Part shown: one piece after another, positions 1 through 64,000 of the stretch
Numbering within the stretch: position 1 is the stretch's first letter
Layout: the number at the start of each line of letters is the position of its first letter
Assembly: GCF_921293095.1 (NCBI RefSeq)
Contig: NC_060257.1
Span: forward strand, 53,170,968 to 53,234,967
Length of the DNA stretch: 64,000 bases
Reading direction: 5' to 3'
Source: Ischnura elegans
Lineage: Eukaryota > Arthropoda > Insecta > Odonata > Coenagrionidae
Position numbers and translations under genes: made by a program
Notes under the pieces: model-generated
Databases searched by the model: none
The model's input: only the letters and a program-made list of their open reading frames with translations
Told to the model about the DNA's origin: nothing

Positions 1-112
1 ATGGCCGGTGACATAGTAATATTTTTTCACTATTCGATAGAAAAAATAATGAGCAACAACATATGTCAAAATAAGGGGAGGTTTTCGGGCATGTTTGAAA
101 TGATGGTTCCTC

Positions 113-2520
113 CTTAACGCGCCGCAATGTTACTTTGTTTCGTCGTCGTGACCTACGTACCAAATTTAAAGAAAGAAAAAACATCGGAGATAATTTTTGA
201 GAAGTTATCTTGTTTAAAATACAAAATTCCAGAGCAAATTATTGGCCGACAATTTTTTCCGTCGACATAAGTCGCATAAAAATAATTGTTAATGCGTTTC
301 TTTCTTAAATCTAGATGCATCAGTGGGTGCATTGCCGAAGTCTCGAGGACAATGGTGTTGCGTGTTGTCTTCGAAGGAATGGCTTTCAACGGAGGACGTC
401 ATGTTCTTTGATGTTCTTTACCTGCCGCTGCTCAAATGAAAATTTCAGATAAACGTCAGATATCACATTGCACAACGATAAGCTTCGTATACACGAGCTC
501 CAATTAATTTTGCATGAACACTCACTCACGCAAATATTTCTGTATACTTGTATTATTCTATGAAGACGTATTCACAGATTTTACTGGGGATTAGTTCATT
601 TCACCTTGTTGGTCCCACATCCAGACGCATTATTAGTTTCGTAGGTATTTTTAGAAGCAAATGGAAAATGGTTTGCTCATACGACTGTTTTTCCACAAAA
701 GGGCATCTCCAAACATTGTAAAGATTTTTCAAGAATTATACATTTTTAGAAATTGTTGTCAGTATATTGATTGCTTATCAATGGAAATTAAATCACAAAC
801 CTGAAAAAACTTTGCCACAGATTTAGTTTCTCATGTTATAGTCTATAGACAAGTGGCATAGTATGACGTTCAAGCGTTATCTCATGTGTGGCATTTTCAA
901 GGTTTTTTCATGAAATTTAAACTGTATGGATAAAGCAGTTCTTAAAAATAGAATGCTATGAAATGCATTTAAGAAGGTGTAAGATATAGGCGCTGGCCTA
1001 AGGGGATGAGAGGGTCTCCCACACGTTCAGCCGGCTGGTGCTCACTCGCTGATGTGCTGGTGGTCCCCTCAATGGTCTGCAGCTCGAAAATCTCCATATG
1101 CTATTGTTCGGTTTTCTCTAAGAGAATGGTGACGTCGGATTCTGGGTCACTTCCTTCCCCTTCGCTCTGCAATTCCTCAACTGTATGGGGTAAGGCGGAT
1201 GCGACTCTGAGGGAAGTGGGTGTGGTGGGATGATTTGTATCACCCATTTGCTCATTGGAAAAAAATCACTCACTCCAGTGAGTCGAGAAGGGACAACTAC
1301 GACCAGGATCTTCCTCGTGGGCGTTCTCTGCAGGGGGAACTCACATGTGAGCGGAATCCCTTGATGTGGTTTCAGATGGTTTTTTTGTTTCTAAGAGGGA
1401 TGTAACGTTTTCTTTAATTTCCACTTCTATTACTTAACAAATGATTTTTATAACACTTTATAAATAAACTTTACAATTTAAAACTCGTGAGCATAAACAA
1501 CATCAACAAGCCGCCATGACTATTATAATCCCATTTGTACTACCCGTACTGCCACTCACTGAACCGCTGCCATGGACTGCACCAGTGGGGATCTTGAGTT
1601 CTGCCGTATCCCTTTTCCTCCGGTCTCTTTCTCTCTCGTAGGCGCCTGCTTTTGGTCTGCGTCCTCTTCTTCTTTCTGCCGATCCTGAATTCTTCCGTAT
1701 TTCTTCCTCCGGTCTCTCAATACACCAGTACTTTAATTTATCTCCCAATCTCTTACAACACGTCTATCTCTTCCTTCTCTCCATACACGACTGCCCTTTT
1801 TCTTTTGCGTCCCTCACTACCATTATTGCCTCCCATTATTGCTTCCTCACTACTATTGTTAATTTTAATTCATTTAAATAAACAACATGGCAGCTTGTTT
1901 ACAGGGATCAATAGGGAAGCTGAATGGGCGCATTGCAGGGGGGGGGGGATTACTTCCATTAGTAGATAAGGGCCCTACCATGGATAATGGAATTTCTTCA
2001 CATCAACCCCTTAGTGCATGGCTCACTCAAGTACGCATATTGACCCAGACCCATGCTTCACCCCTTCTTAAGGCCTGGTTACACGATACATTAACACGTA
2101 CGGGTTAATGTCTGAATGTATGAACGCGAGAATGAATGCCAAAATGCACCGTGTAACCACCCAACTTGTGCGAATGCATGAATGGAAAATAGAACCTGTT
2201 CTAATTTGGTTCATGCATTCGTACATGTTCCGTTCCGGTCCACCAAAATCATTCACGCAAACGTACATTAACTTGTACGTGTTAATGTACCGTGTAACCA
2301 GGCCTTTAGGGCAGTGGACGGCTATGGCCAGACGGCGCCAGCGCTATGCATGAGGAGGACTACTGGGGGGTGCCAAAGATTTCCAGGCTGGAGGGTGCTC
2401 TGGGACACGTCCTGGTGGCCACTACCTTCTTTCGCTGGTTTCACATGTCCTTTTGTCGACAATTTTCCCTCATCCCTACAAATTTCCTCCTCAACTCTCG
2501 GAGATAGGCGTTGGTAAACT
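113..2520. repeat. Long dispersed repeat, copy A
   Basis: This segment recurs at 31345-34697. Both copies start at TTAACGCGCCGC, share long near-identical blocks (for example 113-420, 960-1160 and 2420-2520) and stop at the same place (GGTAAACTCAATT). Copy A lacks the 1.1 kb foldback element, the CATG palindromes and the hAT MITE carried by copy B, and instead holds its own MITE (2071-2305) and a pyrimidine-rich stretch around 1500-1870. I see no coding sequence that explains it. It could be a non-autonomous transposon or an old segmental duplication. Confidence 0.75.
2071..2305. mobile_element. 235 bp MITE with AGGCCTGG termini (copy 1 of 3)
   Basis: The termini are inverted: AGGCCTGGTTACACG at the left and CGTGTAACCAGGCCT at the right. 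TTA lies on both sides (2068-2070 and 2306-2308), which fits a 3 bp target duplication of the PIF/Harbinger kind. Relatives of the same size lie at 39724-39960 and 60745-60973. No coding capacity. The superfamily is inferred only from target length and sequence. Confidence 0.8.
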
Positions 2521-2700
2521 CAATTGAAAAGGTGTGGTACTTTGTCACACAATTTATTTAAGATGACTGGTTTCGTCACAGAGGCGACATCTTCAGGTGC
2601 AGAAATCGTTATTTTAATCTGTACCTCAAGATGTCGCCTCTGCGACGAAACCGGTCATCTTAAATGAATTGTGTGACAAAGTACCATACCTTTTCAATTG
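2521..2700. repeat. 180 bp foldback palindrome with hammerhead-like cores in both arms
   Basis: The left arm (2521 to about 2600) and the right arm (about 2621 to 2700) are inverted copies with only a few mismatches, starting CAATTGAAAAGG and ending CCTTTTCAATTG. Each arm carries a hammerhead-like core reading outward: minus strand 2565-2596 (CTGAAGA, stem GTCGC/GTGAC, GAAAC, CA, GTC) and plus strand 2625-2656 (CTCAAGA, stem GTCGC/GCGAC, GAAAC, CG, GTC). The plus core has C where the invariant G of CTGANGA is expected, so it should be inactive. It looks like head-to-head ends of a retroelement. Confidence 0.75.
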
Positions 2701-2701
2701 T

Positions 2702-3225
2702 TTACAATGGATTTTCACAAAGTTAAGCCTGAAACCATCGAGTTTATTGGTAAACTCTCCAAGTTCAGCATTATAATACTCGAAAGGGGAGTCATAGGAT
2801 GTCCGAAAATGATTTCATGTGGAGGGTACCCAGTACTCCTGTGTATTGTAGGCCGTTATGGTAAAAGGTAGCCAGGTATCACAGTCTGTGCCCACATCAT
2901 TAACCATTTAGCTGTGGGAGCATCAAAATTTTGCTGCCTCTGTGTGGGGTACATGAGCGGGGAAGATATTTTTCCATCGACCCCAGGCATGTGTCTAGCA
3001 GGTAGTAGACTCTCATAATCCAGGACTGCCCACCCTACCTCCTGACGACAGACCACATGAATACAATATGTCCTTACTTGTTAATTATGCAGGGATGGAA
3101 GACCCACCACCGATAGTTATAAGAAAGAGAGACCAATGCATTCAAATAATAAGTTTCCCCGGCTAATGGACAACAGCAAGATAAATAAAATTCCAAGGAA
3201 ATAAAAGGATTCATTGGAATTGTTT
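2702..3225. other. No gene recognised
   Basis: Single-copy-looking sequence between the palindrome and a gypsy-like relic. I found no convincing coding region, RNA or repeat end. Short minus-strand open frames at 2856-3486 may be eroded retroelement sequence continuing the integrase relic across the neighbouring MITE, but their residues do not match conserved motifs. Confidence 0.4.
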
Positions 3226-3526
3226 TCATCGTGAATTCTCTGCGGAGAATAGGGAGCTCTCTCTCAGAGAAGGGATAAACCAGGTAGGGCTTGCCGTGGT
3301 GAGGGTGCCTAGTCCTTGAAAGACGCATTTGTGCTCTCTGCCATTTGGTTTTGCCGAGTTCAAGCAATCCCGAAAGGATGGCAATAAAATCTTAAGGAAA
3401 GGCTGCCAGTGGTAAGAAAATCTGGTCAAACGTTGAAAAACGTTTTCCCTACACTCACCATGCAGGCCGTTCAAAAATATTACCACAGCCTAAAGGTTAA
3501 AATAATGGCTGAGGATGTCAGCATTA

Positions 3527-4175
3527 GGGTAGTTTCCTATTATTTTTTTTTTGCCTAAATCGAAAGATTATTACTCCTGGAGTACGTATTTCACGCTTTT
3601 AGATTTTTAAATGACGATACCTATTTTTTGCGATTAAATGAAAAGTGAAAATTTTCAAGCACGCGAAAACGCGACGTGTAAGTATGAATGCCGGGAAATC
3701 TCTATTTCTCGTTCCCGCTGCCGCCCTGTGAGGTGACCTTGAGGCGAGTTGAGCGCTGATACGACGATGGCTGCTTGCGGGTAGCTGAGTACCCTGCTGG
3801 CTGGTAGCGCTTGGCTTAAATAAGGATTATTAATACCTTATCAAATGAAGAAAACTTTCCGACCTTAGCCAGTTTTAATAGGTGATTATTAAGAGATGTT
3901 TCCCTGAGCTCTGCGCCTCATGCATGCATTGGTAACCTCAGACGATGTATAACTCCTATCCTCTCGTGTAGAAACTAGGTCCCTGTGACGTCACGTGGAG
4001 TGGAATCGCATGGGCGCCAATCTGGCCTTTTTCAAATGAGGATAAAATTTGACCCTTGCCATTCGTCTAAACTGGTATTTCAAAAACCAAATAATTTGTG
4101 TATTATGAATACACTAATGGTGGGTAACGAGTCGCAATCAATGCCTTTCGTTTTCTTTGATGAAGGAAACTACCC
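3527..4175. mobile_element. TA-target MITE family, copy 1 (649 bp)
   Basis: Inverted ends GGGTAGTTTCCT and AGGAAACTACCC are flanked by TA on both sides (3525-3526 and 4176-4177). That is the target duplication of Tc1/mariner/pogo-type elements. Interior landmarks shared by the family are the AAAGATTATTACTCCTGGAG block, a CATGCATGCATTGG block and GTGACGTCACGTGGAGTGG. This copy sits inside a gypsy integrase relic on the minus strand. It has no credible coding sequence; the short open frames repeated in each copy are by-products of repeat conservation. Confidence 0.88.
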
Positions 4176-4177
4176 TA

Positions 4178-4640
4178 TTGTCCTGTGCTTCCTCACAATC
4201 ATTCCGTTAGCCTGCAGGTGGTAAAGAGATGTGCGAAGCAAGGATATCTACATTAAATCCCTAGCTTTCAGAAAAAAATCTGATGTATAGTTGTTGCCTT
4301 GGTCCATAAGAATCCATGAGTCTGGCACACCAAATATTAAAATCCACTTTCTGACAAAGGCTGATGCAACCATCTTTGCCTTCTGATTTGGTAAAAGAAT
4401 CATTTCCAGATAATGAGAAAAATTATCGATAATAGGGAAAATGTATTTGTTACAATCCTCACTGCACAGAAGGGGCACAACGGTGTCCAATGATGCAAAA
4501 TCAAACGGCTTGCTTCAGGAGGGTAATCCTTTCAGTGATGCTCTCGTTTTTCCATAGGGACTCTGGCGTTTACACACGACACACTTCTTTGGAGTCTCTT
4601 TAACGTCCTTCACCATTCTGCACTACCACTGAATTGCTCC
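4178..4640 (-). pseudogene. Ty3/gypsy integrase fragment, broken
   Basis: Reading the minus strand from about 4640, the translation gives the end of an integrase zinc domain (CVVC), a stop, then the catalytic core with DTV, KYIFPIIDNFSHYLEM, SAFVRKW and DQGNNYTSDF, and past 4248 the block PPAG-NGMIVRKHRT, where families have HPQANGMVERxHRT. Of the DDE residues the two Asp are visible, but the Glu before RxH reads Val. Stops and a frame change make it non-functional. The coding trace is cut at 4177 by the MITE at 3527-4175 and seems to continue beyond it for about 30 bp (ADILSHYFN). A relic of an element different from the intact one at 9 kb. Confidence 0.75.
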
Positions 4641-5354
4641 TACTCTACCTACTGTGGGTCTGACCCCAAGGTGACCTGACTATAGGGGAGTTCGTGAAAA
4701 TTTTTTATCACATCCTCCTTCATGCTCTGTGGTATGACCACTTTGTTGCCATCTATCTACTGTCTTTTTATATGAAACGCCCCTCAATTAGGCCAACACG
4801 GTGGAGAATTTCCCCAAACTATTTCCATTATTTGCTGCAGCTTTTCTTTCTATTAAAATGAATATTGGAAGCTCATATATCTCATTATTATTACTGTATT
4901 TTAGTCAGGGGTGGTCTAAAGTGATTGGAGGTTCTCGGCTGGGGATCAAGATGGGGCCCACCTTGGTGGTGGATGTGGAAAATTTTAGGAAATTGCATGG
5001 TTGGTAATGTATTTTGACGCTGTTCTAGCCCTTAAAAAGTACATTAAAGTTAATTAAAAAATAGCAATTTTGTAAGAAAAATACTATGAAAAGTGATCAT
5101 TTCACAGCTTATAAAATTTAATCATGCACTATGGTTCTATTACCTATATTTTAGTGAATTTGTTCCTTGAACCTAATCATGAACCATGAAATCCAAAGGA
5201 CCTCTGAAATTACTTTTTTGAATAACCCTTTCAAAAAAGCATTCTCTTTGAGGTATCTTCTGACACCTTTACTTGATTTATTTTTTCATATAATCTATTA
5301 ACACTATGTTGTAAATAAAGCAAGTACATAATAAAAACGTAGTATTTTATGATA
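4641..5354. other. AT-rich spacer, no gene recognised
   Basis: No coding pattern, RNA fold or recognisable repeat end beyond the eroded retroelement to its left. It runs up to the next MITE copy. Confidence 0.4.
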
Positions 5355-6557
5355 AGGTGGTTTTTTTGTAATTGCCGAAATCGAAAGATCTGCTGGAGTA
5401 TGTATTTCACGCTATCAGATTTTTTTATGACGATATCTATTTTTTGTGATAATATGAAAAGTGAAAATTTTAAAGCATGCGAAAACGCGACGGCTAAGTA
5501 TGAATGCTGGGAAAAGCCCGTGTGATATCATTCTGGTTCTGTCTGCTACCGTGTGAGGCCACCTCGGTGCAGGGCTATGAGCGCCACTACGATGCAGGTT
5601 GCTTGCAGGTAGTGCTTGACTTAAATGAGGATTATAATCCTTATTTAAGTCAAGGGATAGGGTATTAATAATTATTAATTTCCTATCAGACGAAGGAAAC
5701 TTTCGGACCATAGGCAGTTATAATAGGTGATTATTAAGAGATGTTTCCCTGAGCTCTATGCCTCATGCATGCATTGGTAATCTCAGGCGATGTTAAACTC
5801 CTGACTAATCGTATAACATCTGGGCCCCTGTGACATCATGTGAAGTGGTATCGCATGGCCGCCAATCTGGCCTGTTTCAAATAAGGTTAAACGAGGGTGC
5901 TGCACCCGCTCCCAGCGGGCTTCCCCTGCTCTTTTCAATGCAGGTCCACAGAGGGATAGGCACGTTTCTAATTTTAAAATGTAGAAAAAAAAGGCAGGGT
6001 CTTATGTACAAATTTAATTGGAATTTTCATGCACAAATTGAGGTCAGAGGACCTCTTTAAACACAACATTGGAAGTAATTACACTATCCTCTGTTAAACG
6101 CACATGATGACTCATACTTACGTACCAACAGGAGACTTGAATGTGGAATCAGCCGCATTTTGATGAAAGTTATTTAAAGAATGCGAGATATTGTTGCAAA
6201 TGAACAAATGTATCAGTTTGTGCACCGTTAACATCAGGAATATTTACCGGTTGTTTTTTTTTTTAATTATTTAAAAACCAATTTTAGTAAACAATAGCAA
6301 TATTTAGGAAGTAAGATATGCTGTCGCATGTTCTCTGATAAATTCTGTGCATTTTGGTACCTCATTTGTAGAGTTTGGTTGCGTATAAGCTGAGAAAAAG
6401 GTATCTATACTGTAGAAATAATATACAAGATTGACCGTTAACATTCATCTAAACTGGGATTTCTAAAACCAAATAATTTGTATGCTATGAATAAACTGAT
6501 GGTGGGTAACGCATCGCAATCAATGCCTTTCATTTTCTTTGATGAAGGAAACTACCC
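5355..6557. mobile_element. TA-target MITE family, copy 2, split by an insertion
   Basis: The left part (5355 to about 5893) and the right part (about 6440-6557) match the two ends of the 3527-4175 element in order and orientation. The middle, about 550 bp, is foreign to the family. GTTAA flanks the insertion on both sides (near 5886 and 6439), a possible 5 bp target duplication. The terminal sequences are degraded (AGGTGG at the left, CTACCCTT at the right), so this copy is older than copies 1 and 3. The insert itself is not recognised. Confidence 0.7.
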
Positions 6558-6864
6558 TTTTCAAAAAAACTTTGCTTGAAGTACATAATCTGAGTCCTTT
6601 TTTGTTTGTAGTAGGGAGTTATGGCAGTGGTAATAAGATTCACACAGCGTTAGTTCAACAAGATATATTTGGATATAAACGGATACAACTCAATGGTACA
6701 TTAGGCACGAACACACAGAGAGACCACTAGCGTGCACCGGAAGTGTGCGCGCACACAATCGACAATCATCCAATACAATCGATAGTATCGAACAATTGAT
6801 ACAGGATCATAGCAGACAGACATAAGGAAACTATTGAGCACACCCTTCAACATTGTTACCCCTT

Positions 6865-7701
6865 TCATGTTCGCTTCACGTTAGACGCAAGCAATGTGGG
6901 GGGTACCCTAAGCTCGGGGCCTCCGGTGGTTGCCGACCTGGCCAGACTGCCCCTGATTTTAGTATTCCAGTGGTCATCATCATCTTTTGGGGGATTCTGC
7001 CCGTCGGCAGGTCCCCCACGCCAATGCTGTCTCCAATCCCTCCTGTCCTGGGCCATCTCCTTGAAATCTACATATCTTCCAATTTTTAAGTTGTCAATAA
7101 ACTTCAGCCTTCTCCTTCCCCTTCTTCTGATCCCTTCCACTGTTCCCTCCAAGGCTACATTCAAAATTCCATTCCCTCTCATCAAATGTCCCATCCAGTT
7201 ACCCTTCCTTGTATTTATTTTTTCCATGATCGTTCTTTTCTCTTCCTTCCTATTTAACACTTGCTCGTTGCTAACTTGATCCGTCCACTGTATTCCCTCC
7301 ATCTTCCTCCAAACCCACAGCTGAAACACCCCAATCCTGTCCCTGTCTCTCTTCCCCATCGTCCAAGTCTCAGATCCATATATAAACACACTCCACACAC
7401 AGCACTTCACCAATCTCTTCCTCAATTTTAATTCCAGTGCCTTGTTACACGAAGCTCTTTTCTTCTTCTTGAAAACTTCTTTTGCCATTCCTATCCTTCT
7501 TTTTATTTCTCCCATACTTTTCCAGTCTTCAGTTATCAAAGTTCCCAAGTAGCTGTAGGTTCTCACATTCTGTATTTCACCTTCTTTTGTCTTCACTCTC
7601 ATACCACCTACATTTCTAACTGTTATCACTTTAGTCTTTTTAATGTTTATTCTCATTCCATTAGTGTCCATTCCTTCCTCCAAACCTGTTACCAATATCA
7701 C
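6865..7701 (-). pseudogene. 5'-truncated non-LTR retrotransposon reverse transcriptase (C-terminal part)
   Basis: A 278-residue open frame shows the thumb and C-terminal signatures of LINE-type reverse transcriptases: TYSYLGTLITED, SVFIYGSETWTM, FQLWVWRKMEGIQWTDQVSN, GNWMGHLMRGNG and RRGRRRLKFIDNLK. The catalytic FADD region should lie upstream and is missing, so this is a typical 5'-truncated insertion. The reading frame is intact over its whole length, suggesting it is not very old. Related fragments lie at 60475-61090 and 61440-61495. The clade cannot be fixed from this piece; RTE/CR1/Jockey-type elements all carry similar C-termini. Confidence 0.85.
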
Positions 7702-7755
7702 TGCAATGACACTGGTAATACATATTGAATTTGCATCATTTGAGAACCACTAAGT

Positions 7756-8160
7756 CAAGGGTGTCAAACACGCGGCCCGCTCCCTTACAATCTGCGGCCC
7801 GCGGCACCATGACTTCTTCAATTGCAAACGGCACTTCCTTTGCTCCTTTAAGATTTACAGCTCTTGCAGTTGGAAGATCAAAACTTACTGGCACTTCATC
7901 CATATTACCCACATGCATTTCTTCATGCAATAGTACAGGAAAAGAGGTGTCAAGTATCTGGGAGTATTAGTACCAGGGATTAAAGTAAATACACTTTTTC
8001 TTCTCTTCCAGTTGCCTTTATAAATAGGCAATAATAATTATAATATAGTTGTGGTAGTATTTTATATAATTCTCCTGTTATTGGCCCTGAAATATGCGGC
8101 CCTCGAGCTGTATGAGTTGGCTAATGTGGCCCGCCAAGGTGAATGAGTTTGACACCCTTG
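7756..8160. mobile_element. 405 bp hAT-type MITE with 8 bp target duplication
   Basis: The ends CAAGGGTGTCAAACACGCGG and GAGTTTGACACCCTTG are inverted repeats of the well-known hAT type. The 8 bp CACTAAGT is present exactly on both sides (7748-7755 and 8161-8168), the duplication length expected for hAT transposases. Subterminal GCGGCCCG and CGGCCCTC motifs are inverted as well. There is no transposase, so mobility would depend on one elsewhere in the genome. Confidence 0.93.
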
Positions 8161-8289
8161 CACTAAGTGGTCTCCACTCCCATCTTGGACTTCCCTCTTC
8201 AAATCACAAAATGGCTTACTCCCTTCTGTCCTATCCAAAAATCCTATACTCTTCCTCTCCGTTCCCCGCCTTCCAAGCATTCTTCCCTC

Positions 8290-8490
8290 CATAATCAATT
8301 CACTTTATATTTGCGGGTGAGCTTTCGTGAGAGCCCACACACTCGTGGAAGGTTGATGGTTTGAGGCGTAACTTTGTGAAAGTTATTCATTATGAAAAAT
8401 TAAAAAGAATAAACTTTGTGCTTCCACATGAATATTTATTCACACATTTACCCAACCATGGTTTCAACGTGAGACGTCATCATCAGCAGG
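8290..8490 (-). repeat. Dispersed repeat end carrying a hammerhead-like motif
   Basis: On the minus strand, 8486 down to 8454 reads CTGATGA, then a stem-loop (GACG-TCTCA-CGTT), GAAAC, CATG and GTT: the full conserved core of a minimal type I hammerhead with a very short stem III. The flank through 8420 (CATGAATATTTATT) matches the plus-strand copy beside 16693-16725. The block TTTGCGGGTGAGCTTT at 8310 recurs near 40112. Penelope-like retroelements and retrozymes are known to carry such ribozymes; the family here is inferred. Confidence 0.6.
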
Positions 8491-9005
8491 GGTGCCGACT
8501 TACAAAAAATATTGGGGGGGCCCAAACTGGGTATCTTGCCCCGTGAAATTTTATAAGTAGTGAGTTTTAAGTTTTTTAAGCATTTTAGAAGAGTTGTATG
8601 ATCAACATTAGAACCCTGATAACTCGAATCTCGATATCTGGACACTCAGGGGAAAATCGACAAGCTTGGCACATTTTTTCCTCACACCCATAACGAATTT
8701 TTGAGGGGGCTCAGGCCCCATGAAGTTGGCACTTGTACTTACATTCTTGCTTGTACGTTCCAATGACAACATTGTAAACAACTTTTTGCATGCCTCCCAC
8801 TCCTAAAGTCCTGGGCTAATGACATGATGAACCCTTTGGCCTCTCTCTCACCTGAACCCCCCCTCCACCTGCCATACCCTGCCTAAGGGAACCTTCTCCC
8901 TCTACGTTCTTTCCACCATATGACCAAGTTCCTTCCCCCCTCCCTCATATCTGTTGACCAATCCGTTCAACCTAGTTACCTTCCTCCCTCCCCCTCCAAG
9001 CCTGG
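8491..9005. other. Eroded repeat sequence, no gene
   Basis: It contains a MITE-like fragment (8500-8720, with GGGGGGCCCAAACTGG, TTTTGAGGGGGCTCAGGCCCC) and a pyrimidine-rich stretch (8820-9003). The last four bases, CTGG at 9002-9005, are the target duplication of the retrotransposon that follows. Confidence 0.5.
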
Positions 9006-9615
9006 TGTGGTAATCGGAAGATACTCTGCGTGGCGGGAAAGGAGGCGGGACGCTACTTTTCCCGCCCTAGGGTGCGTGGGTCCAAGTAGCATTTCTTAGA
9101 ATTCGGACCACGCCCGAGGGTACTCTACCCTTTCCCGCTGCGGCCCCTTTCCCTCCACCCGCACACCCAGAAAATAGCTATATAGGGCAGAAATTGTGGC
9201 CCGCGGTGGACAGTTTTTCGTGGCAGTACAGCAAGTGCGGAGTGCTTGGGCAGAGCGAGTTCGTCGTTCGGGGACTGCTGCGACTCTCCTCCGGGGACTC
9301 TTCGGGACCTAGACGCGGGAGCTGCGGTAGATCTCGAACGACGACTCGAGTGGGAATCGAGCCGGGTACAACAAGATCCACGTACATCGGCACCCCCTCT
9401 CCCTACTCGCCGCCACGTAAGTTCTCTGCCCAAGCATTCCACCTCCGTGCGCGCCAGCCTCAAATCCCCCCCGGTGCAAGTGCAAGAACTGAATAAGAAC
9501 GAACAATAAATACTGTGTTAATTACTCCCAAATGAGCATTTGATTCGCTCCCCCTTCGGGACCTTATCCAGACCGAAGACCTACCAGTAGGTAGCAGTGT
9601 CGTCCAGTCGCGACA
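9006..9615 (+). repeat. 5' LTR
   Basis: 610 bp, TG...CA ends. A TATATAG box lies at 9179-9185 and a polyadenylation signal AATAAA at 9505-9510, which gives a plausible U3-R-U5 layout. It matches the 3' LTR except for a 3 bp indel in the CGACGACTCGAG stretch near 9350 and one C/A change near 9415. Short open frames on both strands inside the LTR recur in both copies and are not genes. Confidence 0.96.
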
Positions 9616-9618
9616 TTT

Positions 9619-9631
9619 TGGTGTCAGGTGG
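9619..9631 (+). other. Primer-binding site, probably tRNA-Leu
   Basis: TGGTGTCAGGTGG starts three bases after the LTR. Its complement ends in CTGACACCA. Many eukaryotic tRNA-Leu species end in TGACACCA, so tRNA-Leu is the likely primer. The match beyond nine bases is not checked. Confidence 0.7.
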
Positions 9632-9758
9632 AAAATTAATTGTAATTTTCGGGAGCTAGTTTTACAGTGAATAATCTAAAGGACATTTATTCCGATTTTT
9701 TGTTATTTTCGTGCTTTATTTTATTTTTGTTTGTGTTGAATTTTGGTATTACTTCACT

Positions 9759-10610
9759 ATGGCCTGGCCGCAGGAAAATTTTATTTTCAAACAAAACACG
9801 AATCCATTATTTCGGCAGGAGCATAGCGCGGATTTAATTGATTTTCGTCCATCAGTTAATACTATAACCCCAAATCATTCTGAAAATTTACCTAATCCGC
9901 CATCCACGTCACCTAACTCCGCCATCCCTCACACTCTTGGGGGACAAGTATATTTTATTCCGCTATTCAGTGGGGATGATGACATATCGGTAGAAACTTT
10001 TTTCGAAAAATTAGATTTAATTCGCAATTTAAGTGCTTGGACCGAACATCAAACGTTATGTGTCGCGCGCTTACGCTTGGCAGGATCCGCTGCTGAATAT
10101 GTCTCTGCTAATCCACACGTAGGCAAAAGCTTCAGTGATTTTCTTAGATACTTAAAACAAAGATTTTCTGCCCGCATTTCACCTCTGTCTCTCGAGCGCT
10201 TATTTTCCTGCTGCACTCAGCAGCCTTTGGAAACAGTAGCAAACTACGCAACACGGCTTCGGAAAATTGCAAGGCAATTGCTTGAAACACTCGCGGATCC
10301 GTCCTCGGAAGTGGCCACGGCGATGATAGGAAACAGGCTTCTTTTGCAATTTTTGTCGGGATTACGAGAAGAAATAGGTCGCTTTGTGCAAGTCAGACAC
10401 CCAAAGAGTATGTTAGAGGCCGAAGAGTATGCTCTGCAGGAGGAAGCGACTGTGAAGAGTTACGCCGCCAAAAAAATAGACGCGCAGTATGTGCATATGT
10501 TGGATAGCTTTCCCTATGATAGCCTTCCACATCCCTTTACCCCAAGCCGGGAGAATACCCTCACTCTCCCTTTCTTCGTCCAGCTTTCCTCAAGTGAACC
10601 ACATCCCTGA
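9759..10610 (+). CDS. gag: gag, capsid part (frame ends early)
   Basis: The first Met followed by a typical capsid is at 9759 (MAWPQENF); an earlier Met at 9711 adds a hydrophobic stretch unlikely to be coding. The residues show a Ty3/gypsy capsid: the block FFEKLDLIRNLSAWTEHQ, then LRLAGSAAEYV, FSDFLRYLKQRF and LLQFLSGLREEIGRFV, ending in an acidic helix (AEEYALQEEA). This frame stops at 10610 before the zinc knuckles, which lie in the +1 frame. Since related gag proteins continue straight into the knuckles, I read this as a small indel between about 10560 and 10610. Translation of the rest of gag and pol from this copy would be lost unless ribosomes shift. Confidence 0.85.
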   Translation: MAWPQENFIFKQNTNPLFRQEHSADLIDFRPSVNTITPNHSENLPNPPSTSPNSAIPHTLGGQVYFIPLFSGDDDISVETFFEKLDLIRNLSAWTEHQTLCVARLRLAGSAAEYVSANPHVGKSFSDFLRYLKQRFSARISPLSLERLFSCCTQQPLETVANYATRLRKIARQLLETLADPSSEVATAMIGNRLLLQFLSGLREEIGRFVQVRHPKSMLEAEEYALQEEATVKSYAAKKIDAQYVHMLDSFPYDSLPHPFTPSRENTLTLPFFVQLSSSEPHP

Positions 10611-10926
10611 CAGACAAGGCCTTCGCCCACACCCTTCTCCTAGACCCTCTCCTGCCCATAAACCTGTCGTTCAAGATCGCCCAACAAATGCCAACCGAAG
10701 CTGCTATTCTTGCGGAAAGGCAGGTCATATTTCTAAGTACTGTCGCTCGCAAGCCCAACGCTGCTATAATTGTGGGGAAAATTCACACTTCTCCAAGGAA
10801 TGTCCACTTCAGTGTTGTGGAATTTGTAAAGAAATCGGCCATCGCCCGCTCCATTGCCCCATCAAGAAGACCTCCGAGAAACCGGGAAATGGGATAACCC
10901 CGACCGCGAGGTCGGGGATGAAGTAA
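10564..10926 (+). CDS. gag: gag, nucleocapsid part with three zinc knuckles (frame +1)
   Basis: The open frame runs from 10489, but the part resembling gag starts near 10564, after the capsid. It contains a proline/arginine-rich linker and three CCHC knuckles in a row: CYSCGKAGHISKYC, CYNCGENSHFSKEC and CGICKEIGHRPLHC, each C-x2-C-x4-H-x4-C. These bind RNA during packaging. The frame ends at 10926 and overlaps pol by 73 bp; the -1 frameshift signal lies inside that overlap. It is separated from the capsid frame by an apparent indel. Confidence 0.85.
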   Translation, partial: LSLSSSSFPQVNHIPDRQGLRPHPSPRPSPAHKPVVQDRPTNANRSCYSCGKAGHISKYCRSQAQRCYNCGENSHFSKECPLQCCGICKEIGHRPLHCPIKKTSEKPGNGITPTARSGMK

Positions 10927-13900
10927 TTTTGGCAGTATCACCAGCATCGGGTATGGCAGTAAGAGTTCAAATATTGGGAAAGCCTTACCGTTTTTTAGTG
11001 GACACCGGAGCCGCAGTTACCATTATAAATGAGAAAAAATTTCCATTTCATACTCTCCAGGTTTTGCCCTACAATCGACCAATTAAGAGCGCCTCGGGTC
11101 ATTGTTTAAAAACTTCTGGCCAAAGCTACCTTCCATGCTTAATAGGTGGAATACCATACCCCCATGATGCTCTTGACTTGGGAGAGACGGAGTATGATGG
11201 TATACTAGGATTAGATTTTATGACGCAGTATGGAAGTCAAATATGCCTCGCTAGCGGCACCTTCAAAATTACACCGGATCACACCGTGGAGTTGCTCTCG
11301 AGAGATGCCCCTTTGGAAGAGATAAAATTAATTTCTTTCGAAGAGACTAGTGGTAGCAAGGAAAATAAATCAAACTATATTCCAATTAACGATACGGATT
11401 TACTTTTCTTGATGGAAGAAGAAAAACATAAGGACTTACCGGAACCGATATTACCCCAACAGGCCTCCACCGCAGTAGGAAATTTGATCGACATTGACAC
11501 ATCCTGGTCGTTTGAAACAGAAACGCAAAATAGATTGAGTAATTTTCGGGAGACAAATGATATAATGCTTGAGGAATTTTCAGGACCTTTAAGGAGAATT
11601 AGTGAAAGTGGAGAGGAATACGAGAAAACGCCAGTGGACGAGTCTAATGGAGAGGATACATGTGAGGTTATCGAAATCATCCCGGCCGAAAGGCAAGAAC
11701 AGGATCATCTTGGAGAAATGGGAGAGATTGACGAGTATTATGGGCCGTCAGGGACTCTACCAGGGAAATTTTGGAGTACTGACGATGAAAGGGTATGTAC
11801 CGCAATCTCTTCCGCCGAGAGGCAATCGCGAGATGACCTTGTGACCAAGGGAGAGATATGCGATGGTTATGAGCAAAGCATCACTGATCCTCTAAAGAAT
11901 TATTTTGGGCCGTCAGGGACTCTACCAGGAAAATTTTGGAGTACTGACGATGAAATGGCGTGCACCGCAATCTTTCCCGCCGAGAGGCAATTACAAGATG
12001 ACCTTGTGACCAAGGGAGAGATATGCGACATGTATGATAAAAACGCTGATCTCCGACAAGAAAAGTTTCGAACGTATGCATATTTAAAAAAACGAGAAAA
12101 AATTCCCCCCTATTCTGCAGTATTAATCGCCGCCTGGAATGAAGAATTAGCTGGAAAAGTCGTGTCAGTGGAGGCAGCGGACAATGAGACACTTGTAATC
12201 CCCTCTGTCTCTAAAGTTTCCGACGATGGAGCCGTGAACGTTCTCCTCAGTAATCTTACTAGTTCCGAACAAGTCTTGAAAGCTGGAACAGGGATTTGTG
12301 TGGAAGAAGAAAATGAGGAAATTATGTTCTTATCCATTCAGGAGGGAAAGGAAGAACCACCAATTTGGCCAGAAGAGGCGAAAAATGGTGATTTGTTATC
12401 ACTATTTAACTTTGATAGCGTACCGGAAGGCGCGAGAGACTCCTTGAAAAATTTAATCAGTGAATATTCAGATATATTCACTCATGGATCCACTCCTCTA
12501 GGATGCACAAATCAAGTGAAGCACATTATTAATGTTGGTGATGCCCGACCGATTAAAAAACAACCTTATCGCGTCCCCCATGGCCTTCGACCTATTCTAG
12601 AGAAAGAAATTAATGAGATGCTCGCTCAAGGTGTCATATCACCTTCTACGAGTCCTTGGGCTGCGCCTCTCATTCTGGTGAAAAAGAAGTCATCATCAAA
12701 TAATGGTATCCCGCTGTACCGTCCTTGCGTAGACTACCGGGCGCTTAACAATGTCACCGTTAAGGAAGTTTTCCCTCTGCCAGATATCGAGGAGACGTTT
12801 GATCAATTAGGAGGGGCAAAATATTTTTCTACGATGGACCTCTGCAGTGGGTATTGGCAGGTGGAGATGGATGAAGCAAGTAAACAATACACGGCCTTCA
12901 GTACACCAGACGGGCATTACGAGTGCAACCGCATGAGCTTCGGACTCGCGAATGCACCCTCCACGTTCATGCGCTTAATGATGAAGGTACTTCGTGGGAT
13001 GATCAACCATGGCTGCGCCTGCTACCTGGACGACATCATGCGCTATGATTCTACCCCCGAAGACCACATCAATGGGCTCCGAGAAGTTTTTAGCCGATTA
13101 CGTAGTGCAAACCTACGACTTAAGCCGCAAAAATGTAACTTCTTCAAGGAGCGAGTAGGATTTTTGGGCCATGTGGTGTCGGTCGATGGAATACGGCCGG
13201 ACAAAGAGAAAGTTGAGGCCATAAAAAACTTCCCTATACCTAAGAATGTTCAGGCAATACAATCCTTCCTCGGTCTCGTCGGATATTATAGACGTTTTAT
13301 ACCGGATTTCGCGGACGTTTCTTGCCATCTCACACGGCTGATTAAAAAAGGCAACGAATTAGTTTGGGAAGAGGAACAGCAACAGGCGTTCGAGAAATTA
13401 AGATTGGCTCTCTGCACTCAACCCGTTCTAAAATTTCCTGATTTTTCGAAACCATTTCTTCTTTACACGGACGCCTCTACTCAAGCGTTGGGAGGAATAT
13501 TGGCGCAAAATTTTGAAGATGGTGAGCACCCTGTGGCCTGTGCCAGCCGGCAGTTGCGTAAGGCTGAGAAGTCGTATTCCGCAACAGAACTAGAGTGCTT
13601 AGCAGTGGTGGAAATGATTAAAAAATTTCGCGTATACTTGCTCGGACGAACCTTCACCCTCTATACAGATCATAAGCCGCTAAAATGGCTGCTAACGCAG
13701 AAAGAGCCGAAACCGCGATTGGCGCGCTGGATCATGGAGATCACTGAATTTACGTTCGACATCCAACACCGACCTGGCAAACAACTGCCCCACGTAGATG
13801 CGCTATCCAGAATAATTCCCGGGATTAACGCCCTCGAGGTGAAGATGGTCACTCACGAGCCAACGTGGGATAAGGAGAAAATACTGCATGAGCAACAAAA

Positions 13901-15281
13901 CTGTCCCCATTTAAAATCCCTCCATGATTTGGCCCGAATTCATGACCCATCCTTTTTCTACGATGAAGATGGACTCCTTTATAAAGTTATCCCCGGCACA
14001 CCCGATCCTAAATTTTCCCTATGTGCACCAAAAGCTATGCGTCGATATATCATGGACCGATGTCATGACAATCCATTAGCTGGACACTTAGGCGTGACCA
14101 AGACTTTGGAACTTGTTCGCAGGCACTTCTTTTGGGATGGATCCTCGGTCGATACGACTAACTATGTTAACGGCTGTCTCACGTGCAAGAAGAGAAAGGC
14201 AAGAACCCAATGGATACCAACTCAGCCCACAGAAGAAACCTCCTACCCCCTCGAAAAATTAGCATTGGATATCGTGGGGCCTCTTCCGAAATCTTCCCGC
14301 GGAAATCAGTACATCTTAACTTGCCAGGACCACTTCACCCGGTATCCCGAGGCCGTGGCCATTCCCAACCAATCCGCGGAAACAATCGCGCGAGCTTTTG
14401 TGGAAAATGTTATCTGTCGTCACGGAGTACCGAAATACCTTTTGACAGACCGTGGTGCGAATTTCACCTCCAACCTAATGAAAAATGTCTGTAAACTTTT
14501 GCAAATTAAGTCGATATTTACCTCCCCTTACAACCCCGCCGCCAACGGTCGCCTAGAACGAGCGCATCAATCGTTCGCGAATGTAATTTCCCACTATGTC
14601 TCGCAGGACCACACAGACTGGGATGACCATTTAAATTTTGCTCTTTTTGTATACCGGAATAGCAAAAATAGGATCACCGGGTATTCCCCTGCCTATTTAA
14701 TGTACGGAAGGGAACTTAAAATGCCGTGGGATGCCGTATTAGAACCCTCAAGCGTTTCTTACGCCGTGGAACACCCCTACGAATTGGTAATAAAAAGAAG
14801 GCTGCAAATGGCGCATTCGCAAGCCGCAGAATTCAGTAAAGAGAGCTTAGAGAGCGACAGGGAGAGGAATAATCAAGGGATATCCCTTCCCCCGCTGATG
14901 GTCGGACAAATGGTACTACTGAGAAATATGAAGCTTCCAGGTGGTGCGAGTAAAAAGCTCGCCTCTCGGTGGATTGGGCCATATGAAGTAATTAAGGTGA
15001 GAAGTCCAGTCACCTATGATATTCAAAGCACTCAGCACGGTAGAACCCTGATTGCCCACCGCCGTAACCTTTTACCCCTACCACCTGATCCTGTGCCAAC
15101 GCAACCCACCTTCCGTGCCGACTGCAGTGACCCCTCATCCCCCTGCCCCCCTTGTGAGCCTCGCCGGACGCCCTCTTCGAGACCTCTCGAAGAAGAAAGT
15201 GCGTCGCTGCCCACTCCCCCGACCCCCCGAAGTCATCCTTATAATCTTCGACCCTTACCAGGTCGTGGAATCCGCCCTTAG
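10854..15281 (+). CDS. pol: pol polyprotein: protease, reverse transcriptase, RNase H, integrase
   Basis: The open frame has 1,475 codons; by the frameshift model translation enters at 10884. Protease: LVDTGAAVTII at about 48-58 and DGILGLDF at about 115-122. A long acidic spacer (about 130-540) includes a 55-residue duplication. Reverse transcriptase: RPCVDYRALNNV near 622, MDLCSGYWQVEMD near 662, catalytic YLDD near 723. The strand after YLDD reads IMRYDS, where relatives usually have only hydrophobic residues. RNase H: LLYTDAS near 868 and TDHKPLKWL. Integrase: HHCC zinc domain at about 1067-1112, then the DDE residues in LALD, LTDRG and RLER (about 1138, 1198 and 1234, 35 residues between the last two), and a GPY-type C-terminus (WIGPYEVI). 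No chromodomain is seen. No stop interrupts it, so the enzyme set may be functional. Confidence 0.95.
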   Translation: MPHQEDLRETGKWDNPDREVGDEVILAVSPASGMAVRVQILGKPYRFLVDTGAAVTIINEKKFPFHTLQVLPYNRPIKSASGHCLKTSGQSYLPCLIGGIPYPHDALDLGETEYDGILGLDFMTQYGSQICLASGTFKITPDHTVELLSRDAPLEEIKLISFEETSGSKENKSNYIPINDTDLLFLMEEEKHKDLPEPILPQQASTAVGNLIDIDTSWSFETETQNRLSNFRETNDIMLEEFSGPLRRISESGEEYEKTPVDESNGEDTCEVIEIIPAERQEQDHLGEMGEIDEYYGPSGTLPGKFWSTDDERVCTAISSAERQSRDDLVTKGEICDGYEQSITDPLKNYFGPSGTLPGKFWSTDDEMACTAIFPAERQLQDDLVTKGEICDMYDKNADLRQEKFRTYAYLKKREKIPPYSAVLIAAWNEELAGKVVSVEAADNETLVIPSVSKVSDDGAVNVLLSNLTSSEQVLKAGTGICVEEENEEIMFLSIQEGKEEPPIWPEEAKNGDLLSLFNFDSVPEGARDSLKNLISEYSDIFTHGSTPLGCTNQVKHIINVGDARPIKKQPYRVPHGLRPILEKEINEMLAQGVISPSTSPWAAPLILVKKKSSSNNGIPLYRPCVDYRALNNVTVKEVFPLPDIEETFDQLGGAKYFSTMDLCSGYWQVEMDEASKQYTAFSTPDGHYECNRMSFGLANAPSTFMRLMMKVLRGMINHGCACYLDDIMRYDSTPEDHINGLREVFSRLRSANLRLKPQKCNFFKERVGFLGHVVSVDGIRPDKEKVEAIKNFPIPKNVQAIQSFLGLVGYYRRFIPDFADVSCHLTRLIKKGNELVWEEEQQQAFEKLRLALCTQPVLKFPDFSKPFLLYTDASTQALGGILAQNFEDGEHPVACASRQLRKAEKSYSATELECLAVVEMIKKFRVYLLGRTFTLYTDHKPLKWLLTQKEPKPRLARWIMEITEFTFDIQHRPGKQLPHVDALSRIIPGINALEVKMVTHEPTWDKEKILHEQQNCPHLKSLHDLARIHDPSFFYDEDGLLYKVIPGTPDPKFSLCAPKAMRRYIMDRCHDNPLAGHLGVTKTLELVRRHFFWDGSSVDTTNYVNGCLTCKKRKARTQWIPTQPTEETSYPLEKLALDIVGPLPKSSRGNQYILTCQDHFTRYPEAVAIPNQSAETIARAFVENVICRHGVPKYLLTDRGANFTSNLMKNVCKLLQIKSIFTSPYNPAANGRLERAHQSFANVISHYVSQDHTDWDDHLNFALFVYRNSKNRITGYSPAYLMYGRELKMPWDAVLEPSSVSYAVEHPYELVIKRRLQMAHSQAAEFSKESLESDRERNNQGISLPPLMVGQMVLLRNMKLPGGASKKLASRWIGPYEVIKVRSPVTYDIQSTQHGRTLIAHRRNLLPLPPDPVPTQPTFRADCSDPSSPCPPCEPRRTPSSRPLEEESASLPTPPTPRSHPYNLRPLPGRGIRP
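10884..10917 (+). promoter_or_regulatory. -1 programmed ribosomal frameshift signal (gag to pol)
   Basis: The slippery heptamer G-GGA-AAT is at 10884-10890, with GGA and AAT as the zero-frame gag codons; slipping back one base gives GGG-AAA in the pol frame. After a 7-base spacer (10891-10897), 10898-10905 CCCCGACC pairs perfectly with 10910-10917 GGTCGGGG around the GNRA tetraloop GCGA. Frame, spacing and stem are all as in established -1 frameshift sites. It would set the gag:pol ratio. Confidence 0.82.
11742..12029 (+). repeat. 165 bp in-frame tandem duplication inside pol
   Basis: 11742-11864 and 11907-12029 are copies with a period of exactly 165 bp (55 codons), including GPSGTLPGKFWSTDDE, AERQ, and DLVTKGEICD in each. 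A more diverged third piece lies just upstream (about 11680-11740, PAERQEQDHLGEMGEID). The module lies between protease and reverse transcriptase. Confidence 0.93.
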
Positions 15282-16036
15282 AAGTCACTCCCTTCACCAT
15301 GCCGCACCCTCGGAAACGCCCTGCACTCCGACTCACCACCCGTTGGTGGAAACGTTCGGTGGTACGAGTTGGAGGAGAAGGATCCACCGATTCGACACGT
15401 CGGACGCCCGAGGACACCAGGACATTCCCCCCCCCAGTGCTCCGAGCCGTTAATTTTTTTCGTGTGTGAAAGGACAGAAGACTCGGTTTTATGCTCTATA
15501 TGTTATGCTTATTTGTTTTTCCCTCAGTGCGACTTTGGACACATAAGTGTTATTTTTTTGTGCAGTGATTTTAGAGATTCTTTTTATTAAATGCAGTGCA
15601 GTGTTTTCTTTAAAAATTTTATTCTAGGAGTTTATAGTGACGATGGACACAGTTATTCTTTTGTAGCGTAAGTTGTAGAGCTATTTATATTTTATTTTAG
15701 GACTAAACAGTTACGTTGGACATATTAAGTGCAACATTCAGTGATTTTAAAAAATGTTCATGTTTTTTCAAGGTATTTTTTGTTTAAGTGTTTATTCTTG
15801 ATATTTGCATTGTAAATTGATTTTCCTCCCTCGTTGAAAATTTGGTGATTTTTTTTCATTTGGTTTCTTTCAATGTTTTTTTTGTATGTTGTAATTGTCT
15901 ATTTTTGTCAATTGTTTGCGAATTGTTTTTTTTTTCGTATGAGTTCTTATTTGAAATATTTATGTTGACTTCAGGCTGGAGCGCAATGAAACCTACCCCT
16001 CTCCTTTTCAAATCCCCCCCCGTAGATTTATTTGCC
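15282..16036 (+). other. Retrotransposon 3' untranslated region, no envelope gene
   Basis: About 750 bp, strongly T-rich from 15540 onward. No open frame has a signal peptide, furin site or transmembrane segment of an envelope gene. The element is therefore a gag-pol type, without the third frame of errantiviruses. Confidence 0.8.
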
Positions 16037-16046
16037 AAGGGGGTGA
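16037..16046 (+). other. Polypurine tract
   Basis: AAGGGGGTGA lies directly before the 3' LTR, the expected position of the plus-strand primer. A single T interrupts the purine run. Confidence 0.75.
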
Positions 16047-16653
16047 TGTGGTAATCGGAAGATACTCTGCGTGGCGGGAAAGGAGGCGGGACGCTACTTT
16101 TCCCGCCCTAGGGTGCGTGGGTCCAAGTAGCATTTCTTAGAATTCGGACCACGCCCGAGGGTACTCTACCCTTTCCCGCTGCGGCCCCTTTCCCTCCACC
16201 CGCACACCCAGAAAATAGCTATATAGGGCAGAAATTGTGGCCCGCGGTGGACAGTTTTTCGTGGCAGTACAGCAAGTGCGGAGTGCTTGGGCAGAGCGAG
16301 TTCGTCGTTCGGGGACTGCTGCGACTCTCCTCCGGGGACTCTTCGGGACCTAGACGCGGGAGCTGCGGTAGATCTCGAACGACTCGAGTGGGAATCGAGC
16401 CGGGTACAACAAGATCCACGTACATCGGCACCCCCTCTCCCTACTCGCCGCAACGTAAGTTCTCTGCCCAAGCATTCCACCTCCGTGCGCGCCAGCCTCA
16501 AATCCCCCCCGGTGCAAGTGCAAGAACTGAATAAGAACGAACAATAAATACTGTGTTAATTACTCCCAAATGAGCATTTGATTCGCTCCCCCTTCGGGAC
16601 CTTATCCAGACCGAAGACCTACCAGTAGGTAGCAGTGTCGTCCAGTCGCGACA
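16047..16653 (+). repeat. 3' LTR
   Basis: 607 bp, same ends as the 5' LTR, followed by the CTGG target duplication (16654-16657). The TATA box and AATAAA recur at matching positions. Confidence 0.96.
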
Positions 16654-16657
16654 CTGG

Positions 16658-18034
16658 TATAAAATGATGTGATGGACCTCTGTAGAGTTTACCTGATAAT
16701 GGCGTCTTACGTTGAAACCATGGTCGTGTAAATGTGTGCATAAATATTCATGTGAAAGCACTCTTGGAAGGCTTTGCTAATGGGGTGGGGTGGGGAGAGA
16801 GCAGGGGCACAGCTAGGAATTAAGGCTGGGGGTGGTTTAGGTGCAACTAATACCGGGGTGTGTGGGGGCATAGAATACCCACCAGGATAAGCAGTAGGTG
16901 TGAGATTGATAAATTGTGGAATTTTAAGATAAATGGATCAAAATGGTGAGTTTTACGGCTTTCTGAGGGATATGTTATCAAACCTTACTCTATTCTATTA
17001 GTAATATCAATCCAATTAACACGTTGCTTACCGGGGTATTTAAATTCCTAGGAATTCTGGGTGGAGGAGTTGAGATTGGAAATATGTGCCTATTAGGGCG
17101 TAATGCCTTTGGTTTAACCATGGTTAAAAAGCTAATGTTTAGAATATAACTTTACCCAACCAAACATTATGATGCATCAATTCATTATGAATAACGAACA
17201 ACAACTGAAAACGTACTAACGATTACGTATGTATTGTACGCTTTAAAATGTTTAGGTTGACGCGCCTAAATGACGAGAATCTTCGTCATCCGTCCGGAAC
17301 GTTCGGGAAAAAAATGACAAGAATTCTCGCCATCCGTACGCAACATGTTAAATAAGATGGATTAAGCATAAAAATTTCTCAGAGCTCTGGGGGGGGTTTT
17401 ATCCCCCAAAACCCCCCCTCACTGCGCCACTGGGAGAGAGAGGAGGAGCGAAATTAGCATTGCCAAATTTACGTAGCCGCCCTATGTTGGACCTATCCTA
17501 GGAATTCTTAAGGAAAGCCCAGCAAACCCATATAAAATTTCTAGAATAACGATATGCCCTTGTCTCATAATTGCTGACCAGTATTAAGCAATTAATAATT
17601 CTTAGACCTTCGATTGTTGCTTGTGCAGTTGGCATCACAGTGATATGCAGTTAGTTCCTCAAGCACCCAGAAGTTGTACCATATGTGTCACTCTGTAGAC
17701 CATGTAAATTACGAACTATCTTCCTAATTGAGAAATTTCAAATCCGTTCGCAGAAGCCCATGACATTGTCAGCTACCACACTGAATGAGGTACCGTTGGT
17801 GAAAGGCACAAATAAAGACATACAAGGAGAACAAGTGAGGTTTGGCAATGCAGCTCCATGAACAAATTCACGATGTTCACTCGACGGAGGCCTGAGAGCG
17901 AATGACTGAGGCCACGCCTACTGTCTGCTGATTGGCAAAGGGAAAGTCATGTGTCCAGAAACTTTCCCTCCCGTCAACCCCACTTGGTTTAGCCACACCA
18001 GCTCACCTGCAGGGATAAAATGATCAGAGTATAG
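16658..18034 (+). repeat. Dispersed repeat with hammerhead-like core, interrupted by a hAT MITE
   Basis: At 16693-16725 the plus strand reads CTGATAA, stem GGCG-TCTTA-CGTT, GAAAC, CATG and GTC, the same core as at 8454-8486 on the minus strand, with one base of CTGATGA changed. From 16760 to 18030 the sequence matches 40140-40615 (GCTTTGCTAATGGGG; AAGCCCATGACATTGTCAGC; CTGATTGGCAAA; ACCTGCAGGGATAAAATGA). The 631 bp MITE at 16802-17432 interrupts the match. The family is not identified; the ribozyme-like motif points to Penelope-like or retrozyme-like elements. Confidence 0.65.
16802..17432. mobile_element. 631 bp hAT-type MITE with 8 bp target duplication
   Basis: The ends CAGGGGCACAGCTAGG and TGCGCCACTG form an imperfect terminal inverted repeat (CAGTGGCGCAG type). 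GGAGAGAG is duplicated on both sides (16794-16801 and 17433-17440). A shorter relative with the same ends lies at 53251-53540. No coding capacity. Confidence 0.88.
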
Positions 18035-18860
18035 CAGTGGCGGATCCAGTATAAGGGCAAGGGGGGCTGAGTGGAGTGTAACATCCCAGCAGTAGTGGGG
18101 TCCAGACAAAATAGGGTGGTTTCCTATTAATTTTTTATTGCCTTAATCGAAAGATTATTACTCCTGGAGTACGTATTTCACACTTTCAGATTTTTAAATG
18201 ACAATATCTATTTTTCGCGATTAAATGAAAAGTGAAAATTTTCAAGTGCGCGAAAACGCGACGCTTAAGTATGAATGCCGGGAAATATCTCCGTACGTCG
18301 TATTTCTGGTTCCCCCTCCCGCCCGGTGAGGTGACCTTGAGGCGAGGCTTAACGGTGATACGTCGCAGGCTGCTAGGGGGTAGCTGAGTACCTTGCTGGA
18401 TGGTAGCGCTTGGCTTAAAAAAGGTTTATTAATACCTTATCAAACGAAGGAAACTTTCCGACCATAGGCAGTTTTAATAGGTGATTATTAAGACATGTTT
18501 CCCTGAGCTCTGTGCCTCATGCATGCAATGGTAACCTCAGACGATGTATAACTCCTATCCTCTCGTGTAGAAACTAGGTCCCTGTGACGTCATGTGGAGT
18601 GGAATCGCATGGGCGCCAATCTGGCCTTTTTCAAATGAGGATAAAATTTGACCCTTGCCATTCGTCTAAACCGGTATTTCAAAAACCAAATAATTTGTGT
18701 ATTATGAATACACTAATGGTGGGTAACGAATCGCAATCAATGCCTTTCGTTTTCTTTGATGAAGGAAACTACCCTATTACCAGTCTATCTAGAGAAAATT
18801 GGTTACCTAAGGGGGGGAGGGGCTATAGCCCTTCCTAGCCCCTCTCTGGATCTGCCACAG
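18035..18860. mobile_element. MITE with CAGTGGCGGATCC ends, split by another MITE
   Basis: CAGTGGCGGATCCAG at 18035 and CTGGATCTGCCACAG ending at 18860 are inverted, each followed inward by a G/C-rich tract. The 18114-18774 element is inserted inside it. I could not find a clean target duplication. A further similar end lies near 19057 (ATAGATCTGCCACTGCC), so the outer boundary is uncertain. Confidence 0.6.
18114..18774. mobile_element. TA-target MITE family, copy 3 (661 bp)
   Basis: Same orientation and nearly the same sequence as 3527-4175. Ends are GGGTGGTTTCCT and AGGAAACTACCC, with TA on both sides (18112-18113 and 18775-18776). Nested within the CAGTGGCGGATCC element. Confidence 0.88.
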
Positions 18861-20440
18861 CATTGTACCTTAACAAAAGCATGTGAAATAGGCCCTAAGT
18901 TTAGTGCTAATTTGTATTTAAATTTGTTAAAGTAGGTAAATATATTGGAAAAGATAACAAAATACTTTGGCACAATGTTGCAGCCTCCAAAAATTTTGAT
19001 TTTATCAAGTGTGTGTTTCAAACTGGCTCTAACCCCTTCAACCTCCCCCATAGATCTGCCACTGCCCTCTAGCAAGGCTTTTACATCCTCTCCTTGATCA
19101 GTACTCACTCAGTATGAACACATTGTATTTTCTGCATCTCATCTGAAGTCATACTCTTTTTGTCCACTACGCTTCCACTCCATAAAGTGCTGCGCTCCAA
19201 ATCTTTCTCTTCACTAGTCTTATCTTCAAATCCTTACAGAATCATCAGCTCCTTCCTATTCATGAATGCCTCCTGTCATAACGCTATTCACATCCTGGCT
19301 CTCATCATTAAGCAATCTAAATTTGAGCAATTGGTTGTGTTCCATTGAGTTTTTTTTGTGAATGTCATTGGAATTTTTCCTTCATGGTTTGCAAAACCTG
19401 AGTGATTTTCAGGGATGTCTGCTCTTGTAATTCAACTCAATCACTCTATTCAAAATTTTTGGGCTGATCATTGGGGTAGCCAGGAATTTTGTTCGGGGGG
19501 TCCAAACCGGGAGGGAAAATTTTTGAAAAACCAGGTACTAAGTAGTGGGTTGTATATGTAGTAATTTCCCAGTACACACAATGTGTTGCGGAAACGTTGC
19601 AAAAGGGTTGCACAAAGTTGCAGGATGCAGCTAGGCTATTGACAACATTTCTGCAATGTCCTAATTGCGTCACTGATACACTCGTTTGGACTGAAAAATT
19701 TAATAATATAATATTTCAGTCAGAGGATATACATATTTAAAACTGTTTCATCCTATTCAGAAGACACTGATTGAAAGTGAGAGTGGAATATTCACTAGGC
19801 TGCAGAAAGGACATGTTGCTGTCGCATAGCGGAGTGTTATTTGGACATAGTTTTCCCCAAACATTATGCATATATTCAAATATGAGGATTTTAAAGCATA
19901 TATGTATTAATCTTCTGAAGCAAATTGGCTCTTACAGGAAAAATTTTGTTTTTTACCCTTAAAACAGAGTTAGTAAGAAGAGGAGGAAATAACCTCACCA
20001 ATGGAGAGTTTGGTATGATGCACTACATCTTTACGGACGATATTGGGAGGCTTTTCTCATGCTTAGGGAATTCCAAGACAGGCATGAGATAAAGGTAGTT
20101 TAGCTGCACGCTATCCTATTTTTGTTGTGTTAATTGTCGTTGAATGGGTTCTTATTTGGGGAGTAATAATTATCACAATCCTGTAACTGAAATCGAAATC
20201 CTTCATTTCAGACGGTTCTCGTTTAAAACCAATGTTGGTGTCTTACAGCCACAAAGATATTAAGGAGAAGGTAATAGATTGGCTAAGATATTAGTTTGCA
20301 GTAAAAGAGAGGAGGCTAAAACAAACATCAACCTAGGAAAGCATAAGCTTGAAGAGTGATATCACCAGATCTGGGTGATGTTGGAACAATGAACATATGC
20401 ACGTGGCAAAGGATAACTACCAATGTATCCTGCCATAGAT
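18861..20440. other. No gene recognised; MITE fragments
   Basis: A short MITE-like piece lies at about 19465-19560 (GGGGTAGCCAGGAATTTTG and a G-run, resembling 34164-34410 reversed and 55514-55769). The remainder shows no coding or RNA signal I can support. Confidence 0.4.
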
Positions 20441-20442
20441 GA

Positions 20443-20715
20443 TCAATATACTACAGTTGAGGACCTCAAATCCGGAAAGCTTGGGACCAAAGGGTTTCTG
20501 GATTTCTGGTCTTCAGGGCCTTCCCAAAGACATTTCCCATTTTTAATAACTCCTCTTTGATTTAAAGTAGGACAGGCGAATTCTCCATTTCTCAAGTCAT
20601 ATATGTAATCAAGGAGAGTGAAGCTGATGACTTGTTTAATCACTCGTATTTTTCCATAGTGAAGAGTGTACATGTGGTCACCTATGCCACCTCTACGTAG
20701 ATGCTTATGTGGCAA
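20443..20715 (-). CDS. Small open frame, function unknown
   Basis: A minus-strand frame of about 90 codons, open upstream to a stop near 20757, lies about 100 bp downstream of the NACHT gene stop. The first codon of the frame as delimited is TTG; an ATG lies 14 codons in. The residue composition looks protein-like (YTLHYGKIRVIKQV, GEFACPTLNQRG, KCLWEGPEDQKS), but I recognise no family. It could be a terminal exon of an alternative transcript of the NACHT gene (an AG acceptor-like site, TATATACAG, lies upstream near 20773), an eroded transposon frame, or chance. Confidence 0.25.
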   Translation of the reverse strand: MPHKHLRRGGIGDHMYTLHYGKIRVIKQVISFTLLDYIYDLRNGEFACPTLNQRGVIKNGKCLWEGPEDQKSRNPLVPSFPDLRSSTVVY

Positions 20716-20812
20716 AGTAAGCCGTGAGCCATTCCGGATTTCAGGATTCCGTATTTGAGGTCGTCAACTGTATATTACAGAGGCTAAGTAATAAAAATCA
20801 CTTCTTCATTCA

Positions 20813-23800
20813 TCAAGTTGTTTCATTAAGCTTTCTTTGTAGCATCTCACGAACTGTATTGTTACCAACTTTTGCATCATCAACCTTGCCAAGATTGTTT
20901 TCTCCAATGACAAACATAGCTACTTCATAACACTTGTAATAGGCATTTAGATCATCTTTGCGTAATACATAATGGAAAATATTGCCCCAAATTCTTTGGC
21001 TGTAAAGGAGAATGGCACTCACTTGTTCCTCTGATAGATATTCTAACATCATGGCTACAAAACATGAAATGAATAAACTTTTAGTCTTTTCACTTCTACC
21101 ATCATATAACAATGGAAATTGATCATATATCCAGATAAACTCTTCACTAAGGCGAGTAATTAGCTGCTCTTTGCCCAGTATACAGGATTCAAGTCTCAAT
21201 TGACGCCGGAGGAGAACAAGAAATAATTTTAAGTGGATGCCTTCAATCTTCCTCTGATATTCATCCAAGATACCAATGAGATATCCATCTTCATCTGATC
21301 TAATGTGATCAGCAAATGGGAAAGACTCAATAATAGGCAGTATAAGTTCAAATTCCTGTTCAACTTCTGAAATAAATCCCTCCTCCTTATTGTACTGGTC
21401 CAGATGTTCAAAACAAGAGGGGGCCAACCAAAGGTAATAATTTTCCATGTTTTTAAGAATTTCTTGAGAATCCAAGCCTGCAGAAGTCAGGAATTCTTGC
21501 ACTTTAAACAAGTACCTCGGGGAGAAAGTGGTGTAAACTGATATCAAATAATGCCAATCATTCTCATCAACCATGTTTAGCAAACGGACAGCATCACTTC
21601 GGTCAAGAGATCCATTTGCGACAGCATCACTCACACAATCCAGCAAACGGTCTGCTTTCAACATAACTGAGTCCATTGTTCTGCTGAAACTCTCAAACAG
21701 ATATACCCTGAATTCCTCTCGAGTCATTTCCTCTTGGCATATAATCCAGACGAAAGGTAGAACTTCTCTGTTCTCCCAATTGGCACATGCAGAGTATATA
21801 GCATTCTTTCCTCTACCATCTACAGCTTTCAGAACTCTTATCCTATCTTCCTTTGTCTCCAGCTTACTCTTCAGATAATTCCACATCTTTCGCACATCCT
21901 CAACTCCACAATTTTGAAACACGTGACACCAACCTTTTAGCACATTATTCTCACTTGCAATGAGCTTAACTAAAGCCGGTAGCTCAAATATCGACTCCAA
22001 AAACTGGACCAACATCTCAAAAAGAAAAACAGCTCCATTTTGAAAAAATCCATCAGAACGATCCTCAAATATTTTTGATTTTAAGGCATGCGAAAGATGT
22101 TTTTTATTTCTTTCAAGAAAATTAAAGAGGAAACTGAAATACCCTCTACCTTTTTCACAACTCCATAGAGAGAACTCATTGAACCCCATCCATGACACAC
22201 CCTTCTGAGAAATAACCGCTGATAGATTAAGAGTCAAGTTACGTTTTTCAATTAACTGCAACAATTCAGTGAGATATTTGAGATAGTCTAGCTCAGAATG
22301 TCCACCTGATTTGTATTCTGAAGTATTCCCAACATTGCTGGGATGATGTGACATCTCAGAATATGTCATCCCCACTTTACCTCTAATACATCTTCCGCAA
22401 AACGTAAAAGCATTCCAATGACCATTCTCATGAATCACGGGGAACTCCAACATCTTGATATCCCAATCAGCTTTACAGAACATGATATCAATTAAGAGAT
22501 CATTAAAGCTTTCGGACAAAAACTCTGTCACACCAATATGGCACTCAAGTATAGACATGTAAATACATTTCTGAATGGATTCCACAAATTGTTTCTCCAT
22601 ACTTTGCTCATCAAATTTCATCCTTTTTAATAGAGGAGTTTTTTTCCCAACAGATTGCTTAGCCTTAGCTTCTGATCTTGGTCCACACTTTAATACCAAC
22701 ATACTGTTGATGAACTGCCGAACTTTATGGAATTGCTTTTCCAACAACACCTTGTTCAACCAAACTTTTGTAACTTTCTTTTTTTCACACTTTTCAAAAA
22801 GCCAAAGTGATAAGATGTATTCACCTAATGTCCTATGAACAAAAACAATTGAATTTCTTATCCTTTCAACCAATCCTACTAGAAGCATGTCTTGCACCTT
22901 ATCCTCATCCAATTCGAATTCTTCATCATCTAGGAAATAATACGCAGAGAACTTCTTCAACAATTCATACATATTGTCCTCGAATCCTCTATCCCTAGCA
23001 TCTCCAAGAACACTTGCCTTGCTCCTAAGCTTCTCTCTGCTGTACATTTTAACCTTGATATTCACAAACTTATCATACAGCTGAGGTGGATTTAGAGATT
23101 TTTCTATTTCAAAGTTCTCCTCAAAAACTACGTAAGCCAACATCCACGCATGAAGTGGATTTTCAGAAAAATTGACTTCATCTTCAACAGCTGACTCCCC
23201 CATCTTTATCAATTGATCAGCAACTTCATTAAATTCAATTATGCAATTTTTCCCCCCTTTGGACGAACATGTAAGATCTTCAAGAAGTTTAGAAAATGAT
23301 TGCCCTTTTCTTAAACTGTCAGAGGTCTGCAGAGCTGCAACAATATTACTAACTTTTTCCTTCCTTTCATCGAGGGACAAGCTACGAAGATAGGCATTCC
23401 ATTCTAAGTTTAGGAGTTGAATTTGATCCCCATGGTTGAAGGGCATAAATTTATATGCAAGGGTTGAGAATTTATCCTCCATTTCTCCAGCTTCATGCAC
23501 ACGGGTTGTAAGACACATTTTGGCATTGGAAAAGTTCGAGAGAATCCCTACAAATTCCCCAACAATATCCCTGTAAGTCGGACAAATTTCATCAAAGCCA
23601 TCAAAGAAAATGAAAAACTTGTTTCCATTGCGGAAGAAAAGTCGAAAGAATTTTTCCTCAATCTGATTTTGTGAACCAGTTTTCAGCAGCTCATAAAGTA
23701 AATCTTCCACAGAATCCTGAGATAAATATTTCTTATTCTCCCACACCTTGAAGCTGTCTTCGAAGAGTGAGAGCTCTATCACATCAATCCAACACTTTTT

Positions 23801-25601
23801 ATATTTTTTCTTCATTTCTAGTGCCATCTTATTGACAAATACTGACTTCCCACTTCCCAGTGCATCTGCTACCAAAAGAACTTCATTTGGTGTAGTGTCA
23901 CTTTCTAACAGACTCACTCCTGAACACTCAAATGCAAATTGTTCATCTTTTAATAAATGCCTACAGTTTATAGAACCTATGAGGCTATAATCTCCATGTA
24001 TTAATTCAAAGAAATGGACAAAATGCAACTTCCCACCCCTCTTACTGTTCCAGTCAATGATCTCCGATATCTCCCTGAATAAGTTCACACTGTGGGCAAA
24101 ATTATGTTCTCCAGTTAAAATAAAGCAACGGGCATCCACTGGATTTTCCTCACCTTTCCACAAGTAAACTGGTCCCACACCTACATCTTCTAAATCTTTT
24201 CTCCTAGCTTTGGAGATGAAGAATGCATCATCGGCTCTCTTTTCGAAGGTATGTCTGTTGAACTCAATTTTACTTAGTACTAAGTTGCGTTGTATAAAAC
24301 AATTGTGCTTATGGAGAAGTTCCTTCACTCTTTTCCCCAGAATGGTTTTCAATCGCCTCCCAATTTCAATGGTTCCTTCATCTATCAACTTTGACAGAAA
24401 TTTTGCATCATCCTTGAGTTCTGCATCTTTCTCTGATAAAGTTTCTAGAAGATCCCTTAATTTCAACACATTCCCACCAAAATATAATTCTTTTTCCAAT
24501 AAAAATCTTTTTGAGCCCTCAGACAAGTCGTTCCAAGTGTAATTTATACAAGATATACTTTTTGGAACAGGAACCTCTGTAGGCAGAATCAAAATCAAAC
24601 TTCGCCGAACTTCTTCATCAAAAGGTTTACCAATACATTTTGCAGAGGAACATTTACTTGATCCACAAAACCCGGGTTTTTCCTTCTTATCCCAAACAAC
24701 GGCCAGGTTTTTAATATCATTCTTTCGCACGCCTATTTTCAATATGCTGGTATCTTTTAAATACCTGGTCCAGTCAACAAACATCACATCTTTCAATGAC
24801 TGCCGCAAGTGGCTGACTCCCAGCTTCAGATTTGATACATGAAAAACTTGCAGGAGATTATGATGGGAAATCTCATGGGTAGAGAAGGATGAATTCACTT
24901 GAATATCATTGTCACAGTATTCTGACAGCATTGCAGTATTCAGCCAGTCATGATATTTACGTTTCCCAGCCACAATGTTCCGTTTTACGTAGTCCTCCAA
25001 TTCTCCCTGAACCCTCTCATCATAGAAACGCAGTAGCTCAGGGGCCTGTTTTACCAAGTGGTCCATCCCAATGCCTATTGTGCTATCTTCATTACTTTGT
25101 GTATGATATTTGGACATCATTTCTGGCACCCTTACTATCAACTCATGTTCCTTATTATAGCCAGCAGCCCTCTGAATGATTGGATCACAATCACACAATC
25201 TCTCATCTGATAAAACTGTTTCAACGACATATTCGTACTCCTTCTTAGCCTCACCATCATCTCGTCTGTATGGAAGACCACCATTTTCGAATACAAGGGC
25301 GTATGCCTTGTGCGCACACTCATGGGCCAGATTGCTAATTATGTCCCGGTGCTTAAATTCCTCTGTTTCCTTTGCAGCCACATATATTCTGTTCACCTTA
25401 AAGTTTGTCAATCCCCAATTTTGGCCATGTTGAAAAGGATGTATACCATGGATATTGGAAGATGAGAAGTCGAAAATTATTTTCAGTGAAGGATCATCTT
25501 GAAGGCACTGTAGAGTGGTTGAGCAGTACTCCTCTTCATCTATTTCTGTGAAGTATTCCATCACTTTCTTTGAGCATGCCTTGATATCCACTCCTTTGTA
25601 T
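20813..25601 (-). CDS. ANK-HExxH-NACHT protein, main exon
   Basis: The coding exon starts after the acceptor TTTTTCTATCCCAATAG at 25602 and runs 1,595 codons to a stop at 20813. With the upstream exon the protein has 1,820 residues (full-length numbering used here). HECAH at 318-322 gives the HExxH zinc-ligand motif within ISNLAHECAHKAYALVFENG; a later Glu-rich helix (YEYVVETV) could supply the third ligand. The NTPase core follows: Walker A ADALGSGKS at 803-811 (the first Gly of GxxxxGKS is Asp), Walker B FIFFDGFDE at about 888-896, a sensor CLTTR at 921-925, NPLHAWMLA near 1039, and FVHRTLGEY at 1145-1153, the conserved winged-helix signature of NACHT proteins. The final 670 residues are helical and leucine-rich with no clear leucine-rich repeats. 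STAND NTPases of this kind usually act as ligand-gated scaffolds in immunity or cell death. The enzymatic role of the HExxH segment is inferred. No stop or frameshift is seen. Confidence 0.88.
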
Positions 25602-27405
25602 CTATTGGGATAGAAAAACACCACAATAATTACTTTAGAAGATAAAAACGTTTTTCTAACATTAACAACAAGAGAGCTGGTGGTTTCTGGTGATACTTAG
25701 AAGAATTTGATGAAAATTTTGAATGATTTTTTGTCATTAATCCACGTAAATGGTTTTAACGGTTAATGTAATCCATTAAAAATATGGCATTAGGCATCAA
25801 AACCATGGTTGCGATTTAAATAAAACATACAAAACAGTTAATGAAATTAAAGAAAGTCTTCCGAGTTAAAAAATTACAACCAAATAATGTTGATTCATAT
25901 GGATGAGGCTTTATATAACCCTGAACTTAGCCACGGGTATGTAAATTTTCACACAGTCATGGTAGGGAAGCCGGCTCCCTAACTCAAGTTGCCCCAAGAG
26001 GATTTCTTGGGGACATCAAAAGATTTCATACAGGAGCCTTCAGTTAGAAATCTAGTACATACTAGCAACGGTGCTACCACTCTCTCGTAAACTAATTTTG
26101 AAAATTTATCAATGCAATAAGAAACCATAGATATACTGACAAGTGTGAGATATTGCACACCCTTTACTATGTCCGAATATATTCACAAATTATTAATTTA
26201 TTACATTATTAATTAAAATTTATTAATGATTTAATTACCCTTATTTTCTAATGTTTTCTGACCTTTTTTTCAAGCCTTTTCAATATATTCCAATTAAATT
26301 TAGACATTGGTGTATCCAAAATGACTGGCCGCTTTCCCACAGTACTCTTACCCTTGGACCTTGCCAACCAACCTCTCCATAGACCCAATAAATGACCCTT
26401 TTCCCACAACTGTCTATATTTCTACCCTCCGATGTCCAACCCCCACTCTTTCCTTCATCCCCTCTCAGACTATGCCCCGAAGACCTTGATTAAAGGACGA
26501 ACTTGATAATATAGCATGATGCAATTGAGAATACTGTAGTGAAAACGTAACACTTTGTGTGGAAATAAAATTTAAGGAAACATTGCACAATATATGATTT
26601 AATCCGTAATTTTAGAATGGTTGGAGATCCAACACCTCTTTCATAGAAAAAAATTTGAGGGTTACTCTTTTATCAAGGTCCAATTGGTCACGGAATATAA
26701 ACCATGGTGACAATCAAATTATGCTAATAGCAGATATTTTGTGCTGGTGTGTGCATTGACCATATCACGTAGCAAGAGTTAGATCTGAGTGTGCTATGAG
26801 CACTTATACTTGCCTACAACAACAGTGTCTCCCCCCACATGAGAATGTGCTGTATTTCTTCATGATGAGGAGTGAAATTCTACCGAAAAGCATCAAAGAA
26901 TGAGTTATGTGTATGGTGACACTTTCATGAGAGACAGTGAAGTGAAGCAATGGTTCCGGAACTTTAAAATAGGACTTCCATGATGCATACCTTCATGAAG
27001 AACTTGAGTGTCAACTGATTTCTTGTCCAGCAAGTGGATCAGGTGATTCAAGAAGATAGTTGGTCCAATATTGAGGGCTAGGCTCCCTCAGATTTTCATC
27101 TTCTTGCTAAAAGAAATCCTACCTAAAAGGGTAGTGTTATGGCACAGACAACAGCAGACTGAAGACCAGTACAGAGAGGGGATTCTACAATGGGGGTTTT
27201 GGAAAATTATTACCATGGTGAAAAAGATGGCTATGTTGGAATGGCGAATATATAGAAAAGTAGCTGAACAGTGAAGCTGAATGTTACAATAAATCATTTT
27301 TAATTTTTTCTTTGGTTTTGGGTTCATGACTGATCAGATCTTAAAGAAAGAATAGCCCCTAGAATCCTAACTATTGTATTACCAAACACTCATTTAAGAA
27401 CTTAC
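25602..27405 (-). other. Intron of the ANK-NACHT gene
   Basis: On the minus strand the donor is TATGG/GTAAGT at 27406/27405 and the acceptor is CCCAATAG/ATACAAAG at 25602/25601. The split codon GG/A gives Gly, and the frame continues on both sides without a stop. The 1,804 bp intron holds a mariner relic in the opposite orientation. Confidence 0.88.
26840..27340 (+). pseudogene. Mariner-like transposase relic
   Basis: Frame-shifting translation gives YGDTFMRDSEVKQWFRNFK, the N-terminal helix-turn-helix signature of mariner transposases, then near the end YREGIL and AMLEWRIYRK in alternating frames, which correspond to the C-terminal LVxRWxKCI and YVEK blocks. The catalytic middle is missing and several stops are present. 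It is an internally deleted, inactive copy lying in the intron of the NACHT gene. Confidence 0.6.
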
Positions 27406-28079
27406 CCATAAACCTGAGACATGACAAACAGTTTTTGTACATGACACCCTTGAATATCCACAAAATGATTTCCAATGGCATCAACAAAAGGTTTTTCAGG
27501 TTCTATGTCTCTCGCTTTGGTTCTCTCTCCTTCTGAAACATACTCGAATCCCGCAGCCCTCAGCATCGCCCAGGTGTTGTACTTTTGGTTTTCCAGAGCT
27601 GCATAAAGGGCCGACACGCCATTCGAATTGATGAAATACCTGGGAGGATCACATTCATCTTGAAACGTCTTCAACATCTCCTCCACATACTTTGTATCTT
27701 GTTCAACAATAGTCTTATGGAAGCTGTCCCTCAGGTTGAAGAAATTACTCAGACCTTCATGTTGTAGAACCACTGACTTGAACTGATTCACCAGATTCTC
27801 ATCAGCCAATAGACTCGGCAGTAAGGATGTGTGGTTTAGAAGTATGTGCATTACCTCTGGATGGTTCCCCGCAAAAGCATAGTCAATGGACAATCTTCTT
27901 CCATTGTCAAGAGAATTGACCTCAGCACCACAATAAAGGAGGAGTTCTACAGATCTACAGTCACCAATCTTAGCAGCATTCATCAATCTAGTAGTCCCAG
28001 AAGAATCTATTCTGCCATTGGCAAGAAGATAGGTTTCTTGAGGGACAGTCAAGACTTTTCTGCCCTCGAGCCACATCAT
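27406..28079 (-). CDS. ANK-HExxH-NACHT protein, first coding exon (ankyrin repeats)
   Basis: It encodes the first 224 residues plus two bases of a split Gly codon. The Met at 28079 (MMWLEG) is chosen because a TGA lies in frame two codons upstream. Ankyrin repeats: about 29-61 (GTTRLMNAAKIGDCRSVELL, then LYCGAEVN), 62-92 (YAFAGNHPEVMHILLNH) and a weaker one at 153-181 (GVSALYAALENQ, MLRAAGFEY). Ankyrin repeats bind protein partners, so this end may sense or recruit. A 3' splice site (TTTATATGCAG) lies 28 bases upstream of the Met, at 28108, so a non-coding 5' exon is likely further upstream in 28.1-30 kb. The exon ends with GTAAGT and joins the large exon in frame. Confidence 0.85.
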
Positions 28080-28107
28080 GCTTCAACCCCAGCAAATCCT
28101 CCAGCTC

Positions 28108-28112
28108 CTGCA
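28108..28112 (-). other. 3' splice site before the first coding exon
   Basis: The minus strand reads TTTATATGCAG/GAGCTGG with the exon beginning at 28107. Since the ATG frame is closed just upstream by TGA, the sequence 28107-28080 would be 5' untranslated. Confidence 0.5.
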
Positions 28113-29850
28113 TATAAAGCATTATGTGTTAGCATAATTTTGTCGCTATTTGCCTGGGCGTGGGATGACCTTTCATGGGTTAAAATAATGCGCGTGTACG
28201 ATACAACTTATTATACAGCATGCACACCCGAACTCAGACTTTCAACGATTTTAAAATTGTATCCTTAAGTATGGAAATTTCCATCTATGGAATTAAAAGA
28301 AAATGAAGTTCAAGCAGAAATCTTTAACGCGGAAAAGAATTGTTTAGTAACCACGTAACGGCATTGAAATTTGAGTGCTGGCAATGAACGCCGCGAAAAA
28401 GTCAAGAAAAAGTTGACACAAGATACTAATTGCGTAATTGTTTACATCAGTTTACATGCTTCTGGCGGAAAATTTTATTAAGCTGCATTTTCTCGTTCTC
28501 TCATATTGTGTGCAACAGTAAATGAATTCATATTGCGCCATTGATAGCTTTCCCCACTACCTTTGTTGCACGTTTATGACGGAGTTGGCTGAATAAATGC
28601 TCACTTTTAATTAGCTTCGTGCTTTGGAAATACTATTCGATGTATCCAGCGAAGTAAATATTCAAATGATGATATTTTCACATTATTTTATTGAAATTTG
28701 AGAGAAAGAAAGTATGTTTCCGTGCGTGAAAGATTGAGTGTATGTGCGTGAATCTAAGAATATAGTAAGTTACTGGTATTTTTTGTGTGTTATTTGCTCG
28801 TAATCCTAGACACTCCTACGTGTATTAACTGTGACAGTGAAACCACCAGATTCATCGATCAACGTAATATATAAAAGGCAGAAGATATATCGATTATAGG
28901 TAGGTAGACAATGCATTCTTTGGGGCCTTAGATCACTGTATAACATAATTAATCAATTTAAGTATTCAGTTTAGTAATGTAGCGTTGAGATACCGCACTT
29001 TCCTGAATCCACGCGATGTCAACTCTGGGAATAATATTACGCATTTTGATTAGTGCTCGAGATGCAACTCTCAGACTATATTAATGTTTATCGATTTTGT
29101 ATCTAATAACGTAAGAATACGCGGTAGAGTTCATGAATATCGCAGTGAATTGAATGAAACTTCACCGAGAATTTACCGCGCATTTCTCCGCTAGGAATTT
29201 CACCGCGCCGATCGCAATCTCTGAAGCACTAACGCAAAGGTTCGACTTACGTAAATTTCGACTTACGCAGAGTCTGCCGGAACGCATCTCTTACGTAACT
29301 CGGGGGATGCCTGTACTTGTAACCTAATTGCTAAGGTAAAAAATAAATAGTAATAACATTTTTTTTGCTACAGCATTGTTGTTCTCTGACAATGAGTAGA
29401 AAAAGGTGTGAGTCTCTTTTTTCCAAAAATATTTAACAGTTCTGAGTCCATAGATAACCATAATTAGAACAGGTAATGGCCTCAGACAATACCAAGGAAC
29501 AGTTCATTCCACAGAAATTGTTATTTTTCCTGTTTCATCGATGGTGAATAAAGAGGAAATTTTAAAAAATGGCACCTTCTTGGTCCTTGATATTTATTGG
29601 CTGACTCTGATATTGTGGGAAGAATAATCAAAGCTTGTGATGTAGTATTCTTCAAAAACATGTTTAGGGAGCAAAAACCAGTCCAAAAAACTCATGGAAA
29701 CTCTGCCATTCTTCCAAGGGCTCCAAGGGGGAGAAGGGATAACTAGTTTCTTACCTGAGTCTGAGAGGGGACAAAATGGCAGTACTGATCATACAAAGGT
29801 AAAGAACCCAAGTAGTGAGGGTAATGGCAAAGTTCCAGCTGGAACTACCT
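28113..29850. other. Upstream region of the NACHT gene, no gene recognised
   Basis: AT-rich. It should contain the promoter and first non-coding exon of the minus-strand gene, but I cannot locate them. No transposon ends were identified here. Confidence 0.4.
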
Positions 29851-29889
29851 AGGTAGTGTAGACACTACTTATGAGAGTAATGAAGAAAA

Positions 29890-30880
29890 TGAGACAGTGT
29901 GTGGAAGGGTGGGGGGAGAAGCATAAGCAAGAAATAGTGGCTAGAAAATTTTCACATCACGTACTCTTCTTGGCATCAGCTAACTTGACTTACAATCAAC
30001 CTTGGTCTCTTTGTAGTCACCCTCAGACAGTGGCAGAAGCATTGTCCCTAAACGAAGATCAGTGGGGAAAGGCCATGTAAGTGGAATGTGACTCACCCAT
30101 AAAGGAGTTTTTTCTCTGGTAGACTTACCAAAAGATGAGAGGGCAATTAAGTGAAAATGGAAGTCCAAGCAGAAAGTGAATGCTGCTGGGGAATTTGAGT
30201 TATTAGGCCAGGTAGGTAGCAAAGGATTCGCACAAAGGTATGGCATTCATTACCACGAAACGTTCTCCCCTGTTGTGATGTAATTACATTTAATTATCTA
30301 ATTCATTTAATTAAGATTAATCTGCTCTGAGGTTGTTGATTGCTTTATCAGTAGAATTTGACCTAATAATCCATCATTTGGAAATCACACTGAAGTTTCT
30401 TAAAGGTGATCTTAAAGAAACAATCTATAAGGAGCAAACGGAAGGATTTGTCGTTAAGGGGGCTGAGAAAAAGGTGTGTCGACTTCATAAAGCTACCCAT
30501 GGCTTTAAACAGGCATTGAAATCTTAGTACAAGAAGTGTAAAGGTGTACTAAGAGGTCAAGGTTTTAAGAATTTTCTGCTGGGTGATGTACCTATAAAAA
30601 TGGTAGTGGCCCGGAGATTTATATCATGGCAGTGTATGCTGATGATTTATTAGTGTTCTGTAAATGTGAGAGTGTTGTTAATGAATTAATTTATCATTGG
30701 GAAAACATTTAAGAGCAGAAACCTTAGATAGACCAAGTCAATTCCGAGCATGAGAATACCCATGATAAATTAGGGAATCGAGTTGGATCAGAAGGAATAC
30801 ATTAAGAGCATTTTAACTAAATTTAATATGATGGATGCTAACACAGTATCTATTCCCATAGAAGAAGGTTTGAATGTAAC
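29890..30880 (+). pseudogene. Ty1/copia reverse transcriptase relic
   Basis: Pieces in three frames follow the copia order: SHPQTVAEALSLNEDQWGKA (about 30016-30075, the conserved start of the RT region), then QRYGIHYHETFSPVV at about 30234-30278, GDLKETIYKEQTEGFVVKG near 30400, KVCRLHKATHGFKQ near 30470, and the catalytic strand VYADDLLVF near 30640. YADD is intact, but stops and frame changes are frequent. No LTRs were recognised around it. Confidence 0.8.
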
Positions 30881-31344
30881 TCATAGCGACTCATAACCTT
30901 GTCCTGACGTTCCACATACAGTATTCCCTGAGTTGTTTAACGACAAAAAAGGAACAAGGCATGGGGAATGAAAAATTATCACTCGCATGCATTTTGAGGA
31001 CAATTATTGCCATTCGTTCACATTAAACACCCTCTTCTTGTCAAGAAACATTGCCACTAGAATATGACTAGAACAGCAACTTTCACCTATTAAACCTTTT
31101 TATTCTCCTAATAGTATTTCCTGTATTCATGTGCACAAATAATTGCACACACAGCAACATACAACTTAGTTTTTTTTACCAATTACTCTGGTAGCATAAA
31201 ATTAAATAGTTATGATTTCACAAGCTTCGGAGATTACCTTACGGATGAAACTCCTAATGACCCCGATAAATACAACTCTTTACCATTTTAAAACACACAC
31301 ACAACTCTGTACCACAAAACACAACCTGTTTGAAACTTTTAAAC
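30881..31344. other. No gene recognised
   Basis: AT-rich spacer between the copia relic and copy B of the long repeat. Some eroded copia sequence may continue into it. Confidence 0.4.
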
Positions 31345-31569
31345 TTAACGCGCCGCGATGTTACTTTGTTTCGTCTTCGTGACCTACGTACCAAATTTAA
31401 AGAAAGAAAAAACATCGGAGATAATTTTTGAGAAGTTATCTTGTTTAAAATACAAAATTCCAAAGCAAATTATTGGCCGACAATTTTTTCTGTCGACATA
31501 AGTCGCATAAAAATAATTGTTAATGCGTTTATCTTCATAAATCTAGATGCATCAGTGGGTGCATTGCCG

Positions 31570-32715
31570 CCCTAGTAGAAAAAAGTGTGTTCATTCAGTG
31601 TTCTTTTTATGTTCATTTAATGTTCAAATTGTGTTCCTTCTATGTTCACCGAATGATCACTTTATGTTCTTTTTATGTGTTTTGTGACAGAAAGAACATA
31701 AAAAGAACACAAAATGAACACTCGTCTGTGAACATAAAAAGAACATAATTTGAACACAAAATGAACACTTTTTTGAACATCAAAAGAACACAAAATGAAC
31801 ATAAAAAGAACATTTTGTTGAACAACAAAGAAAAAGCTTTCACGGAAGTCCCATCATTACCATGAACACTGTCACATCTTTGTGAATCAGATGTCAGTGT
31901 TTGGATTAGTTTCAAATCATTTTATTTCCAGCTTTTTTTTATTAAATTCGAACTTATTCACATTTGCCAAATGCTCAGGCCTTATCCCTGTTTAGTATGC
32001 AATAAAGTACATATTGAGAGTGTTTTCAGGTGTTCCTTGATTGCATTCTCGGATCGTTCAATGTCCATTTTTTGATGATATGCCATCATTTAGGGATATT
32101 TTTCCCGGAAATTCATTATTTTAAATTTCTAGAAATATTATGGAAAACTGCTAAAAAATACAGTTTTGTGGATTTCAAGATGGCGAAATTCAAACTCATT
32201 TTTGGTAGACAAAGTCTCCAAAATCATCTGTAATACTTGTTTTATGTAAAGCTACTTGTCATGACACATGAACTGCAGTTATCCACAATCACCTCCAAGG
32301 ACTGAGAATTTTTATACTGGTTTATTTTAAAGAGCAACAAAGAAAAATGTTCATTTTGTGTTCAACATAGTGAACATAAAATGAACATATAAAAAAATGT
32401 TCAATTTGTGTTCACCATAGTGAACATAAAATGAACACAAAGTGAACATATAAAATGAACGCATAAAAAATGTTCATATTGTGTTCACCATGGTGAACAT
32501 AAAATGAACTCAAAGGGAACACAAAATGAACATAAAGAAAAATGTTCATTTTGTGTTCACTGAGATGAACATAAAAAGAACATAAATTGAACATCAAAAG
32601 AACACACCAAGAAATTGGTGAACATAAAAGAACACCAAAAGAACATCAAAAGAACACTTGAACACTGAATGAACATATAAAGAACACCAAAAGAACACAA
32701 TTTTTTCTACTAGGG
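31570..32715. mobile_element. 1,146 bp foldback-like element built of GAACA repeats
   Basis: Ends CCCTAGTAGAAAAAA and TTTTTTCTACTAGGG are inverted. Inside, both flanks consist of many short degenerate units (GAACATAAAA, GAACACAAAATGAACA and their complements), leaving a unique core at about 31840-32330. The empty site is preserved in copy A (CG at 336-337), and CG lies on both sides of the insertion here (31568-31569 and 32716-32717), so the target duplication is 2 bp or none. No coding sequence; the open frames translate the repeat. Confidence 0.85.
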
Positions 32716-32852
32716 CGAAGTCTCGAGGACAATGGTGTTGTGTGTTGTCTTCGAATCGAATGGAATGGCTTTCAACGGAGGACGTCATGTTCTTTCTGCC
32801 GCTCAAATGAAAATTTGAGTTCGCGTCTATAATTCGAATACATCATCAGCGG

Positions 32853-33040
32853 CATGGAGAATACATTATATTACATATAATGTATTCTCCATGTATGTAA
32901 TGTATTAATCATGGTCAGCGGTAAGCGAAGGAGGGAGTAAAATCACATTGTACAACGATAAGCCATGGAAGATTCTTCCATGGATAAGCTTCGTATACAT
33001 ACACGAGCTCCAATGAATTTTGCATGGACATGTCCATGCA
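32853..33040. repeat. Cluster of CATG palindromes present only in copy B
   Basis: Three perfect or near-perfect palindromes lie where copy A has none: 32853-32893 (CATGGAGAATACATT and its complement), 32963-32982 (CCATGGAAGATTCTTCCATG, flanked on both sides by GATAAG), and 33021-33040 (TGCATGGACATGTCCATGCA). Confidence 0.75.
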
Positions 33041-33735
33041 AGCGCACTCACTCACGCAAATATTTACGCATGTATATATTTGTATTATTGCATAAAGACG
33101 TATTCGCAGATTTCACTGGGGATTATTTAGTTCATTTCACCTTGTTGCTCCCACATCAGATGCATTATTAGTTTCGTATAGGTTTTTTTAAGGTGGGCTA
33201 ACCATAACTCAGCTAAAGTTTTGCCTTAAGGGAAGAAATTGGAAAATGGAATGCTCCATACCACAAAAGGGCATCTCCAAAAATTGTAAAGATTTTTCAA
33301 AAATTATACATTTGTAGGAATTCTTGTCAGTATATTGATTGCTTATCAATGGAAATTAAATCACAAAGCTGAAAAAACTTTGCCATATATTTAGGTTCTC
33401 ATGCTATAATCTATGGACAAGTGGCAAAAGTATGACGTTCAAGCTTATTTATCTCATGTGTGGCATTTTCAGGGTTTTTTCATGAAATTTAAACTGCATG
33501 GATAAAACAGTTCTTAATAATAGTTTGCTATGAAATGCATTTAAGAAGGAGTAAGTTGGTGGTGGCCTAAGGGGATAAGGGTCTCCCTCTCTTTCAGCCA
33601 GCCAGTGCTCACTAGCCGATGTGCTTCTGGTCCCCTCTATGGTCTGCAGCTCGAAAATCTCCGTATGCTGTTGGATGATTGATGGTTTTCTCAAAGAGAA
33701 TGGTGACATCAGATTCTTGGTCGCTGAAGCGATTA

Positions 33736-33905
33736 TGTATGGATTCCATGACAATTTTCCATGGATTATGCACGCATTCCATGTGGAAATTTTCCATGGA
33801 TTATGCATGGATTCCATGAAAATTTTCCATGTGGATTCTTTACTTTCCATGGAATATCCATGTGGAATCCACATGGATCCATGGTATTTCCATGGATTGC
33901 AGTTG
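33736..33905. repeat. CCATGG/TGGATTCCATG repeat block
   Basis: About 170 bp of tandem and inverted units built from TGGATTCCATG, TTTTCCATGGATTATGCA and similar. It is absent at the matching place in copy A (near 1150). Palindromic at several scales. Confidence 0.75.
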
Positions 33906-34163
33906 GAATCCATACGGATTACACTGTGTGTGCTGTCTGGGTTCCTTCCCCTTTGCTCTGCACTTCCTCAACTGTATGGGGTAAGGCAAATTCGACTCTG
34001 GGGGAAGTGGGTGTGGTGGCATGATATGTATCTCCAATTTGCTCATTGGAAAAAATCACTCACTCCAATGAGTCGAGAAGGGACGACTTCCAGGGTCTTC
34101 CACATCGGTATTCTCTGCAGGGGGAACCCACATGTGAGCGGAATCCCTTTATGTGGTTTCAGA

Positions 34164-34410
34164 CAGTGGCGTAGTCAGGGGGTTGTCCTCCTGAAATATA
34201 AAAGCACAATTATTTTCCTTTATAAAAGAAAACAAATTATTGAAAAATCATGAATTTACAAAGTATTTTTTTTTAACAAATGAAGTTTTTTCGATTGTGA
34301 AAAGTGTTAAAATTATGTAGTTTAAAACCCATTACTTAGTACCCTATTTTAAAAAAATTTCCCCCCCTGGTTTTGGACCCCCCCGAACGAAATTCCTGGC
34401 TACGCCACTG
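34164..34410. mobile_element. 247 bp hAT-type MITE with 8 bp target duplication
   Basis: CAGTGGCGTAGTCAGGG and CCTGGCTACGCCACTG are inverted. GTTTCAGA flanks both ends (34156-34163 and 34411-34418). Its empty site is seen in copy A (GTTTCAGATGG near 1372). Confidence 0.93.
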
Positions 34411-34704
34411 GTTTCAGATGTTTTTTTTGTTCTAAGAGGGATCCATAGGGGAGCTGAATGTGCACATTGCTGGGGGATCACTTCGATTAGTACGTAAGGG
34501 CCCTACCATGGATAATGGAATTTCTTCACACCAACCCCTGAGTCTGTGTTGACCACACTCATAGCTCCCATCCTTGGCGCATTTGTTGTATGCCACTGCC
34601 TTCTTTCGCTGGTTTCACGTATCCTTTTGATGACAATTTTCCCTCATCCCTACAAATTTCCTCCTCAACTTTGGAGATAGGCATTGGTAAACTCAATTAA
34701 CCCT

Positions 34705-37180
34705 TAGCTACTGGCCTGGGGTGATGATAAACCCCCAGGCTCGTATTTTCCAAGCTGGTGCCACTGTCGCTTCGGCAAGGATGCTCACAAGTGCGTCCCT
34801 TCTGCTCCTCTGTTCCGGAAAACACCCCAGGCAGGTTGTAAGTGTGGCTGCCAACCTTTGCCCTACTTCCAGCCACCTTTTCATGACCGATGTGTTCACC
34901 AAGGTTCAATTCCTGGTGGACACTAGAGCGGACCTAACTGTGTATCCACGCTCATACATAAAAGGACCACGGACGCGGATAGATTATCAACTTCTCACTG
35001 CAAATGACACTATGATTAACACCTATGGCTGGGATACTCTGTATTTGAATTTCAACCTTCTTTGAGATTTCACTTGGCATTTTGTGGTTGCCGTCATATC
35101 AAAGCCAATCATTGGCATAGACTTTTTAACCCATTTTGGAGTTTTAGTGGACGTGAGAAATGCCAAACTTATCGATGGCACCACCTCACTGCATGCGCCA
35201 TTGGTAGCATCGCCTCCCACTGTCCCTATCTGGGATTTTTCTTCCTCATAGAAAAATCTCCCCGGGATGGTGGCAGAGAAATTGCGTACGCATGGTTTCG
35301 CTAGGTCGGGCCCCCTTTGCTTCCATAGCGTTGGGGTGCTTTATCCCTACTCCCACTTCCTTCCAGCCCTTTCCCTTCCCTGGAGGCGCCGGCGGGCTCC
35401 GATCGCGACGGCGCTTCCATCCTTTTTCCTTCCCGTCCAGCCCCTCCCCGGGTGATCGGGCGAATAAGCCACGGGCTTGGGTCCCGGCCCCGGTGGTTGT
35501 AACCCCAAGAGGGTTCCCCTTGAGCCCTCATGATTCCTGGTAGCATCGCCGTCCACTCCTGGGACCAAATAAAAGCGGTTGCGGGTGAGTCCCGTGTTCA
35601 CACCCTTTTGTCCTGTTTCCCGGAGATTACTCGCCCAGTAGAAGGAATACAGAGCACTCCACCGTGCACTTCATGCGCACCACCCCCAGCCAACCCGTAT
35701 CCTGTAAGCCTCGTCGCCTGGCCTTGGATAAGCTTGAAGCAATCAAGAGGGAATTCGAGTTAATGGTGCGGATGGGTAGTGTCCCCCGTTCGGACAGCAG
35801 CTGGTCTTCGGCCCTCCACCTCGTCCCAAAGAAAGGGAACGAGTGGCACCCCTGCGTTGACTACCGTGCCTTGAACGCATGCGCAATACCAGATTGCTAC
35901 CCCGTCCCCCACATAGAGGATATTCTGATCGCCTCAAAAGACAAGGACAAGCACTAGCACCACCTAAGCGAACTTTTCCTTAAGCTTAGTGATCACGGTG
36001 TTGTTATCAATCCTTCTAAGTGTATTTTTGGTGTGTCTCAAGTGAAATTTTTAGGTTGTAGTGTCAGCGTTGACGGCACAAAGCCATTAAAAGACAAGGT
36101 TAGTGCTATCCAAGAATTTCCCGAGCTGGTGACAATCAAACAGTTACACCAGTTTTTGGGTAAGGTAAACTTTTACCGACGTTCTCTACCCAACGGCATC
36201 ATTACAGGTGCCACTTAATGATTTATTTGTGTGGTGGAGTGCGAGGTAATGACGAGATCACATGGACACCTGAATTGCGCCTCTCGTCCCAAAAGTGCAA
36301 AGACGCCCTCTCCAACTTTGCCCTCCTTGCCCACCCTCTTCCCTCCCTCCCCCTAGGCCTTTTCACCGTCACCTCGCATTTTACCCTGGGGGCAGTTCTT
36401 CAGCAACAAACTGACACCGGCTGGAAACCATTGGGTTTATTCCCTAAAAAACTCAATGGTGCAGAGATGAATCACAGCCCATAAGATGGAGAACTCTTGG
36501 CCATTTACCGTGGAGTTCGCTACTTCAAACACATGTTATAGAAGGGCAAACTTTCACGATATTCAAGGACCACAAGCCCTTAATACATATATGCATTCCA
36601 TCAAAAGTCTGATAAATGCTCACCCCGGCAAATCTGCTACCTTGACTTGATAGACCAATTTTCAACGGATATCCGTCACATACCAGGGGCCGACAATGTT
36701 GTTGCGGACGCCTTTACCCAGATTGAGGAAGTGACTCGTTCCATTGATTTTGAGGCACTAGGCCATTCCCAGGAGACTGACAAGGAACTGGCCTCCCTTC
36801 TCAACTCCCAGTCATCATTAATCCTGAAGAAAGTGCCAATCCCTGGGTGCAGTGAGTAGTTAATGTGTGATACATCAACATGTAATGTTCAATTATTATG
36901 TCACACCAGAATTCAATTCGATTCATAACCTTGAACACCCTGGAGTGAGAGCCACCACCAAATTAGTGGCTACTCATTTTGTGTGGCCATCAATAAACAA
37001 AGATTGCCATCAGTGGGCTCGTTCGTGCATCCCCTGCCAGCTATCCAAAATAACATGGCACGTCTCCTCACCCCTTTCTGATTTCACTCTGCCAGGAAGG
37101 AGATTTGAGCACGTTCATATTGATCTAATTGGTCCCCTCCCCATCTGCCATGGTTATAATTGCCACACATGAAACTAACA
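34705..37180 (+). pseudogene. Degenerate Ty3/gypsy retrotransposon (gag end to integrase start)
   Basis: Frame-hopping translation gives, in order: a knuckle-like CHCRFGKDAHKC near 34775, protease LVDTRADLTVYP near 34915 (DTR in place of DTG), RT entry LDKLEAIKREFELMVRMGSV, LVPKKGNEWHPCVDYRALN near 35830, GCSVSVDGTKPLKDKV near 36057, HQFLGKVNFYRRSLPN, RNase H LFTVTSHFTLGAVLQQQ, IRHIPGADNVVADAF near 36670, and integrase HPGVRATTKLVATHFVWPSI with CIPCQ and HIDLIGPLP near 37120. The YxDD catalytic strand is missing, there are many stops, and it is cut off after the first integrase Asp. A GC-rich insertion interrupts it at about 35285-35580. It belongs to a lineage different from the 9 kb element. 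Confidence 0.85.
35285..35580. other. GC-rich insertion in the gypsy relic
   Basis: About 300 bp, markedly richer in G+C than its surroundings (GGCGCCGGCGGGCTCCGATC, GGGTCCCGGCCCCGGTGG), interrupts the path from protease to reverse transcriptase. It opens several frames in all phases only because stop codons are rare in GC-rich DNA. It may be a SINE or LINE end; I do not recognise it. Confidence 0.45.
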
Positions 37181-37189
37181 GAGAATGTG

Positions 37190-38640
37190 CATTGCCATAC
37201 CTTAATGTATTAAATAATAATAATTTTAATATGGTTTATTAACGGGCATAGAAACGATCAGTACAAAATTACAAGGCATACAAAAATATAAACCAATACA
37301 ATAATATAAAAAAGATATTCATTACTTCATTATATTATGCAATCAAAACTCAATAAGAAAGACAATTACAAAAAGAAGACATGATGTGAATCGCCAAGGC
37401 TCACAAAAGTAATTTGAAAGAAACAATAATTATAAAAGTATCACACATTTACCTAACTGATAGTTAAATAAAATTACTTCCTTGTTTAGCAAGCATTTAC
37501 TTCAGATACAAACTCTCAAGATAGCCCTCTAACTTGCCGGATTAGTACATATGCCAATACTCAGGCTATCAGTAATTAGTGGCTCTCTATTCTACAGTAT
37601 TTCTGTCCTGATAAATTCTATCCTGGCTGACATAGGTCCATTTTTGCTGTTAATCAAAAATGTTACCCACTTGGTATTATCTCATTTAACAAATAATGGC
37701 TACATAACTAGCCTAATCTGGAGGCAGTGGCCACTGTAATCGGGATATTGTTTTTGATTTGTTAATATTTGATTTGTAATGGTTTATTTTTTTGCTAAAC
37801 GTGCAATTTAAATTGGCAGGATTGGTGTATGTGTACCTTTTAATTTTAAATTTAAAATTAAAAGCATTTATTAAAACCTATGATAACTCTGTCATTATGG
37901 CTAAATCACAGTCAGTACTGTGGCTAAAGTACTATTTAAATCCAGCATTTTGTATTGATGCCGCATATGTTTTGGATAACAGTTTATCTGAAAAGAAATT
38001 CTAAAGAATGTAGTCATTTATTAAATTCAACACTTCATTTAGTGGATAGGTCGCCAGAGCAGTCTCATTGTGAAAGTGAAATTTAAGCACCGAACGGGTT
38101 CGAAGTTTACCCTCAGAGTTAAGAGCGTTAAGAGTTTACCTTGAGTTTACCTATTCATTTTGAATTCGCTGTTCGCGCTATTATTAATCAGCTGTTCTTT
38201 AATTTCGTCATTCATTTTGTAGTATGATTTGGAAACGGTGGCGCTTGTGTAGTTAGTGATGATAAGCTTTGTGGAACTGTCGTTGTATTCTTCGTACGTT
38301 TACGTTTCAGTGTTAGTGTAAATAATGTTGATGTTTATCACTTTGAGATATGGAGAAAACTCGTTGCGTCTCGGATTTGGTGTGCAGTGAGTAATATAAT
38401 TGAAGAAATAAGTTTGTATGCTTTGCACGGAATGATTAATTCGCATGTGACGGACTGGTGTTGTTGTTGAGAATCAGTTTTCGAAGTGAACTGAGGAACA
38501 CTATGCTATGCTTTTGTCAAAAAGTTTTGATAAAAACGGAGAATTTAAGTTATTGAAACTTCCAAGAAAGAAGAAGAGAAGATTAGCCGCCAAGTAAATC
38601 CTGAAATGGCATTTAATCTAGCTTGAAGTGGACGTCTACA
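37190..38640. other. Upstream region of the STARD3-like gene
   Basis: 37200-37990 is AT-rich and featureless apart from an AATAATAATAATTTT tract at 37216, possibly the 3' end of an old LINE. 38040-38600 is less AT-rich and directly precedes the first coding exon; it probably contains the promoter and a non-coding first exon. A 3' splice-like site, CTACATTTTTCAG, lies at 38636-38648. No TATA box is convincing. Confidence 0.45.
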
Positions 38641-38698
38641 TTTTTCAGAGATCAGAAGCAACTCCTTGTGTAGATTGGGTTTTAAGTTATGCAATCAT

Positions 38699-39597
38699 AT
38701 GGATAGAGATCGAGAAGTAAGGGCTGCTGTTGAATCGATGATGTCTGGAAATGTGTTGGGTAACCAAGGCGTTTATAGCCAGCCCAATAGATCTTCAAGC
38801 ATCGAGGGACTTTCATCGATAGATCTTAGTAAATCTATTTTTTCCTTAGTTTTTAAATTTCAATGAAAAATTAATGAGTCAGTTTAAATGAATTTAATAA
38901 TCGTGATGACATTACTTCAACAGGCCATAGCATAAATACCAATAGAGGTGAATATTCCAATGAAGATCTTTTTTCTGGATGTCGACAAGATGGGCGGATG
39001 TCCGTCGTTCGTCGGTTCTTCTGTTTGTTTGTCACCTTTGACCTTCTCTTCACTGTTTTTATGTGGCTGATATGCATAATGGTTGGTTGTGGTACTGTTT
39101 GTATGTGTTATAGTTTTTGACCGACTTCTGTCGAGAAAGCAATTGACTGTTTTTGCACTCTTTCTTGTAGATGATTGGAGATGATATTTACTCAGCATTG
39201 GTGAAGCAAGTCGTAAATTTCAGTATTCATACTTCATTATTTGATATTGTGGTAAGCTGTGCCAATTTTTGTTTTCGTTTAGATTTTCTAACAAAGTGTG
39301 AGTTAAAGCATTTAATTATCCTTATTATTTGTGAATAGGCTGCTGCAGCTGCAAGGTTTACTCTCCTTATTATGTTTTACGCTCTGCTGTACATCAATCA
39401 TTGGATCATAATAGCCGTAAGTACGAGCAATTTCAAAGTATAATTGGTAGCTTACCATAATACTGTGCAGGTTTTATGAATAATTGAGGTTTTCATTAAT
39501 TTCTTTTACAAAAGCTTAAAATTATTTGTTTTCTTCATTTCAGATAAGTACATCAGGAACGTGTGCTTTTCTCATTGCCAAAGTGTTTCTTTACCAT
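38699..39597 (+). CDS. STARD3-like exons 1-5 (N-terminus and MENTAL helices 1-3)
   Basis: 38699-38828 ([13 protein letters not shown] start, ends in phase 1 at GTAAAT), 38924-39081, 39171-39251, 39339-39416 and 39544-39597, separated by introns of only 87-127 bp. The split Ser codon A/GC at the first junction keeps the frame. The donor of the second exon is weak (ATG/GTTGGT), and Met/Met across that junction is the least certain joint. Confidence 0.87.
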
Positions 39598-42500
39598 GTG
39601 AGTTAGTTATTCATAATATTTGTCGCATATTTTATTTTTCCAATCTTGTTAAACTTATTTCTCTTTTCCGACAGATTTATTGCTTCAGTCTTCACTTTTA
39701 TTGTCTTTAATAATTAATTCTATAGGCCTGTTTACACAATGCATAAACACACGTACGAGTTAATGTCTGTTTGCATGAATGATTTTTGTGGACAGAAACG
39801 GAGCATGTGTGAATGCATAAACCAAATTAGGACAGGTTCTATTTTCAGTTCATGCATTCGCACAAGTCTGTTGGTTACACGGTGCAATTTTGTGTACATT
39901 CACGCATTCATATATTTAGACATTATATCGTATGGGTTAATGTACCGTGTAAACAGGCCTTAGCAGTTTATCAAATTATGGCTCTCAAAATAGTCAACTT
40001 AATTTTACATCTCTCACCTATCCTAAAAGAAGGATAAAAATTAAAAGTGGAATGTCATTGACAGATTTTCGAAGTAATTGAAAATAGGACTGCTATAATC
40101 TCTTCACTTTATGTTTGCGGGTGAGCTTTTGTGAGAGCCAGGGCTCTCCAATGCTTCGCCAATGGGGCAGGGGTGGTACTGATAGAGAGAAAAGGAGTGA
40201 ACTTAACATTGCTATATGTACATAACCACTCCAGTTTGTCACAAAATGAGTGAGCCATGCGTGGCCACAGGTATTTTTGCCCTGATACCGAGTCAATATA
40301 CCTACTTATATTGAAGGTATTGAGGATAATCTTTCCACAGAAGCCCATGACATTGTCAGCTACCACTCTTAATGAGGCACCGCTGGTGAAAGGCATACTT
40401 AGACACATACAGGGAGAACGCGTGAGTTTTGACAACACTACTCCACGGGCAGATTCATGATGTTAACTCGTTGGAGGTCTGAGAGCGAGTGACAGAGGCC
40501 ACGTCAACCTTTTGCTGATTGGCAAAAGGAAAGTCACATGTCGAGAAACTTTTCCTCCCCTCACCCACACTTGCTTTAACCACATCAGCTCACCTGCAAA
40601 GATAAAATGAACTAAGTCTAGTTGTCTGAAAAAACTCTTAACTGATGGAGTGACACCCAAAACTTCCTTAAGAAGCCCACTGCAAATATTCGCAAACACA
40701 GGCTTTAACCCTTCTCCTCATCAAATGCTTCCTCGCTTAAATCAGCGAAGCTTTCTTCCTTTCTCTGTCATCGCGTCATCCACCCATGCTATTCATTTCC
40801 CAGTCAAGCATCTCCTCTTAAGTGGAAGAAAAAGAAAGATCACGATCCGGAGTAATGACAAAGAAAGAAATGGTGGAGGAATGGAAATGATGAAGAAGTC
40901 TGAATCCCTAACGAGCTCCCACGGAAAGTATCTTACGTCTCTATTTCTCTTTCGTTATTATTTCTTGGTAGACCTCTTTTCAAATATCATTATTGCAACA
41001 GAAAAAGAGTGACCATTGGCCTTAACCTCTTGAAGACAGGCCACACTCAGAGTGTTAAATTTCCCTTTGAAGCATACAGGGATGATGGGCCCCGGCTTAT
41101 CCCTTTTGTCTTCTCTCTGCACTCCCTTTTCCCCAATTCTTCCTCCCTCCCACCTTCATCGTAGCAATTTAGCTCAAAATGAAGTCCATTGCATCTTGGT
41201 TATTTTGGCTTCGGCTGTAATGTCAACATGGATATAACCTCATTTGTTCCTAAGTCCCTCCAAACTTAAAAGTTCAGCCACATCATGGTGTTCAGCCACC
41301 GGGAAAATCAGGTATAGGGTAGTTTGCTTCATCGAAGAAAATGAAAAGCATTGGTTGCAATTCGTTACCCAACATTAGTGTATTCATAATACACATACTA
41401 GATATTTGATTTTAGAAATCCCAGTTTAGACGAATTTTAATTTTAAGACGGTCAATTTTAACCTCATTTGAAAAAGGCCAGATTGGCGCCCATGCGATGC
41501 CACTCATGGGACGTTACAGGGACCTAGATGCTGTACAAATAGGAGTTTTACATCGTCTGAAATTACCAATTCATGCACGAGGCACAGAGCTCAGGGAAAC
41601 ATCTCTCAATAATCACCTATTAAAATTGCCTAAGGTCGGAAAGTTTCCTTTGTTTGATAGGGTATTAATAATCCTTATTTAAGCCAAGCGCTACCTGCTA
41701 GCAGCCTGCATTGTTGTGGCGCTCATAGCCTTGCACCAAGGCGGAGAACTCCCAATCTAGCTAGCCACACAGCGGCAGCCGGAACCAGGATGATGTCACA
41801 TGGGTTTTTCTCAGCATTCATGCTAAGCTGTTGTGTTTTTGCACACTTTAAAATTCTCACTTTTCATTTTATTGTGAAAAATGGATATTGTCATTTAAAT
41901 ATCTAATAGTATGAAATATATACTCCAGGAGTAATAATCTTTCGATTTAGGCAACTTAAAAAAAATAGGAAACCACCCTATTGTAAGCACTGAGGTTAAT
42001 AGTAAGGGCTGGATTTGTGGAAGGCACAGTAAGGTGACAGGTAAATGTCTGGTTTAACACCTTTTAATTTGCACGCAGCATGACTTCATCGTTCCCTCTG
42101 ACACCCTGCTCAAGACTCTCCCACTCCCCCTGGTGCCTTTGCTATCCAGCCACCTACCAAGCCTGTGTCGTCTTGTGACTCTCTCGGCGTCTTCCTATTG
42201 GCCGGAAAGAACCGCAGGATCTTGCTTTATATGCATCTTCCCATGATGACTCTGTCCCATGTCAAGATGTATCAACAAGTTAAACGGCGTAGGGTGTTTG
42301 AGCCATGCCTTAACACAGAGACCGGTCCCATGTGAAGAGGTTGCGAGGTATAAAGGGCGACAGATATTAGACCCCTGTCTTAATGCAACTCGGTCTCCAT
42401 ATCTTATGATACCCAGAGAGTGAAACCGAGTCAACGCAAGAATGGGAAGCAGGCTCTCTCACACTAATAAGCAATAATATTTCCCTTTGAGAAAAAGAAG

Positions 42501-45500
42501 AGGTGTGCGTACCTAGTAGAATTTCCAACCACAACCAAGAAGTTGTATGACGTGACATAATAAATGTAATGAGAAAACTTGTGCTACCGAAAGTAGCACT
42601 ATGGGTTTTGGGAGCATGAGATGCTCATATGTACTAACTTTGATCGCAATCCGTGCTGCCATATGAACCACCCCAGTTTATGGTATTTACCCTTTCCGTA
42701 GGACCAATTGTCAAGTGAATTGGCTTAATCTCAGGTGAGGAATTGGTTTAAATGAGGCCAGTGAATTCAGAATGTGTGACTGAGTTCACATTTGAAACAC
42801 TGGAGTATATGTTTTTCAAAATGTTATTTAACCAATCCTTAAAATTTGTCATCATATTATGTATTTCATTTGAATAGCTTATTTGGTTGAAAAGTTATTT
42901 AGTTTCTGTAAGGAAAGCATTATCTTTACTCATGTTGAGAGAGGAAATATTTGGTATGGGTAATTATTAATGAAAACTATATTCTTCTTTTCATCAAGTT
43001 TGTCACTGGCTACATAATAAATGAAATGTTGTTTAGCTTGAGATGATTCGTGTTATCTCAAGGCAATATTTATTCCAGTCTCACCAAAGGCTCCTAATTA
43101 CTGTTATAATAGAATATTTAAGTCTTGATTAAAAATGTGGTTTGATGTTGAAAGAAGTGAAGTGTCTTTAGTGAATGGCAAATTGTGCAAAAACAAACGA
43201 AATTGGTGAGATTTGAAATTTTAGAAGGTACACAGAGTAAGGGCAGATTATGAAGTGAACCTATAGCAAAGTGAGGGTCTACAGTATTGGCGATGCAAAG
43301 ATTCTCCCCAGCGCCCCTGGCGGCCGCGCCTGGAAGCACTCTAACTCAGACACATTCTTTGCTCGTAGCTTTGTTTACGTTGCGGAAATCATGGACCGCG
43401 ATTATTTGTCGGTGCCGCACTCCCAGAAAAACTATAGAAACACCACATACTGCAGCGTTCCACAGTGCTCAAGTTGTAATGCACCTGAAGTAAGCTTCCA
43501 TTATTTTCCGAAGGAAGAAAGTTTACGGCAAAAGTGGGTTATAGTACTGAAGATGGGAAAACGAGTGTCCAAACACAAATTATTTTAAGCACACATGTCG
43601 TTTAATAGCACGAGTGTTGAAGTTAGTGATACCCTGGCCTGATCAAGCTACGATCCGAGCCAACCTACCATCATCATTTTCAAAATACAAGTTCATCAGG
43701 ATTGTACTGGATTGCATGGAAATTCCCATAGAAAAATGCAAGTGTCTCAAATGTAGAATTTAAACGTATTCCCAGTACAAGAGGGGTCACACTGCGAAGG
43801 TCAATCTTGGCATTGCCCCATCTGGACTAATAACTGAGATAAGTTCTTTGTATGGTGGAGGAGCCTCGGACAAGTTTATTGTCACTGATAGCTGCGTGTT
43901 GGACAGATTAGACTACCAAGATGGAGTGATGTTGGATAAAGGATACATAATTGAAAATGAGTATCGTCTGGTAAGATATTTTTGCATTTATTTTCTTGAA
44001 GTAATGTAATTTTGCAGGTGTGTAGGTAAGATTGTCCTATCTTGCAGAGAAATTTAAGACTCATCCGCCCTTCATTTCTTCAGAAAAAATATCAGTTATC
44101 TAAGGATGATGCTCTTGAAACAGCTGACATTGCTAAAGTTCATGTTGAGTGAGCGATTCAACGCCTGCGGGCATATGAAATGATAGTGCGTCCAATATCA
44201 TGGACGCTACGCCCATATGCTGATGAAATTCCTCTTATTGTGTCGACTATTTAATTTTGGACCTCCAATCATGAATATTGACAAGTTCATGTAATGCTAT
44301 TACACATAAGTACTGTGTTTGTGACTAGAGAGATTGATCTGTGAATAAGAACTGAGAACTTTTTATCTGAGAACTGTTCATCAAGATTTGTCTTTTCTCC
44401 TTCTTTTGTGTTATATCAACTTACATGTGGAGTTGTCAACCACGTACTTCACCACAGACACGGCTTTTGAGAGAGAAAAACATAAATGAAGTAGTTACAA
44501 AAGAAGTCCTGGTTTATTTTCTGATCAGGTACATAAAATAAAGTTACTTTGGCATTACGGATTCAAAAACATTGGTAAAATGCAAAACATTGAAAATAAA
44601 AATTCACAATGGTAACTTAATACTGGTGCATCAAAATACATAAACTATAACATCACAACTGAGCAAGAGAAAAAAAACTAGGTGAAGACAATATTTCTGG
44701 ACAAATCAAATAGTTCAAGAAAACAAAAGAACACAATGACAAACACTAGAACTGAAAAACAAACCTGTAAACATAAGTTGCGTCAGTTTACATTTAAAAA
44801 ATCAGCTCTGTGAGAAATCTCAGGAGAAAAAAAAAGTGAAGGAAAAAGCACCTCAAGAGAGGCTTAAGAGTTAGCATAATGATCCTCCATTATTAGAGGA
44901 AGAAAATGATCAAAATAAATATCATATAATCTACTTAAAAGATTGAACACATAATCTGAATGAAAAGGAACACGTACTTTAAGATAATCATTACCAGCCT
45001 GAGAATACACAATGCAATCACTTTCTGGATGCCACTCAAAGCCATATCTATTTCAACTTGGGCAAAATGGTTAGTATTCTTCTTCATATTAACATTGTTG
45101 TCCAAGGTCTTCACTACTCTTTGATCCAAAAACTCAGCTGCCGTCAAAGTCTCACCATCCTTAATTGTCTTAATTTCAACATTTATTACTACCCTGCCAT
45201 CAACCAAAGTTGTTCCATCCAAACTTGCCCTCACCCAAGGAATTTTTGGACGGACTACAAGTCCTGACTCCACCACCTGACAACCCTCAAACACCTCATG
45301 CCTCTTTCTCGCTACAGTTTCAATTTTGTTGCCTCTGTCTGTGTACTTGTTACCAGTAAACTTGCTGTAGTACAAATTTGCATAACGTTTTTTCTAGTTA
45401 GCTTTAGGATTTACCGCATAAGTGAACTGGCTGTATGCCTTAGATTCTGGGGTAGACATATTTCTACCTTTGAACCAAGCATCAGTCCTCTGCGGGGTTA

Positions 45501-48500
45501 CCAAGAGCAAAGCCACTTGGTCTTGGGTCACGGTAATATTTTGCTCATAAAATTCCAGCAGAACTGCATCCACACTATGGAGTTTTCTCTGGGTGAGAGT
45601 TTCCACATTCGAAATCACCTCGAAAGGGGGGTTGCTCAAGAGACTGCAATGATATGGCAGTCCTGAGACGCAGAGGAGGAGGACTGGAAAGTACAGAACA
45701 AAAGTCCTTCACCCACTCTAATCCCCGTGTAAAACATAGATATTTCACTACCAGGGGCACCTGAAGTGTATAAAGGAGGTTAATGATGCGCCAGTACTAA
45801 AAAGTTACAAACCAATACAGCCACACACTAAACTCTGATCCCTCGATAACCGATCGCCGTAATTCTGAGATAAATCAATCCACAAATCCACGGAATACGG
45901 ATGCTCAGAACTCAGGCCCGAGGTGCGAAGGACCAAAGCCTGCACAATGTGCAGTGCACATGAACTACCGACTCTTTTTCCTCCCTTTTCCTCACCGAAA
46001 TCACAAGGCCAGCATTTAAAACTTCTTCTCCCTCACGCATGGGCCTCACGAACCCTGAGGTTGCTTTCATGGTGTCCACAACCGATACCATCTTCAACAA
46101 ATTACCGTCTTCTCACGTTTTTCACGTTGAAATACATGCAGTAAATACGGCTAAGGATGGAGAGTGTCTGAGTTAGAGTGCTTCCAGGCGCGGCCGCTAG
46201 GGGCGCTGCGGTAATCATTGCATCGCCAATAGTGAATCTTACTAAGTGTACTGTTTTAAGTGTCCATTATGGAAATTTATCACTGAGTGAAGCCTGAAGT
46301 TATGATTAACATTTTAATGTTCTTCACAATTCTTCTCTTTCAGTGGGCTGATGCCAGACAGCCTGCTTTTCATGTTGTTCTGATATTGACTTCATTTGTG
46401 ATGTCGTGGGGAGAAGCATGGTTCTTGGACTTCAGAGTGTTACCTCAAGAGTCTCACGCAAGACGTTTTCTGTATGGTGAGAATTTTCCTTTTTTCTGTC
46501 ATTTTTAGGTTTAGAAGCAATTTGATGGTGTAAAAGTATTGCTGATGAAAAATCTTTTGCCTTGAGCAAGAATTGAACCTAGATCCCCTCGTTAATGTGT
46601 AGGCATCAGGGTACAATGTGGTTTATGATGCCATAAATAAAACTTTCACAAGATGGTATGCTTATGCTAATTATGTCGCAGTCCTGAGGCAATGCATTGT
46701 AATCCAGCACCGTAGAAAAAAAACAATATGAAGCTAATTTTTATGAATCCATATGTGGCTTCAGAAAAATTATTCACGTTGTGTTAGTTGATAGTGATTA
46801 GCAGTTGTTACACTGTGTGGAAAACAAATGCTCTACAGTAGAAGGTTGATAATCTGGAATGTTTGGGACCTGATGCATTCCAGATTAACAATATTTCTGA
46901 TGTTTAGATCAGCTACCTGGATGTAGACAGCACTGCCACATGGAAAATATTTTTTTTTCAGGACATGCGTCAGCAGAAATGACAATGTTGTTAAGTAAAA
47001 CATCGAGTGATGAGAAAAACTCAATCAAATTAATACTATCGATGATTAAAGAAGTGATTAAAAAAGAAAACATTTGAAAAAGTTCATCGTCGGTGAATTG
47101 CAATAGGTAGATAAGTTGAGAAATTAATCCTGATGAAGCCACCTGTATGTAGAAGGAAAATTATGCAACATTTTTACAATCAGCTCAGAATATCAATATT
47201 TTGCCCGCTCCATATTTTTTTCCAGCATGCACCTTTTGTGAATTCCATGTCATTTTCATGTCTTCTAGCATAAGCGTATCTATAATTATCAGATCCTCTG
47301 GTCGTATATAATTCCTCTTTGAATACCTTATCCCACCCGCCTAACAACCAACTCTGGAGCGTAATGCAGGATGGCCTTTCACTTCTGTCATGGAACTGCA
47401 TATCTCATTCCCAGGTTTTATTAAGGGTTGGAATATATTTGAGAACGTTTACATATTTGTGAAAAGAGATTGGCATATCTGATATAGCTTTAAACTACTG
47501 CAAGGGTCCCGCACTTGAAGCAATTGGTTATTTCAACTGTGGATTTTGAAAAGAAACTTCTGATTGGTAAAGAGTGCTTTCACTTGGTAAAACGGCATAT
47601 GAAGAAACGTGTTTTAAAAAAAAATGTTGATTCTCACTACTGCAAAATAAGTGCATGTAAAGGAAAGACGTCGGTGGAATACCTCTTTTTCATGGTTAGG
47701 CTCAATAAATGAAAAAGTAGGCAATCATATTTCAAGGAGGAAACTAAATTATTATCATTTATGTGCCACTCATTTTTCATGAACTGTAGATCTCCTTGAA
47801 TAGATTTAAAGTAATTTTGGGCATGGTGCATGCACAATCTAAACTTCAACCCATTTCCATTCCTCTCGTAATTAAGTCTGAAAAGTTTGAGAATTAGATA
47901 TAGTATGTACAGTAGACTCTTGTTATTACGAAGAACGTTACAATGAAGTTCTTGTTATTATGAAGCAAATCGTCGGTCCCGACGAAACGGCCTATCCAGT
48001 CTATGGTAAAAGAAACCTTATTACAAAATTACAAACCTCAGTCCCGGTCCCGCCGGCTACAAAAAGAACTTTATTACGAAGTTCCATGAATAAGGAAGGA
48101 TATTTTGGTGAATATGCTCTATGCTACATTATAGCCATTGCGCTACATTTAAGTTCTCTTGGTGCACTGTGCGCAAGAGCATCAATTATGGTTCTTTCTT
48201 CAGTAAGAGATACTGCAGTATGCATGCAACATCATATGATAAGCTTCATGTCTGTGGAATTATGATGACCCATTCATTACCGCTCGTAAATAGGACGTAA
48301 AGTAAGTCATCTTCTTATGAATATGCTAGATACGAGTTTCCAGAGGTACGAAAATTGGAAAATTTCAAGCGTGCCCGAATTTCAAATGTGACGCCTTTTG
48401 AGTTGGCCGATGCGACGTGGTGTTGGGTATAGGAACTCGCACTTTGGGCATAATCTGAACAAAGTTTCACTTAATCTAAGATTAAGTCAGGAACTGTTCA

Positions 48501-51500
48501 GCATTTTGCCCGTTTTTCCTTCCCACGGACAGCAAATTTTTTCGTCTCCGGCTGCGTCGCATTCCCAGCTAGATCAGTCCATCACAAAAGTGAGTTCACA
48601 CACAGTTGTAATGCAGTGCTGCATTCTGCAGGATATCCACACTTCTGGATATGTGCCTTGCATAGCTTTATGGACTAAAGATTCCTAAAAGAAATGTTCA
48701 TACGAACTTTGTTATTACAAACCTCCAGTTTTTCAGTCCCGTGAACTTCTTAATAATTAGGGTCTACTGTATGTTGATGCCGACAATTCTCTTGTTCGAA
48801 ATCACCACATCTAGATATCCCAAATCACTTTATGAAATATTTTGCAGAAGATAACTGCAATTAGTTGAACAGCTCTCAAGGTATTAGCGTGAAGACGTCC
48901 AGGGTCTTATACAGTAATTAAACCACAAGTATAGCCATATTTTCGGCACCGCAAAAATAGAAATTTTGAAGAACTTTGGAAAACCTTCACTTATTTATAT
49001 TTCTAGATTATCGACCCATATTTCGGCTTATATATTAGCCCATATTTTGGCTTGCCACATTCATTGTCCTAGGTATACACTAAATTCATTTACAGGAGGA
49101 AATATGTGGTGGGACGTAAACCTTATTGTAAAAATTGAATCCTGAACAATAATCTCCCGATCTTGAACACTGGGATTTTTACTGTTCTGACTTATTTTAC
49201 ATGTTCAAAGGATATGTCAGGTCTGGTATTATTTGTTAAGTACAGTAATCCACCAATAGTTTATTCAAACCTGAAAATGAAAACAGTGCAATCCAAGCAG
49301 TCTGACAAGGGAGAACTTAAACACTAGCAACAATGTGAGTTGCCTTTGATCAACACCAAAAATATGCATTATGAAATGCATGGAATGATGAATTGCCAAA
49401 ATGGCAGTGTAACTACAAAATGTGAATGTAGCAAATGGTCTGTGCAGGAAGTATAGATCATAGTTGCATTTTCTTCTATATTTTTCCTTGTACATATTTC
49501 AATTGTACATTCTTGGTAAAAATTAATGGTCTTAAAATTGCTCTATAGAAAAAGGTTATAATGATAAGGTATGAGAATGTTGCTCGTGTATTTGTCTGTT
49601 ATAAGTGATTATGTTTTTACTTTTATAGTGTCCAATCCTGGTGGTACAAACATGCCTTCGGAACGAGATCCCCTCATAGGTAACCATCATAATTATTACT
49701 CAGATGGACGGATGGATGTGACGTCTGGTAACTTTTACTCACCTATGGATTCTCCTGAAGGTAATTTTTCCCCTTTCAATGCAGAATGGAATACATTTCA
49801 AACTACATATATAAGCTATTTGAAGCTATGTAGTACTTGAGATTTTTGCTCCTGGTGAACTCGTTCTGACCAGAAATTCGCTGAAAAATGTCCAAAGGAA
49901 ACTGAGTGTCATCATTAGATTATTAGTTATCATAATGAAGGAATAAAGCCATTTATTCACAAAAATGTTTAACGAAGGATTTAGTTTGCTATTAAGACAA
50001 TGCATGTTTTACAACTTTCATACCATGAATTGCCAAAGTTTTGATTTTTTTCTTTAAATAAAATCATTTGTAACTGGAAAAATGACCTGAATGTTTGAGC
50101 CAATCTTGATTGAGGTAAGAATTAAAATTTGTTTAAGATTTTTACCGCCAAAGAACTAAATGAGGTGAAACTCCCATTAATGTGGGATATCCAATGTTTG
50201 ATTGTATTGGATAAGTATGAAACTAGAAGGGTAACTATTTCCAGGATCTACTTGCAGTTCTTAATTTATAATGTTAGGGAGGTATTCCCACCTGTGATAG
50301 GAATTTTATGCTCTAATAATATCTTAATCAAAAAGGCTGAATAAGGGAAAGCATACCGTATATGTCTGAATATAGGTAGTCCCCCCTTTTTTTCCAAAAA
50401 TGCCTGCGGTAAAAGTAAAGGGGAGGACTATATTTAAACAGATTTTTTAAAACTTTTCTCGAAACTGAAGCCTCAAAATTAGGGGGGAGGGACTATATTC
50501 AGAGAAATATGTTAATTTTTAGCTAGAATACAGTGGAACTTGGTTAGTACGTTCCTCCTTAGTACGTTTTCCTCTTTAGTACGGCGATTTCCCTCGGTCC
50601 CGGTACCATCCGAACAAAATACAGGTAAAAGAATTTGGTTAGTACGTTTGAAAAAATTGCGCTTTCCTGGTTAGTACGCTCAATTGCTTGCCGTGACGCA
50701 ACCCGCAATTCGTTCTCTAGTGTCTTCTTAAGGGTTGCAAGCGTCTGAATTCATGATTTAATTTATTATTATTAGCCATTAACATTCTTCCATTCATTCC
50801 ACATCTCTTTCTTCTACCGTAATTTATCCAAATGCATTTCTGAATTCTTGTGACGTGCTGAATAATAAAATGCGGCCATTTTTCGGGAATGTCTGACTAT
50901 GAAAAACTACAGCCAATAAGAAGCCCCAATTTTCCCCACCCCGAGCTCCTCACCTTCTGTTGCCTTTGGAGCGCTTGGGAGTGCCCACTGCTGCGCACCA
51001 AGTTTGTGAGTGGGCAATTGTTGCTATTGCACGAGTTATCATGATGATGAAATGAGTCTTAACGGTATTAGACAATTCCCACATTATCTAAAGCAGTGCT
51101 GCTCCATAAACTCGACATCGTGCGTATTTACTTGACTACTGTTGCGGGAGCAGACGATCCTCTGGATCTCCACGCGAAGCTTAGCTTAAAAATACTTGAT
51201 CTCGGAACGAAAGCAGACGACTTTGGACAAATTTTGAAAGTAAATTTCAACTGTTTAATATAAAATTTTCTTGTAATTACGTCGTAATCTAATAATCTTG
51301 CGTGTCATCAGTCGATATATCGATCGATTTTACAATCGAAATGGTATAATTCCAGAAGCGAATGTCTACGGCTGTTGCCGTAATTTGAAAGTCAATATAA
51401 TTTTGCCCAATTTTTATGATGTTTAAAAAACCAGTTGACTTACTCCGGGTTGTTGTTATATTCTCCGAGTACGCTGTGAGAAAGAAAAATGACTTGTCTT

Positions 51501-53028
51501 CGCTTGCCTGAGCTTCACTCGTCCTCGTTCTGTAAATATATATAGGATAAATCACGGGAGATAGACGCCGTAATCATGGAATCTCCGGGATGTCCATGAA
51601 AAATTGCGATTTTTATTCACATGGTATTGTTTTTCATGGTAGCGCTCATTTTCTTGATTTTAAATGTGAAAAGAGTTCAGGAAGGCGATCCTATGAGAAC
51701 TACCGATAGTAATTGTAATTATGACGACTTTTTCACTGATTGCAATAACCCCGACTGCTATTATTAACTTTCCTCGTTAGTACATTTTCCTGGTTAGTAC
51801 GTTCATTTTTCGTGGTCCCTTCAGAAACGTACTAACCAAGTTCTACTGTATTGCCATAGTTTTTCCATCTTTTGGTCACAAAAAAATTGAAAGAAGTGCG
51901 TGCAGACAACTAACTAACAAACTTTAAATTTCCCTCCCACTCGTACAATAGAAAATACTGAAACTCGATTTCCAAACTGCAGCAAAAGTGGCGCCGCTCC
52001 ATTTGTTGCAATACTTTTGAATCCGATTGTACATATTTAGCCTTAAATAACGTTAAAGTAGTACATTAGTTGCAATAATCCTCGAAGCCAGTAAGAGCAT
52101 AAAGGTGACTTGCCTTGTTACAGTGGTGAGAACGGGGACATTGCTGGTTTGAGCCAATTCCATGGGCATACGGTATTCCTCTGATGTTCAGCCTGGGTAA
52201 TGAGGAAATAATAATAGCTTGAGTTTACAGGAAAAAGATTTTTTGTGAAAAAATGTAAGGTTACCTTGCCGTGTCTCTCTTTCTTACTCATGAAATTTTA
52301 TTGCACGTGTCCGCAATCAAGGTGCCCTGATCTTGAGTATGTCTGATGTTGTGGTTTGCTTGCTTGAAGTAGTGCCATTGAGATGAGTATGTTTTTAATT
52401 TTAAGGAAATAAAATGAAAAAAACTTTGCATATTATCATGAAGGATCTTCATGAAACTATGCTAATTTTATTTGTTTCATTACCACCAAAAACAGCTTTG
52501 TATTAGACTTTTACGTTGGGTTGTTTGTAGCAAGCTAACAATTTAATGCATGAAAATCTATGCTCTAGATAGGGGTGGCCTACCCTCGCAGGACTTGAAC
52601 TATGACCTTTGGTACTGTAGGCGAGGACTTTACCTCACTGCCACTGTGGCTGGTAAATGGTGACACAAGAATGTCACTGACTGTGATGATCACTTAATGT
52701 CGAGATATTAGTATGCGTATGCAAGCACATCAGGATAAATTTCATGAAATAATTACCCATTTGTATCTATGAAAGTAGTCACCAACGAATAAATCTGTGG
52801 GACAGGGTGATACCTGAGATGTATATAGTATTCTTAGGCTTGGTTGAGCATGTTATGAGTGGGTTTTACTGTAACATGAATTTCAGCGATCAACATTTTG
52901 TTAAATTTATTATGTACATAGGTTAGTGTTGGGGTTACTATCCATGTATTTTTTGCCTTGCAGTGTCGGACGATGAAAGAGGTGATGGCTATCTGAAGGT
53001 CGACTATCACCGAAAGCTCACCCCAAAG
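38699..53028 (+). CDS. STARD3/MLN64-like MENTAL-domain protein, 5' eight coding exons (3' end beyond window)
   Basis: Eight exons join in frame: 38699-38828, 38924-39081, 39171-39251, 39339-39416, 39544-39597, 46344-46476, 49629-49760 and 52964-53028 (831 bp, 277 codons). All junctions are GT/AG. The protein has a short Ser-rich N-terminus, then [52 protein letters not shown] and [16 protein letters not shown]: the four-helix MENTAL domain shared by STARD3 and STARD3NL. That domain anchors the protein in late endosomes and binds cholesterol. The linker [15 protein letters not shown] resembles the phospho-FFAT motif of STARD3 (FYSPPES), which binds VAP proteins of the ER. I found no START domain up to 64000, so it may lie beyond the window. 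STARD3NL, which lacks START, is an alternative identity. The start Met is the first in frame after a splice acceptor-like site. Introns are 90-6,746 bp and full of transposons. Confidence 0.9.
39724..39960. mobile_element. 237 bp AGGCCTG MITE, copy 2, in STARD3-like intron
   Basis: AGGCCTGTTTACACAATG and GTACCGTGTAAACAGGCCT ends, and the interior block AAATTAGGACAGGTTCTATTT inverted relative to the copy at 2071. No clean duplication (TAT/TAG). Confidence 0.8.
40090..40615. repeat. Dispersed repeat matching 16760-18030
   Basis: It matches the region right of the gypsy element over most of its length, without the MITE that interrupts that copy. The shared start TTTGCGGGTGAGCTTT also occurs at 8310. 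No hammerhead-like core was seen in this copy. Confidence 0.7.
40616..41316. other. Intronic sequence, no feature recognised
   Basis: Short open frames at 40650-41237 have no recognisable domain and lie within the large STARD3-like intron. Confidence 0.4.
41317..41978. mobile_element. TA-target MITE family, copy 4 (662 bp, inverted)
   Basis: Opposite orientation to copies 1-3. GGGTAGTTTGCTTC at the left and AGGAAACCACCC at the right, with TA on both sides (41315-41316 and 41979-41980). Confidence 0.87.
41981..43284. other. Intronic sequence, no feature recognised
   Basis: No coding frame, RNA or repeat terminus that I can support. Confidence 0.4.
43391..44270 (+). pseudogene. THAP-DDE transposase, broken
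   Basis: The Met at 43391 opens [12 protein letters not shown], then [17 protein letters not shown] and [14 protein letters not shown], the N-terminal two-thirds of a THAP zinc finger. The second zinc-ligand pair (CxxH) is replaced by a stop at 43586. After a gap that removes the usual helix-turn-helix region, the DDE_4-type core follows: [39 protein letters not shown] and MLDKGYII (catalytic Asp residues in DC, SDK and LDKG). Near 44140, [20 protein letters not shown] matches the conserved HVERAIQRxK block with its Arg codon turned into TGA. Clearly inactive. Confidence 0.8.
44935..45760 (-). pseudogene. YqaJ-type exonuclease of the transposon, broken
   Basis: On the minus strand, a frame from 45639 gives [18 protein letters not shown], then [19 protein letters not shown], a single in-frame TAG at about 45394, and continues in the same frame with [36 protein letters not shown] and VEIKTIKDG to 44935. 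Motif order (QRTxxWF, RGxxxE, ASxDG, EIK) is that of the YqaJ viral-recombinase nuclease family, whose acidic residues bind metal. A frame break occurs near the G-run at 45620; upstream sequence to 45760 is in another frame. Confidence 0.8.
46344..46476 (+). CDS. STARD3-like exon 6 (MENTAL helix 4)
   Basis: The exon lies between TTCTTCTCTTTCAG and GTGAGAAT and encodes [30 protein letters not shown] and [14 protein letters not shown], the last membrane helix and the conserved exit of the MENTAL domain. The 6.7 kb intron before it contains the THAP/YqaJ transposon. Confidence 0.9.
46480..47907. other. Intronic sequence with repeat fragments
   Basis: It holds a possible tRNA-derived SINE trace on the minus strand (46555-46600; the complement reads GGTTCAATTCTTGCTC, B-box-like) and a pogo-like terminus at 46833-46895 (CTACAGTAGAAGGTTGATAA). 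Nothing coding. Confidence 0.4.
47910..48769. mobile_element. 860 bp pogo/Tigger-like MITE
   Basis: CAGTAGACTCTTGTTATTACG and TAATTAGGGTCTACTG ends, with TA on both sides (47908-47909 and 48770-48771). The start resembles Tigger-type termini. No transposase. Confidence 0.85.
48772..49628. other. Intronic sequence, no feature recognised
   Basis: Upstream of STARD3-like exon 7. No supportable feature. Confidence 0.4.
49629..49760 (+). CDS. STARD3-like exon 7 (cytosolic linker)
   Basis: It starts after TTTTTACTTTTATAG and ends at GAAG/GTAATT. It encodes a hydrophilic linker ending in [11 protein letters not shown], with phase 1 at both sides. Confidence 0.85.
49761..50528. other. Intronic sequence with a fragmentary MITE
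   Basis: 50370-50510 contains two mirror-like blocks (TAGTCCCCCCTTTTTTTCC and GGGGGGAGGGACTATATT), probably an eroded MITE. The rest is unremarkable. Confidence 0.4.
50531..51848. mobile_element. 1.3 kb pogo-like element, non-autonomous
   Basis: Ends CAGTGGAACTTGGTTAGTACG and CGTACTAACCAAGTTCTACTG are inverted, with TA on both sides (50529-50530 and 51849-51850). TTAGTACG is repeated several times just inside each end, as for transposase-binding sites. No transposase frame found. Confidence 0.9.
51851..52963. other. Intronic sequence before exon 8
   Basis: Apart from the SINE-like trace at 52570-52660 I see no feature. Confidence 0.4.
52570..52660 (-). repeat. tRNA-derived SINE head (trace)
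   Basis: On the minus strand, GTGGCAGTGAGG (A-box-like) is followed about 45 bases on by AGTTCAAGTCCTG (B-box-like), the arrangement of an internal RNA polymerase III promoter. No cloverleaf can be closed, so it is more likely a SINE than a tRNA gene. Confidence 0.4.
52964..53028 (+). CDS. STARD3-like exon 8 (acidic linker)
   Basis: It starts after TTTTTGCCTTGCAG and ends CCAAAG/GTACAG. It encodes [19 protein letters not shown] and continues past the window's last recognised donor, so more exons must follow. Confidence 0.83.
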
Positions 53029-53250
53029 GTACAGTAACTTTTTATTTCAAGATTTCTTTCTTTTTTTATCCCAGGACCTCTTTTACAATACATAGTAATT
53101 TTGATATTAGAGCGAATTTCCGAAAATTAAATCTAGTGACTAGCTGCCCAATGCTGCCTACTGTGCAGTCAGGTCTGGCTCATTGGGCAGAGCCAGTGTT
53201 GCAAGACTACAACCAAATAGCATTGAGAATAGGTCTGTAGAACAGGGCAG

Positions 53251-53540
53251 CAGGGGCGCAGCTAGGAATTAAGGCTAGGGGGGGTTTTAGGCGCAACTAA
53301 TACTTACGGGTGTGAGTGTATTGAATACCTACCAGGGTAAGCAGGAGTTGTGGGGGTCCCCCAGAAAAATTTGAAGAATAATGGTTCAAAATGGCGAGTT
53401 TTACGGCTATCTGAGGGATATTTGATAAATCCTAACATACATAATTATATAAGTAATACTGATCCAAATAAGTAAAATGGATTAAACTTAAAAATTTCTC
53501 TGAGCTCTGGGGGGGTTTATCCCCCATAACTGCGCCACTG
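53251..53540. mobile_element. 290 bp hAT-type MITE, short relative of 16802-17432
   Basis: CAGGGGCGCAGCTAGG and TGCGCCACTG ends and 8 bp CAGGGCAG on both sides (53243-53250 and 53541-53548). Both ends match the 631 bp element (GGAATTAAGGCTAGGGGGG; CTCTGAGCTCTGGGGGG), and the middle is deleted. Confidence 0.93.
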
Positions 53541-53548
53541 CAGGGCAG

Positions 53549-55513
53549 TACCATCCATGTCTTTGGAGGGCAGTATTTTACATGCCTTTGTCTAATAGCT
53601 CTTTAATATGCCATGTGTTGTTACCCACATCTGTCCCATGATCATTGTTTTTCCTAGTTTGTGGCCATGATTGCATAACAAGTAAACTACTTTTTGCAAG
53701 CAGCTAGATCTCACGGAGATCTGCGGAATTAGCTATTATTTCTTTAGAAAAAATTGTTTATACCTCAATATTTATGCAAAAAAATCAAAGCAAGTGATTT
53801 ATTTCTTACAAAAAACTTCTTACTTTATGTCCACTTCTACACCAATAAAACATTCATGTCGATGTATTTTCGTCCTGCATCCACAGACGAGGGTTTATGT
53901 TAATCATTTAAGATATTATGGATGATTTTGGCGACTTTATCAAAAAACCAGGGCACACTTCTACAACAGCATGTTTGAATTTGGCGGTTTTCCAATAATA
54001 TCACTAACACCATCTAAGTTCGATTAACATCATCGATTAACACCATCTAAGTTCCCTGGATAGCTTTTTTTTTGCATTTTCCATCAAATTTCCAGTAACC
54101 AAAAGTGTTCATAACCCTGGTGAAAATTCAGACACTTCTTAACTTTTCTTCCTCTGTGCTCCATCCATTTTCCATTCACAGCCTTAAGCAAGCCCTGAAT
54201 TTTGCTAACAATAGGTGATGTCATAAGAGATATTTTTGACGTCGTATTACATAGATACTTTCATTTCTTCGTTTGCATTTACGGCGTCTGTTGCGTTTAT
54301 TTAATTTTTAGTTAATGTGCAGCAGGTGATTGTTACGTGATCAATATCTCTGCCAGAAATGGCTTATCAACAGACCGTGAATTTGACAACATTTAGACTG
54401 TGAAAATCTGGAAAAACCTTGAATTTTATAATTCCGTCGGGGTGGGAACTCTGAAAGATCTTCAAAAGATTGAGGTGCCTAGACATGTAGTAGTAGCGCA
54501 TGAAGGTATTACCCTCCCGTGTTGGCAGGATTGACAGTGTAGATGTGGCCTAAGCGCTTTGTTCTTCTTTCTGACCTCCCACCTTCCTTTTCACCTCACA
54601 TAATCTTTGGGTATCTCATGGTAAAGGTACTGACGTGCAGCAACACTTTGAATGCACAACATTAAAAACGCCATGAGCCTAGATGCTTTTTCTATGTTAG
54701 CATTGGCTTCTCTGCTTGCCTGGAAAACACCATTTGTTCTTTGGGTAAATGCACAGGGAGGTACTTGAAGGAATGAGATTAGTTGAAAAGACGGCATTCA
54801 TGCAACCGCCACATAGCTTCCCGTGGAGTAACAAATGGCAGTTCATGAAAATATCCAGTTCGTCAACCTTGACCTGTTCTTGAGCCTCTGCATCCGTTCA
54901 TTAATATTCTTGAATACTTTACACATGATGTTTCTTTTAGAGAACATTAAACTTTTTTTGAAGTTTACAATAAAAAAAGTGGAGTCTGTGTACTTTGAAC
55001 GAGTAGTCGATAGGGAAAAAGTGAACCTTTTAAGTCAAATTAATGGGTAATTAGTAAAATTTGAGATTAAGATGATATTTTTCGTCGGAATTCGGTGATT
55101 CAAGGTTTAAAATGATACCTCATTTATTACTGTAGGTGCAGTATTAACGGAGTATATTCGGAATGACAAAAAAAGACCTTTTTGTAATAAAATAAATAAT
55201 GATAGATGGATGTAGGTAAATCATGTTCTTTACTTTTCCCATGCTTATAAAGAGGTGACATGAGATCTTTGGCAAGTTCCTAAATTGAAGTAATGTGAGA
55301 AGATTGAGCAAATAGAAAGCAATCTTGGGACCCAGTCATGTTATCGCAAAAACCACGATAAGTATATTTGTGTTATGCGAGGGAAACCTGTATGTACTCC
55401 ATTCTGAAGCTGAATTCTGAAAGGTATCTTGTCTCCAATTTGAGCAGCTATGTTAATGATCTCCGGTTCCACGTTATTTTCTAAGGGGGTAAAATCTTTT
55501 TGACAGCTAATGG
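53549..55513. other. No gene recognised
   Basis: AT-rich, presumably intron or downstream of the last STARD3-like exon seen. No START-domain exon was found; the short frames at 54591-55050 show no known domain. Confidence 0.4.
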
Positions 55514-55769
55514 CAGTGGTGTAGCCAGGAATTTCGTTTTGGGGGGGTCAAAAACCAGCGTGGGGGAAATTTGTTGAAAAACAGGCTACTAGGTAAGTAG
55601 AAGGTTTTAAACTAATTTTAACACTTTTCCATTTAGAAAAAAACGTCATTTTTTAAAGATATCTTTTTAAATTAATTATTTTTCAATATTTTGTTGTCCT
55701 GATGAAGCAAAGTAATTTTGCTTCCATGTTTTTTGAGGGACTGGACTGCCCCCACTCGTTACGCCTCTA
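55514..55769. mobile_element. MITE with CAGTGGTGTAGCC end
   Basis: CAGTGGTGTAGCCAGGAATTT at the left and CCCACTCGTTACGCCTCT at the right are imperfect inverted repeats. CTAATGG lies on both sides (GCTAATGG and ACTAATGG). It resembles 34164-34410. Confidence 0.7.
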
Positions 55770-57029
55770 CTAATGGTGCAAAATGGATTAGCAGGAAAAT
55801 GGTTATTTAATATTGTTTTTCATGGAGTCTTGCAGATAATGAATGAGTCTCTCACTCAGTGATTCAAGTAGAAGGCAGTGTAGGACAGGTGAGGCTAGTG
55901 CTCTCCTTGTGGACTAGACCACAGGCTTAGATAATTTAAAAATAATTTGATTTCAATGGCTGCATGAGTTGGCTATTTAAATGAAATCCAAATAAATTTT
56001 CATCCTTGAAATCAAGTTACTGTGGTTCATGTTAAAGTTGGATAACCTCATAGCTCCCTTCCAGAATTTCCATGGGGGCATGAAGGGTTATTGACTCTGC
56101 AGGAAATGGATATTTATTTTTGACTACCAAATTTTTCCTCTGGTCCATGTGTCATTTAGAGCTTGTGACAAATGACCGTCTTCTTCTTGCCATCTTATCT
56201 TTTTTATGCTGTCCTGCCCTTAAATGTGTGAATATATTCAAGATGCCGAGATGCACAATTTCTTCACTGAGTCACTGAGTATGCGAATACCATTGTTTAC
56301 AGTTCGGTGGTCTCCCAATATTTCATACTATCACAATCGACAATAAAAGATCCCATTCAAGCATGGTTTTTCGGTTTATGCAGATCATTACTCCAGCCTC
56401 TAAATCATACTCAAACAATAATAAGAATAATTTATTGACACATTACAATGCATATCATTGTTTGTAGCTACAAGTACATAAATTGGTGTTTTGTCATGGA
56501 GTAAAACATAAGTATGAATTGAAAAAATCTCACATTAAAAAGATACGTTAGAAACATATGTACATTACATGAATTACATAAATGAACACGCCTCATTAAG
56601 AAACTCGGTCACATTATAATGACTTTTTTCTATTAACATAGACACTATATCAATCAATGTGACCTTTGTCCTTACCCAGTTATTTGCATTAAGTTTTCCT
56701 ATCATGCAGTTGTGGATTTTTACTCTCATATGGTTTCAACAGCTTTCAATATGTGAATTGGTATATTGTTTAGATGCTCTCTCCTTGCGTCATGATCATG
56801 TTCGATTTTATTGAGTATGGATAAGTTTTGATGCTCTATAACATATTTCACAAGTATAAAATGATGGCAATTTCAAATTTTTTCTTTTTTTTTTAAATAT
56901 GGTCCTGCATGGTTCTCTCAAGTTTCTTTTAGTAATTACGCAGTTGCATCTCTTTTGTAATTTAAATATTTTTTGCCATCCACTTGCTATCCCCGAAGTG
57001 TTATCTGTATATAATACGTTTGTTGTGTG
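55770..57029. other. No gene recognised
   Basis: A LINE-3'-end-like stretch (AATAATAAGAATAATTTATTG near 56418) is the only suggestive feature. Confidence 0.4.
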
Positions 57030-58022
57030 CAGGGCCGCATTTTCCCAAAGTTACGCTATAGGCACCTCTTCATTGAGCGCCCCTCCTCACTTGAGCCCCC
57101 CCCTCCCCGATTTTTATGATTAGACATAGCCACTCGCATGAGGAAAGTTTCGGAAAAAAGGAATAAACAGTTATATGGCAGGCAGCAAAAGTTTATGCTT
57201 CAATTTTTACGTAGGGAAAACATAGACAATTAAACTAAAAAAAAACAGCTTGGACTAAAACTAAATGGAATACATATAACTAATAACTTCAGGCTTTACT
57301 TTGTGAAACCTCTCCATATTGGAAATAAAGAAATAATACAATGAAAGAAAAGAACAATGCTTGGAGACCAATAATGAAGTCCATTATAGACGACAAAAAT
57401 GGCGGGAAAACCTCCACAAGCGTGAACCAATCAGGTTACACCTGAACTCGGAGGGAGTGTATATATACGGAAAAATTTTGAAGAACGGTATTCGGAAGAT
57501 CCCCTGAGGATGATCAGCAAGTCGAATGCAAGTCGAATGCAAGGATCGAAACGTCGGGAGACATGGACGACATCAACCGGTGGAAAACCCGAGAAACTTT
57601 TCTGCAACTGATACGCCGGGAAAACCTAAGATCATACAAAGAAATAATAACTTTGTAAGATTCACTGTTATTTAATTATGGGCACGACCCGGGTTTCGTA
57701 ACTTGGTTGGACCTCACGATGTAACCAAGTTACGAAACCCGGGTCGTGCCCATAATTAAATAACAGTGAACCTTACAAAGTTATTATTTATTTATTTCCT
57801 AAATGGAATACTTTAACTTTTATGCAACTCAAACACTTTATGAATACCCTTTCCAAAAATAATGTCTAGCCTTAATTCATAAAACAGAAAAGACTATTAA
57901 CTTCAAAAATAAAAACAATACGTACTGCCGTAACTAAATGAACTGCCGCCCTTGAAGGCACCCCTTGGACTGCGACGCCCCTAGGCACGTGCCTATTTTG
58001 CCTTACGGGAAATCCGGCCCTG
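57030..58022. mobile_element. 993 bp hAT-like element with CAGGGCCG ends, carrying an inserted palindrome
   Basis: CAGGGCCGCATTTTCCC and GGGAAATCCGGCCCTG are inverted, and GTTGTGTG/GTTGCGTG (7 of 8) flank them (57022-57029 and 58023-58030). The central palindrome region (57480-57790) appears to be a later insertion. Confidence 0.75.
57643..57790. repeat. 148 bp palindrome with a hammerhead-like core
   Basis: Two arms of about 60-65 bp (ACTTTGTAAGATTCACTGTT and its complement near 57765) enclose a short loop. On the plus strand 57713-57745 reads CTCACGA, stem GTAAC-CAA-GTTAC, GAAAC, CCGG and GTC. The third base of CTCACGA departs from CTGANGA, as it does at 2625. About 160 bp upstream, 57504-57552 has a second CTGAGGA...GATCGAAAC motif. 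Confidence 0.7.
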
Positions 58023-58514
58023 GTTGCGTGTGAGTCTGTCTGCGTCGAACGTAAACTTCGTGGCCCCCTGCCTCGCACCCGCGGTGGCGAGTGTCGAGTG
58101 TCGAGAGCGGCAGCAAGTGAATTCGTGGATTGGAGTAAAAGTGGTCCGTTCGCATTGAATGCGAAAATAACATGCAGACGGAAGATGGAGCGACGCTTGG
58201 GTGACGGAAGCTCACCAAATCGCTGCGGCAGGAAGGTAATTGGTGGCTGGAGTCGAATTGGTCCGATGGCATTGAATGCGAACGAAATTATCTCGCCCGT
58301 CGATACACGTCGTGAGACGAGTGAATATGTGCTCGCATGACACGATAGGTGCTTTCGAAAATACATCGCGTAGTTTGCGTTTTGCGTGGACGCAGAATCT
58401 CTGCACTTACATTAGTTAGTTAGTAGTTGGTTTTTGTTTCACCGTGATCTGATGAATTGTTTCCTTACTTCTATGCTTGTATTCTCAGCTGTAAGAAGAT
58501 TCTTCTTTATGGAA
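58023..58514. other. No gene recognised
   Basis: Moderately GC-rich. Frames on both strands at 58003-58406 overlap each other and show no domain. Confidence 0.4.
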
Positions 58515-58516
58515 TA

Positions 58517-59174
58517 GGGTAGTTTCCTTCATCAAAGAAAACGAAATGCATTGATTGCGATTCGTTACCCACCATTAGTGTGTTCATAATATACAAATTA
58601 TTTAGTTTTAGAAGTACCGGTTTAGACGAATGGCAATGGTCAATTTTATCCTCATTTGAAAAAGGCCAGATTGGCGTCCATGCGAAGCCACTCCACGTGA
58701 CGTCACAGGGACCTAGTTTCTATACGAGTGGATAGGAGTTATACATCGTCTGAGATTACCAATGCATGCATGAGGCGCAGAGCTCAGGGAAACATGTCTT
58801 AATAATCACATATTAAAACTGCCTAAGGTCGGAAAGTTTCATTCGTTTGATAAGTTATTAATAATCCTTATTTAAGCCAAGCGCTACCAGCTAGCATGGT
58901 AATCTGCTACCTGCTAGCATCTTGCGTCGTATCAGCGGTCAAAGCCTCGCCCCAAGGTCACCTCACTTGCGGCAGCGGGAACCAGAACGACGTCACACGG
59001 AGTTTTCCCGGCATTCATACTTAGCCGTCGCGTTTTCGCGCGCTTGAAAATGTTCACTTTTCGTTTAATCGCGAAAAATAGATATTGTCATTTAAAAATC
59101 TAAAAGCGTGAAACACGTACTCCAGGAGTAATAATCTTTCGATTTAGGCAATAAAAAAATAATAGGAAACCACC
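58517..59174. mobile_element. TA-target MITE family, copy 5 (inverted)
   Basis: GGGTAGTTTCCTTC at the left, AGGAAACCACC at the right with the last bases lost. Same orientation as copy 4. TA at 58515-58516 only. Confidence 0.83.
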
Positions 59175-59666
59175 AAATTGGGCCTCCTGTGTGCAATCCA
59201 GTTGTCTATGACGGACAGCAACCCCTCCGCGTTAGGCGTCAAGGCAAAGACCGGTAGCGCAGCAGAGTCAATCTGGCTGTGGAACAGGCAGGTTGACAAG
59301 GCTAGTCCCATATTTATTAAGGTTTAGCAGGTCGTCGACGTTTGGTTGCGAAGCAGCGGATCGGAAATCCGATTCGATGAATCCGAATCGACATCCTGCG
59401 GGTGCCTCGCCTGATTGCACAGTTCCCAGAAATTAGACGTGGAAATCTGGTGGTGGTGCATTTAATGAGAACCGTCTACTTAAGGACTCGGCATTGCATC
59501 GTCAATGCGAACGTGAGCGCAGATGCTGGGTCGTATGAATGAATAAAATTTTCCTCATCTCCGGAGGCGCGGGAAGAATCCGTTAAGTATACTATTCTGA
59601 CGTGCGCGCTGGATGCCCGATAGCAAGAGGGGTCGGTTTCGGATCTTGGTCAATATTACATTAGAG

Positions 59667-59956
59667 TAAGGGTCTCGGCTCCCGGTCCGCTTGCGGCCCC
59701 CAGAGGCTAAAGAAAATATTGTAAACAACTACAAAAATAAAACCAAATATCGTCATACTCGTCAAAAATAGAAAATGTCAAAAATCGCATTGACTGGTTG
59801 AACTTTTTAACCAATAAAAATTATTGCACTTTGAAATTTTATATTTATTTTTTAAATTTACCTATGTGTTGGTAAAGTGACGTGGAGAATTCTTGCCCTC
59901 CGGACGATGTGAAATTGATTTTTGGCCCTTGCATTAAAAAAGACTGAAGACCCCTG
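59667..59956. mobile_element. 290 bp hAT-type MITE with 8 bp target duplication
   Basis: TAAGGGTCTCGGC and GACTGAAGACCCCTG ends, with CATTAGAG exact on both sides (59659-59666 and 59957-59964). Internal subterminal motifs GCGGCCCCC and TTTTTGGCCCTTG resemble those of 7756-8160. Confidence 0.85.
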
Positions 59957-60469
59957 CATTAGAGGATTCTCAAGTCCGCCGCAAGAATTGTTGTCGCTCC
60001 GCGCGCATTAAAATCAGATTTCAAAATCTCCACTCGCGGCGCTACCGGTCATCGATATCCACTTTTTACAAGGAAATACACGACATTATTATGCAACTGA
60101 GTCAATTTATCATATACACCACACATGTAACGCATGAGAGACTTGTCAACAAAAAAATACCCCTTACATTACGGTTACAATGGGAGAAGCAAGAACGAAA
60201 TTATCAGCAGAATAGCTCGGGCGTCGAGAGCATTCCATCAAAAGAAAGATCTACTCACAGCGGAAATTAAAACATAAATGATTCAGTGGTGAAATGCATA
60301 GTTTTGCAGACAATTTCCGTGTAAAAATTGTATCATTAACGTTTACAGAGAGTCGTAGAGCGGTATTTTTCAACACACGCGACCATTCCACCAAAAGAGG
60401 GACCTGCTAACAGCGGGAAACTTAAATATGGAAGTAAGGAAACAATTTATCAGAACATACATTTGGAGT

Positions 60470-61090
60470 ATGATGATGATTAAATGGATCGACCGAGTTA
60501 GTAATCAGGATCATATCCTATGAAGAGAAGGAGAGAAGAAAAGCATCATGAAAACCCTAATAAGAAGATGGAAAAATCATGTAGGCCATGTCTGGGGACA
60601 CGGTGGCCTGATGAAGGCAATCTTGCCATCTACGTGTCCCTGGACGATTGCCTTCATCAGGCCACAATGTCTCAAGACATGGCATATAAGAATGTTTCGT
60701 CTTCTTATCAGAGTTTTCATGAGGCTTCTCTCCTACTCATCTTAAGGCCTGGTTACACGATACATTAACACGTACGGGTTAATGTCTAAATGTATGAACG
60801 CGTGAACGAACACGAAAATGTACCGTGTAGCCACCCAACGTGTTCGAATGCATGAACGGAAAATAGAACCTGTTCTAATTTGGTTCATGCATTCGTACAT
60901 GTTCCGCCGGTCCACCAAATTCGTTCACGCAAGCGTACATTAAATTTTACGTGTGTACTGTGTAACCAGGCCTATAGACTTGATCCTGATTACTAACTCG
61001 GTCGATCCATTTGATTCTCATCATTCTTCCATAGCAGCACATTTGGAAGGCTTTGCTTTATCCGTTGCTGTCATTGTCCATCCCCCACTT
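60470..61090. repeat. Inverted pair of LINE reverse transcriptase fragments with a nested MITE
   Basis: AAATGGATCGACCGAGTTAG at 60482 recurs inverted at about 61012, and the sequence between folds back on itself. The plus-strand arm translates KWIDRVSNQD, then IMKTLIRRWKNHVGH, matching the LINE at 6865-7701; the minus-strand arm translates WTMTATDK and RIKWIDRVSN. The loop is occupied by the AGGCCT MITE at 60745-60973. Confidence 0.7.
60745..60973. mobile_element. 229 bp AGGCCTGG MITE, copy 3
   Basis: AGGCCTGGTTACACGATAC and CTGTGTAACCAGGCCT ends; TTA precedes it and ATA follows. Very close to the copy at 2071-2305 in sequence and orientation. Confidence 0.82.
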
Positions 61091-61439
61091 CTGTGCAGAA
61101 GCATGCTCCAATAGACCAAATGTGAGTTCTGGTAAATTGTTTTGGAATGACACACGGCATTGATATTATCCTTTTGATCTATACTAATAACTTTTCAGCG
61201 GTATACTTGCCCATTATCGCCAATTATGAACCAAATATGTAAAAGATTACAAAATGATCATATTCACTCCCATTGACTAGATTTTGATTGACTATCATCT
61301 CATCCTCTTATTCAATCAGAGATTTTATTCAGTAGTTGAACGATATTATCATTTGCCAGCTACATAGGCTTTGTCCAAAACAAGGAAAAGGAGATTGCCG
61401 GTGGACGCAAACGTATGTTATGTTAATGACTTTTAAGAT

Positions 61440-61495
61440 TGTTTAGTCTTCTAATCATGGTTTTCATGATGCTTCTCTTTTCTCCTACTCTTCTT
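61440..61495 (-). pseudogene. Short LINE reverse transcriptase fragment
   Basis: The minus strand reads EKRSIMKTMIRRL, the same block as in 60540-60580. It lies immediately before a hammerhead-like motif. Confidence 0.5.
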
Positions 61496-61517
61496 TGGAC
61501 TTCCTCATCACAGGTAT

Positions 61518-61549
61518 CTGACGATGACGACGCTGCGACGAAACTAGTC
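61518..61549 (+). ncRNA. Hammerhead-ribozyme-like motif
   Basis: CTGACGA, a GC-rich stem II (GACGACGCTGCGAC), GAAAC, TA and GTC, with stem I made by AGGTA before and TACCT after (five pairs after one mismatch). All conserved core positions are present. Downstream AAATAAATTGGTGG resembles the arms of the 2521-2700 palindrome. Confidence 0.6.
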
Positions 61550-61830
61550 TTACCTTCAAATAAATTGGTGGAATAAATATAAGTTTTTTTTTCATTTCAT
61601 GACATTTAAGTTTTTCCAATAGCTGAGAATTAGCTACAAATTACCAGCATTGGCAACCCGCATGCCTCGGAAGCTCTCCTCTGAGTTTATTTCTGGCTAC
61701 GTGCCTGACGAGGATGCTCGGGTCACCCGAATATATTTCCATATCAAACGGTATAGATAAGAAGGACAAGGTGGCGGAGATTTAATCAAGCTCCGGCCAA
61801 GGAGTGGACTGTTTCACTGATTTTTCTTTT

Positions 61831-62190
61831 GTTTCATGTTTTCATGATTCATGTTTGCATGTTTTCATGTTTCCATGTTTCATGTTTTCATGTTTCATGT
61901 TTTCATGTTTCATGTTTTCATGTTTCATGTTTTCATGTTTCATGTTTCATTTTATCATGTTTCATGTTTTCATGTTTCATGTTTTCATGTTTCATGTTTT
62001 CATGTTTCATGTTTTCATGTTTCATGTTTTTATTTCATCTTTCATGTTTTCATGTTTCATGTTTTCATGAATCATGTGTGCATTTTTCATGCTTCCATGT
62101 TTCATGTTTTCATGTTTTCATGTTTCATGTTTTCATGTTTCATGTTTCATGTTTCATGTTTTATGTTTTCATTTTTCATGTTTTTCGTCG
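61831..62190. repeat. CATG-rich minisatellite
   Basis: About 24 degenerate copies of a 15 bp unit ATGTTTTCATGTTTC. Because 15 is divisible by 3, all three forward frames are open and give repetitive peptides, none of which is a plausible gene. Confidence 0.92.
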
Positions 62191-63580
62191 TTTTTCAGAG
62201 CTAATGATATCGCCGAACATTGACTTTTACTATAGTGACTGCTCATTAGGGTTACCTTCTATCGAAATTCTCATATCGAAGAAAATTTAGCACGAAGAAC
62301 CAGGGCCGGCTGAAGGCAAAATACCTATCCGGGCAAACTGCTGTTGTGTCGTGTTGAGGACAACGGTGCTGTCGTAGATCGAACAAGCCAGCAATTAGAG
62401 GGTTAAGGTGGGTCCTGACTCGGACCAGACTTTTTGCTTAAATATTTCCTGCCCTATGAATTTATTTGTATGTTTGCGCTTAAGGCGTCGTGTGAATGAA
62501 TTTATGAAGGAGTCATTATTCGGCGGGTATGTGTGACACGGAGTCACGTGAAGTTAAAGTTGGTATCGTAGATTCCCTCAGTTCGTTTCTGGCGCCCTCT
62601 GCTTTTATGATGCATCCAGCGTTTCAGGTCAGAAAGTTCAATGTATAGCGGAATAATCAAGCAGTTCGCTTGTACCCGGAAGACACGAAGCACTTATGTG
62701 ATGGAAGATTGACCTAGATGAAATAGCATTCGAGATTATCGCAAGTTGTCCCTGTGGATTCAAATGTGATCTTTGATGACCAATGCATTCGCAGCAGACG
62801 TAATGCCTTCCGTTCTAGTTTTTATTTCCTTATTATCATAATCAGTGATCTACTTGGTTAAGGTTGTTGTTCAAGGAATACAGTACGCATGAACTTGACT
62901 TCGCTAATTTTAGCTTGGATATAGTCCATAATCCGTTATTCTTTGCAAATATTTTGGAAATATGATAATAAAAATATCTAGAAATCGATTGGGTAAATAT
63001 AGATTGATGGAATAAAAATCCTGTCAAAATCAAAAAAGGACCTGTTTTAGATAGCGTTTTTATTTTTTTCTGCAATCCGATGCAAAACTTTGTCGGCATA
63101 ATATATACTCCCTGTTGTACAAACAATTAAATTAAATGGTGAAAAATGGCCCTTGTTCGTATGAGCTACTTCTCCCTGAACTCTATCGAATAAAAACATA
63201 TTAATTTAAGAATACCGGGACTAGCCACGATTTATATCTTTGCGGAATCACCCGCGATGGACAAATTGTGCGAAAAACATGTTAGTTGTAACTTGAATAA
63301 CTTTTTTGCAGAAAAAATTCGGGCTATCTCCGTCGGATTACCCGAAAACTATGACAAAATCCCTTCTTTACTTCAGGATAATTTTTAAATTGTCGACTAA
63401 ATGTCACAGAAAATTTGCTATAATGTGAAAACTTTGAACGTGAGCAGTTTTTAGCGTTTTTATTCTTCAGTTATGATTTTTTTTCGGAAACAAAATAAAT
63501 TTTATTCTATCGCTTGTCGATAAATAATTCTCGTGGTTCGATGCTAGTACTTCTTGTCCGTGCTTTCCGCAGCCTTCAAA
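62191..63580. other. No gene recognised
   Basis: A short CAGGGCCGG terminus at 62302 may be the end of an eroded element. The rest shows no feature. Confidence 0.4.
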
Positions 63581-63582
63581 TA

Positions 63583-64000
63583 GGGTACTTTCCTTCATCA
63601 AAGAAAACGAAAGGCATTGATTGCGATTCGTTACCCACCATTAGTGTGTTCCTAACATTCAAATTATTTGGCTTTATAATTCCCAGTTTAGACGAATGGC
63701 AATGGTCAATTTTAACTGCATTTGTAAAAGGCCAGATTAGCGCCCATGCGATGCCACTCCACGTGGCGTCACAGGACCTAATTTCTATACGAGTAGATAG
63801 GAGTTTTACATCGTCTGAGATAACCAATGCATGCATGAGGCACAGACTTCAGGGAAACATCTATTAATAATCACCTATTAAAACTGCCTAAGGTCGGAAA
63901 GTTTCCTTCGTTTGATAAGGTATTAAAAATCCTTATTTAAGCCAAGCGCCACCTGCTAGCAGGGTACTCAGCTACCTGCTAGCATCCTGCGTCGTATCAG
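63583..64000. mobile_element. TA-target MITE family, copy 6 (cut by the window end)
   Basis: It starts GGGTACTTTCCTTC after TA at 63581-63582. It follows copies 4 and 5 closely and runs off the end of the window. Confidence 0.83.

Follow-up and report, generated by a model that had tools for sequence, protein, structure and literature searches.

NLRs have been reported absent from Drosophila, and the arthropod NLRs covered in the available text of a 2024 survey are without an effector domain (PMC11508797). The locus considered here lies in a 64,000-nucleotide stretch of Ischnura elegans DNA (the window), and raises the question of whether a damselfly gene joins a NACHT core to an enzyme-like module and, if so, what such a protein might do. 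The gene is encoded on the minus strand, and the residues of its product, the window protein, are numbered from ATG 28076. Its features are as follows.

27406..28079, minus strand: exon 1, the N-terminal ankyrin-repeat region, residues 1-223 and two bases of codon 224 (Pfam, paralog alignment)
25602..27405, minus strand: intron of 1,804 bp, GT..AG (splice sites read; both conserved in the tandem copy)
20813..25601, minus strand: exon 2, with the HExxH module, linker, NACHT, helical and winged-helix part, C-terminal region and stop (open ORF)
25013..25555, minus strand: predicted gluzincin-like module, residues 240-420 (module HMM, E 6.8e-45; AF2 model; fold matches)
25310..25324, minus strand: HECAH, residues 317-321, two candidate zinc His and the predicted catalytic Glu (HExxH conservation)
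25130..25144, minus strand: ELIVR, residues 377-381, its Glu a candidate third zinc ligand (Glu conservation)
23933..25012, minus strand: linker between module and NACHT, residues 421-780, common to arthropod-type NACHT proteins without the module (sequence, alignment)
23843..23866, minus strand: Walker A DALGSGKS, residues 803-810 (G-x-GK invariant in alignment A3)
23588..23611, minus strand: Walker B IFFDGFDE, residues 888-895 (terminal D and E invariant in alignment A3)
23153..23161, minus strand: NPL after the NTPase, residues 1038-1040 (P invariant, L nearly invariant in alignment A3)
22829..22843, minus strand: FVHRT, winged-helix signature, residues 1144-1148 (F, H and the following E nearly invariant in alignment A3)
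20816..22732, minus strand: C-terminal region, residues 1181-1819, presumed sensor (dN above that of the module)

The initial annotation had claimed two exons that join in phase without stops, and direct reading confirms it. Exon 1 (28079 or 28076 to 27406) and exon 2 (25601 to 20813) are separated by a GT at 27405 and an AG at 25602, and the joined frame encodes 1,819 residues from ATG 28076, or 1,820 from ATG 28079, with zero internal stops. At the stop density of the window, a stop-free run as long as exon 2 would arise by chance with a probability of approximately 8e-39. The motifs that had been assigned to this one frame, namely the ankyrins, HECAH, Walker A and B, NPLHAWMLA (starting at residue 1038) and FVHRTLGEY (starting at 1144), were all located within it. 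Paralogs carrying both ankyrins and HExxH, including P0002 (42% identity over 223 residues, E 2.9e-47), match exon 1 over its full length, and in several of these paralogs one unbroken ORF spans the position of the exon junction. A tandem copy (in L035), some 32 kb away, has an exon 1 that is 95% identical over 220 residues and the same donor and acceptor, flanking a longer intron. Both the paralogs whose ORF continues across the junction and the splice sites conserved in the tandem copy support the exon join, and on these grounds two separate genes are rejected. Homologs P0001-P0005 cover 96-100% of residues 220-1180, the region searched. Gene model and domain order are established by computation.

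The ankyrins of exon 1 are recognised by Pfam (Ank_2, E 4.1e-8), while exon 2 at E<=10 returns only NACHT (E 0.0015, 18.9 bits, below the curated cutoff of 26.7) and a weak SprT-like match (E 0.1, 12.9 bits against a cutoff of 25.6). No LRR family matches the exon 2 protein at E<=10, nor does any Pfam family match residues 1181-1819 at that threshold, and Pfam finds neither a CARD nor a pyrin domain in the window protein. NCBIfam and PADLOC gave weak matches only, with none in PADLOC at E<=1 for exon 2. Although the window protein itself remains below the cutoff, the NACHT match for which the initial annotation had looked to profile search is found at E<=0.01 in 21 of the 22 aligned members, and the relatives P0006, P0008 and P0015 exceed the Pfam cutoff. 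NPHP3_N matches 11 of the same 22. In P0015, a nuclease-like N-terminal motif was also seen by eye, at a position where Pfam has no match.

NACHT and other STAND proteins feature a Walker B with an acidic DGxDE end, a downstream Arg, a Pro motif and a winged-helix His. All of these are present in structure alignment A3 which, like A2, holds 22 rows, one being a fragment from the window; D670, E671, R700 and P815 are invariant, and D667 and H922 nearly so. A search of the PDB with the A3 profile was dominated by ankyrins, and the predicted model of the NACHT part matches NOD2 and NLRP3 by fold. On the modelled structure, the window protein is thus predicted to contain a NACHT fold. The first Gly of Walker A is replaced by Asp, from which unusual ATP handling had been proposed. 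This was not borne out, as the same Asp occurs in 20 of 20 damselfly loci with a listed Walker A and is therefore a family trait.

Structure prediction, also suggested at the outset, gave the HExxH module a gluzincin-like fold, with an AF2 pLDDT of 81.7 overall and approximately 97 at the motif. Among the module sequences found, which span insects, millipede and tick, retention of the key residues is near-universal: of 145 sequences, 141 retain HExxH and 144 the distal Glu, counting only the first row with a letter for the two-module proteins P0154, P0155, P0085 and P0163. The altered HExxH residues belong to P0011 (beetle), P0134, P0138 and P0163. Retention at this level rules out a chance occurrence of HExxH, and all 25 damselfly loci with the module preserve it. 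Two further HExxH strings occur in the window protein, HEISH at 466 and HENGH at 1281, the former common only to the window protein and P0001 in the alignment examined. HECAH and ELIVR are 60 residues apart in the window protein, and the ELIVR Glu may act as a zinc ligand. The module is modelled as a gluzincin-like, or zincin-like, fold that may bind zinc and carry out proteolysis. Given the NACHT and fold matches and the distal Glu, the initial reading of a metallopeptidase-like domain fused to NACHT stands, shorn of its ATP-handling component and with catalysis and an immune role kept conditional.

Lethal factor and PPEP-type gluzincins belong to peptidase family M34, and the predicted structure of the module matches their catalytic-domain fold. 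For nine module sequences, Pfam lists 12 families at E<=10, M34 not being among them and SprT-like appearing for seven of the nine (best E 5.2e-5); P0155 carries a precomputed Pfam SprT-like label. The first His and the Glu are spaced by 49 residues in lethal factor and 43 in PPEP-1, whereas the spacing is 57-64 in 130 of 140 module rows. M34 enzymes also possess a Tyr seven residues before the Glu, and by sequence offset a Tyr is found at -7 in only 3 of 140 module rows, at -8 in 73 and at any of -5 to -10 in 82. Furthermore, M34 gluzincins are secreted enzymes, in contrast to the intracellular receptor context of the window module.

The module is shared by hosts and microbes, since a bacterial ankyrin protein (L001) has it; P0086 and P0087 carry it as well. 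Searches of phages and plasmids with the module returned nothing useful, and that of viral contigs no relative; L003, the ORF of which presumably resembles a BlaR-type membrane protein, was a chance match. Of the three protein searches, each of which scored the best 7,985-7,993 candidates by most shared words, one listed 60 rows from soft tick among 66, and another consisted mostly of rows from midge or without a named source. In a midpoint-rooted tree of 39 rows hand-picked from 149 module rows, the odonate, tick and chironomid sets can each be explained by a single change, support being weak for the chironomid set, and the tree does not show which way the module passed between bacteria and arthropods. 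The bacterial copy raises the question of donor versus recipient.

At least 25 divergent damselfly loci carry the module, and in five of these the matched part contains stops; the count of 25 is a lower bound because the genome search scored the best candidates only and some loci were not extracted. Numerous paralogs, distributed over several chromosomes, each consist of one unbroken ORF, and the nearest copy of the window gene is the tandem one. C-terminal region and module evolve unevenly: dN of the former exceeds that of the latter in 8 of 8 non-independent pairs among 14 open-ORF paralogs (bootstrapped for six of the eight), and reaches 0.56. A tandem-repeat HMM built from P0008-P0011 did not recognise the window C-terminus (E 0.28).

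The window gene probably encodes an arthropod STAND (NACHT) switch with an N-terminal gluzincin-type zinc metallopeptidase effector. At rest, the NACHT core, winged helix and C-terminal region would keep the protein closed. A ligand would be met by the fast-changing C-terminal region, possibly together with the N-terminal ankyrins, upon which the NACHT core could exchange or hydrolyse nucleotide and oligomerise. Oligomerisation may then bring together or expose the HExxH..E modules, which would cleave a host or invader protein, leading to defence or cell death. Autoinhibition, oligomerisation, a substrate and an immune role are all presumed here, and the conserved protease-like module in the usual weapon position suggests, from sequence, a possible arthropod response to infection.

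Integrated decoys are known in plant NLRs, and the module might likewise be touched by invaders or symbionts to trigger the NACHT switch, with no effector function. Its presence in L001, P0086 and P0087, the four proteins with altered HExxH residues, and a bacterial STAND-zincin fusion called inactive in the available text of its description (PMC8195603) accord with such a role. A decoy needs no catalytic residues, yet HExxH persists in nearly all of the module sequences found in insects, millipede and tick, and it is the C-terminus that evolves faster, not the module; a decoy is thus unlikely.

TANC and nephrocystin-3 proteins are examples of NACHT-ankyrin scaffolds, and a non-immune housekeeping or regulatory scaffold, its SprT-like protease serving proteostasis or DNA repair, is about equally improbable. 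The SprT-like matches, sub-cutoff in the window protein itself, and those of NPHP3_N would fit, but neither the many divergent loci, some with stops and with such high C-terminal dN, nor the skew toward soft tick and midge would be expected of it. Least probable is a selfish or symbiont-derived family that has moved by transposition or horizontal transfer and whose NACHT and module benefit the element, not the host: single-ORF paralogs on several chromosomes, the bacterial relative and a patchy occurrence in arthropods among the matches listed all speak for it, whereas the module tree follows host lineage, the nearest copy is in tandem and the window gene contains an intron.

The sensor-gated protease thus remains the preferred reading. 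Tentatively, it may extend to a large, ancient and largely unrecognised arthropod NLR-like class, in which a lethal-factor-fold metallopeptidase is held by a NACHT switch. Were the module an active protease, part of arthropod intracellular immunity would have been overlooked, and it would act by cleaving proteins directly instead of recruiting adaptors. This prediction lends itself to testing, since the conserved Glu and the P-loop are single sites, the module is well delimited and natural paralogs are numerous.

No description of a NACHT and metallopeptidase-like fusion in arthropods was found among the literature matches listed. In the available text of the respective sources, arthropod NACHT-ankyrin proteins have the NACHT core and arthropod hosts in common with the window protein (PMC5062602, PMC11508797), and a phage WO homologue its ankyrins (PMC5062602). 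The bacterial STAND-zincin fusion likewise unites STAND and zincin in one protein, but is bacterial and, as far as that text goes, belongs to other conflict systems (PMC8195603). The animal NLRs NOD2, NLRP3 and NLRC4 resemble the window protein in the fold of the NACHT, helical and winged-helix parts, and differ in that the window protein has no LRR, CARD or pyrin match in Pfam and bears an N-terminal enzyme-like module. In bacterial Avs-type and fungal NLR-like proteins, the STAND part is preceded by N-terminal enzymes that can be swapped, an arrangement shared by the window protein, and to our knowledge none of them carries this module. If the sensor-gated protease class is real, arthropods would have in it their own equivalent of these enzyme-tipped Avs and fungal NLRs, with a module that bacterial ankyrin proteins also employ.

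The initial annotation had described a two-exon frame encoding ankyrin repeats, an HECAH segment and a NACHT core, and reading the splice borders directly in the sequence bears this out. The gene is composed of the following two exons:

28079 or 28076 to 27406, minus strand: exon 1, ending at 27406 and followed by GTAAG
25601 to 20813, minus strand: exon 2, beginning at 25601 and preceded by AATAG

These join in phase and free of stops to yield a protein of 1,819 (ATG at 28076) or 1,820 amino acids (ATG at 28079), with HECAH at residues 317-321 and the NACHT motifs located further downstream. Exon 1 matches the database paralog P0002, a named Ischnura elegans protein located at 100% in the genome that holds the window, at 42% over 223 amino acids (E 2.9e-47) and the paralogs P0003-P0005 at 30-33%. 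All four carry ankyrins, HExxH and NACHT within a single protein, several such paralogs being one uninterrupted ORF, and the alignment of P0002 to the window protein spans the exon junction with no gap between the two parts. Thus, exons 1 and 2 belong together. The window gene is genuine, and so is the family to which it belongs.

A tandem copy lies approximately 32 kb from the window gene, with 94.5% identity to it across exon 2, and contains the database model LOC124169783 isoform X2 (P0001) without difference (1583/1583 residues). Its exon 1 is found in a separate locus excerpt, where it shows 95% identity over 220 amino acids, an identical donor and a frameshift close to the 5′ end, which may explain why the database model begins within exon 2. 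Upstream of exon 2, homology between the copies is lost at window position 26082, within the intron, and resumes at exon 1; the tandem copy intron, at roughly 5.7 kb, is the longer of the two.

Other elements were also observed in the window:

9003-16653: Ty3/gypsy-type LTR retrotransposon, with direct repeats at 9003-9615 and 16044-16653
6865-7749, minus strand: 294-aa ORF, by eye resembling a non-LTR retrotransposon end, with no Pfam match at E<=0.001
44935-45393, minus strand: ORF whose product contains a YqaJ-like recombinase domain (E 7.9e-6), a nuclease of phage or transposon type
61830-62184: 7 or 15 nt unit (TGTTTCA...) repeated in 24-48 copies, within a 177-aa ORF of Cys-Phe-His-Met repeats

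The Ty3/gypsy element is probably a recent insertion, given that its repeats include blocks of 300 and 275 nt at 100% identity and that it contains a gag-like ORF together with a long pol ORF.

In a first pass, an HMM built on the HExxH module matched 82 of 103 proteins; in a second, it matched 145 of 168 sequences, the latter set comprising 165 database proteins, the window protein and two bacterial ORFs. The full HExxH is present in 141 of these 145 (it is altered in P0163, P0134, P0011 and P0138), the candidate third-ligand Glu of ELIVR in 144, the remaining row (L002) being unaligned at that position, and a Pro downstream of the motif in all 145. Among the proteins found, named sources include I. 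elegans, Chironomus and Polypedilum midges, the millipede Chamberlinius, the soft tick Ornithodoros turicata and the beetle Trypoxylus. In the damselfly genome, at least 25 excised loci carry the module, with HExxH retained in 25/25 and ELIVR or EVIVR recovered by motif search in 24. Two O. turicata proteins (P0154, P0155) carry it twice, near residues 150-330 and 1350-1650. No Pfam family describing the module was found; the weak Pfam matches of nine module rows are to metallopeptidases, namely SprT-like (7/9, best 5.2e-5), M48 (2/9, 2.2e-4) and IrrE-type M78 (3/9, 0.038).

A strict Walker A and B pair occurs in 108 of the 142 module-bearing database proteins, and in every one of the 108 the module is N-terminal. 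The other 34 include short models, P0085-P0087 and proteins with motifs missed by the strict pattern, such as P0104, which bears a precomputed NACHT label. Between module and NACHT, 34 of the 108 proteins contain a hydrophobic stretch (e.g. P0012 and P0014, with midge proteins among those inspected) that, judged from sequence, could be a membrane anchor. Relatives lacking the module have the linker and NACHT in common with it but bear differing N-termini, and the module is therefore read as occupying the effector position. P0008 has ankyrins, and a lipase-like domain (GHSLGG) stands in the module's place, Lipase_3 scoring E 3.2e-4 and 21.0 bits against 22. P0009, another NACHT relative, likewise lacks the module; where a name is given for either of the two, it is “ankyrin repeat protein”. 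The reading of the window gene product as a NACHT switch that carries a gluzincin-like module is well supported, and a sensor-gated protease is our best inference for its mechanism, held with moderate confidence.

The tandem copies show a dN/dS of 0.36 over 1,627 codons (32 of them intronic), with conservation of the C-terminus (omega 0.24). In all eight paralog pairs compared, dN is higher for the C-terminus than for the module. For the damselfly loci L014 and L015, C-terminal dN is 0.132 and dS 0.074 (95% bootstrap interval for the difference, 0.030-0.088); significant C-terminal dN>dS was absent in the other five bootstrapped pairs. This is taken as receptor-like evolution at the level of the family, and not as proof for the window gene itself. 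Module dS is below C-terminal dS in 6/8 pairs, which could reflect gene conversion.

The module also extends to bacteria. On a 449 kb contig of a proteobacterial metagenome-assembled genome, L001:2080-6855 encodes a 1,591-aa ankyrin protein with the module in its C-terminal part (E 8e-38); by eye, the adjoining protein resembles a Sel1-type repeat protein. The database proteins P0086 and P0087, of ankyrin or Sel1 type, carry the module as well. In a 39-row module tree, the odonate, tick and chironomid sequences fall into one group apiece (the chironomid one weak, 76/48), L001, P0086 and P0087 form another (100/98), and P0085 is placed with those of the millipede and beetle.

Among the literature matches listed, no report of a NACHT and HExxH module fusion in arthropods was found. 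NACHT homologues are described throughout arthropods, along with a phage WO homologue with ankyrins (PMC5062602), and a shrimp NLR with LRRs is reported (PMC12370184). A paper on ctenophore NACHT genes names a metallopeptidase solely in a figure legend, with no apparent tie to NACHT (PMC11797021). Metallopeptidase effectors are described as rare in bacterial systems (PMC7159879), and another study mentions a bacterial STAND protein fused to an inactive zincin (PMC8195603).
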